Shown: positions 1 through 24,623 of the stretch, one piece after another
How positions within the stretch are numbered: the stretch's first letter is position 1
How the letters are laid out: each line of letters opens with the position of its first letter
IMG/VR virus record: IMGVR_UViG_3300023184_000495
Coordinates: 1-24,623 of that record
Source of the DNA: a virus
Reading direction: 5' to 3' (one strand)
Length of the DNA stretch: 24,623 nucleotides
Notes under the pieces: generated by a model
Told to the model about the DNA's origin: nothing
The model's database searches: none
What the model saw: only the letters and a program-made list of their open reading frames with translations
Translations under genes and position numbers: made by a program

Positions 1-261
1 TTCTTTAGTTCCAAAAAAGTTTTCTGGATATTCTATTTTTACTATACCGTTTCCATCTATTTTTTTGCCTTCTTTATCTTCTACCCACCAACGAACTTGA
101 TTCACGGGAATTCCTAATTCATCCATGTGGCATTTATCATTGGGAGAAACTGGCAAGTGTTGTTCTTCTCCATTGATTAATATTGCGACTTTACATTCTT
201 TTTTTTCATGATTATATAAAAGGCAGTTTTTACAAATTGGTTCGAGTAATTTTTTGCTCAT
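1..261 (-). CDS. Cys-rich phage protein, C terminus cut by window edge
   Basis: An open frame on the minus strand begins at ATG 261-259 and runs off the left edge after 87 codons, so the C terminus is missing. The upstream AAAGGAC is a reasonable ribosome site. The N terminus starts MSKKLLEPICKNC and holds four cysteines (CxxC near residues 10-13, then two more within the next 35 residues) followed by a Trp pair and a charged stretch. The spacing suggests a small metal-binding domain, possibly zinc or iron-sulphur. I do not recognise the family. It is transcribed divergently from the dNMP kinase gene across about 95 bp of A+T-rich sequence. Being a real gene is well supported by start, ribosome site and codon use; its function is open. 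Confidence 0.7.
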   Translation of the reverse strand, partial: MSKKLLEPICKNCLLYNHEKKECKVAILINGEEQHLPVSPNDKCHMDELGIPVNQVRWWVEDKEGKKIDGNGIVKIEYPENFFGTKE

Positions 262-355
262 TTTATGTCCTTTGTCTTGATTGTTTTACCCAAATAAATT
301 AGACTATTTTATATTAGTTTTGACAAGTACTTTAAATTTTATTTAAGAGACAATA

Positions 356-982
356 ATGAAAATTGTAGCTTTTGCTGGTCAGTTGTGTTCTGGTAAAGAT
401 GTCGCATCTGATTTTATTTGCGAATCACTCAATAATAACAAAAATTCTGGTCATTGGAGTAGATCCGCATTTGCTGCTGCTGTAAAACAAGTTTATATGA
501 ATTATTTTGATGTTGATAAGGATTTCATCGAAGAATGGAAAAGAAAAGATGAAATTCCTCAAGGAATGTTAATGAATGTTAGAAAAGGATTGCAGTTTAT
601 TGGCGATGGTTTCAGAAAAATAAAACCATCAATTTGGATTGATGTGGCTTTAGCAAATGAAAACAAACAAATAGTATTGTCTGACGCAAGGTATATAAAC
701 GAAGCCAAAGCGATTCGTGCCAAAGGTGGCATCAATGTTATTTTATACAGAGAAGGATATTTGAATGACGATCCCAATCCAAGTGAATCCGAAATAAAAC
801 CTTTAGTTCAATATTGCATACAAAACTTTAAGGATGGTCCTGTTGTTTCCATATCTGATTCTCCTTATGGTTTGGAATTTTATGATTTCTTTTTGAAAAA
901 CGATGGAAGCATAAGTGATTTGTATTGTAAAATAGATAACTTATTAGTTCCTTATATCGAATCTAAATATAGAGGTAAATAA
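356..982 (+). CDS. Deoxynucleoside monophosphate kinase-like protein
   Basis: This 208-residue protein begins MKIVAFAGQLCSGKD, a Walker A P-loop (GxxxxGK-D, residues 8-15) directly after the first beta strand, as in the phage dNMP kinases of the T4 gene 1 type. Those enzymes phosphorylate dNMPs to dNDPs for phage DNA synthesis in the cytoplasm. The middle holds LSDARYINEA (about residues 108-117), like the Asp-Val/Ala-Arg step of the family. The length fits a single P-loop kinase domain. It lies 2 nt before the cupin gene and is probably co-transcribed with it; thyX, another dNTP gene, is 3 kb away. The start at 356 follows AAGAGACAATA, a weak ribosome site. A different small-molecule P-loop kinase is possible because substrate residues cannot be assigned by eye. 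Confidence 0.7.
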   Translation: MKIVAFAGQLCSGKDVASDFICESLNNNKNSGHWSRSAFAAAVKQVYMNYFDVDKDFIEEWKRKDEIPQGMLMNVRKGLQFIGDGFRKIKPSIWIDVALANENKQIVLSDARYINEAKAIRAKGGINVILYREGYLNDDPNPSESEIKPLVQYCIQNFKDGPVVSISDSPYGLEFYDFFLKNDGSISDLYCKIDNLLVPYIESKYRGK

Positions 983-984
983 AA

Positions 985-1350
985 ATGAATGAAAACATGT
1001 TGTTTTGCCCAAACATTATTGTTCCAAAAGGTTGGGGACACGAGCAATGGATATGCAACAATGAAAAATATTGTGGTAAGATTCTTTTTTTTAATCCAAA
1101 AAAGAAATGCTCTGTTCATTACCATGTTATAAAGGATGAGGTTTTATTTGTTTTAGAAAATGACATAGAAATGTTATATGGATGGGGCGGAGAAGAATTA
1201 AAGTCGATTATTTTAAAACAAGGAATGTCTTTTCATGTTCCTACTGGCTTGAGACATCAAATGATTGCTGGAGAAAACGGAGCTAAAATAATAGAATTTT
1301 CAACGCATCACGAAGATAGCGATAGCGTAAGGATAATCAAAGGGGATTGA
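985..1350 (+). CDS. Cupin-domain protein (sugar-phosphate isomerase-like)
   Basis: A 121-residue single-domain protein with the two cupin motifs. Motif 1 is around residues 41-51 (CSVHYHVIKDE, with HxH and a following Glu). Motif 2 is around residues 82-91 (FHVPTGLRHQ, with the last His ligand). The N-terminal KGWGHEQW resembles the PWG.E.W segment of type II mannose-6-phosphate isomerases and related sugar cupins. A metal-dependent role in sugar-phosphate or nucleotide-sugar chemistry is therefore plausible, but the substrate cannot be read from the sequence. It is placed 2 nt after the dNMP kinase gene and its last 14 nt overlap the convergent nuclease gene. The hldE-like gene in the same window may point to a shared carbohydrate theme; that link is inference. 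Confidence 0.75.
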   Translation: MNENMLFCPNIIVPKGWGHEQWICNNEKYCGKILFFNPKKKCSVHYHVIKDEVLFVLENDIEMLYGWGGEELKSIILKQGMSFHVPTGLRHQMIAGENGAKIIEFSTHHEDSDSVRIIKGD

Positions 1351-2002
1351 TTTCGCTGGTTCTCTTTTTTAGTTTTCCGATGCCAACTTCTGTAACTACG
1401 ATGAAAGACCAGCCCCTTGATTCACAATAACACTGACACGCAGCCCATTTAGCTTCATTTAAAGGAAGTGCCGTTTGGTTTGCTGGTTTTATTTCCCATA
1501 TTTCTACTCTATCGTCATCGTAAATAATACTTAGATCAGGATTGTATTCATGTTGCTTTCCGTTATATAAATATTTAATCGGAAATGGTTCTACATCATA
1601 TTTGATTACTTCTGGTATCTTTTCCAAACAAGCATATACTTCGCATTCGTATCCACTACGATAATGCATTTCTTTTCCGCCATTTTTTTTACTTATAAAA
1701 TAACCTTCTCTAAAGTTAGGTTTTCGATCATTCATTTTGCCATGTTTGTTTGGGTCTTTCCAAATAGTCGCTTTCATTTGTCCTATTTTTGGCATATTGT
1801 CATGTGGATGTTTAACTTTAAAATGTGATCGAACATCTCTAACTGCTGCTTTGCATCTTTCTAATGGACACAAAACATATTCTCTTCCCAATTCATGGCT
1901 TGATGTTATGTGCTGCTTATATTCTTCATAATTGTAAAAATTATGACCACATACAAAGCATTGGTATCTTTTTTGATTAGTTTTATCAAATGGAAGTGTC
2001 AT
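1337..2002 (-). CDS. Two-zinc-finger TnsA-like (PD-(D/E)XK) endonuclease
   Basis: This 221-residue minus-strand protein has two visible parts. The N terminus carries a C2H2 zinc finger (C15, C18, H31, H36) and a second, looser C-C-H-H set (C45, C50, H60, H65). The C-terminal half, from about residue 112, matches the TnsA-like nuclease pattern: RSGYECEVYACLE, then YNPD (D155), then EIWEIKP (E170, K172), then a Trp-rich helix and a final strand WSFIVVTE. E, D and E-x-K are the expected catalytic residues of the PD-(D/E)XK fold. Such nucleases are found in transposases and in phage head-completion or packaging proteins; which role applies here is unknown. Its start overlaps the stop of the upstream gene by 4 nt (ATGA), so the pair is probably translationally coupled. 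Confidence 0.75.
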   Translation of the reverse strand: MTLPFDKTNQKRYQCFVCGHNFYNYEEYKQHITSSHELGREYVLCPLERCKAAVRDVRSHFKVKHPHDNMPKIGQMKATIWKDPNKHGKMNDRKPNFREGYFISKKNGGKEMHYRSGYECEVYACLEKIPEVIKYDVEPFPIKYLYNGKQHEYNPDLSIIYDDDRVEIWEIKPANQTALPLNEAKWAACQCYCESRGWSFIVVTEVGIGKLKKRTSEINPL

Positions 2003-2286
2003 TTTTTCTTCTTTATGGTTTCGATAGCTTCTTTTTCTTCTATAACTTTTAATTTATCAAAATCATCTTTTGAAAATATTTTTTGTTTGATATCTTCGAT
2101 ATCAGAAGACAAGCGAAACGCAAGGAATTGAGAGTCTTTTGGAACAGATTTGTCTTTTAAACTAGCAAAAACAAGCCTGCTGCTTTCGGATGCCCCAAAG
2201 ATTTCTTTTTCTATTTTAAAGAAAAAAATTAACCCATTTTTGTTGAAAAACTCTTCAAGTTTTTTTTCTAAGTCTTGGTTTGACAA
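1999..2286 (-). CDS. Small charged protein of unknown function
   Basis: A 95-residue minus-strand protein with a TTG start at 2286. TTG is preferred because GGAG lies five bases upstream and no ATG fits. The sequence is rich in Lys, Glu and Phe, begins SNQDLEKKLEEFFNKNG and ends in a run of lysines, suggesting mostly helix with a basic tail. I do not recognise the family. It overlaps the start of the zinc-finger nuclease gene by 4 nt, an arrangement typical of coupled translation, so the two products may work together. It is divergent from the gene at 2326 across a 39-bp A+T-rich spacer. Confidence 0.6.
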   Translation of the reverse strand: MSNQDLEKKLEEFFNKNGLIFFFKIEKEIFGASESSRLVFASLKDKSVPKDSQFLAFRLSSDIEDIKQKIFSKDDFDKLKVIEEKEAIETIKKKK

Positions 2287-2325
2287 TATAGCTCCAAATA
2301 TAGATGTTTATAACTATATATATTT
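2287..2325. promoter_or_regulatory. Divergent A+T-rich promoter region
   Basis: Only 39 bp separate the TTG start at 2286 (minus) and the ATG at 2326 (plus). The spacer contains TATAACTATATATATTT just before the plus-strand ATG, and the motif is nearly palindromic, so it could serve both directions. If it is a -10-like box, the plus transcript would have almost no leader. Related ATATATAT blocks lie just before the starts at 6167, 6782 and 22349. The promoter call rests on composition and position only. Confidence 0.35.
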
Positions 2326-2781
2326 ATGTTAAGAAACATTATTAATTTTAAAACATTCTTTTTAAATGAAGAAGAAGCAAAAAAATCTAAAGTTGATTAT
2401 TTTACAACTTTAGAAGACGAGCTTGGTATTGATTCGGGAACACTTCAGAACATCTTTCAAAATGATGTTTTTGTAAATACTCATTTTGAAATTGGAAATC
2501 CCCAAGTGATGTATAAATTGCAAAGTTGGGAAATTGTACCAAATTCTTTAAACGACAAAGGCTGTTTGATAACCTTGAAGAAGGGAACGACAGACAAGTC
2601 TTATTTGCCAAGCGGGAAACCTAATAAAAACCCATTAGATGGTAAAAAATATTATTTAAGTCGGGAAGATTTATTGAAATTTTTAACTACAGCTTGGACT
2701 CCTGCTGCTCCGCCAGCAGATCAAGGTGCTGGCGGAATGGAAATGGGAGGAGGAGAAATGCCTCCCGGTGCGATCCAATAA
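2326..2781 (+). CDS. Probable virion-associated protein with capsid-targeting-like N terminus
   Basis: A 151-residue protein beginning MLRNIINFKTFFLNEEEAK. The short amphipathic N terminus (aromatic, charged, then Leu-Asn-Glu) resembles the T4 capsid-targeting peptide MKTYQEFIAE and recurs on other genes in this window. The centre has a globular-looking segment with YKLQSWEIVPNS and CLITLKKG. The C terminus is low-complexity, rich in Ala, Pro, Gly and Met (AAPPADQGAGGMEMGGGE). No enzyme motif is seen. It has no clear ribosome site; the ATG directly follows an A+T-rich box. The next gene starts 8 nt after its stop with a similar N-terminal pattern, suggesting a run of co-packaged proteins. Function is inferred only from the N-terminal resemblance and the neighbours. 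Confidence 0.65.
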   Translation: MLRNIINFKTFFLNEEEAKKSKVDYFTTLEDELGIDSGTLQNIFQNDVFVNTHFEIGNPQVMYKLQSWEIVPNSLNDKGCLITLKKGTTDKSYLPSGKPNKNPLDGKKYYLSREDLLKFLTTAWTPAAPPADQGAGGMEMGGGEMPPGAIQ

Positions 2782-2789
2782 GGAAAATT

Positions 2790-3320
2790 ATGAAACTTAT
2801 TAGTTATTTAGAATGGATAAAATTAAAAGAAACTGGAACAGGAACGGCAGATGTAGCTATCGTTCCAAGCAAAATACCATTTGGAATGATTACCAGACAA
2901 TTTGCTAATATGGGTCTTGGCGATGTTGGTTCTTTTGCTTTCCCTTCAAATAAAAAAAAAAAAAAAAATAAAAAGAAAATAGATGAAGTTCATTGGGATA
3001 GCGGATTGGGAAAATGGTTAAAAGAAAAATGGGTAGACATATCAAGAAAAGATGATTCAGGAAGACATCCAAAGTGTGGAGCCAGTGCAAAAAAAGACGG
3101 AAGAAGTAAAAATCAAAAAAAAGCATATCCAAAATGCAGACCTGAGTCTGAATCTTTGTCTATGTCTAGTGATGAAAAGAAAAGAGCAGTATCTCAAAAA
3201 AGAAACGCTGAAGGTAAAAAGAAACATAAAAAAGGCAGAAAACCTATAGTCGTTTCTCACTATAAAGAAAACATTTCATTTAAATCTTATTTAGAAAGGC
3301 GTTATAATGAGCAAGAATAA
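2790..3320 (+). CDS. Basic protein with capsid-targeting-like N terminus and Cys-containing module
   Basis: The frame is open farther upstream, but ATG 2790 is chosen because AAGGAAAATT precedes it and the upstream extension overlaps the previous gene. The 176-residue product starts MKLISYLEWIKLKE, another copy of the recurrent amphipathic N terminus. Residues about 54-63 are nearly all Lys/Asn, encoded by a 17-base A run. A conserved-looking block follows: KWVDISRKDDSGRHPKCG, then AYPKCRP, then MSSDEKKRAVSQKR. This module recurs in large-phage proteins, but I cannot name the family safely. The C terminus repeats the amphipathic pattern (ISFKSYLERR). The strong positive charge suits a DNA-associated or internal virion protein. 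The 3' end overlaps the next start by 14 nt. Confidence 0.65.
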   Translation: MKLISYLEWIKLKETGTGTADVAIVPSKIPFGMITRQFANMGLGDVGSFAFPSNKKKKKNKKKIDEVHWDSGLGKWLKEKWVDISRKDDSGRHPKCGASAKKDGRSKNQKKAYPKCRPESESLSMSSDEKKRAVSQKRNAEGKKKHKKGRKPIVVSHYKENISFKSYLERRYNEQE

Positions 3321-3846
3321 ACCTAATAATCCAGCATTGTGGTCTAGAGCGAAATCGGTTGCTAAATCAAAGTTTGATGTTTACCCTTCGGCCTATGCCA
3401 ATTTATTTGCCTCCAAATGGTACAAGAAACATGGTGGCACTTGGAAAAAATCAGATACAAATGAGAATTATATGTTTGATGATAAGTTCATAGAAGAAAT
3501 GCAAGTTTTATCTGGTATGATTGCCGAGGCAAAGAAACAAGAGCCTAAAAAGAAAAATGAATTTGAAGAATTTGCAGAAAAAAGAAAAGCTGGTGCTGAA
3601 AAAATCATCGAAAACGCCAGAGCTAAAGGCGGTATAGCAAAATTGACAATGTATCATTTTGAAGCAAAGATTCCTTTTTACAAGAATGCATCTGATGGTA
3701 AGTTTGATTTTAAAAAAGCAGAAAAAGAATATAAATCAATAATGTCTCAATCTATGAATTTAAATATGTCGCAAAAAAAATTCCAAGAACTTTTAGGACA
3801 AGCAGAAGCTATTGGTGAATTAATTTTAAAAAACAAAGGTAAATGA
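3307..3846 (+). CDS. Phage protein with N-terminal YPSAYAN module
   Basis: A 179-residue basic protein. Residues about 6-46 form a compact module (NNPALWSRAKSVAKSKF, then VYPSAYAN, then ASKWYKKHGGTW) that I recognise as a recurring motif in large-phage and giant-virus proteins, without a secure function. The rest is Lys/Glu-rich and probably helical, with a C-terminal segment MSQKKFQELLGQAEAIGELILKNK. The ATG at 3307 follows AAAGG and overlaps the previous gene by 14 nt, so the two are probably co-translated. The shared composition and the related Lys-rich modules suggest that this gene and the one before it act in the same process. Confidence 0.65.
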   Translation: MSKNKPNNPALWSRAKSVAKSKFDVYPSAYANLFASKWYKKHGGTWKKSDTNENYMFDDKFIEEMQVLSGMIAEAKKQEPKKKNEFEEFAEKRKAGAEKIIENARAKGGIAKLTMYHFEAKIPFYKNASDGKFDFKKAEKEYKSIMSQSMNLNMSQKKFQELLGQAEAIGELILKNKGK

Positions 3847-3901
3847 GTTTTACAAATAAAAACATCACGGTTACAATTGCTTCGATTAAGGAGTAATTTA
3901 T

Positions 3902-4765
3902 ATGCATGATGTTTTGACAAATGTACCAAATTTAAAAATAGAATGTTTAGACAAGGGATTCGTTCAATTAGTCGATTGTATGCCTAGATTGGCTCCAGAA
4001 GGCCAAACTACGGCAGATTATGCGATTGTACAGGCTGCTAGAGTATCCTATGGATCAGGCACTAAGACCGTAAATGAAGATAGGGGTTTGATTAGATATC
4101 TTCTCAGGCATTCCCACACAACTCCATATGAAATGATTGAATTCAAGTTTTGTTGCAAACTTCCAATATTTATCGCAAGACAGATGATTAGGCATAGATC
4201 GGCAAATGTGAACGAATACAGTGGAAGATATTCAGTAATCAAGGATGAATATTATGTTCCTAAATCTGAAGATATAAAAATACAATCTAAGGAAAACAAA
4301 CAAGGAGGTTCCGAAATAGCTCCTACTGATGTTGCTGATGATTTTAAAAAAAACATAGTTTATCTTGCAGATGAATCGTACGAGAAATATTTAAATTTTA
4401 TGGATTCTGGAATATCAAGGGAACAAGCTAGAATGTTGTTGCCTGTGAGTTATTATACGGAATGGTATTGGAAGATAGATTTACATAATCTTTTACATTT
4501 TTTGGCATTACGATGTGATTCCCATGCTCAATACGAGATCAGAGTATTTGCTGATGCTATTTTAAGTCTGATAAAACCTATAGTTCCTTTAGCTGTCGAG
4601 GCGTGGGAAGATTATCATGTTATGAGAGGTGCCATGAAATTTACTAGCTTGGAATTGGAGGCACTTAAAAAATCCATTCAAGAAAATAAGTTTACAGCAA
4701 TTGATTCTAACAATAAAAGAGAACAATCTGAATGGGAAGATAAAGCTAAGAAATTAGGTTTGTAA
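3902..4765 (+). CDS. thyX: Flavin-dependent thymidylate synthase
   Basis: This 287-residue protein is a ThyX-type thymidylate synthase, which methylates dUMP to dTMP using methylenetetrahydrofolate, NADPH and FAD. The signature RHRx7S is present as R97-H98-R99 and S107 within RHRSANVNEYSGRYS. Upstream, RYLLRHSHTTPYEMIEFKF (about residues 65-83) matches the conserved block before it, and ARMLLPVSYYTEWYW matches the downstream substrate block. The length is slightly above the usual 220-260 residues. AAGGAG lies just before the ATG. It fits the dNMP kinase as part of a phage dTTP supply set, and it lets the phage make thymidylate independently of a host ThyA. Its last 12 nt overlap the convergent hldE-like gene. 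Confidence 0.95.
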   Translation: MHDVLTNVPNLKIECLDKGFVQLVDCMPRLAPEGQTTADYAIVQAARVSYGSGTKTVNEDRGLIRYLLRHSHTTPYEMIEFKFCCKLPIFIARQMIRHRSANVNEYSGRYSVIKDEYYVPKSEDIKIQSKENKQGGSEIAPTDVADDFKKNIVYLADESYEKYLNFMDSGISREQARMLLPVSYYTEWYWKIDLHNLLHFLALRCDSHAQYEIRVFADAILSLIKPIVPLAVEAWEDYHVMRGAMKFTSLELEALKKSIQENKFTAIDSNNKREQSEWEDKAKKLGL

Positions 4766-6139
4766 TTTTTTGATTATATTGGTCGTAGATTCATTTTTAA
4801 TATAATTAGATATAATTGTTTCTGCGACAATATCAGATCCAACAATATCTGATTTTTTATAATCTCCTCCCTTTGCGATTACACATGGTTTTATTTTTTT
4901 AATAACCTCTAACGGTGTGTCTTCATCGAATGCTACAATGTAATCGACAAAGTTTAACTGAGATAGCATTGATATTCTTTTGTTCAAGTTATTTATTGGT
5001 CTGCTTTTGCCTTTTAGTTTTTTAATTGATTCGTCTGAGTTAATGGCGACAACTAATTTGTCTCCATGTGACTTGGCGAATTTAAGTGTTTGTATATGAC
5101 CTTCGTGTAATATATCAAAGCATCCATTTGTGAATACGAGTTTGTTTTTTCTTTGACTTAGTATTTCCGATGTTTCAATAAATTTATTGAAATCTTCAGA
5201 GTTATCTAAAAGTTCAAGTAATGTCAAAGGTTCGTTGTGTATGTTTTTCACATATGAAAGTCCGGCATTAAAAGCGATTTTAGCACAATCTTCTAGTGAA
5301 AAATTATGAGCATAAGCCAAGGCTAAAAATGCGGTAAAGCAATCTCCAGCACCAATCACAGAGCGAACATCTATTTTTTTAGGTTCTGGTATTACTTCAA
5401 AGTAATTATCAGTAGATTCAACTGCCCCATATATTTTATTTCCAGACTCAGTGATGATTACTGCTTTGCAATTAGTTTCTTTTAAAAAATAATTGATTTG
5501 ATCTTTTGGGTTGTTTTTTCCACTTATATTTTTAGCTTCGTTTGAGTTGGGTTTAAATATAGTGCAATTTTTCCATTTGTTTGCTGGTCCGTTTTTAGGA
5601 TCAACAATTGTTATATTGTTTTTAAGATGATTTTTATACCAAGGTGTTTTAAATATTCCCTTGTCGTAATCAGAAAAAACAACAATATCAGATTCTGGGA
5701 TTTGTAATTCGTTGATTGTTTGAGCGTACATTTTTTCGTTAAGATTGTAATTTTCTGTTTCGCAATCCCATCTAACTAAAGGAAAATCTTCATGATAAAA
5801 CCTTTTTTTGACTGGCATTTTAGCATCCCAGCAATTTACCGAATAATCTGTATTGATGTTTTTGCTTAAAATTTCATATCCATAAGAGTCGATTATGGAT
5901 ACCAATTTGCTTTGTACATTAACATATTGAAGTTGTCTGATTACATTGGACGCACCACCAGCAATTGTTTTTGATGGTTTTTCGCACTTTGATTTTAATA
6001 CTGGTATTGGAAATTCAGGGCTTATTCTGTTTGATGTAACTTGATAGTATTCATCTAACATTGAATCTCCGACAACGGTTACTTTTTTTTGTTTTAATAT
6101 TGTTTTACGATAAAGACTGTCAATTAATTTACTTTTCAT
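4754..6139 (-). CDS. hldE: HldE-like bifunctional heptose-7-phosphate kinase / heptose-1-phosphate adenylyltransferase
   Basis: A 461-residue two-domain protein close in length to bacterial HldE (about 475). The N-terminal PfkB/ribokinase domain shows VVGDSMLDEYY (about 22-32), RISPEFPIPV (38-47), the GG-N motif IAGGASNV (59-66) and the catalytic GAGDCF motif (263-268). The C-terminal nucleotidyltransferase domain shows FTNGCFDILHEGH (336-348, with the HxGH site), SRPINNLNKR and AKGGDY (422-427). HldE makes ADP-D-glycero-manno-heptose, the precursor of the lipopolysaccharide inner core in Gram-negative bacteria. All key motifs look intact. The start has a clear AGGAG. In a phage it may alter host surface sugar or supply ADP-heptose for another use; that part is inference. 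It could act on a related sugar. Confidence 0.9.
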   Translation of the reverse strand: MKSKLIDSLYRKTILKQKKVTVVGDSMLDEYYQVTSNRISPEFPIPVLKSKCEKPSKTIAGGASNVIRQLQYVNVQSKLVSIIDSYGYEILSKNINTDYSVNCWDAKMPVKKRFYHEDFPLVRWDCETENYNLNEKMYAQTINELQIPESDIVVFSDYDKGIFKTPWYKNHLKNNITIVDPKNGPANKWKNCTIFKPNSNEAKNISGKNNPKDQINYFLKETNCKAVIITESGNKIYGAVESTDNYFEVIPEPKKIDVRSVIGAGDCFTAFLALAYAHNFSLEDCAKIAFNAGLSYVKNIHNEPLTLLELLDNSEDFNKFIETSEILSQRKNKLVFTNGCFDILHEGHIQTLKFAKSHGDKLVVAINSDESIKKLKGKSRPINNLNKRISMLSQLNFVDYIVAFDEDTPLEVIKKIKPCVIAKGGDYKKSDIVGSDIVAETIISNYIKNESTTNIIKKLQT

Positions 6140-6166
6140 GTTGTTCTCCTGAATCTATAATATATT

Positions 6167-6442
6167 GTGGCAAAGAAATATACTAAAAAGCAAATTAAAA
6201 AATTGGTCGATAAGAAATGCTACTTCTGTAGCGAGTCTGATTATGCCCTTTTAGATGTTCATAGAATTTTAGAAGGCAAAGATGGCGGAAAGTATCATGA
6301 GCAAAATACGATTACAGTATGTGTTTCTTGTCACAGAAAGATTCATGCTCAAAGAATAAAAGTGTTTAGAAAATATACAACCACTTTGGGTCGTACTGTT
6401 TTGCATTTTATTGACGAAAACGGACAGGAACATTATGAGTGA
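6167..6442 (+). CDS. Small HNH-type zinc-binding protein
   Basis: A 91-residue protein with GTG start at 6167. Two zinc-knuckle pairs (C18-x2-C21 and C52-x2-C55) bracket DVHR (30-33) and are followed by H56-x3-H60, giving the usual layout of a small HNH endonuclease or HNH-like zinc protein. HNH enzymes nick or cut DNA using the central His and a metal; phages use them for homing or alongside terminase. The first His (H32) follows Asp as is common, and N47 could be the central Asn. No ribosome site is evident; TATAATATATT directly precedes the GTG, so a very short leader is possible. It could be a non-catalytic zinc-binding protein. Confidence 0.65.
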   Translation: MAKKYTKKQIKKLVDKKCYFCSESDYALLDVHRILEGKDGGKYHEQNTITVCVSCHRKIHAQRIKVFRKYTTTLGRTVLHFIDENGQEHYE

Positions 6443-6751
6443 TTAAAGTGTTTTTGCAGCGGGATTAGCACCTGTAGTGGCTGGTTTTTTTGTCGCTGAT
6501 TCTTTGGCGGCAGCGGTTACTGCCATGGCTGTTTTGTCTCTGAGTATTGCATCTTGTGTTTTTTTTATTTTTGGGTTTTTGGCTAATCTAGATAATACTT
6601 CTGTTCCAAGTTGATTTGGATTCAAATTTTTGCCTTCAGTTTCTGCATCGATCATTGCTTTTTTTATTTCTCCGCTAAGTTCTGCATCTGCAGCGCCTAC
6701 GATATCAACTTCTTTTAATTCGAGCCATTCTTTAAAACTTAAATTTTTCAT
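6443..6751 (-). CDS. Ala/Lys-rich protein with capsid-targeting-like N terminus
   Basis: The chosen start is ATG 6751, preceded by AGGAACACAATT; the frame extends eight codons farther without a better site. The 102-residue product starts MKNLSFKEWLELKEVD, one of the clearest copies of the amphipathic N-terminal pattern seen on several genes here. The rest is Ala, Lys and Thr rich with no catalytic motif, ending in a flexible-looking tail (ATKKPATTGANPAAK). T4 internal head proteins have a comparable make-up: a short N-terminal targeting peptide followed by a small basic or Ala-rich body. A packaged internal virion protein is the favoured but unproven reading. Its stop directly abuts the convergent HNH gene. 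Confidence 0.65.
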   Translation of the reverse strand: MKNLSFKEWLELKEVDIVGAADAELSGEIKKAMIDAETEGKNLNPNQLGTEVLSRLAKNPKIKKTQDAILRDKTAMAVTAAAKESATKKPATTGANPAAKTL

Positions 6752-6781
6752 AATTGTGTTCCTGATATAATACATATATAT
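6752..6781. promoter_or_regulatory. Short divergent A+T-rich spacer with ATATATAT element
   Basis: Thirty bases separate the divergent starts at 6751 (minus) and 6782 (plus). They contain the minus-gene ribosome site (AGGAAC on the minus strand) and GATATAATACATATATAT, which ends at the GTG of the plus gene. The ACATATATATGT block is palindromic. GATATAAT could be a -10 box for a plus transcript with a leader of only a few bases. Support is positional only. Confidence 0.35.
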
Positions 6782-6955
6782 GTGAAAACATTTGAAGAAT
6801 TTTTAATTGAAAAACATTTATATGGAATTAACAGCAGAGGCGGGTTAAGTCCGGGCAAATTATTTGTAAAAAGCAACAGGGTCAATATGAAACCTTCTAT
6901 AGTTAGACCATTTTTATTTCACAAGAAAAGACAAAAATCTCAAGTAATAAGTTAA
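6782..6955 (+). CDS. Very small protein with capsid-targeting-like N terminus
   Basis: A 57-residue frame with GTG start. The product begins (M)KTFEEFLIEKHLYG, the closest match in the window to the T4 capsid-targeting peptide MKTYQEFIAE. The remainder is basic (INSRGGLSPGKLFVKS... PFLFHKKRQKSQ) with no enzyme motif. Start choice rests on the N-terminal similarity and on the GTG following the A+T-rich box; there is no Shine-Dalgarno sequence. It is short but stop-free, fits the spacing between neighbours and has codon use like them. It could be a tiny packaged protein or the remnant of a larger one. Confidence 0.6.
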   Translation: MKTFEEFLIEKHLYGINSRGGLSPGKLFVKSNRVNMKPSIVRPFLFHKKRQKSQVIS

Positions 6956-6974
6956 AATGATTCTCTTTTAATTC

Positions 6975-7580
6975 ATGAATCATTTTGGAAAAGACTTAAA
7001 ACTTATAGCACATATAAAATCATCCACACCTCCAATGTGGCCATTGTTCTTTTTATGGTATGTTACGCAGAAGAATCTACCAGATATAACTTTACACTTG
7101 CTTTTTGAAAGAAAAGATTTTAAGTTTAAAATACCAAGTTTCATACAAACTCAAAAAGTCAAAGTTTTATATTGTGAATTCAATGATAACTTAGATTTTT
7201 TAATTAAAAATAGTAAGAATGAATTTTTTAACAATTCTATATTTATTGATTCTTTTGTTTATCCTATCGATATTTTGAACGACAAAATCATGGATTGTTT
7301 TAAAAACAATGTAAATTTAGAAGATGATTTCTCATATGTTGTATCCAATATAAATAATACTTTTAATAAAGATCAAATAGTCACCAACAGTAAATTAAAA
7401 ATAAGCTCTCCGTTTATATCAATAAAAGAAGGATGGGGAAACTTTATTATGTCAACTTGGATAAATAGAAAAGACAATCCGTTGGTTTATGATTTTAAAA
7501 ATAATCATATGACATACGATGAGATAAACTTAAGTAAGTATTGGTTTGATGCTGGTGAAATTAGTAATTTGTTTTTTTGA
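6975..7580 (+). CDS. Protein of unknown function
   Basis: A 201-residue protein, N terminus MNHFGKDLKLIAHIKSS, rich in Asn, Phe, Lys and Asp. It looks globular, with alternating hydrophobic strands (VKVLYCEF, NSIFIDSFVYPI) and a Trp-containing segment EGWGNFIMSTW. I find no signal peptide, membrane span, zinc site or nucleotide-binding motif, and do not recognise the family. The ATG at 6975 has no evident ribosome site. It is followed 6 nt later by the acidic protein gene, which does have GAGG, so the following genes may be translated together. No function is proposed. Confidence 0.6.
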   Translation: MNHFGKDLKLIAHIKSSTPPMWPLFFLWYVTQKNLPDITLHLLFERKDFKFKIPSFIQTQKVKVLYCEFNDNLDFLIKNSKNEFFNNSIFIDSFVYPIDILNDKIMDCFKNNVNLEDDFSYVVSNINNTFNKDQIVTNSKLKISSPFISIKEGWGNFIMSTWINRKDNPLVYDFKNNHMTYDEINLSKYWFDAGEISNLFF

Positions 7581-7586
7581 GGTTAT

Positions 7587-7889
7587 ATGAAAAGATATGA
7601 TTTTGACGAAAATGACAATTCCAAAGATGATCATGATGATTTTTCAGAGGAAGAAGGAGACTTCATCGATGACGATGATGATGAAATGCAAGAACATGAT
7701 TTCTTAGAAAACGAAGAGATGCTTAGGGAATTAGAGATTTCATTTCAAGAAACTCAAAACAAACAAAAAACTATATCTCAGGCTATAAAAATTTGTAGTC
7801 AAAGTTTTTTTTGGAGATTTTATTCAAATCAAACTAAATTAAAAATGATAGAGCAGTGTTATTATAGACTAACAGAATTAGGTAATTAA
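7587..7889 (+). CDS. Acidic small protein of unknown function
   Basis: A 100-residue protein whose first half is strongly acidic (an Asp/Glu-rich stretch from about residue 6 to 50, with a run of five Asp) and whose second half is a more ordinary helical region (KQKTISQAIKICSQSFFW). GAGG lies just before ATG. An acidic N terminus can mimic DNA or bind basic proteins, but there is no direct evidence for either. Its stop is directly followed by the ATG of the FmdB-like gene with no gap, suggesting coupled translation. Confidence 0.65.
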   Translation: MKRYDFDENDNSKDDHDDFSEEEGDFIDDDDDEMQEHDFLENEEMLRELEISFQETQNKQKTISQAIKICSQSFFWRFYSNQTKLKMIEQCYYRLTELGN

Positions 7890-8234
7890 ATGCCAATATA
7901 TGAATTTTTATGTAAAAAGTGTTCCAAAGAGTTTTCCGAATTAACAAATTTCGATGAAACAAATAAATACCCAAATGTTATTTGCCCTCATTGCAGTTCA
8001 AAGAAAAAAGAAAAAATAATGAGTATTGCGGGATTCAATTTTTCTAATCCCGTTGGTACTGATAAGTTTAATAATTCACATGATTATCGTCATGGTTGGA
8101 ATTTAAATAAACCCGGTGGAGCCTTGGAAACAAGAAGAAATGCCGAAAAGAAGTCTCACATGGGCCAAACAAATGAAATTTACAGACCAATAGACGATTT
8201 AAATAAAGATAAAAGTTGGGGTAAAGTAAAATAA
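7890..8234 (+). CDS. FmdB-like zinc-ribbon protein
   Basis: A 114-residue protein starting MPIYEFLCKKCSKEFSEL, the typical N terminus of the FmdB / CxxC-CxxC regulatory protein family. Two CxxC knuckles are present (C8/C11 and C32/C35, the latter in CPHCSS), forming a small zinc ribbon. The C-terminal 60 residues (GTDKFNNSHDYRHGWN, then RRNAEKKSH) differ from the short Ser-rich tail of bacterial members. In bacteria these are presumed regulators or assembly factors of poorly known function. It abuts the acidic gene upstream and is followed by a possible terminator, so it may end that transcription unit. Confidence 0.75.
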   Translation: MPIYEFLCKKCSKEFSELTNFDETNKYPNVICPHCSSKKKEKIMSIAGFNFSNPVGTDKFNNSHDYRHGWNLNKPGGALETRRNAEKKSHMGQTNEIYRPIDDLNKDKSWGKVK

Positions 8235-8237
8235 CAC

Positions 8238-8256
8238 AAACCTTGTTGGTTTTTTT
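8238..8256 (+). terminator. Possible weak intrinsic terminator
   Basis: Four bases after the FmdB-like stop, AAACC and GGTTT form a 5-bp stem with loop TTGTT, running into a seven-T tract. The stem is short and A/T closed, so termination would be weak. Its place between the FmdB-like gene and the prkA operon supports a boundary role. Confidence 0.4.
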
Positions 8257-8312
8257 ATGTGATTTGGTTATTATGTAATATAGGTTTTCATATAAGTTCT
8301 AGGGGTTCTACT

Positions 8313-10388
8313 ATGATTGAATTCGAAAATATTTTTCAAGACTATGACCGTTCAAATTACAAGTCTCTTAATTCTGAAATGAGTTTTGCAGATTACTTGG
8401 CTGCTTGTTACGAGAAGCCAAAATTGATAAGAAATTCTTGGCAGATGATATACGATATGATCACCGAAAAAGGATCTTCGTCTATTGAAGAATATAGGAA
8501 GACATATACTCATTATAATTTTTTTGATGATCAAGAAATTCCAATTATTGGTTTAGCACCTTCTAAAGACGCTTTGGTTAAATTTATAAAAGGTGCTGCT
8601 GGTGGTTACGGCACAGAAAAAAGAATTCTTCTTCTTCACGGGCCAGTAGGCAGTTCAAAGTCTACAATTTGCCGTTTGATCAAAAGGGGAATGGAAAAAT
8701 TTTCAAGAACTGATTCTGGTGCTTGGTATTCATTTAAATGGGTCGATTTGCCTGTTGGTGCTGATGGCATTTATACAAGCAAGGAAGATGAAAGTCCTAT
8801 GCACGAGCAACCACTTAAGTTGTTGCCATTAGAGATTCGAAATAAGGTTGTAGCGGAACTTAATTCCATTCACAAAGAAAAAACTCCAGAAGACAAACAA
8901 TCAGAAATTTACAAACTTAAATGCGAAGGGGATTTAAACCCTCGTTGTAAATTTTTCATGAATAAACTTCTTAAGATGTACGATGGTGATCTTAAAAAAG
9001 TTTTAGAGAAGCACATTGTTGTAATTAGAAAAGTTTACGATGAATCAAATCGTTGCGGGATTGCAACATTTCAACCTAAAGATGAAAAGAACCAAGATTC
9101 AACTGAACTTACTGGCGACATTAATTTTAGCAAAATTAGTACTTTTGGCTCCGATTCAGATCCAAGATGTTTTAATTTTGACGGAGAATTTTGTATTGGA
9201 AATAGGGGATTGATAGAATTTATCGAAGCACTTAAATTAGAACAAGCGTTTCTTTACGACCTTCTTGGTGCCTCACAAGAACAAAGTATTAAACCAAAGA
9301 AATTCAGTCAAGTCAGTATCGATGAAGCGATTGTGGCACATACAAACAATCCAGAATACGAGAAGCTCAAGAGTAATCCTTATATGGAAGCTCTTAGAGA
9401 TCGTACTGTTAAAATAGATGTGCCATATACATTGAAGTGGTCGGAAGAAGTGAAGATTCTTGAGAAGGATTATTCTAGAGACAGACTGAACCAACATATT
9501 GCTCCACATACATTAGAAGTCGCAGCATTGTGGGCGATCCTTACAAGATTGCACGATGATAAAGATGGTAAATTAAGTTTAGTAGAAAAAGCAGAATTGT
9601 ATGATGGAAAATTACTTTCGGGATGGACCGAAGATGGGGTTAAAGAATTAAAAGACAAATATCCAGAAGAAGGCATGTCTGGTGGCGTTAGCGTGAGATA
9701 TGTGCAAGATAAAATCAGTAATTGTTTGGCTAACAATCATGAATATGTAAATATGTTTATGGTGCTTAATGAGCTTAAAGAAGGATTGACTAATTCGTCT
9801 TTGTTTACCAACAAAGAACAGGTCGGAAGGTATATGACATGCATCGACCTTGTTGTAAAGAAACTAACTGAAATCCTTAAGAATGAAGTACAAAGAGCTT
9901 TGGTCGGAGATGAAGACGCAATTATTAGACTTTGTACAAATTACATCGATAATGTAATGGCTTATATTAATAAGTCTAAAATGAAAGATCCAATTACTGG
10001 ACAAGATCGTAAGCCAGACGAAAGATTGATGCGTTCAATTGAAGAGAAGATTAGTATTCCAGAACAAGGTAGTGATGATTTTAGAAGGCAGATCGCTGCT
10101 TTTATAGGAAGTCTGGCCAACGATGGTAAGAAATTTAAATATGATTCTAATCCGCAATTGAAGAAAGCCCTTGAAGCAAAACTTTTCGAAGATGTAAAAG
10201 ATACAATTAAATTGTCAACTTTAAATGTATCCGGAACCAATGTGGTAGATAAAACTAGTCAAGAAAAAATCGATGCCATTAAAACTAGATTGATTAAAAG
10301 TTATGGCTACAACGAGAGAAGTGCTACTGATGTTCTTGACTTCGTAGGTTCTATATTTGCTAGAGGCGAATTGGCAGATGAAGATTAA
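8313..10388 (+). CDS. prkA: PrkA/YeaG family AAA+ serine kinase-like protein
   Basis: The chosen start is ATG 8313, with AGGGG upstream; the frame is open 18 codons farther but that part looks non-coding. The 691-residue product is somewhat longer than bacterial PrkA/YeaG (about 640). It has the family N-terminal segment (MSFADYLAACYEKPKLIRNSWQ in pieces about 23-44) and a Walker A loop GPVGSSKST (110-118), the PrkA-type variant with Ser in place of Gly. The C-terminal third, with GQDRKPDERLMRSIEEKI, fits the PrkA C-terminal domain. PrkA homologues are described as serine protein kinases and, more recently, as AAA+ proteins linked to stress and stationary phase. It heads a prkA-yeaH-spoVR cluster with 30-nt and 9-nt gaps, matching the bacterial association. 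Confidence 0.93.
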   Translation: MIEFENIFQDYDRSNYKSLNSEMSFADYLAACYEKPKLIRNSWQMIYDMITEKGSSSIEEYRKTYTHYNFFDDQEIPIIGLAPSKDALVKFIKGAAGGYGTEKRILLLHGPVGSSKSTICRLIKRGMEKFSRTDSGAWYSFKWVDLPVGADGIYTSKEDESPMHEQPLKLLPLEIRNKVVAELNSIHKEKTPEDKQSEIYKLKCEGDLNPRCKFFMNKLLKMYDGDLKKVLEKHIVVIRKVYDESNRCGIATFQPKDEKNQDSTELTGDINFSKISTFGSDSDPRCFNFDGEFCIGNRGLIEFIEALKLEQAFLYDLLGASQEQSIKPKKFSQVSIDEAIVAHTNNPEYEKLKSNPYMEALRDRTVKIDVPYTLKWSEEVKILEKDYSRDRLNQHIAPHTLEVAALWAILTRLHDDKDGKLSLVEKAELYDGKLLSGWTEDGVKELKDKYPEEGMSGGVSVRYVQDKISNCLANNHEYVNMFMVLNELKEGLTNSSLFTNKEQVGRYMTCIDLVVKKLTEILKNEVQRALVGDEDAIIRLCTNYIDNVMAYINKSKMKDPITGQDRKPDERLMRSIEEKISIPEQGSDDFRRQIAAFIGSLANDGKKFKYDSNPQLKKALEAKLFEDVKDTIKLSTLNVSGTNVVDKTSQEKIDAIKTRLIKSYGYNERSATDVLDFVGSIFARGELADED

Positions 10389-10418
10389 AAAACTTTAGAT
10401 TAAGAAAGTAGGTGCCAC

Positions 10419-11627
10419 TTGCCTAGAAGAATAGAAGAAGATCACGCTCAGTTTAGAAACATTGTTTCTGGAAGAATTAGAAAAGCTCTGAAGAAGTTCA
10501 TCAAGAGCGGTAAGATATTTCGCAATCGAGGAAAAAAAGGCAAGATAGCCATTTCTATTCCAAAGATTGATATTCCGCATATTGTTCATGGTGAATCCGA
10601 TGAAGGTGCTGGAAGAGGCCAAGGACAAGATGGAGATGTGATTGGCAAGGACAACAATAAAGGCCAAGGTAATCAGGCTGGACAGGATGAGGCCGAAGGT
10701 CAGATGATAAATCTTGATCTTGAACAGGTCTTGAGGTTCATGCAGGATGAATTAGAACTTCCAAATCTTAAGAGAAAAACCAACGAAACATTTGAAGAAG
10801 TTATTATAAAATATAATAACATTTCTTTGATGGGGCCAGAATCGCTTAGGCATAATCGTAGGACATTTCTAGAAGCACTTAAGAGACAGTCGATAGATGG
10901 AACTATAAATGATTTATATGAAGTTCCCGGCTGTGAAATGCCGATGAAGTTAATCAAACCAATTCCAAAAGATAAAAGATACAGACAATACAAGGAAATA
11001 AAAATTCCTTCAAGTAATGCGTTGATTATTTACGCAAGAGATGGCTCTGGTTCCATGGATGCCTATAAATGCGATATAGTCAGTGATATGGCGTGGTGGA
11101 TCGATGTTTGGATTAAAAGGTTTTATGATCGTGTTGATCGATTGTTTGTCTGGCATGATAGCGTAGCACAAGAAGTCGATGAGGATAAGTTTTACAAATA
11201 TCGTTTTGGTGGCGGAACTACTTGTTCTTCTGCTTTGAAGTTTATATCGAAACAATTCGAAAACAGATATCCGCCTGAAAAATGGAATATATATGTTTTT
11301 TACTTTACTGATGGCGAAAATTGGGGCGATGACAATAAGGTTTTTATTCAAACTTTAAAAGATGAATTTGGACCAGATAAGGTTAATTTATTTGGTGTCA
11401 CTCAAATTCTTTCTTATACATATGAAAATTCAGTTAAACAAATGGTCGATAACGCTTTAAGTGAAAATGTTTTAAGTAGAGACAATGTCATTACCACAAG
11501 CATAAGTGGAGATGAAGGAGAAGGTAAGAATTTTTATAGTTCTGAAATTAGCGAACAACGAAGAAACGAACAAATTTTAGAAGCAATTAAAACTTTAATG
11601 GGCAATAAGAAAACATTAATATTTTAA
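10419..11627 (+). CDS. yeaH: YeaH/YhbH family (DUF444) vWA-domain protein
   Basis: This 402-residue protein starts at TTG 10419, five bases after AGGTG; no closer ATG fits. The N terminus (RRIEEDHAQFRNIVSGRIRK in pieces) and the Gly/Gln/Asp-rich linker at about 60-95 are typical of YeaH/YhbH. The C-terminal half is a von Willebrand A-like domain with a metal-binding DxSxS motif (D208-G-S-G-S212) and a later FTDGENWGDD (about 297-306). Bacterial YeaH is about 430 residues and is partnered with the PrkA kinase YeaG. Its place between prkA and spoVR, close on both sides, supports the same partnership here. The biochemical role of the family is not settled. Confidence 0.93.
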   Translation: MPRRIEEDHAQFRNIVSGRIRKALKKFIKSGKIFRNRGKKGKIAISIPKIDIPHIVHGESDEGAGRGQGQDGDVIGKDNNKGQGNQAGQDEAEGQMINLDLEQVLRFMQDELELPNLKRKTNETFEEVIIKYNNISLMGPESLRHNRRTFLEALKRQSIDGTINDLYEVPGCEMPMKLIKPIPKDKRYRQYKEIKIPSSNALIIYARDGSGSMDAYKCDIVSDMAWWIDVWIKRFYDRVDRLFVWHDSVAQEVDEDKFYKYRFGGGTTCSSALKFISKQFENRYPPEKWNIYVFYFTDGENWGDDNKVFIQTLKDEFGPDKVNLFGVTQILSYTYENSVKQMVDNALSENVLSRDNVITTSISGDEGEGKNFYSSEISEQRRNEQILEAIKTLMGNKKTLIF

Positions 11628-11636
11628 AGGATAAAA

Positions 11637-13253
11637 ATGCAAAATAAGTTTTTTTATGGCGCACCAGTTCTTTTGAGTAACAACACTGTTCCGGGCGTTC
11701 AACTTTCTGCTGAATTAAAAAAATATGTTCCGATGATTTTAAAGTCATGTCAAGATTGGGGTTTGGATTTTTATCCAACCATAGTTCAAATGTTGACATA
11801 CGATGAGATATCAGAAATAGCAGCTTATAGCGGATTTCCAGTTAGATTTCCTCACTGGTCTTTTGGTATGGAATACGAAGAACTTCAGCGAGGATACGAA
11901 TTCGGGGCGCATCGCATATATGAAATGGTAATTAATTCAAAACCATGTGTTATTTATTGTCTTAATAGCAATACACTTGGAGATAATTTAACTGTTGTAG
12001 CTCATGCGACTGGTCATAATGATTTTTTCAAAAATAACATTCACTTTTCCGCTACTAATACTGATATGTTGAATATCATGGCGAATCATGGAAGTAGAAT
12101 TAGAAAGTATATGAGCAGATGGGGCAATGAAAAAGTTACTACCTTTATAGATCATGTGATGAGAATAGAGACGCTTGTAGATGGAGCAAATGCGTGGAAT
12201 CAAAAAGTAATAAAAGATAAAAACTTTAAAGATAAAAGAAAATATAGAAATCCTAAAAGATTGCATGTAGAAAACGAAAGATTATACATGGATTCTTTTA
12301 TAAACACTAAAGAATTTAAGGAAAAAGAAAACTCTAAAATAAATAAAAAATATACAGCAGAAGAATTAGATATTTTTATAAAACCAACAAGAGATATTTT
12401 TGGATTCTTAAAAGAGAACGCCCCTTTAAAGCCTTGGCAACAAGATATAATGTCTATGTTATACGAAGAGGCTTTATATTTCTTCCCTCAAAGACACACC
12501 AAGGTAATGAATGAAGGCTTTGCTTCTACGGTAGATCATGTGATCATGGCAGAACAAGGGAATATTGGCTTGGGGCAAGAATCACATGATGCTGGTATAT
12601 TTGATTATGCTGTTCACAAAATGGGCGTTCTTGGCGGTAAGTATAGCACGAATCCTTATAAACTTGGCTATAATTTATTTGCCGATATTCGTGAGAGATA
12701 CGACAAAGGAAGGTTCGGCACTGAATGGGAACAATGCACGGACATGCACAAAAGAGAAAACTGGAATACAAATACAAATTTAGGCAAAGAAAAGATTTTT
12801 GAAGTAAGAAAACATTATGACGATTTTACATTTTTAAATGAATTCTTTACTGAGGATTTTTGTAGAAAACAAGAATATTTTGAATGGAAAAAACAACCTA
12901 ACGGAGAATTCGTAATCGCATCAAGAGATTACGAAAAAATTAAAAAGAATTTACTTCGAAAATATGTCAATGGCGGTCTGCCAGACATAAGGTTGGAAGA
13001 AAATAATTTTAGAGGAAAAGGTTATTTGTTTTTACAGCATCATTCCACAGGACAAAGGATTTACGATCCTTATGTTCGTGATGTGTTGACATCAATTAGA
13101 GCCATATGGGGTAACGATGTGTATTTTGCAACTAAATCTCCAGATGGAACTGAGCATGTCTATGATTGTCATGGACCTGACTCGACAAAAGATGTTTCGG
13201 TTAAAACTAAACAAGGATTCATAGGAGCAGACAGAAATGACAGAAACGAATGA
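11637..13253 (+). CDS. spoVR: SpoVR/YcgB family protein
   Basis: A 538-residue protein of the SpoVR family, slightly longer than E. coli YcgB (about 510). Diagnostic segments are YPTIVQMLTYDEISEIAAY (about 41-59), FPHWSFGMEYEEL (about 72-84), AHATGHNDFFKNN (about 122-134) and NEGFASTVDHVIMAEQGN (about 289-306, where the bacterial family has EGWA). The C-terminal TGQRIYDPYVRDVLTSI is also family-like. SpoVR is needed for spore cortex formation in Bacillus; in other bacteria it co-occurs with PrkA and YeaH in stress operons, and its reaction is unknown. AAAGGATAAAA precedes the ATG, 9 nt after yeaH. Its last 17 nt overlap the glycosyltransferase-like gene, so the cluster may extend into that gene. 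Confidence 0.94.
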   Translation: MQNKFFYGAPVLLSNNTVPGVQLSAELKKYVPMILKSCQDWGLDFYPTIVQMLTYDEISEIAAYSGFPVRFPHWSFGMEYEELQRGYEFGAHRIYEMVINSKPCVIYCLNSNTLGDNLTVVAHATGHNDFFKNNIHFSATNTDMLNIMANHGSRIRKYMSRWGNEKVTTFIDHVMRIETLVDGANAWNQKVIKDKNFKDKRKYRNPKRLHVENERLYMDSFINTKEFKEKENSKINKKYTAEELDIFIKPTRDIFGFLKENAPLKPWQQDIMSMLYEEALYFFPQRHTKVMNEGFASTVDHVIMAEQGNIGLGQESHDAGIFDYAVHKMGVLGGKYSTNPYKLGYNLFADIRERYDKGRFGTEWEQCTDMHKRENWNTNTNLGKEKIFEVRKHYDDFTFLNEFFTEDFCRKQEYFEWKKQPNGEFVIASRDYEKIKKNLLRKYVNGGLPDIRLEENNFRGKGYLFLQHHSTGQRIYDPYVRDVLTSIRAIWGNDVYFATKSPDGTEHVYDCHGPDSTKDVSVKTKQGFIGADRNDRNE

Positions 13254-14040
13254 TACTAAAACAGTAGATTTTGATGAACTTAGAAAAAACAAGGTATTTA
13301 TTGCCACATCATCGGTTAACGGTCAGGTTTCCGATGGTTATTTTAAAAGTATGATTAAAACTGTATTTTTTTTAAATCACCATAAAATACAAGTCGATGT
13401 AGTCACCATTCCTATGGATGGTTCGCTTTCAAGGACTAAGAATACTTTTTTATCTGCTTTTTTAAATTCTAATTGTACTCATTTGATATTTATTGATTCT
13501 GGAATTGAATTTAAGCCAGAAGATTTATTGCGATTATTAGTTTCCAATAAAGATTTTATTGTTGGTGCTGTTCCAAGAAAAGGTATTAATTGGGACAAGC
13601 TAAGAAAATTCGTTTCAAGTAATCCTTCTTGTTTGAATTCAGAGCTTGTGTCGTGTGGCATAGATTGTGATTTTGTATTTAAATTCGACCAAGAAACAAA
13701 AAGTTTAATTCCAGACGAGGGTCTTTTGGAAATTGAATATACCAATTCTGGCTTTATGTGCATTCGTAGAGAAGCCGTAGAGTCTATGGTTTTAAATTAT
13801 CCGGAATTAGAATATCATATTAATTCAGATTCTGGTCTTTTAAGACCACCTTTAAAAATGTACAGTTTGTTTGATTCTATATTGTTTATTGACGAAAAGA
13901 AGTATCTTAATGAAGATTATTCTTTTTGTGAAAGATGGACGAGTAAAGGTGGAAAGATATTTATAGACCCAAATATAAGTGTAAAACTACACAACAATAT
14001 AGGAATGCAGACATCTGCACTTTTAAGTTATTTTAATTAG
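13237..14040 (+). CDS. Glycosyltransferase-like (GT-A fold) phage protein
   Basis: A 267-residue protein with the layout of a GT-A glycosyltransferase. VFIATSSVNGQVSDGYF is near the N terminus, SLSRTKNTFLSAFLNSNCTH (about 65-84) is followed by LIFIDSGIEFKPEDLLRLL (about 85-103), then FIVGAVPRKGINW, GFMCIRREAV and near the end LNEDYSFCERWTSKGGKIFIDP. This order is common in phage glycosyltransferases annotated from large genomes. The usual metal-binding D-x-D appears as FIDSGI, so one acidic residue of the canonical motif is replaced. The sugar and acceptor are unknown; phage enzymes of this type modify DNA, virion proteins or host glycans. GGAG precedes the ATG. It overlaps spoVR by 17 nt. 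Confidence 0.75.
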   Translation: MTETNDTKTVDFDELRKNKVFIATSSVNGQVSDGYFKSMIKTVFFLNHHKIQVDVVTIPMDGSLSRTKNTFLSAFLNSNCTHLIFIDSGIEFKPEDLLRLLVSNKDFIVGAVPRKGINWDKLRKFVSSNPSCLNSELVSCGIDCDFVFKFDQETKSLIPDEGLLEIEYTNSGFMCIRREAVESMVLNYPELEYHINSDSGLLRPPLKMYSLFDSILFIDEKKYLNEDYSFCERWTSKGGKIFIDPNISVKLHNNIGMQTSALLSYFN

Positions 14041-14050
14041 GAGTAAAAAA

Positions 14051-14272
14051 ATGAGCGAACTTGATACATTGCTTACTGATGAATTTGTTGTTTTCTCTCA
14101 AAAAGTTTCTGAAATTCATGTTGAAAAGAAAAAAATGAAACAAGAACTTAAAGATGTTTACGAAAAGATAAACGCCAAAATGAAAGAATTGGATTTAGAA
14201 GCCAAATCATTAAATGAAAATTTCGAGAAATGGAAAAATTCCATTGTAAAGAATGATGAAAAAAATAAGTGA
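14051..14272 (+). CDS. Small coiled-coil protein
   Basis: A 73-residue, highly charged protein. From about residue 20 to 70 (VEKKKMKQELKDVYEKINAKMKELDLEAKS in pieces) hydrophobic residues recur with heptad-like spacing, so a coiled coil is likely. AGGAG lies just before the ATG. No family is recognised. Its 3' end overlaps the next gene, a membrane protein, by 20 nt. The pair superficially resembles small phage lysis or spanin-like gene pairs, but there is no lipobox or holin signature to support that. Confidence 0.6.
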   Translation: MSELDTLLTDEFVVFSQKVSEIHVEKKKMKQELKDVYEKINAKMKELDLEAKSLNENFEKWKNSIVKNDEKNK

Positions 14273-14552
14273 CTTTTGTAATAATTTAATTTCAAGTATA
14301 TTGATTTTGGCTGATTTTATAAATTTATTTTCTGTTTTCTTATTGATGTTATTTGTTTTTTTTGTTGATAACCATGTTGCTAAATGTGGTTATGTTTCTT
14401 GCATTAGTATTTTTGTCACTTTTATTTATTATTTAAAATTGAATTGTAATTATTTTGAAAATCATTTCTTTCCAATAAATGATTTTATTTGTATGTTTTT
14501 TTGGTGTGTGATATCGGCATATTGGTTTTCAAGTTTTCTCATCGCAATGTAA
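14253..14552 (+). CDS. Small multi-span membrane protein
   Basis: A 99-residue hydrophobic protein with two to four predicted membrane segments: ISSILILADFINLFSVFLLMLF in pieces (about 13-36), VSCISIFVTFIYYL (about 48-61) and a C-terminal ICMFFWCVISAYWFSSFLIAM in pieces (about 79-99). Five cysteines are present. Two ATG codons in tandem lie at 14253-14258, and the gene overlaps the coiled-coil gene by 20 nt. There is no strong ribosome site, so coupled translation is likely. A role in membrane remodelling, lysis or exclusion is possible, but nothing specific is visible. Confidence 0.5.
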   Translation: MMKKISDFCNNLISSILILADFINLFSVFLLMLFVFFVDNHVAKCGYVSCISIFVTFIYYLKLNCNYFENHFFPINDFICMFFWCVISAYWFSSFLIAM

Positions 14553-14632
14553 TTTCCAACAACTCCTATTGCAGTTACTTTAGTTTGTTGTAATCTTAGG
14601 TGATACTAATCATAATTTTCGAGGTAATTACA

Positions 14633-14728
14633 ATGGAAAACTTTTCCAAGAAAGGAGACATCGGAATGAAGATGGAAGTAACTGGTTTTGAACACTTACA
14701 TCTTCATTCCGATGTTTTAGCCCAGTAG
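14633..14728 (+). CDS. dnaE: DnaE N-terminal piece: first PHP motif, ends at an in-frame stop
   Basis: A 31-codon frame ending in VTGFEHLHLHSDVLAQ-stop. HLHLHSD is the first metal-binding motif of the PHP domain that opens bacterial DnaE, normally followed by (E/D)YSLLDG. Here the reading stops at TAG 14726-28, but 23 nt later another frame continues with EFSLLDGFGT, exactly the missing part. Removing 14711-14750 (40 nt) would give HLHSEFSLLDG. Two starts are in frame: ATG 14633 after GAGGT, and ATG 14666 after AAAGGAG; the second gives MKMEVTGFEHLH, more like family length. This piece alone cannot be functional. It is probably joined to the next piece by recoding, or is the broken start of a gene that re-initiates downstream. 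Confidence 0.75.
   Translation: MENFSKKGDIGMKMEVTGFEHLHLHSDVLAQ
14655..14718 (+). promoter_or_regulatory. 20-bp hairpin enclosing the dnaE start codon
   Basis: ACATCGGAATGAAGATG (14658-14674) is the exact reverse complement of CATCTTCATTCCGATGT (14699-14715), a 17-bp perfect stem. Three more pairs (G-U, A-U, G-U) extend it to 14655 and 14718, with a 24-nt loop. The stem holds the ATG at 14666 and half of its Shine-Dalgarno sequence, so folding should block initiation there. The right arm encodes the conserved HLHS codons and reaches into the 40-nt insertion. Confidence 0.75.
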
Positions 14729-14747
14729 ATCGGAAAGTCTGCTGGGC
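14720..14747 (+). promoter_or_regulatory. Hairpin holding the stop codon: candidate translational-bypass signal
   Basis: GCCCAGTAGA (14720-14729) pairs with TCTGCTGGGC (14738-14747) in a 10-bp stem with one G-U pair and an 8-nt loop TCGGAAAG. The in-frame TAG is inside the 5' arm. The codon just before the stem is TTA (14717-14719). The same codon TTA occurs at 14760-14762 in the downstream frame, with GGAG ending 8 nt before it. Matching take-off and landing codons, a stop-containing hairpin at take-off and an SD-like element before landing are the features of T4 gene 60 bypassing. Confidence 0.6.
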
Positions 14748-14762
14748 GGAGAATTCAGCTTA

Positions 14763-16064
14763 TTGGACGGATTCGGAACCGTTGAAGAATATTCCGCTAG
14801 AGCCATTCAAATAAATCAAAACTTTTTGACTGTAAGCGATCATGGAATGTTGGGTGCAGTTCCAAGGCAAATAAAGGCTTGCGAAATAATTTGTGACAAA
14901 TACGGAAAAGACAAATTGTCTCCTATATTTGCCGCAGAGCTTTATATGAATCCTTTGCAGCCAGATTCAAAGAATTCAGAAGAACTATCCAAATATACAT
15001 CAGAATTATCTCCTGATGAAATGAATATATTTAAAGCAAGTCCGCATTTACTTGCCATTGCTTATAATGAGACAGGATATAAAAATCTTGTAAATTTAAC
15101 CTCTTGGGGATTTACAAGAGGTTTTTATCGTAAGCCAAGAGTTAATTACGAACAATTATTGCTTCACAAAGAAGGACTGTATTTCACTTCGTGTTGTTAC
15201 AACAGTGAAATAGGCAGGGCATTTGATGCTGGTGGCGAAGAATCAGCATTTCAAATGATTGAAAAATATATTTCTATGTTTGGTAAAGATAATTATTATC
15301 TTGAAATAATGTTGTTAGATTTCAAGAAGCAAAAGCCATACAATCAATTTATCGTTAAAGCAAAAGAAAAATATAATTTAAAAATTATATTGAGTCAGGA
15401 TTGCCATTATTGTTTGCAAGAAGATAGCCACTATCAAAGATTAATGTTGATGGTACAGACGAATAGAACAATTCAAGAAATTCAAAACGCACTCAAAGAA
15501 GATGCCATGAGAGACTTCTTTGAGTTGCAAGATGCCAATTTATGGATGAAGTCCGAGGAAGAACTAAATGATAAATGGTTAAGTGATTATAGCGATGTTG
15601 TTCCTTATGAAATATTTTGTGAAGCAAAAAGTACTACTGTTGAAATATGCAGAAAAGCAAAAGGCGTGAAACTTGATAGAAGTTTAAAATTACCAAGTTT
15701 TCCTGATTGTGATGAAAAATTAAAAGAATTAGTCGTATATGGTTATCGCAAGAAAAAACTACCAGATACAAATGAATATAAAAGCAGAATCAAAGAAGAA
15801 CTTGGTTTGATAACAAGAAAAGGATTTAGCACATATTTTCTTATTCAGAAGATGATGACTGATGAAGCTAGAAAGTGGTGTAAAGAATTTTTAGGCGGAG
15901 ATGGGTCGCAAGCAGTTGGTCCGGGTAGGGGTTCTTGTTGTGGCTCATTGATTTGTTATTGTTTGGGCATTACAGATGTTGATCCAATAAAAGAAGATCT
16001 GCTTTTTTCTAGATTCATGAGTGAAGCTAGAGGTGGCAGATCTATAAAATTAGAAATGGAATGA
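14763..16064 (+). CDS. dnaE: DNA polymerase III alpha, N-terminal fragment (PHP plus start of palm)
   Basis: This frame of 433 codons from TTG 14763 continues the PHP domain: LDGFGTVEEYSARA, LTVSDHGML, PIFAAELYMN and ILSQDCHYC are the successive PHP motifs. It then enters the polymerase palm: RIKEELGLITRKGFSTYFLI and the nucleotide-binding GPGRGSCCGSLICYCLGITDVDP near the end. It stops after LLFSRFMSEARGG plus eight extra residues, just before the PDIDVDY catalytic motif, which is on the next fragment. The coding frame is open upstream to GGC 14745. Landing of bypassing ribosomes at TTA 14760, or initiation at TTG with GGAG upstream, are both possible. The protein must pair with the second fragment to make an active site. 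Confidence 0.9.
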   Translation: MDGFGTVEEYSARAIQINQNFLTVSDHGMLGAVPRQIKACEIICDKYGKDKLSPIFAAELYMNPLQPDSKNSEELSKYTSELSPDEMNIFKASPHLLAIAYNETGYKNLVNLTSWGFTRGFYRKPRVNYEQLLLHKEGLYFTSCCYNSEIGRAFDAGGEESAFQMIEKYISMFGKDNYYLEIMLLDFKKQKPYNQFIVKAKEKYNLKIILSQDCHYCLQEDSHYQRLMLMVQTNRTIQEIQNALKEDAMRDFFELQDANLWMKSEEELNDKWLSDYSDVVPYEIFCEAKSTTVEICRKAKGVKLDRSLKLPSFPDCDEKLKELVVYGYRKKKLPDTNEYKSRIKEELGLITRKGFSTYFLIQKMMTDEARKWCKEFLGGDGSQAVGPGRGSCCGSLICYCLGITDVDPIKEDLLFSRFMSEARGGRSIKLEME

Positions 16065-16067
16065 AAA

Positions 16068-16565
16068 TTAAATTATATTTTTATTTTTCAATTCGATAAC
16101 CAAGCTGCTTGCGAAAGTTGTATTTTTACAAAATTCTACAGTTTCTTTAATTGTTTTGTGCATATTTGCTGGAACAATAGAACCTTCGTTTTTTATCTTT
16201 TTAGCTAATTGTGAAACTTTCATATTTCTAGTTTCTTTAGCCCATTCAGATACCGAGCTTACTTTTGGTTCGTAAATAAGTTTCTTATCGCCTTCGTGTC
16301 CAAGTCCTTCTGAATCATCTTTACATTTTGAAGATTTCATTTCCTTGCCTTCATCGCCAAGACCATCTTCTGGTTCTGCAATAAATTTAGATTTTTTGGT
16401 TGGATTTGAATATGGGGATGGTTTTTCTTTTTGTCCATCGTATTTTTCTGGGGAATTTGGAGGTTCATCGTCAAATGTAGCAATGAGTTTTACATCTGGA
16501 TCTTCTTGCATTTTGCCCTTGGAATTCAAATATTCATGAAAGGAAATAAATTCGGTTTTGTTCAT
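16068..16565 (-). CDS. Unknown protein with capsid-targeting-like N terminus, inserted between dnaE fragments
   Basis: A 165-residue minus-strand protein, ATG 16565 preceded by AAGGTG. It starts MNKTEFISFHEYLNSKGKM, matching the short amphipathic N-terminal pattern of other small genes here. A low-complexity middle has an imperfect repeat (DGLGDEGKEM and EGLGHEGDKK) and many Pro, Ser, Lys and Glu. The C-terminal part is more regular (SVSEWAKETRNMKVSQLAKK, then MHKTIKETVEFCKNTTFASS). No enzyme motif is seen. It is convergent with the N-terminal dnaE fragment, only 3 nt apart, and divergent from the tmRNA. It is probably a virion-internal protein unrelated to the polymerase. Confidence 0.65.
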   Translation of the reverse strand: MNKTEFISFHEYLNSKGKMQEDPDVKLIATFDDEPPNSPEKYDGQKEKPSPYSNPTKKSKFIAEPEDGLGDEGKEMKSSKCKDDSEGLGHEGDKKLIYEPKVSSVSEWAKETRNMKVSQLAKKIKNEGSIVPANMHKTIKETVEFCKNTTFASSLVIELKNKNII

Positions 16566-16639
16566 TTTTCACCTTGATTTTTTAAAGTACAAACATTATT
16601 GATATATATGTTGCGTTTTATATTTTTTATATGAAATTC

Positions 16640-16980
16640 GGGGGCGAGATAGTTTCGATTGTTGTGGAATTTCAATTGTTGCATGTAGTGGTTGATCGAA
16701 AGGCCACTTAAAACTTCGATCACAATATAGGTGCAGAACCTGTTTTTTCTATGGCTGCTTAATTAAGCTACCTCAAATTTAGAAGATTTTGACTATTCTA
16801 AATTTGCATTAGTCAAATAGTTTTGGTGTATGTTGTGGACATCAAGGCAAAATTCAACAAATCGTTTGCGAAAATTTTTGGTTGTTATAAATTCGTAAAT
16901 TAAACTTTAATAATAACACAAACATGTAGACGCACTTGAGATGAGATAGCAAGACACCGGGGCGGTTCCGGTCGCCTCCA
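16640..16980 (+). ncRNA. ssrA: Transfer-messenger RNA (tmRNA)
   Basis: A complete one-piece tmRNA of 341 nt. GGGGGCG (16640-16646) pairs fully with CGCCTCC (16973-16979), and a G3-U70 wobble marks it for alanyl-tRNA synthetase; the discriminator is A16980 and CCA is not encoded. The 5' side continues AGATAGTTTCGATTG, like the tmRNA D-loop region. Pseudoknot 1 is formed by AGTGG/CCACT (16687-16691 with 16704-16708) and GATCGAA/TTCGATC (16694-16700 with 16715-16721). Eleven nt later comes the resume codon GCA, with UAG at -5 to -3 as in E. coli. The 3' end has the 17-nt T arm with stem ACCGG/CCGGT, but the 7-nt loop is GGCGGTT instead of TTCRANN. T-rich sequence follows and may end transcription. 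tmRNA rescues stalled ribosomes. Confidence 0.95.
16733..16762 (+). other. tmRNA tag reading frame (AEPVFSMAA-stop)
   Basis: From resume codon GCA 16733 the frame reads A-E-P-V-F-S-M-A-A and stops at TAA 16760-16762. The final Ala-Ala is the usual protease-recognition end; Met replaces the common Leu or Val before it. The region after the stop (TTAAGCTACC) fits helix 5 of tmRNA. With the alanine carried by the tmRNA itself, the added tag would be ten residues. Confidence 0.9.
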
Positions 16981-17034
16981 CTTTTTTCATTTTTTAGACT
17001 TCCACAAAAAGTTAATTTTTATTATTGTTTAAAC

Positions 17035-18705
17035 ATGGCTATAAACAGAGAAAGCATTGTATCTTATTTAAAAAATAAGATTGAAGACGAAAGCATCCTT
17101 TATCAAAAAAGGTTGAATTGGGAGATTGCGGAAATAGACGCAAAAGAAAAATGGGATTATTTTATAAATCTTTATTTGTACAAAAAGAAATTCGATACAA
17201 ATAAAAACAATTTATTGGTTCCATATCTTTTAGGGATAGTTATTGATTTTGATATCAACAAGAATCCAGAATGTTACTTTGGTGAGTTTCCAGATATCGA
17301 TGTCGATTACATTGGTACGGTTAGAGATTATTTGAAAAACGAATGGGCAAAAAAACAGTTTGGTGAAAATTATGTTTGTAGTATTGGGAACTATACAACA
17401 TTTGGAATCAAGTCTGCACTTATCGATATGGCTAGGGTTCACGGTATACCAAGAGAAGACATTCTTGTTTTAACAAAAGATCTTGATGCAAAAGACGAAG
17501 AAGGTAAAGCCTTGACATGGGAAGCTGCCATGAGGCTGTATCCTGCGTTGAAGAAATTTTGCGATGAACATCCAGATGTCGCCAAAGCATCTCAAAAACT
17601 AATCAATCGCAATAGAGGAATGGGTGTACATGCTGGTGGCTTAATTATAAGTTCCATTCCGTTGACCGATTTGGTTCCTTTGGTTAAAAGAAAGGAAAGT
17701 CCACAAGCATCTGCTTGGGTGGAAGGTTTACATGGTCAAGACTTACAGCCAGTAGGATTAGTTAAATTCGATCTATTAGTTGTATCGAATCTATCGCAGA
17801 TAGCTCAATGTTGTGAATTGGTCAAGCATAGGCATGGTTTAACTTCCATATGTGCTTTGGAATCTCAGCCAGACTGGACAGATGTAGATAAATGGAGAAA
17901 TGACGAGAAATCATTGGCTATGGCTAATGATGGAGATTTAAAGTGTGTATTTCAATTTGATAGCGAAGGAATTAGAAAGTTAGCAAAAGATGGAGGGGTG
18001 ACATCCTTTGATGATATGGTTGCTTATTCTTCTATTTATAGGCCCGGTCCTTTGAACATGAAAATGCACGAGAGATATATTGAAAGGAAAAGAGGCAGAG
18101 AACAATATAGCTTGCACCCAATTTTAGATTCCATATTAGGCAAAACATATGGAGTTATGATTTACCAAGAACAAGTTATGCAAATTTTGAATAAAGTAGG
18201 TGGGATTCCATTAAAAGATTGTGAGGCCGTAAGAAAGGCTATTTCTAAGAAAAAAGTAGAGGCATTTTTAAAATATAAAGAAATGTTTGTTAAGAACGGA
18301 CAAGTAAGTTTAAATTGTTCAGAAAAAGAAATAAACAGCTTGTTTGATCAAATAATTTCCTTTTCAGAATATGGCTTTAACAGATGTGTAACGAAGGACA
18401 ACCTTGTTTACGATCATGTTCGTAAAAGTTATGTGACGATTGGTGAGTTATTTGAGGAGTTTCAGTCCGAAGGTGGCACACAAGTTATCCTTGATTCTTT
18501 TGTAGACAACAAGATAATTAAGGATAATCTAGTTGATGTGTTTGAGACAGGAGAAAAAGAAGTTTATGAAATCGAATTGGATAATGGAATTACTTTGCGT
18601 ACAACGCTAGATCATAAATTTATGTGTTCTAATGGTTTGTATCATACTATTCAAGAAATTTTTGATAATGATTTAGAAATATTATCGGATTCATACTCTA
18701 TGTAA
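17035..18705 (+). CDS. dnaE: DNA polymerase III alpha, middle fragment with N-terminal half of a split intein
   Basis: The 556-residue product carries the catalytic core of DnaE. PDIDVDY (86-92) supplies the first two active-site Asp, and VKFDLL (243-248, D246) supplies the third. The GVHAGG block (197-202), VFQFDSEG, YRPGPL and YGVMIYQEQVMQI are also present. Residues 1-85 resemble a degenerate second copy of the palm segment at the end of the N-terminal fragment (YQKRLNWEIAEID, DYFINL, LLVPYLLGI), but without GPGRGS. The polymerase part ends at FSEYGFNR (ending at base 18384); from C451 to the end it is an N-intein. ATG 17035 has no clear ribosome site and lies 54 nt after the tmRNA. Its product must be trans-spliced to the fragment starting at 19842. 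Confidence 0.93.
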   Translation: MAINRESIVSYLKNKIEDESILYQKRLNWEIAEIDAKEKWDYFINLYLYKKKFDTNKNNLLVPYLLGIVIDFDINKNPECYFGEFPDIDVDYIGTVRDYLKNEWAKKQFGENYVCSIGNYTTFGIKSALIDMARVHGIPREDILVLTKDLDAKDEEGKALTWEAAMRLYPALKKFCDEHPDVAKASQKLINRNRGMGVHAGGLIISSIPLTDLVPLVKRKESPQASAWVEGLHGQDLQPVGLVKFDLLVVSNLSQIAQCCELVKHRHGLTSICALESQPDWTDVDKWRNDEKSLAMANDGDLKCVFQFDSEGIRKLAKDGGVTSFDDMVAYSSIYRPGPLNMKMHERYIERKRGREQYSLHPILDSILGKTYGVMIYQEQVMQILNKVGGIPLKDCEAVRKAISKKKVEAFLKYKEMFVKNGQVSLNCSEKEINSLFDQIISFSEYGFNRCVTKDNLVYDHVRKSYVTIGELFEEFQSEGGTQVILDSFVDNKIIKDNLVDVFETGEKEVYEIELDNGITLRTTLDHKFMCSNGLYHTIQEIFDNDLEILSDSYSM

Positions 18706-18712
18706 GAGTATG
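18692..18712 (+). promoter_or_regulatory. Stop-start hairpin between N-intein and endonuclease gene
   Basis: CATACTC (18692-18698) and GAGTATG (18706-18712) form a perfect 7-bp stem with loop TATGTAA. The loop holds the stop codon of the N-intein frame (TAA 18703-18705) and the 3' arm holds the ATG of the endonuclease (18710). A ribosome terminating on the first gene would open it, so endonuclease translation may depend on upstream translation. Confidence 0.5.
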
Positions 18713-19810
18713 AAACATCATGAATACTTGCAATACAAACATTTAAGGAAACTTTATTTTAAAGGAAAATATTATAAAGAAATTTCTGTAGAATTAAAGA
18801 CTACCGTTGACTATATTAGCCAGAAAGTCAAAGAACATAATCTCAATGATAAGCGAGAGCGTTGGTACGAGTATTTAGTGACACATGCATATGGAACGGA
18901 AAAACAATTGTGTGAAGTTGCCACTTTGGTTGGAATCAGTGTTTCTATTTTGAATAGAGTCAAGCGTAAGCTGGGAATTAAAACTAAGCGATTTACTATC
19001 CACAACAAGAGGATAACCAGCGATATTAAAGATCAAATGGTTGATTTTTATAAATCTGGAATGACTGGCACAGAAGTCGCCAAAAAATTTGGCTACAAAA
19101 CATCTAAGACAGTCGAAGATGTATTAAAAGAAAAAAATGTAGAAGCAAGAGAGGCGTGTTTTCGTCGCAAATATGACTACGATTTTTTTAAATTAGTTAA
19201 TTCTCATGACAAAGCGTACATTCTTGGTTTACTCTATACAGATGGTTATATTTATAAAGACTACGCTGGTTTTGCGATTCAGTTAACTGAGGGTGATCGA
19301 TATTTGCTCGAAAGGATTGCTGCTAAAATCGGTCTTGGTGCTTCAGTAATTCACATCAACTGTGATGGCAAGAGAAAAAAAATGCCTAATGCTAAGGACA
19401 TGGCAAGGCTTGGCGTTTATTCCAAAGTATTGGCCAAACAAGTAAAAAAACTTGGTGTCGTAAAAAGAAAAACTTATCATCTATCTGTTTCGTCTAATCT
19501 TATACCAAAGAAGTATCGTTACAGTTTACTTCGTGGAATAATAGATGGTGATGGATCTGTTGGTGTAGACAAAAGAGGTGTTATTTGGCTGAAAGTGTGC
19601 ATGAAGTCTGAGCAATTTGCAAAAGATATTTGTAGTTTGTTTCCTGATGACTTTTCGTTTAATAAATTTCAGAATAATTATGGTGACATGTATTACATTT
19701 CTATCCTTGGTGGTCGAAGCAACACTATTCGAATGTTGCGAAAAATATACAAGCATAAAGGCGATCTTTACTTACAGCGAAAATATGATAAAATTTATTC
19801 TTATCTATAA
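18710..19810 (+). CDS. LAGLIDADG homing endonuclease within split intein
   Basis: A 366-residue protein with three helix-turn-helix-like segments in its N-terminal half (about 14-42, 65-88 and 106-141, for example MTGTEVAKKFGYKTSKTVEDVL) and a two-motif LAGLIDADG domain: YILGLLYTDGYI (about 170-181) and LLRGIIDGDGSV (about 273-284). The acidic residues of each motif (Asp in YTDGY and in DGDGS) are present, so it is probably active. Such enzymes cut an intein-less allele and spread the element by recombination. The start is ATG 18710, four bases after the N-intein stop. It is a free-standing protein, not fused to the intein, which sets this element apart from most inteins. The HTH part likely binds the target or its own promoter. 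Confidence 0.9.
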   Translation: MKHHEYLQYKHLRKLYFKGKYYKEISVELKTTVDYISQKVKEHNLNDKRERWYEYLVTHAYGTEKQLCEVATLVGISVSILNRVKRKLGIKTKRFTIHNKRITSDIKDQMVDFYKSGMTGTEVAKKFGYKTSKTVEDVLKEKNVEAREACFRRKYDYDFFKLVNSHDKAYILGLLYTDGYIYKDYAGFAIQLTEGDRYLLERIAAKIGLGASVIHINCDGKRKKMPNAKDMARLGVYSKVLAKQVKKLGVVKRKTYHLSVSSNLIPKKYRYSLLRGIIDGDGSVGVDKRGVIWLKVCMKSEQFAKDICSLFPDDFSFNKFQNNYGDMYYISILGGRSNTIRMLRKIYKHKGDLYLQRKYDKIYSYL

Positions 19811-19841
19811 ATAAATTTATATTTCTTAGAAGGCGATAACG

Positions 19842-21275
19842 ATGAAGATATGCAAGATTAAATCGATAAAACATTTGGGAATGCAAAAAACTTACAATTT
19901 GACGATGGCATCTGAACAGCACAATTATGCAATTTGTGGAACTACTCCAAGCAAATTTGTCATCAGTCGTAATTCCCATGCCGTTGCGTACATGTACATA
20001 AGTGCTAGGCTTCTTTATTTGAAATCTCATTATCCATTGGAGTTTTACGCTTCTATTTTGAAATGCGAAAATGTATCTGATAAGATTAAGGACTATAAGA
20101 TAGAGGCAAAAAATCACAACATTGAAATAAGAACTTTGGATTTAAACAATTCTAAAGAAGGCTTTGGTTTGGTTGACGATAATTTGTATTTTGGATTTTC
20201 TAATGTAAAGGGCATAGGCACAGAGCCAGCGAAAAGGATAGTTGAGGGTCAGCCATACTCTGGATTTGAAGATTTTTTAAAGAGATTTGGCACAGACGCT
20301 TCGGTTCTTAAGTGTCTTATTGGTTTGCGTTGTTTCAAGGAAGCTGATCCTGTAGTTCTTTGGAAGTACCTTGAGTTTTTCAAAGAATATAAAAAGAAAA
20401 TTGTCGATAAAGAAAATAGATTTAAAAACAATTTTGATAAATCCGAAGAACTATATGGTTTTTTTACATCTAATTCTGAAACAATTAAATTTTCCGATTT
20501 AACTGGTGACGATCCTTTTTCTGATGTTTATTGGCAACAATATGATACCGAAATCGAGATCGAAATAGAAAAAGAAACAGAATGCGATGCTGATGAAGGA
20601 GAATATTCAAAAATCGTTATAAAAAATATAAAAGTAGATGAGTCTGGTTTGATTATAGAAGAAGAAAGATTGAAATATTTTAAAAAAATAAAAGTAAAGA
20701 AAAAACTTAATCGTCTTAACGAACTAAAGAAACTATGGTCTAAAAGACAACAGAATCTTGAAAAATATAAAAGTGTTTTTAATATTCCTAGTTTTGAATC
20801 TTTTAATCCCGAAAAACAAACAATCGATAAAAACATACAAAGTGAGCTTGAAGATTTATTTGGATGTGAGAAAAAGTATTATGGATTTTCTTGGACAAGT
20901 AAATTGTCTAATAGTTCTATGAGTAAAACATTTTCTTTAAGAAAAGAAAATAAAATTGGCAATGGATATGTGGAATTTGAAATTGTAGATGTTAAAAAAT
21001 ATAAAACTAAAGCTGGTGCTGATTATTTGCAAATAAAAGGTCAAGACTTCGATGGTATAGAAGAAAGAATAAATGTTTGGTCGGAAGATGTGGAGAGATG
21101 GCATCAAGAATTGAAAAAAGGTAACTTAATTAGAATGAAAGTAACTCCGCCATCTAAAGGGTTTAATACTTTCAGCATAGAATCCAACAGATCGAAAAAT
21201 TATGTTAAAAAGAACATGATTTGGACTTCGAAAGAAGAAGACCCTAGAGTTATAATTTTGAAAGGAATAGACTAA
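19842..21275 (+). CDS. dnaE: DNA polymerase III alpha, C-terminal fragment preceded by C-intein
   Basis: The 477-residue product starts with the 44-residue C-intein (to N44) and continues S45-HAVAYMYISARLLYLKSHYPLEFYASIL, the DnaE block after GFN(K/R). Next come LYFGFSNVKGIG (helix-hairpin-helix region, about 107-118) and FEDFLKRFG. A long charged segment (about 190-300, Lys/Glu-rich) has no bacterial counterpart that I recognise. At the end is an OB-fold-like domain (VEFEIVDVKKYKTKAGADYLQIKG, then NLIRMKVTPP). The usual C-terminal clamp-binding and tau-binding regions are not apparent, so clamp contact may differ. AGAAGG lies upstream of ATG 19842. After trans-splicing this completes the polymerase. 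The stop overlaps the next ATG (TAATG). Confidence 0.92.
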   Translation: MKICKIKSIKHLGMQKTYNLTMASEQHNYAICGTTPSKFVISRNSHAVAYMYISARLLYLKSHYPLEFYASILKCENVSDKIKDYKIEAKNHNIEIRTLDLNNSKEGFGLVDDNLYFGFSNVKGIGTEPAKRIVEGQPYSGFEDFLKRFGTDASVLKCLIGLRCFKEADPVVLWKYLEFFKEYKKKIVDKENRFKNNFDKSEELYGFFTSNSETIKFSDLTGDDPFSDVYWQQYDTEIEIEIEKETECDADEGEYSKIVIKNIKVDESGLIIEEERLKYFKKIKVKKKLNRLNELKKLWSKRQQNLEKYKSVFNIPSFESFNPEKQTIDKNIQSELEDLFGCEKKYYGFSWTSKLSNSSMSKTFSLRKENKIGNGYVEFEIVDVKKYKTKAGADYLQIKGQDFDGIEERINVWSEDVERWHQELKKGNLIRMKVTPPSKGFNTFSIESNRSKNYVKKNMIWTSKEEDPRVIILKGID

Positions 21276-21769
21276 TGTCAGATGAACATATAATTGATGA
21301 GAAGAATTTTGATCAATATTTTTTCGATGTAAGAATAAATAAACCTCAAAAAAACCAAGTGTTAGTTAAATATTCTGCTATGGCAGAATTAGTCGATGGA
21401 GTGATGAAGAAAAATCTCATAGAGCTTTGTAAAAAAGACAAAGTACATGCTGCGACACAAGTTATGCGAAAATTGGCTGGATCTTGTGAGATTGATAGCG
21501 TAAGAGTCCTTAAAGAGATGTGCCAAGATATCATTGGCGGAATGTCAGATGAAGAAGTCGAAAAAAAGATATATAAATATAAATTTGAAATGTTTTATTA
21601 TACAGAAAAGAAATACATACCAGATGATCCACATTGGTCTGCGATAAGTATAAATAATTTAGATTCATTTTTAGAAGGCAAAGATCATGTTATTTCAGAC
21701 GAAAACAATGCTGACAACAAACTAATCATAAGCAGCAAGATAATCGATCATGCCACACAGGAAAGTTAG
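21275..21769 (+). CDS. Unknown protein coupled to dnaE
   Basis: A 164-residue protein starting in the TAATG that ends dnaE, so its translation is probably coupled to the polymerase. It is globular and rich in Lys, Asp and Ile. The middle (SAMAELVDGVMKKNLIELCKKD in pieces, about 29-50) looks helical, followed by VMRKLAGSCEIDSVRVLKEMCQDIIGG (about 63-90). Four cysteines are present but without a zinc-knuckle spacing. No family is recognised. Its neighbours suggest a role next to replication, but that is only by position. The 3' end overlaps the following gene by 20 nt. Confidence 0.6.
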   Translation: MSDEHIIDEKNFDQYFFDVRINKPQKNQVLVKYSAMAELVDGVMKKNLIELCKKDKVHAATQVMRKLAGSCEIDSVRVLKEMCQDIIGGMSDEEVEKKIYKYKFEMFYYTEKKYIPDDPHWSAISINNLDSFLEGKDHVISDENNADNKLIISSKIIDHATQES

Positions 21770-22289
21770 AATATCGTATGTTTATTGTCCCAAACCTATA
21801 AGTTATGCAAAATATACATTGCTTGAAAATAATGTATATTTTGTAAGACAATGGTATAGGTGTCGTGATCTATGGCAAGTCAAAATGGGAAAACCAGATG
21901 TTTTTTTTCTAGCACATAAAAATGGAAAATCAAAAAACATTATAGAATTCATGAAGCAAGTCGAAAACATTCTAAATCTAGAACAAAAATCTGAATACGG
22001 ATTGACGCAAAAGAAGTTTATAATTTATATAAAACCTTCTAAATGGTGGCTCGATAAAGCAATTAAGAAGTCTTTATTTACTTTATTGCTTAGATGTGGC
22101 TCTAAATACAATAAGAATAACTTTCAACAAGCGTTGATCAGTGAAGAGTATTTAGAAAAAACAAAAGAATCTGTAGATAGATTCCTTTCTGGGCATACAA
22201 ATTACAATGGAAAAGTCAGAGGATGGTATAATCAATTTTTTATGCGAAACCCATCGAGCGAAGAAATTAAATGTTTATTAACCAAATAG
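21750..22289 (+). CDS. Unknown basic protein
   Basis: A 179-residue basic protein beginning MPHRKVRISYVYCPKPIS, with many Trp, Tyr and Lys (YFVRQWYRCRDLWQVKMGKPD, WWLDKAIKKS). It looks like a compact alpha/beta domain followed by a helical tail. No catalytic motif, zinc site or membrane span is evident and I do not recognise a family. Its start overlaps the upstream gene by 20 nt and may be coupled to it. It may belong to the same replication-linked run as the dnaE fragment, but no direct evidence shows this. Confidence 0.6.
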   Translation: MPHRKVRISYVYCPKPISYAKYTLLENNVYFVRQWYRCRDLWQVKMGKPDVFFLAHKNGKSKNIIEFMKQVENILNLEQKSEYGLTQKKFIIYIKPSKWWLDKAIKKSLFTLLLRCGSKYNKNNFQQALISEEYLEKTKESVDRFLSGHTNYNGKVRGWYNQFFMRNPSSEEIKCLLTK

Positions 22290-22348
22290 TGGTTCCTTTG
22301 TAAATATATATTGTAAAGCATATATATTTGATACACGAAAGGAAAGCT

Positions 22349-22468
22349 ATGATGGGATTCATATTGTGTTTTTTCTTGGGTTTAATTATTGGTTGGAATT
22401 TTTTACCACAACCAAATTGGATCAAAGAAATAGTTGAAAAAATATTCAAAAATAAAAAAGGTGCATAA
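22349..22468 (+). CDS. 39-residue single-span membrane protein
   Basis: A short frame with strong signals: AAAGGAAAGCT before tandem ATG codons (22349-22354), and a stop overlapping the next ATG (TAATG at 22466-22470). The product MMGFILCFFLGLIIGWNFLP has one hydrophobic helix of about 18 residues, followed by a Lys-rich tail (KIFKNKKGA). The charge pattern suggests the N terminus outside and the basic tail in the cytoplasm. Small one-span proteins are common in phages (lysis regulation, exclusion, membrane anchoring), but no family can be named. ATATATAT elements lie within 50 bp upstream. Confidence 0.6.
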   Translation: MMGFILCFFLGLIIGWNFLPQPNWIKEIVEKIFKNKKGA

Positions 22469-23052
22469 TGGACGATAATAATTCGATTAATAGTTTCAAA
22501 AATGATATTGATAAATATTCGGCTATTTGGGAAAAAGCATTGAAAGACGGAATTTTCGATTCTGCTGAAGTCAACACTAATAAAAACGATGGCAATCCAG
22601 TCGATGAACCAAATGATTTTTTTGGTTTGCATTGCGATGTTGTTGATATTCCTTTGAATGAATCTGAAGGTAGAAATTGGAATGCTATTTATCGTGCTTC
22701 TGTAAATGAAGTTGTAAATGAAGAAAAATCTTCGGTAAAAAAAAAATTAGGTAATGTAACCAAATCTGTAGCTAATGCTTTTAATCCAGTACAAGCACAA
22801 ACTGTCGGAAAAGATGCAACAAGTGATGTCGATGATAATTTCGGTATCGTTGGAGATGATTTGCAAAAATTATCTGATATGAAGAAGAAATTACACGATT
22901 TGAAATCAAAAATTAATTCCGAAGAAGCAAGAGCCGATAAAAGATTTCCAGCTATGGAAAAAAAATTGGCAGATATGGAAAAAGAAATAGACGCTTTAAG
23001 TGACTCTTTGTATGGAAACAGAACCGTAGAAAAGAAAAGAAAAATTAAATAA
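22468..23052 (+). CDS. Probable structural or scaffold-like coiled-coil protein
   Basis: A 194-residue, highly charged protein. The N terminus (MDDNNSINSFKNDIDKYSAIWEKALKDG) is followed by a polar middle. The C-terminal 65 residues (LQKLSDMKKKLHDLKSKIN in pieces, then FPAMEKKLADMEKEIDALSDSLYG) have heptad-like repeats and probably form a coiled coil. No enzymatic motif is seen. It is coupled to the small membrane protein by TAATG. Composition and the coiled coil would suit a scaffold, tail or virion-assembly protein; this is inference. Its last 8 nt overlap the convergent HindIII-like gene. Confidence 0.6.
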   Translation: MDDNNSINSFKNDIDKYSAIWEKALKDGIFDSAEVNTNKNDGNPVDEPNDFFGLHCDVVDIPLNESEGRNWNAIYRASVNEVVNEEKSSVKKKLGNVTKSVANAFNPVQAQTVGKDATSDVDDNFGIVGDDLQKLSDMKKKLHDLKSKINSEEARADKRFPAMEKKLADMEKEIDALSDSLYGNRTVEKKRKIK

Positions 23053-23733
23053 GTTCTTTTTTGGCTCTTAATAAATTTCTTTTAATCCTTCCCAATGCAT
23101 TAATGTCATTATCAATAATTTTTATTGCTAAATTACTTTGTTCGATAAAGTAATTTATTTCTTCGTTTTTATATTTTTTAAGAGTTTCTTTTGATTTTCC
23201 GTAGACATCACAAATTGATTTGTCTAATTCATCCCAATAAAAATTATTACATTTTCTAATCTTTAAATAATTGTTTATTTCCCATATGTGCTTCAAATCT
23301 TCTTGACCAGTATATTCATTAACTAAAAAACAAAATCTTCCGTATGTCAAAAGCGTTACATTGCATTCTTTTGCATGATTATAAATTTGACTGTTTTTAG
23401 AACTTGAAAATGTATGCCATGGAGCAATTATAATTGCATGCTTATGTTCCATTCTCCATTTATCAACAGAATAAATTTTAAAATCTTTTGGATTATAAGG
23501 GTTTCTTCTGCATCGTGATGCCTTGCTATCAATTACCGCTGAATGATCGTTGTTCCAAATTTTTGCGTCTGCACTGTTTGACCTTGTTGTGAATATCTCT
23601 TTTTCGTAGCCTAAAACTTCAAATCCATTAGATATTCAATGTCACACTCTTTTGCAAATTTTTTTTCTTCAGAAGAAGATACTCTGATTTTTTCTGGAAT
23701 AATGCTTTTTTCAATTATTTGTTTTTTAAGCAT
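23045..23733 (-). pseudogene. HindIII-like restriction endonuclease with a frameshift
   Basis: On the minus strand, ATG 23733 opens 40 codons (MLKKQIIEKSIIPEKIRVSS, then EEKKFAKECDIEYL) ending at TAG 23611. The reading continues in another frame from about 23630 as NGFEVLGYEKEIF, SNSADAKIW, AVIDSKASRCRR, NPKDFKIYSVDKWR, then from Met 23452 to the stop at 23045. The joined protein resembles HindIII as I recall it: the spacing from FxK-x2-DI to RxNxxD has the same length, and catalytic D, D and K appear as SAD and IDSK. One base is missing near CTAATGG. The 135-residue frame from 23452 alone lacks the active site. Either an assembly error, a true inactivation or a programmed frameshift explains it. 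No methyltransferase gene is in the window. Confidence 0.65.
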
Positions 23734-23878
23734 AACTTTCTCTTTTTTGGTTCTAACGATTGTAACTCCTTTTGATTTTTTAATCAATATAACTTCACTG
23801 GTAAACGAGTAAATATTTTATAATAAAATATTATATTATTTATTGATTTTTCTTCCTAAATACAATTAGGAGGAATTT
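23734..23878. promoter_or_regulatory. Divergent A+T-rich intergenic region with SD-masking hairpin
   Basis: This 145-bp spacer separates the divergent nuclease and structural genes. It holds TATAATAAAATATTATA (near 23819-23836), a near-perfect inverted repeat that could include -10 boxes in both directions. Just before the plus gene, CCTAA (23855-23859) can pair with TTAGG (23866-23870), which overlaps the strong ribosome site AGGAGG (23868-23873), so the hairpin might lower translation. No other feature is apparent. Confidence 0.4.
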
Positions 23879-24403
23879 ATGGCAGATGCATTTACAGTAT
23901 TAAATCCCGGTGTTGGTGGGGATGTCATGGATGAAACAGGAGTTAGCTACGGCTCTGCTCCTTTAGTCAGAAAACGTCCAAGAGTTGTTCTGACTGGTGA
24001 AGGAATCGATGACATTGTTGATGCAAAAGGAACTTTGCCAAATAATGAAGATATTGGTTTAGTTGTTAGAGAAGCAAGAAAAGGACAATCGACAAGTGCA
24101 AACAGTATACCAGTTGTGGTAGCTTCAGATCAAACAGTTGGAAGAAGTAATGTAATTGTATTTCAACAAATTATTGGAACATCGGAAACGCAACTTTCAG
24201 ATAACGCAATATCATTATCAGTAACAATAAAGTCTATGGACTCTAACGATGGAGTTGTATATTTAGGAATTTTTGGTGTAACAAACTCTAATGGATTTGA
24301 ATTAAGCGCTGGAGAAAGCATTTCGATTTCTATTGATAATACTAATAGATTGTATGCAATAGCGAGTTCAATTAATCAAAAACTTTGTATTATAGGTATA
24401 TAA
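23879..24403 (+). CDS. Putative virion structural protein
   Basis: A 174-residue protein with an excellent AGGAGG ribosome site, suggesting high expression. The N terminus (MADAFTVLNPGVGGDVMDETGV) lacks a signal peptide. The middle ANSIPVVVASDQ is a phrase often seen in phage virion and tail-associated proteins. The C-terminal half is strand-rich (NVIVFQQIIGTSETQLS, then AISLSVTIKSMDS and ISISIDNTNRLYAIAS) and looks like a beta-sandwich. It is followed by the collagen-like protein, which supports a tail or fibre region. The family is not named with certainty. Confidence 0.65.
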   Translation: MADAFTVLNPGVGGDVMDETGVSYGSAPLVRKRPRVVLTGEGIDDIVDAKGTLPNNEDIGLVVREARKGQSTSANSIPVVVASDQTVGRSNVIVFQQIIGTSETQLSDNAISLSVTIKSMDSNDGVVYLGIFGVTNSNGFELSAGESISISIDNTNRLYAIASSINQKLCIIGI

Positions 24404-24438
24404 ATTATAAAAAACTTATATAAGAAATAAAAATAATC

Positions 24439-24623
24439 ATGTTTATAGGCGCAACAAATTTTAATTCTGGAAAAAATAAAGGACCAACAGGTGCTGGCTT
24501 AACAGGATTAACTGGTGCTACTGGATTAACTGGTGCTACTGGATTAACTGGTGCTACTGGATTAACTGGTGCTACTGGATTAACTGGTGCTACTGGATTA
24601 ACTGGTGCTACAGGATTAACTGG
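24439..24623 (+). CDS. Collagen-like fibre protein, cut by window edge
   Basis: The frame starts at ATG 24439 ([20 protein letters not shown]) and runs to the window edge. From about residue 14 it consists of G-x-y triplets, mainly GLT and GAT, as in collagen-like phage tail-fibre or fibril proteins. Such triplets form trimeric helices that stiffen fibres. There is no strong ribosome site, so it may be coupled to the previous gene. The C-terminal domain that would tell the function lies outside the window. Confidence 0.75.
24505..24623 (+). repeat. 18-bp tandem repeat encoding G-L-T-G-A-T
   Basis: The unit GGATTAACTGGTGCTACT recurs head to tail at 24505, 24523, 24541, 24559, 24577 and 24595. 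The sixth copy ends in ACA, and a partial seventh copy runs to the window end. Each unit encodes two collagen-like triplets. The near-identity at DNA level suggests recent expansion, so copy number may vary between isolates or be collapsed in assembly. Confidence 0.95.

Follow-up and report, generated by a model that had tools for sequence, protein, structure and literature searches.

Replicative polymerases are usually regarded as indivisible at the active site, and the dnaE locus of a group of uncultured phages, most of them very large, raises the question of whether this site can be built from two separately encoded chains. We analyzed the locus in a window of 24,623 nt (IMGVR_UViG_3300023184_000495, positions 1-24,623), which is the whole stretch of DNA considered here and a fragment (24.6 kb) represented by a single uncultured contig. 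DnaE is not a single polypeptide here. The gene has three breaks, i.e. a gap close to the N-terminus of the first fragment (f1), the break between f1 and the second fragment (f2), and that between f2 and the third (f3); f1 and f2 are also separate frames in the split-type relatives. The order of C-family domains is collinear over f1, f2 and f3 (PHP, DNA_pol3_alpha palm, finger and HHH_6 in Pfam), and the best fold matches of the chains are solved Pol III alpha structures. The GS motif and the catalytic aspartates have both been kept, the former on f1 and the latter on f2. The features are as follows:

14633-14728, plus strand: 5' end of f1, ORF MENFSKKGDIGMKMEVTGFEHLHLHSD(VLAQ*), encoding the PHP-domain metal motif HxH
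14659-14714, plus strand: 5' stem-loop inside the coding region, with a stem of 16 perfectly matched bp
14714-14753, plus strand: candidate ribosome bypass, a 40-nt gap in the coding frame that contains stop TAG (14726-14728) and a further hairpin (14720-14747)
14754-16064, plus strand: main part of f1, PHP domain and N-terminal palm half (Pfam, PHROGs, NCBIfam)
15708-16037, plus strand: palm copy 1 (f1 residues 316-425) with GPGRGS (15918-15935), SRF and SEARGG; dNTP-binding side
16038-16061, plus strand: short f1 tail where the catalytic strand would be (sequence alignment)
16068-16565, minus strand: 165-aa ORF between the halves, function unassigned, no family match in Pfam or PHROGs
16640-16983, plus strand: tmRNA (RF00023)
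17035-18705, plus strand: f2, with palm copy 2, catalytic strand, fingers and then IntN (Pfam, PHROGs, NCBIfam)
17035-17289, plus strand: palm copy 2 (f2 residues 1-85), GS loop absent (hhalign against the f1 palm)
17290-17310, plus strand: catalytic strand PDIDVDY with metal-binding aspartates (invariant residues)
17764-17772, plus strand: KFD (K244, D246), invariant in the family
18385-18702, plus strand: IntN, N-terminal half of a split intein (TIGR01445)
18710-19810, plus strand: free-standing homing endonuclease of LAGLIDADG type, encoded between IntN and IntC (PF14528, phrog_4645)
19842-21275, plus strand: f3, IntC (19842-19973) and then the C-terminal part of DnaE (PF14579 HHH_6, NF005616/PRK07373)

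We suggest that dnaE was duplicated, that the two copies underwent complementary losses within the palm, and that one active site is rebuilt in trans, a reading to which we assign a probability of about 0.74. In this model, the duplication would have occurred in the ancestor of these large phages. The upstream copy would have retained PHP and that half of the palm which binds dNTP (GPGRGS loop, SRF helix with its arginine), and dropped the catalytic strand and all beyond it. The downstream copy would have dropped PHP together with the GPGRGS loop and retained the helical scaffold at the palm entry, the aspartates of PDIDVDY and KFD, the fingers and the C-terminal domains. f1 and f2 would then assemble into a presumed phage replicase with a single composite active site, the triphosphate-binding elements coming from f1 and the metal-binding elements from f2, and in the window a split intein would join f3, the C-terminal third, to f2. 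By this route, gene duplication and complementary deletion would have made a catalytic domain into an obligate heterodimer, and these phages would offer a natural means of testing which parts of the palm need covalent linkage.

f1 as called (14763-16064, plus strand, 433 aa) has a PHP match at residues 1-183 and matches DNA_pol3_alpha from position 3 until the match halts at 98 of 260. As the earlier note had described, it contains GPGRGS, LICYCLGITDVDP and LLFSRFM and lacks PDxDxD. Its residues 1-426 superpose on residues 12-399 of E. coli Pol III alpha (2hnh, Z 28.8), and G386, R389, G390, S391, R417 and R423 are invariant across the family. The end point of f1 is identical throughout the relatives and lies directly ahead of the catalytic strand. 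Only 8 residues follow the palm; the alignment would allow this tail to derive either from the catalytic strand or from the helix that follows that strand.

From residue 84, f2 aligns with positions 100-259 of DNA_pol3_alpha and after that with the finger domain. PDIDVDY occupies residues 86-92, in which P86, D87, D89 and D91 are invariant (36 sequences); K244 and D246 are likewise invariant in the family, and D246 in KFD would correspond to the third catalytic aspartate of C-family polymerases. Residues 91-450 superpose on E. coli alpha 405-758 (2hnh), and residues 21-451 are collinear with positions 252-677 of NCBIfam model NF004550. The approximately 85 residues ahead of PDIDVDY had been proposed to be a second palm copy without GPGRGS, and the profile alignment suggested at the time bears this out: a profile of residues 1-85 from 35 family members aligned with the f1 palm profile (hhalign) with a score of 45.4 (P 6e-8), against a mean of 11.3 (sd 2.4, maximum 23.0) in 300 column shuffles and at most 15.7 for f1 windows beyond the palm. 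Residues 1-85 alone gave weak results in Pfam and PDB sequence searches; the best five PDB matches were all to Pol III alpha at 312-345 (E 0.6-1.1). This copy has the conserved pattern YxKRLxWExxEI..YFLxL..N.NNLLv with R26, E30, Y42, F43 and G83 invariant. The missing GPGRGS loop in f2 and the missing PDxDxD strand in f1 look like clean deletions in the alignments. Thus, the conserved split falls exactly between the dNTP-binding loop and the metal-binding strand, and the intervening scaffold is kept twice. Because f1 keeps the grip on the nucleotide while the copy in f2 leads into the part that holds the metals, the two must very probably unite as one active site. The distribution of GPGRGS and SRF on f1 and of the aspartates on f2 also supports the earlier proposal that the proteins would have to complement each other in trans. 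A point against it is that palm copy 2 might fill the site that the copy in f1 needs.

Could f2, with f3, instead be self-sufficient, its N-x-N-N loop having re-invented dNTP binding, and f1 serve as an exonuclease, chaperone or regulator? N56 and N59 are invariant or nearly so and sit precisely at the position of the lost GPGRGS, so that N56, N58 and N59 could form a substitute nucleotide-binding loop, and residues 1-85 keep their helices and are under selection. However, the arginine of the SRF helix is also gone from f2, while GPGRGS and the SRF arginine of f1 are invariant, and a plain PHP accessory protein would need neither. Moreover, the f2 palm on its own has no confident fold in the structural model: pLDDT is below 50 at the PDIDVDY loop (82-92) and in the strand region 230-252, whereas residues 1-80 are confident helices, a pattern expected if the palm sheet requires a partner, although the shallow alignment behind the model (36 rows) could itself explain the low confidence in the palm. 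VIA-align found no placement of the modelled residues 1-80 on the solved palm. We consider a self-sufficient f2 improbable, albeit worth keeping in mind.

A second alternative is that f1 and f2 are joined into one chain or message by a split intein, a trans-splicing intron or a long bypass, so that no two-chain site exists. The same gene indeed has a split intein at the f2/f3 break. f2 is interrupted at residue 451 by IntN (TIGR01445 intein_Nterm, residues 451-531, 37.4 bits, cut-off 24.5), and in f3 IntC ends in ...ISRN and is followed by DnaE sequence (SHAVAY...) and the HHH domain (PF14579 HHH_6; NF005616/PRK07373 match 4-138). The two intein halves thus lie on separate chains at a single insertion point, with an endonuclease gene (PF14528 above cut-off, phrog_4645) between them, and f2 and f3 are predicted to be joined by protein trans-splicing. 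A split intein is also found in cyanobacterial DnaE, and Dassa and colleagues reportedly described in 2009 “fractured genes”, in which split inteins occur with free-standing homing endonucleases. The arrangement here is alike, with IntN on f2, IntC on f3 and the endonuclease gene in between, but that model accounts for the f2/f3 break and not for f1/f2. Joining of f1 to f2 would also be in keeping with the probable recoding at the N-terminus discussed below and with a group I intron at the N-terminal site in one relative. By contrast, an intein at the f1/f2 break was rejected, as no intein half was detected at the end of f1, with its 8-residue tail, or at the start of f2; an intron search between f1 and f2 gave none, only the tmRNA being significant; the two halves have separate start and stop codons; a fused chain would hold the palm entry twice; and the distance between f1 and f2 varies from 2.2 to 13.4 kb with other genes in between. 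Joining is therefore hard to credit.

The same observations bear on the idea, raised in the earlier note, that dnaE was split when a segment with the tmRNA and the minus-strand gene was inserted into it. The tmRNA itself is genuine (RF00023, 100.4 bits against a gathering score of 47, full length over model positions 1-374), with the reading frame AEPVFSMAA* after resume codon GCA; ARAGORN missed it. Because the split is present in at least 43 f2 sequences, the f1-f2 distance is variable and only 5 of the 10 relatives examined have a tmRNA between the two halves, the split being common to phages with and without it, the tmRNA is a syntenic resident and not the splitting agent.

Returning to a two-chain active site, all 43 distinct f2 sequences with open frames start 83-93 residues ahead of PDxDxD, and 26 of 30 split-type records have exactly one match to PF07733 positions 2-98 and one to 100-259. 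Purifying selection acts on all segments, both palm copies included: pN/pS is 0.22 for the f1 palm copy, 0.20 for PHP, 0.31 for f2 residues 1-85 and 0.18 for f2 residues 86-300, and dN/dS of palm copy 1 is about 0.10. In other words, the palm segments described earlier as “reciprocally decayed” do show complementary losses and do not show ongoing decay; they are better called reciprocally deleted, then conserved. The distances of f1 and f2 are correlated (Mantel r 0.857, 0/5000 permutations, n=21), indicating co-divergence. Consistent with the earlier expectation that there is no complete second dnaE, the related split-type records yielded no intact PHP-bearing dnaE, the window itself being a 24.6-kb fragment; the one further dnaE detected, in record G029, is a divergent 573-aa mini-DnaE with GS and DxD. 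A search for PolB (PF00136) in 10 large records, which may be incomplete and 9 of which are split-type, found none.

If the dnaE pieces were pseudogene remnants, replication would fall to a host enzyme or to a small PolA-like protein (frames of about 440 aa), which is present in 8 of the 10 large records, including the unsplit relative, and which could take part in replication; the three breaks in the window would fit such a scenario. The selection on every segment and both palm copies, the co-divergence of f1 and f2, the 43 distinct f2 sequences of the same architecture with open frames and the invariant catalytic residues make it very unlikely. A window from one uncultured contig would also suit faulty metagenomic assembly, or an insertion that arose recently in a single genome; both can be dismissed, as dozens of independent contigs, assembled from different metagenomes, have the identical break.

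The nearest full-length relative found, the metagenomic phage LR756511.1 (595 kb), has a PHP-bearing DnaE like f1/f2 (52% identity to f1, 43% to f2) and, unlike them, encodes it as one uninterrupted ORF of 1183 residues with one palm, in which the matches of f1 1-423 and f2 2-450 overlap. The Bacteroides phages SJC03 and DAC20, considered as further split cases, were rejected; their DnaE is a single annotated gene of 3825 bases. The split point itself is already published: group 2.2 jumbo phages have a split “minimal” Pol III alpha whose NTP-binding N unit and Mg/DNA-binding C unit are encoded separately, and this enzyme accompanies a family B polymerase (Iyer and colleagues 2021, PMC7824862). 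The N unit of Agrobacterium phage Atu_ph07 (ASV44743.1, phrog_11127), which ends ...GVGRGSCVSSYILYIIGVHKVNSIKYDLDFSEFLE, has the same breakpoint as f1; profile searches for its C unit with A5, phrog_21652 and PF17657 gave no match. The group 2.2 N unit is minimal and lacks PHP, whereas f1 bears it; the C unit is also minimal, whereas the C part here has fingers, HHH and further C-terminal domains; the group 2.2 enzyme pairs with PolB, whereas none was found in the 10 large records here, which may be incomplete; and the palm entry is on both chains here, an overlap not described for group 2.2 in the portions of PMC7824862 consulted. Thus, what is new is the PHP-bearing split form, the duplicated palm and the lack of a detected PolB.

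The start of f1 at 14763 given in the earlier note is an artefact. Because L036, a relative 99% identical over the 285 residues it contains, has TTA in place of TTG 14763, and because relatives have HLHLH joined upstream, we reject this start; the gene starts at ATG 14633, and 27 codons of f1 precede a 40-nt out-of-frame gap in which the frame reaches TAG 14726. In relatives, GFEHLHLH(S/T)D is directly joined to FS(V/L)LDG in a single frame, and the out-of-frame ORF pair here thus encodes one conserved protein around a non-coding gap. In the 5' stem, 14659-14674 pairs with 14699-14714, and the stem-loop finishes at GAT (14711-14713), the putative take-off codon; the region 14640-14770 has an MFE of -56.7 kcal/mol (z -8.5). 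The stem of the second hairpin remains paired in L036 (TCTGCTGGGC to TCTACTGGGC). A gap recurs at the same dnaE site in more than half of the relatives, with lengths of 5, 6, 7, 8, 40, 41 or 42 nt among alleles, covering all three phases. The 5' stem measures 10-16 bp in each of the 25 rows of types A, B and X, whereas the 20 uninterrupted rows have 4-6 bp, and it is the interrupted allele that has the longer stem in 10 of 10 independent pairs (p 0.002).

A 2016 review (PMC5009743) lists as known cases of bypassing T4 gene 60, where the gap is 50 nt, yeast mitochondria and, as a candidate, a case from Streptomyces phages. As in T4 gene 60, there are two out-of-frame coding parts, a stop at or near take-off and a 5' stem-loop ending at the take-off codon; however, the gap is 40-42 or 5-8 nt instead of 50 nt, the gene is another one, and the landing triplets are mostly near-cognate and not identical. 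Landing and take-off codons match only in L059 (take-off CAY, landing CAT); type B alleles land on NAY in 14 of 17 cases, and type A alleles on GAA or AAC for take-off GAY. By analogy, the 40-nt gap probably reflects recoding at the N-terminus. If so, a cassette of 5-8 or 40-42 nt has been repeatedly gained and lost at one point of dnaE, these phages hold a natural family of T4 gene 60 counterparts, CTT-TAA-CTT “stop-hops” included, and, if translated by bypassing, their natural alleles with and without the element would lend themselves to the study of hopping. The joint reading, in which a two-chain replicase arose from complementary palm deletions and its mRNA needs a hairpin-driven hop over a mobile cassette, we regard as an even bet. 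In one relative, a group I intron is present at this same N-terminal site.

The window is a fragment of 24.6 kb from IMG/VR and belongs to an uncultured phage. Its DnaE polymerase is distributed over three frames, f1 (PHP domain and palm copy 1), f2 (palm copy 2, the catalytic strand PDIDVDY and the fingers) and f3 (the C-terminal part), with the following layout:

14763-16064, f1 as called
16068-16565, minus strand, open reading frame between f1 and f2, no relatives in the libraries used
16640-16983, full-length tmRNA between f1 and f2
17035-18705, f2
19842-21275, f3

The break between f2 and f3 is of a known fractured-gene type: the C-terminal end of f2 is an intein N half (TIGR01445), the corresponding C half opens f3, and a LAGLIDADG endonuclease gene separates the two. 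Related viral contigs have intein-like insertions at further dnaE points, i.e. at f1 residue ~66 (loci L045 and L058), ~200 (L063) and ~390, inside GPGRGS itself (L039), and at f2 ~340-367 (L019 and L023). Among the relatives, f1 is on the same strand as f2 and 2.2-13.4 kb upstream, and a tmRNA lies between the two in 5 of 10 relatives examined. The tmRNA of the window, found in full by Rfam and missed by ARAGORN, has the resume codon GCA followed by the frame AEPVFSMAA and a stop.

The break between f1 and f2 is of a different kind, and the earlier note had proposed that a palm segment is present on both sides of it. The Pfam DNA_pol3_alpha match covers profile positions 3-98 in f1 and 100-259 in f2, and the 85-residue stretch that precedes PDIDVDY in f2 falls below Pfam acceptance when this segment of the window is searched alone. 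Nevertheless, a profile of this region from 35 relatives aligned significantly to the f1 palm profile (score 45.4, P 6e-8), compared to a mean of 11.3 (sd 2.4, maximum 23.0) for 300 column shuffles of the same f2 profile and scores of at most 15.7 for f1 windows outside the palm. NCBIfam NF004550 is collinear through palm copy 2 (f2 21-451 to profile 252-677), and palm copy 2 alone matched phrog_405, a phage DNA polymerase family, in 15 of 24 family members with E up to 1. Finally, in LR756511, a 595-kb metagenomic phage and the nearest full-length relative, the f1 and f2 matches overlap inside one ORF of 1183 residues. Therefore, the segment is indeed present twice.

The two copies have kept different parts. 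Palm copy 1 retains GPGRGS (386-391), the FSRF helix and SEARGG, and f1 ends eight residues after the latter; G386, R389, G390, S391, R417 and R423 are invariant in 27 aligned f1 sequences. By contrast, palm copy 2 retains the helices YxKRLxWExxEI, YFLxL and LLvpyLLGI and is without ~20 residues, GPGRGS among these. The SRF helix before the catalytic strand is also gone. N56, N58 and N59, invariant or nearly so, are found where GPGRGS was lost. In 36 aligned f2 sequences, P86, D87, D89, D91, K244 and D246 are invariant; both alignments include the intact DnaE of locus L007. Structure comparison with E. coli alpha places f1 1-426 on 12-399 and f2 91-450 on 405-758. Thus, the break is right at the first catalytic aspartate. 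In C-family polymerases, the catalytic residues are D401, D403 and D555 (E. coli numbering), while the GS loop and arginines contact the triphosphate; we take it from this that the triphosphate-binding set is located in f1 and the metal-binding set in f2.

These complementary invariant residues, together with the model of f2, suggest that f1 and f2 would assemble into one active site. In this model, a monomer prediction from a shallow alignment like the other predicted structures used here, residues 1-80 are confident helices, while pLDDT falls below 50 in two places, the PDIDVDY loop and strand region 230-252. Palm copy 2 may have a scaffolding or docking role.

In scans of viral contigs, all metagenomic for the split-dnaE group, f1 was detected at 58 loci and f2 at 52. 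The split is not recent: f2 starts 83-93 residues ahead of the PDxDxD-type motif in all 43 distinct f2 sequences and f1 and f2 distances correlate over 21 phages (r 0.857, 0/5000 permutations). The simplest history is that dnaE was duplicated and that complementary deletions then gave rise to an obligate f1/f2 pair. Complementary decay, one of the two readings in the earlier note, fits the reciprocal losses of GPGRGS and the catalytic strand; it does not fit as decay, since pN/pS (0.22 for the f1 palm copy and 0.20 for PHP; 0.31 for f2 1-85 and 0.18 for f2 86-300) indicates that both copies are kept under selection, with a somewhat weaker constraint on that of f2. A single N-type match together with a single C-type match was present in 26 of 30 split-type records searched whole (up to 459 kb, possibly incomplete); the others have an extra divergent mini-DnaE (one), the C type only (two) or a broken N type (one). 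The unsplit LR756511 has one full DnaE match. This mini-DnaE (L118, 1385-3103), in a related record that also has f1 and f2, is encoded by a 573-aa open frame and is without PHP and with both the GS motif and LPDIDIDF.

A precedent, from a search of open-licence literature, is found in group 2.2 jumbo phages, in which, as described by Iyer and colleagues (PMC7824862), a minimal Pol III alpha is split into NTP-binding and Mg/DNA-binding proteins beside PolB. The N unit of Atu_ph07 (177 aa, annotated hypothetical) has the same end point as f1. However, compared to the minimal enzyme as described there, the present group has a PHP domain, fingers and HHH and a doubled palm entry, and PolB was not found in 10 large, possibly incomplete records (nine split-type and LR756511), eight of which have a small PolA-like protein. 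The f1/f2 enzyme putatively works like the split minimal Pol III alpha, yet is not a member of that family.

A further interruption lies within f1 itself, outside the interval named in the earlier note. TTG 14763 was rejected as the f1 start. GFEHLHLHSD, the metal motif of PHP, is read in a different frame that starts at ATG 14633; a gap of 40 nt with a stop inside follows, and the f1 frame then picks up again at TTC 14754. This region forms two adjacent hairpins (MFE -56.7 kcal/mol vs -29.7, sd 3.2, for shuffles). Among 48 distinct f1 sequences, 19 are uninterrupted, six have a hairpin gap of 40-42 nt (type A), 17 a stop plus 5-8 nt (type B), three CTT/CTC-TAA-CTT/CTA and one, L117, a composite allele; in two the upstream part is missing, one of them adjoining a group I intron (L048/L090 record). 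Stems of 10-16 bp ending at the break precede every type A, type B and composite allele, while stems in uninterrupted and the three stop-between-leucine alleles reach at best 4-6 bp. Allele state changed at least 14 times (gains or losses) on the f1 tree, and the stem accompanies the interruption in 10 of 10 independent pairs (p 0.002). The type A hairpin, searched alone in all viral contigs, was found in eight, every time at the dnaE site. Gap lengths span all three phases and, therefore, one fixed frameshift does not account for them. The layout resembles that of T4 gene 60, with its stop codon after the take-off codon and a 5' stem-loop whose completion has been proposed to pull the mRNA through (PMC5009743). 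The best reading is a candidate gene 60-like ribosome bypass cassette. Alternatively, the 40-nt type may be removed at the RNA level, which is unlikely for the 5-8 nt type.

Carriers of the hairpin-flanked gap or the stop plus 5-8 nt include the window (14633-14770), L036, L021, L026/L078, L110 and L113. The alleles with a stop between leucine codons just upstream of LDG in f1 (L042, L053 and L046/L103; CTT-TAA-CTT, CTT-TAA-CTA or CTC-TAA-CTT) resemble synthetic "stop-hops" (PMC5009743). The group I intron of L048 (5767-5992; RF00028, 90.7 bits) ends directly at the same dnaE position as the gap, and L050 and L062 have, as judged by eye, a similar-looking intron end just upstream of f1.

Elsewhere in the window, genes for a PrkA kinase, DUF444 (YeaH-like) and SpoVR lie in a row (8259-13253), a bacterial stress-type set in a phage. 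A ThyX-type thymidylate synthase (3902-4765) and an HldE-like PfkB kinase-cytidylyltransferase fusion (4754-6139, minus strand) are also encoded. Several small proteins (2326-3320; 6443-6775 and 16068-16565, both minus strand) have a similar N-terminal motif (SFKEWLELKE, ISYLEWIKLKE, ISFHEYLNSKG, ISFKSYLERR), which is reminiscent of the N-terminus that targets internal proteins of T4 to the capsid. The contig ends (24439-24623) within a protein of collagen-like GATGLT repeats, of which the start is present.

Follow-up and report, generated by a model that had tools for sequence, protein, structure and literature searches.

Phage-encoded tmRNAs have been published before (PMC4131195, PMC9004378), and tmRNA was found in 402 of 18,146 phage genomes, about 2% (PMC9004378). 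Huge phages with both tmRNA and SmpB are known (Al-Shayeb et al. 2020, PMC7162821). In phage DS6A the tmRNA consists of the tRNA-like domain only (TLD-only), and a molecule like it acts as a tmRNA inhibitor, perhaps through titration of SmpB (PMC4131195). Contact between the D-loop and the T-loop was reported as required for SmpB binding, and the T-loop of tmRNA normally carries m5U and pseudouridine (PMC3968760). GG in the T-loop was noted for the tmRNA of the Reclinomonas americana mitochondrion, and one G for that of Caulobacter (PMC1168896). Introns in the tmRNA T-loop have been amply described (883 sequences, four sites; PMC11915505).

The window analysed here comprises the full 24,623-base IMG/VR record IMGVR_UViG_3300023184_000495. 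It was assigned to a virus genome by this record, by a phage DNA polymerase (phrog_405) and a head closure protein (phrog_218), and by synteny in relatives. A covariance-model search of the record with Rfam RF00023 returned one match, at 16640-16983 on the plus strand, which covered the whole model (positions 1-374) and scored 100.4 bits (gathering score 47; E 1.8e-38). A first-pass annotation, made from the letters alone, had proposed a complete tmRNA here and named the covariance-model search as a check; the proposal was borne out. Its reading of the acceptor stem with G3-U70 (7 of 7 pairs), of pseudoknot 1, and of a GCA resume codon followed by the tag AEPVFSMAA and a TAA stop was likewise confirmed. 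Positions of all features are collected in Table 1.

Table 1. Positions of the features discussed, in window coordinates unless another record is named.
Feature	Position	Strand	Evidence
One-piece tmRNA gene (ssrA)	16640-16980	+	G1 to discriminator A73; RF00023, covariation in relatives
Acceptor stem, 5' strand GGGGGCG	16640-16646	+	7/7 pairs; G3 pairs with U70
D-loop dinucleotide AG in G18G19 place	16651-16652	+	Alignment with relatives; co-occurrence with odd T-loops
Helix 2, inner 5' strand GCATG	16681-16685	+	Pairs with 16923-16927; complementarity and covariation
Pseudoknot 1	16687-16721	+	Stems 16687-16691/16704-16708 and 16694-16700/16715-16721; complementarity and covariation
Tag reading frame	16733-16762	+	GCA GAA CCT GTT TTT TCT ATG GCT GCT TAA
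Pseudoknot 2	16774-16817	+	11-bp stem 16774-16784/16796-16806, 8-bp stem 16788-16795/16810-16817; complementarity
Pseudoknot 3	16820-16859	+	Stem 16820-16829/16839-16848 complementary; second stem 16831-16835/16855-16859
Pseudoknot 4	16865-16917	+	Stems 16865-16872/16892-16899 and 16881-16887/16911-16917; complementarity
T arm, stem ACCGG/CCGGT, loop GGCGGTT at 16961-16967	16956-16972	+	Sequence; family alignment
Acceptor stem, 3' strand CGCCTCC	16973-16979	+	Pairing with 5' strand; family alignment
DnaE-N (PHP domain and first part of polymerase domain), separate gene	14763-16064	+	PF02811, PF07733 positions 3-98, phrog_405
Unknown 165-aa gene adjoining the tmRNA, opposite strand	16068-16565	-	Same neighbour in many relatives
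DnaE-C, ends in intein N-terminal part	17035-18705	+	PF07733 positions 100-259, PF17657, weak PF14890
Short tmRNA, L502	1379-1521 (= G021:C1:325378-325520)	-	RF00023 55.2 bits
Short tmRNA, L505	3008-3139	-	RF00023 54.2 bits
Short tmRNA, L506	5040-5166	-	RF00023 44.8 bits, below cut-off 47
Short tmRNA, L507	666-802	-	RF00023 56.7 bits

The stems of all four pseudoknots are fully complementary in the window sequence. Pseudoknot 1 is supported by covariation, pseudoknots 2 to 4 by complementarity in the window sequence only, and the second stem of pseudoknot 3 was read by eye. The T arm has a 5-bp stem and a 7-nt loop. The gene contains no intron, and its fold energy is 3.05 SD better than that of shuffles (z = -3.05). 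Since the discriminator A73 is followed by CTT at 16981-16983 (ACTT instead of ACCA), CCA is not encoded and must be added to the tmRNA. Promoter-like matches near the gene were no more frequent than expected by chance. ARAGORN called no tmRNA at 16640-16980 despite the RF00023 match.

Relatives were collected through DnaE-C in viral contigs, five at first and then 80 by profile, in records no longer than 511 kb. Among named phage records the nearest was LR756511, a 595-kb uncultured phage with a 43% identical DnaE-C. Blastn of the dnaE region and the tmRNA against 50,697 phage records gave no match. Among 50 related viral records searched whole, 28 contained a tmRNA above the Rfam cut-off; the other 22, some of them fragments, showed none, and the tmRNA is thus dispensable in the phage family. 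The first-pass annotation had called tmRNAs rare in phages, which is true of phages overall but not of this family.

As annotated, the tmRNA gene is phage-encoded and sits between DnaE-N and DnaE-C. Synteny was scored in 41 related loci showing both dnaE halves, with DnaE-C at least 43% identical. The halves are separate genes, kilobases apart, in 40 loci and continuous in one (L075). A tmRNA occupies the gap in 22 of the 40 split loci (three on the opposite strand), and no tmRNA match was found in 18; these counts are a manual tally in which near-identical contigs are included. The position of the tmRNA between dnaE-N and dnaE-C is conserved in the phage family. The first-pass annotation had described dnaE as broken and suggested that the insertion that split it either brought the tmRNA or received it later. 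The break is not fresh, given two separate genes in nearly all loci. Delivery by the splitting insertion is not supported, in view of the 18 split loci with no tmRNA in the gap and of L075, in which a tmRNA lies about 5 kb upstream of the unsplit dnaE. The gap may have received the tmRNA later; the order of the two events, arrival of the tmRNA and split of dnaE, does not follow from the data.

Accidental carriage of a host sequence, by imprecise excision of an element integrated in ssrA, was considered at this point. It is true that ssrA is a common integration site and that its fragments occur in prophages (PMC9004378). Such an origin is, however, already contradicted by synteny, as the same place and the same neighbouring genes recur in many divergent phages; moreover, the tmRNA gene is whole and the window proteins scanned included no recognisable integrase. 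We regard accidental carriage as barely credible.

Several other features of the window were recorded. DnaE-C is split again (18390-19842): the N-terminal part of an intein ends the ORF 17035-18705, the C-terminal part seems to start the ORF 19842-21275, and a LAGLIDADG endonuclease gene (18710-19810) lies between the two. This arrangement presumably resembles the published 'fractured genes' with split inteins. Genes for PrkA serine kinase, DUF444 and SpoVR stand in a row at 8259-13253, a bacterial stress cassette on a phage contig. A 135-aa protein at 23045-23452 (minus strand) matches the C-terminal half of the HindIII restriction endonuclease (PF09518, E 2.1e-11). Small proteins at 2326-2781, 6443-6775 (minus strand), 6782-6955 and 16068-16565 (minus strand) share a similar F..F/W-L-E/K start motif (for example MKTFEEFLIEK, MKNLSFKEWLELKE and FISFHEYLNSKGK), which may be reminiscent of the start that targets T4 internal head proteins to the capsid.

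For analysis of constraint, 23 one-piece family tmRNAs were aligned and the acceptor stem, the T stem, inner helix 2 and both stems of pseudoknot 1 were scored. Standard pairs occupied 96.5% of helix cells, compared with 76.3% after shuffling, and two-sided changes were present in 22 of 29 helix pairs; none of 500 shuffles reached any of the pairing measures. Pairing fell to 33-50% when the structures were slid by 1-3 columns. This control is flattering and the two-sided changes are the stronger evidence, because the structure was taken from the window sequence. G3-U70 was kept in 23 of 23 sequences. In the T stem, pairing reached 100% of cells, and each of the five pairs showed two-sided changes. 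The window tmRNA is a real RNA under constraint.

The tag pattern is common to the relatives compared. Sixteen tags, hand-picked as nine-residue and readable without gaps, all were nine residues long, with a resume codon beginning in G and [M/L]AA before the stop, and the third positions of their alanine codons vary freely. Tags elsewhere in the family are in some cases longer or different. Where ARAGORN found the gene (L020, with the tag DETVHALAA, L017 and L028), it independently gave the same tag frame.

The elbow departs from the common form, a point absent from the first-pass annotation, as was the ARAGORN miss. A TTCRANN T-loop is usual in tRNAs and most tmRNAs, and the usual D-loop dinucleotide is GG (G18G19, tRNA numbering). 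This elbow is usual for tmRNA, not defining, and many bacterial tmRNAs do without it. Both elements are absent in the window tmRNA, which has GGCGGTT and AG. Because G occupies positions 54 and 55, neither m5U54 nor pseudouridine 55 is possible in its T-loop. A non-canonical T-loop was found in seven family members including the window (GGCGGTT in the window; GGCGGTA, GGCGGGT, GGCAGGT, GGCAGAA, AGCATAG and one irregular loop, in L104, in the others), and the D-loop of all seven has AG. Family members with normal T-loops have GG.

For tmRNAs outside the family, the scan patterns specified the T arm with its surroundings and left the D-loop dinucleotide free. One-piece tmRNAs among the matches were located by pairing of the acceptor strands. 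Among the matches listed, unique one-piece tmRNAs with an odd T-loop had AG in all 8 viral cases and in 46 of 48 bacterial ones (14 of the 46 with the dinucleotide one base later; TG in the remaining two). Viral one-piece tmRNAs with a normal T-loop had GG in 48 of 48 cases, seven of them shifted by one. These counts come from mutually related sequences and are not independent events, nor are the two T-loop types comparable as frequencies among the matches listed. The T-loop change from TTCRANN to GGCRGNN is joined with a D-loop change from GG to AG. The sequences suggest that the contact G18-U55 is likely replaced by A18-G55, with G19-C56 kept. In a literature search covering a minority of subscription journals, no description was found of the matched D-loop/T-loop change or of a one-piece phage tmRNA with such a change.

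No one-piece 5' end was found for 110 of the 119 viral odd-T-loop matches among those listed; these are probably permuted two-piece tmRNAs. The bacterial odd-T-loop matches listed belong mostly to Candidatus Saccharibacteria, and also to Omnitrophota, Clostridia and others; the odd elbow is therefore a normal feature of some bacterial tmRNAs. The combination of a T-loop of the form [AG]GC[AG][GT]NN with D-loop AG is widespread in the Saccharibacteria tmRNAs (matches listed, L237-L355). As the same T-loop class is common there, the odd T-loop is compatible with function.

The T-loop could also be read as a loss-of-function mutation in a tmRNA that is being lost, as it lacks U54, U55 and A58, is unrecognised by ARAGORN and belongs to a family in which 22 of 50 relatives have no match above the cut-off. 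Yet the gene retains every stem and an unbroken tag frame, four of the six odd-T-loop relatives share the same GGCRGNN type, the matched D-loop change occurs in six of six, and the same pair is normal in many bacteria. A decaying gene is very unlikely; mutational decay was rejected on the ground that D-loop and T-loop changed as a matched pair.

When placed on the DnaE-C tree, which presupposes that there was no recombination, the odd elbow needs five changes, at least three of them forced by well-supported branches. This pattern fits repeated change of the elbow as well as exchange of tmRNA genes between phages, and the tree does not discriminate between the two. T-loop introns need four changes on the same tree. 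A group I intron (RF00028) interrupts the tmRNA T-loop of four relatives (L005, L108, L110 and L111), and in L005 the exons flanking it restore the acceptor stem, the T stem and G3-U70. The exact splice points were left unfixed, since the rules of U at -1 and terminal G conflict with a 7-nt loop in three of the four. A rather doubtful extension would make the T-loop a battleground: group I introns would invade the TTC site, and recoding of the elbow would remove the intron target together with the sites of modifying enzymes while the tmRNA stays active, the window gene being an escaped form.

SmpB was considered as partner of the tmRNA. No smpB was found in the 24.6-kb fragment, an incomplete record, and SmpB is encoded by 3 of 50 relatives. 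One of these three genomes (G021, 436 kb) has a full tmRNA in addition to SmpB. Very short tmRNAs of about 127-143 nt were also observed in viral contigs (Table 1); they have the whole tRNA-like domain and G3-U70, with no room for four pseudoknots. In G021 such a short tmRNA, with a tag-like frame AYNENSAAT*, shares the genome with the full tmRNA and SmpB. The shortened molecules in other viral contigs and the inhibitory molecule similar to that of DS6A (PMC4131195) lend some substance to a decoy or competitor role, in which the phage tmRNA would bind host SmpB, AlaRS and EF-Tu and mainly block or re-tag host trans-translation. All pseudoknots, the resume codon and the conserved tag are nevertheless kept in the window gene and would be superfluous in a pure decoy. 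For the window tmRNA we consider this role unlikely.

We conclude that the window very probably contains a genuine, selectively maintained one-piece phage tmRNA of standard form with a recoded elbow. Judged by its sequence, the RNA most likely functions like other tmRNAs, with SmpB supplied by the host. The gene would be transcribed and the RNA processed, and host alanyl-tRNA synthetase would charge it through G3-U70. Host SmpB, or a phage SmpB encoded outside the fragment, would then guide it, during infection, to ribosomes that have stalled on broken mRNA. Translation would restart at GCA, and AEPVFSMAA would be added to the product for host proteases. In the elbow, the G19-C56 contact would be kept, with A18-G55 in place of G18-U55. 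The gain for the phage may be ribosome turnover independent of the host tmRNA supply. Helping, replacing and competing with the host tmRNA, of which the first-pass annotation had named replacement and competition, are not separable by sequence alone.

The type of gene is known, and the points of interest are the elbow variant and its recurrence in a phage family. The findings add a family of large phages that often carry a tmRNA, and at a fixed location. They indicate that tmRNA can replace its D-loop/T-loop contact by changing both partners together, and provide a natural mutant series for asking which elbow contact is needed by SmpB, by the ribosome and by modifying enzymes. Phage tmRNA surveys based on ARAGORN undercount genes with a recoded elbow. 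The survey of Al-Shayeb et al. (PMC7162821), whose huge phages are likewise large and encode tmRNA and SmpB, used ARAGORN, which misses the recoded-elbow tmRNAs found here. The mycobacteriophage Bxz1 group, Bacillus phage G and OM43 phage Melnitz likewise have a complete phage tmRNA with its own tag (PMC4131195, PMC9004378). The Melnitz tmRNA is two-piece and permuted, whereas that of the window is one-piece, has a recoded elbow and lies in a family-conserved dnaE gap. The short viral tmRNAs resemble the TLD-only tmRNA of DS6A. The introns of the four relatives are like those of described tmRNAs with T-loop group I introns, while the window gene is intronless. The tmRNA of the Reclinomonas americana mitochondrion has lost the UU of the T-loop, as has the window tmRNA (PMC1168896); in the window the loss occurs in a one-piece tmRNA and is accompanied by the matching D-loop change counted here.

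What the first reader, a model, noticed from the sequence alone, without database searches (positions are those of the whole stretch)
18385..19973. Fractured dnaE: trans-splicing intein halves flanking a free-standing LAGLIDADG gene
Seen: the N-intein and C-intein sit on separate genes, and exact excision restores EYGFNR-SHAVAY of DnaE. A separate HTH plus LAGLIDADG endonuclease gene occupies the gap. The fractured arrangement (split intein plus free-standing endonuclease) is known from metagenomic phage genes. Here the host gene is dnaE, and the insertion point lies a few residues from that of the well-known cyanobacterial split DnaE intein (before CFNKSH). It may represent a new insertion allele and an intermediate in the birth of split inteins.
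Basis: partly seen in the sequence, partly recalled or inferred. Interest (0 to 1): 0.75.

Follow-up and report, generated by a model that had tools for sequence, protein, structure and literature searches.

The report
Phage polymerase gene broken by split intein
A large phage's replicative DNA polymerase gene is cut in two by a self-splicing protein element whose halves sit on either side of a separate DNA-cutting 'homing' gene; related phages carry the same spot empty, with the element in one piece, or with the cutter inside an RNA intron, so one site seems to show how such split elements arise and spread.

Summary
Confirmed. dnaE (Pol III alpha) of this phage fragment stops after a 106-aa N-intein (Cys1 at 18385). 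An independent HTH-LAGLIDADG endonuclease gene follows (18710-19810), then a gene opening with a 44-aa C-intein (ends at 19973). Exact removal gives EYGFNR-SHAVAY, the sequence seen uninterrupted in intein-less relatives. All splicing residues are present, and the halves carry opposite charge (-14/+6).

The cassette is not unique. L123 has the same three-gene arrangement at the same codon, though its DnaE is only 36% identical. L223 has the endonuclease on the other strand, L180 a Vsr-like one. L214 carries the same intein family at the same site in one piece, without endonuclease. The window's intein is 48% identical to L123's but 27% to that of its close DnaE relative L002 (DnaE 70%); AU tests reject vertical descent. 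Related LAGLIDADG genes sit in group I introns within a few codons of this site (L208, L211).

Fractured genes are a known kind (Dassa 2009, from memory). Apparently new: phage dnaE, a LAGLIDADG partner, and an allelic series including contiguous inteins with the endonuclease overprinted in the +1 frame. Trans-splicing and homing are inferred, not tested.

The parts
17035..18384 (+). DnaE middle part (N-extein): PDIDVD motif to EYGFNR; NTPase/palm and finger domains
   Evidence: PF17657 5e-40, PF07733 1e-24; PRK05673 7e-82; aligned to intein-less relatives
18385..18705 (+). N-intein (106 aa, Cys1, block B TLDH) and stop codon
   Evidence: TIGR01445 37.4 bits; 51% identical over 86 aa to the L123 N-intein
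18710..19810 (+). Free-standing homing endonuclease gene: N-terminal HTH repeats plus two LAGLIDADG motifs (LGLLYTDGY, LRGIIDGDG)
   Evidence: PF14528, phrog_4645 5e-37, AlphaFold and Foldseek, 40% over 365 aa to the L123 HEG
19828..19833 (+). AGAAGG, Shine-Dalgarno-like site for the C-part gene
   Evidence: sequence
19842..19973 (+). C-intein (44 aa, block F HNY, ends VISRN)
   Evidence: homologous to the C-inteins of L123, L214, L213, L223
19974..21275 (+). DnaE C-part (C-extein, SHAVAY..., HHH domain)
   Evidence: PF14579 7.7e-12; PRK07135 4.7e-24
14633..16064 (+). DnaE N-part (PHP and start of the alpha domain), separate gene in most of the clade; frame interrupted by a 40-nt insert at 14714-14753
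   Evidence: PF02811 5e-26, PF07733 2e-24

Best explanation
The phage DnaE is made from separate genes, and the last two are joined by a naturally split intein. The M-part precursor (DnaE ending in IntN, negatively charged) and the C-part precursor (IntC, positively charged, then DnaE) find each other, fold into one HINT domain and trans-splice: Cys1 thioester, transfer to Ser+1, Asn44 cyclisation, O-N acyl shift. The product is an uninterrupted EYGFNR-SHAVAY chain. The gene between the halves encodes an HTH-LAGLIDADG endonuclease that, inferred, cuts intein-less dnaE at the conserved GFNK-SH codons of co-infecting phages; repair copies IntN-HEG-IntC as one cassette. Because splicing works in trans, the endonuclease gene need not be in frame with, or translationally fused to, the intein. 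Shown: anatomy, homology, catalytic residues, restored extein, horizontal transfer of the intein, same-site relatives. Inferred: that splicing occurs, that this HEG cuts this site, and the order of evolutionary steps.
For: Anatomy and HMM matches. Exact restoration against intein-less relatives. All catalytic residues present: C1, TLDH, HN, N44, S+1. Contiguous sister intein L214 at the same codon, predicted to fold like Npu DnaE (TM 0.78-0.83, E 1e-8; phmmer 2.4e-10). Same three-gene cassette in L123 and a variant in L223. Horizontal transfer: intein 48% / DnaE 36% against L123, but intein 27% / DnaE 70% against L002; intein clade W+L123+L223+L213+L214 at 100/100; AU p 3.6e-6 against vertical grouping of the intein, p 1e-38 against grouping the DnaEs that way. 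Charge complementarity -14/+6 as in Npu -11/+3 (Npu sequence from memory). Both LAGLIDADG acidic residues kept in all six HEGs. Related HEGs sit in group I introns within a few codons of the site: L208/L209 FNKAH|SQAYA (Rfam Intron_gpI E 1e-4, below gathering score) and L211 (core motifs).
Against: No splicing or cleavage experiment exists. The penultimate intein residue is Arg, not His; the same holds for contiguous L214 (Arg), while L213 has Lys. The HEG's Shine-Dalgarno is weak. The HEG profile found no copy in cellular genomes and only few, mostly distant, phage relatives. The contig is a 24.6-kb fragment, so another intact dnaE elsewhere cannot be excluded. Trees within the five-member intein family are unresolved, so the split could have arisen once or more than once.
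Confidence: 0.83

Rival explanations
1. The two halves no longer splice: the HEG invasion wrecked the intein, and DnaE works as non-covalently assembled pieces (as reported for a HEG-split phage ribonucleotide reductase) with useless intein tails.
For: This clade already runs DnaE as two separate genes without any intein at the N/M break. Gene splitting by a HEG with retained function is known (Friedrich 2007, cited in PMC10448857).
Against: All splice-active residues and both halves are conserved in W, L123 and L223 across DnaEs only 30-36% identical. A dead intein would decay. The break lies in the polymerase core next to GFNKSH, and tails of 106 and 44 aa would sit there.
Confidence: 0.1
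2. The whole insertion is an RNA intron (group I) carrying a LAGLIDADG gene, and the intein-like ends are coincidental.
For: Related HEGs do sit in group I introns next to this dnaE site (L208, L211).
Against: No group I or II signal in the window at 18200-20200, and the core-motif pattern is absent. Intein blocks A, B, F and G are homologous to a contiguous intein at the same codon.
Confidence: 0.02
3. Sequencing or assembly error in a contiguous intein with an in-frame LAGLIDADG domain.
For: Single metagenomic contig.
Against: The HEG has its own start, HTH domains and 21/41 stops in the other frames; two other contigs are fractured at the same place with homologous parts (L123, L223).
Confidence: 0.02
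4. The intein trans-splices, but the free-standing HEG is a passenger that targets another site; the intein no longer moves with it.
For: L004 has a related HEG on the minus strand between dnaE pieces away from this site; in L223 the HEG is on the opposite strand.
Against: HEG relatives from unrelated dnaE genes (W, L123, L223, L208, L211) cluster within a few codons of GFN|SH, in both inteins and introns, as expected if this stretch is the target. W and L123 share HEG and intein together.
Confidence: 0.2

Closest known systems
'Fractured genes' (Dassa et al. 2009, NAR 37:2560; phage gp41 helicase, NrdA/NrdJ, IMPDH split inteins with a free-standing EDxHD/Vsr-like HEG) - recalled from memory, paper not held
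   Same: Split intein halves on two adjacent genes with a free-standing HEG gene between them; metagenomic phage genes; typical split point at the HEG insertion position
   Different: Host gene is phage dnaE. The HEG is HTH-LAGLIDADG rather than EDxHD (the EDxHD type does occur at the same site in L180). A contiguous HEG-less homologue at the same codon is available for comparison (L214)
Cyanobacterial split DnaE intein (Npu/Ssp DnaE)
   Same: Pol III alpha host; same split point; acidic IntN and basic IntC; best fold and sequence match of the sister intein
   Different: Insertion 4 residues further downstream (GFNR|SH instead of Y|CFNKSH); halves adjacent and flanking a HEG instead of far apart; +1 Ser instead of Cys; phage, not cellular
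Phage LAGLIDADG/HTH endonucleases (phrog_4645; Staphylococcus phage intron HEGs)
   Same: HEG domain architecture and motifs
   Different: Here between intein halves, not in an intron
Out-of-frame HNH insertions in phage methylases (ShiLan domain, PMC11855218)
   Same: Endonuclease hidden in another frame of an insertion that stays open in the host frame, as in L149/L154/L093/L217
   Different: ShiLan has no splicing domain; here the insertion is a genuine intein and the endonuclease is of another family

Membership tests
Intein (HINT protein-splicing domain) | Block A Cys/Ser1, block B TxxH, block F H, terminal Asn, +1 Cys/Ser/Thr | tested here: met
   C1, TLDH, QHNY, N44, S+1 in the alignment with L123/L214/Npu
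Intein (HINT protein-splicing domain) | Curated intein model hit | tested here: met
   TIGR01445 37.4 bits against cut-off 24.5. PF14890 is 30.5, below its 35.8 cut-off, as expected for a half
Intein (HINT protein-splicing domain) | Exact extein restoration on excision | tested here: met
   Intein-less homologues read straight through
Split intein | N and C halves on separate genes, with a stop and a start between them | tested here: met
   TAA 18703-18705; ATG 19842 with SD; 21/41 stops in the other HEG frames
Split intein | Trans-splicing activity | not testable with these tools
   needs co-expression
Fractured gene (split intein plus free-standing HEG) | Intact HEG gene, not fused to the intein, between the halves | tested here: met
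   ORF 18710-19810; L123 8506-9660; L223 on the opposite strand
Fractured gene (split intein plus free-standing HEG) | EDxHD/Vsr-like HEG type, as in the first described cases (from memory; a feature of those cases rather than of the definition) | tested here: not met
   LAGLIDADG instead; EDxHD-like type only in L180
LAGLIDADG homing endonuclease | Two LAGLIDADG helices with conserved acidic residues, and the fold | tested here: met
   D178, D281 invariant in six HEGs; Foldseek to TliVMA HEN, PI-SceI, I-SceI, I-DmoI, E down to 5e-7
LAGLIDADG homing endonuclease | Cuts the intein-less allele | not testable with these tools
   needs purified enzyme and DNA substrates
Cyanobacterial DnaE split intein allele | Insertion at Y|CFNKSH | tested here: not met
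   insertion at GFNR|SH
Group I intron | Catalytic core in the insertion | tested here: not met
   no hit in the window region; motif pattern absent

The most novel reading that the evidence does not exclude
The GFN|SH stretch of phage dnaE is a homing hotspot that shows the whole cycle by which split inteins are born: empty site, mini-intein, contiguous intein with an endonuclease overprinted in the +1 frame while the intein frame is kept open, and fractured intein with a free-standing endonuclease. One LAGLIDADG lineage rides there alternately on group I introns and on fractured inteins, and the fractured three-gene cassette jumps between distantly related phages as a unit.
Probability: 0.5. 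Interest if true: 0.8.

Novelty: new variant of a known kind. Interest (0 to 1): 0.66.

Why it matters
How split inteins arise has been argued from few cases. Here one codon position carries all states in a traceable set of phages, including a matched contiguous/fractured pair (L214 versus L123/W), so the transition can be tested directly. The overprinted forms suggest one concrete route: a HEG enters out of frame, the intein frame is first kept open by selection, and later stops accumulate and splicing moves in trans. It also suggests that an endonuclease can change carrier (intron versus intein) while keeping its target. Practically, it offers a set of new phage DnaE split inteins, some at 42-49% identity to each other, for trans-splicing tools.

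Tried and rejected
Group I intron in the window: no Rfam hit. HEG in cellular genomes: nothing; an N-intein profile found only distant archaeal inteins. HEG single-sequence search of viral contigs found nothing; the two-sequence profile did. DNA-level and intein-level search in named phages: no match, so the intein family is known to me only from metagenomic contigs. MT835601 (L045, gut phage) has a contiguous mini-intein at the same site but a different intein lineage. Gordonia phage Wojtek has an HNH intein nearby but not at the same codon. L173's 216-nt 'gap' is an alignment artefact, not an intein. A profile search of solved structures with the HEG gave only weak, irrelevant hits, so the fold was settled with AlphaFold and Foldseek. 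Dassa 2009 could not be read; no intein database was available.

Full report
Observation. The window is a 24,623-base IMG/VR virus record. ORF 17035-18705 is the middle part of a DnaE-type Pol III alpha; after EYGFNR it continues for 106 residues as an N-intein, beginning with Cys at 18385, and stops. ORF 18710-19810 is a separate gene. ORF 19842-21275 starts with 44 residues of C-intein (ending VISRN at 19973) and continues SHAVAY... as DnaE. NCBIfam's intein_Nterm model scores the N half above its cut-off; Pfam's LAGLIDADG_3 scores the middle gene above its cut-off. Intein-less relatives run straight through the site (L004, L005, L007), so the inferred junction is exact.

The endonuclease. 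The 366-aa protein has N-terminal helix-turn-helix repeats and two LAGLIDADG motifs, and belongs to phrog_4645 'endonuclease'. An AlphaFold model (pLDDT 83) matches LAGLIDADG endonucleases, best the homing domain of the TliVMA intein and PI-SceI. The catalytic Asp of each motif is invariant in the six homologues aligned.

The intein. The closest contiguous relative, L214, carries the same intein family at the same codon (GFNL|CLDG...VISRN|SHSACY) in one uninterrupted frame with no endonuclease. The place where the window and L123 have stop codon, HEG gene and new ATG is exactly where L214 reads ...LNILYFQEN-MKKCKIKSVK... L214's intein is predicted to fold like Npu DnaE (TM 0.78-0.83). The window keeps Cys1, the block B TLDH, the block F histidine, Asn44 and Ser+1. 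Net charges are -14 for IntN and +6 for IntC, the pattern of natural split inteins (Npu sequence from memory).

Not a single case. A survey of viral contigs gave 145 distinct dnaE genes with this site readable by the main script; L213, L214, L217, L223 and L045 were read separately. Most sites are empty. Filled sites fall into kinds. (a) Fractured with LAGLIDADG: window, L123 (same order and strand), L223 (HEG on the opposite strand). (b) Fractured with a Vsr/EDxHD-like HEG: L180. (c) Contiguous, HEG-less: L214, L002/L003, L134, L159, L045. L213 has the window's intein family two codons further on. (d) Contiguous with in-frame HNH: L176. (e) Contiguous with a HEG in the +1 frame inside the intein: L149, L154, L093, L217.

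Overprinting. In kind (e) the HEG is a coherent family of its own (L149-L154 51% identity; L093 and L217 26-32%, E below 1e-16), with Shine-Dalgarno-like starts in L149, L154 and L217. The intein frame has no stop over 315-350 codons in any of the four, while synonymous shuffling of the HEG gives on average 18-21 stops and none of 20,000 shuffles is open. Between L149 and L154 the HEG frame is more conserved (51%) than the intein frame (35%). So one frame is kept for the endonuclease and the other is kept open for the intein. Mini-inteins L002, L134 and L159 retain +1-frame stretches resembling the HEG (by eye). A precedent for a hidden out-of-frame endonuclease exists, but without a splicing domain (PMC11855218). 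I infer, without proof of direction, that an out-of-frame HEG is an easy step towards a fractured gene.

Horizontal movement. The window's DnaE lies inside a well-supported large-phage clade (100/100), yet its intein is 27% identical to that of its DnaE neighbour L002 (DnaE 70%) and 48% identical to that of L123 (DnaE 36%). The intein tree unites window, L123, L223, L213 and L214 with 100/100 support. Forcing the window's intein to join those of its DnaE neighbours is rejected (p 3.6e-6), and forcing the DnaE tree to follow the intein is rejected (p 1e-38). HEG identity between window and L123 is 40% over 365 aa, which fits transfer of the cassette as a unit.

Same target, other carrier. HEG relatives found with the window/L123 profile lie in dnaE again: in L208/L209 within a group I intron inserted at FNKAH|SQAYA (Rfam Intron_gpI E 1.2e-4, below the curated gathering score; conserved core motifs; exact in-frame splice product) and in L211 within a similar intron a few nucleotides upstream of the intein site (core motifs only; Rfam 0.96; boundaries not certain and its HEG frame is broken). 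L213's intein sits at exactly L208's intron position. This is the best indirect evidence that this endonuclease lineage recognises the GFNKSH-coding stretch. It does not prove that the window's enzyme cuts there.

Mechanism and status. Shown: anatomy, homology, catalytic residues, restored extein, repeated same-site occurrence, transfer of the intein between distant phages. Inferred: trans-splicing of the two precursors, cutting of empty dnaE alleles by the HEG, and fracture from a contiguous ancestor. The reverse (re-fusion after HEG loss) is not excluded, since trees inside the five-member family are unresolved.

Known or new. Fractured genes with split inteins and free-standing endonucleases are an established kind (Dassa 2009, from memory; the paper was not available). 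A LAGLIDADG partner, phage dnaE as host, and the allelic series are, as far as I could check in the held literature, not described. No intein catalogue could be consulted. I therefore file it as a new variant of a known kind.

Noticed in passing
14633-14790: The dnaE N-part frame is broken in the PHP domain by a 40-nt insert (14714-14753) absent from L004, L007 and L046. The RNA folds as two back-to-back hairpins (about 20 bp, then 11 bp GCCCAGUAGAU/GUCUGCUGGGC; -63 kcal/mol, z -7.6, 0 of 200 shuffles). UUA stands right before the second hairpin and again at the resume point (HSDV-L-LDGFG). It looks like a T4 gene 60-type ribosome bypass element; a frameshift, pseudogene or assembly error is not excluded. 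No copy of the hairpin elsewhere in viral contigs.
   Followed up: partly
16640-16983: Phage tmRNA gene (Rfam RF00023, 100 bits) lying between the dnaE N-part and M-part; ARAGORN missed it. Also in relatives L002 and L046.
   Followed up: partly
16064-17035: dnaE is also split without any intein just before the PDIDVD motif, with about 80 extra residues at the M-part start. Most of the clade shares this two-gene DnaE; L046, L164, L167 and L169 stay contiguous.
   Followed up: partly
L149 5711-7000, L154 5717-7000, L093 5112-6350, L217 5875-7212: Contiguous inteins in dnaE with a homing endonuclease encoded in the +1 frame inside the intein; the intein frame has no stops.
   Followed up: yes
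L214 2918-5200: A second fractured intein in the same dnaE at another site (FANFG|CLAKDT ... VVHN|SHAAGV) with a zinc-finger endonuclease between the halves; L217 has a contiguous mini-intein at that site.
   Followed up: partly
L216 8755-9670: Split intein in a phage dUTPase gene with only a short gap and no endonuclease.
   Followed up: no
L218, L219: Fractured inteins in phage ribonucleotide reductase-like genes with nuclease genes between the halves.
   Followed up: no
L043 (Gordonia phage Wojtek) 5333-6130: HNH-bearing intein in a phage DnaE near the same place; its C-terminal junction (HHN|NIAH) would have Asn at +1, which is unusual.
   Followed up: no
8259-13253: PrkA kinase, DUF444 (YeaH/YhbH) and SpoVR genes side by side in a phage, a bacterial stress/sporulation trio; DNA-level similarity to part of this stretch also in L046 and L007.
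   Followed up: no
23045-23452 (minus): Protein matching the C-terminal half of the HindIII restriction endonuclease family.
   Followed up: no
24405-24623: Collagen-like GLTGAT repeat coding sequence running off the window end.
   Followed up: no
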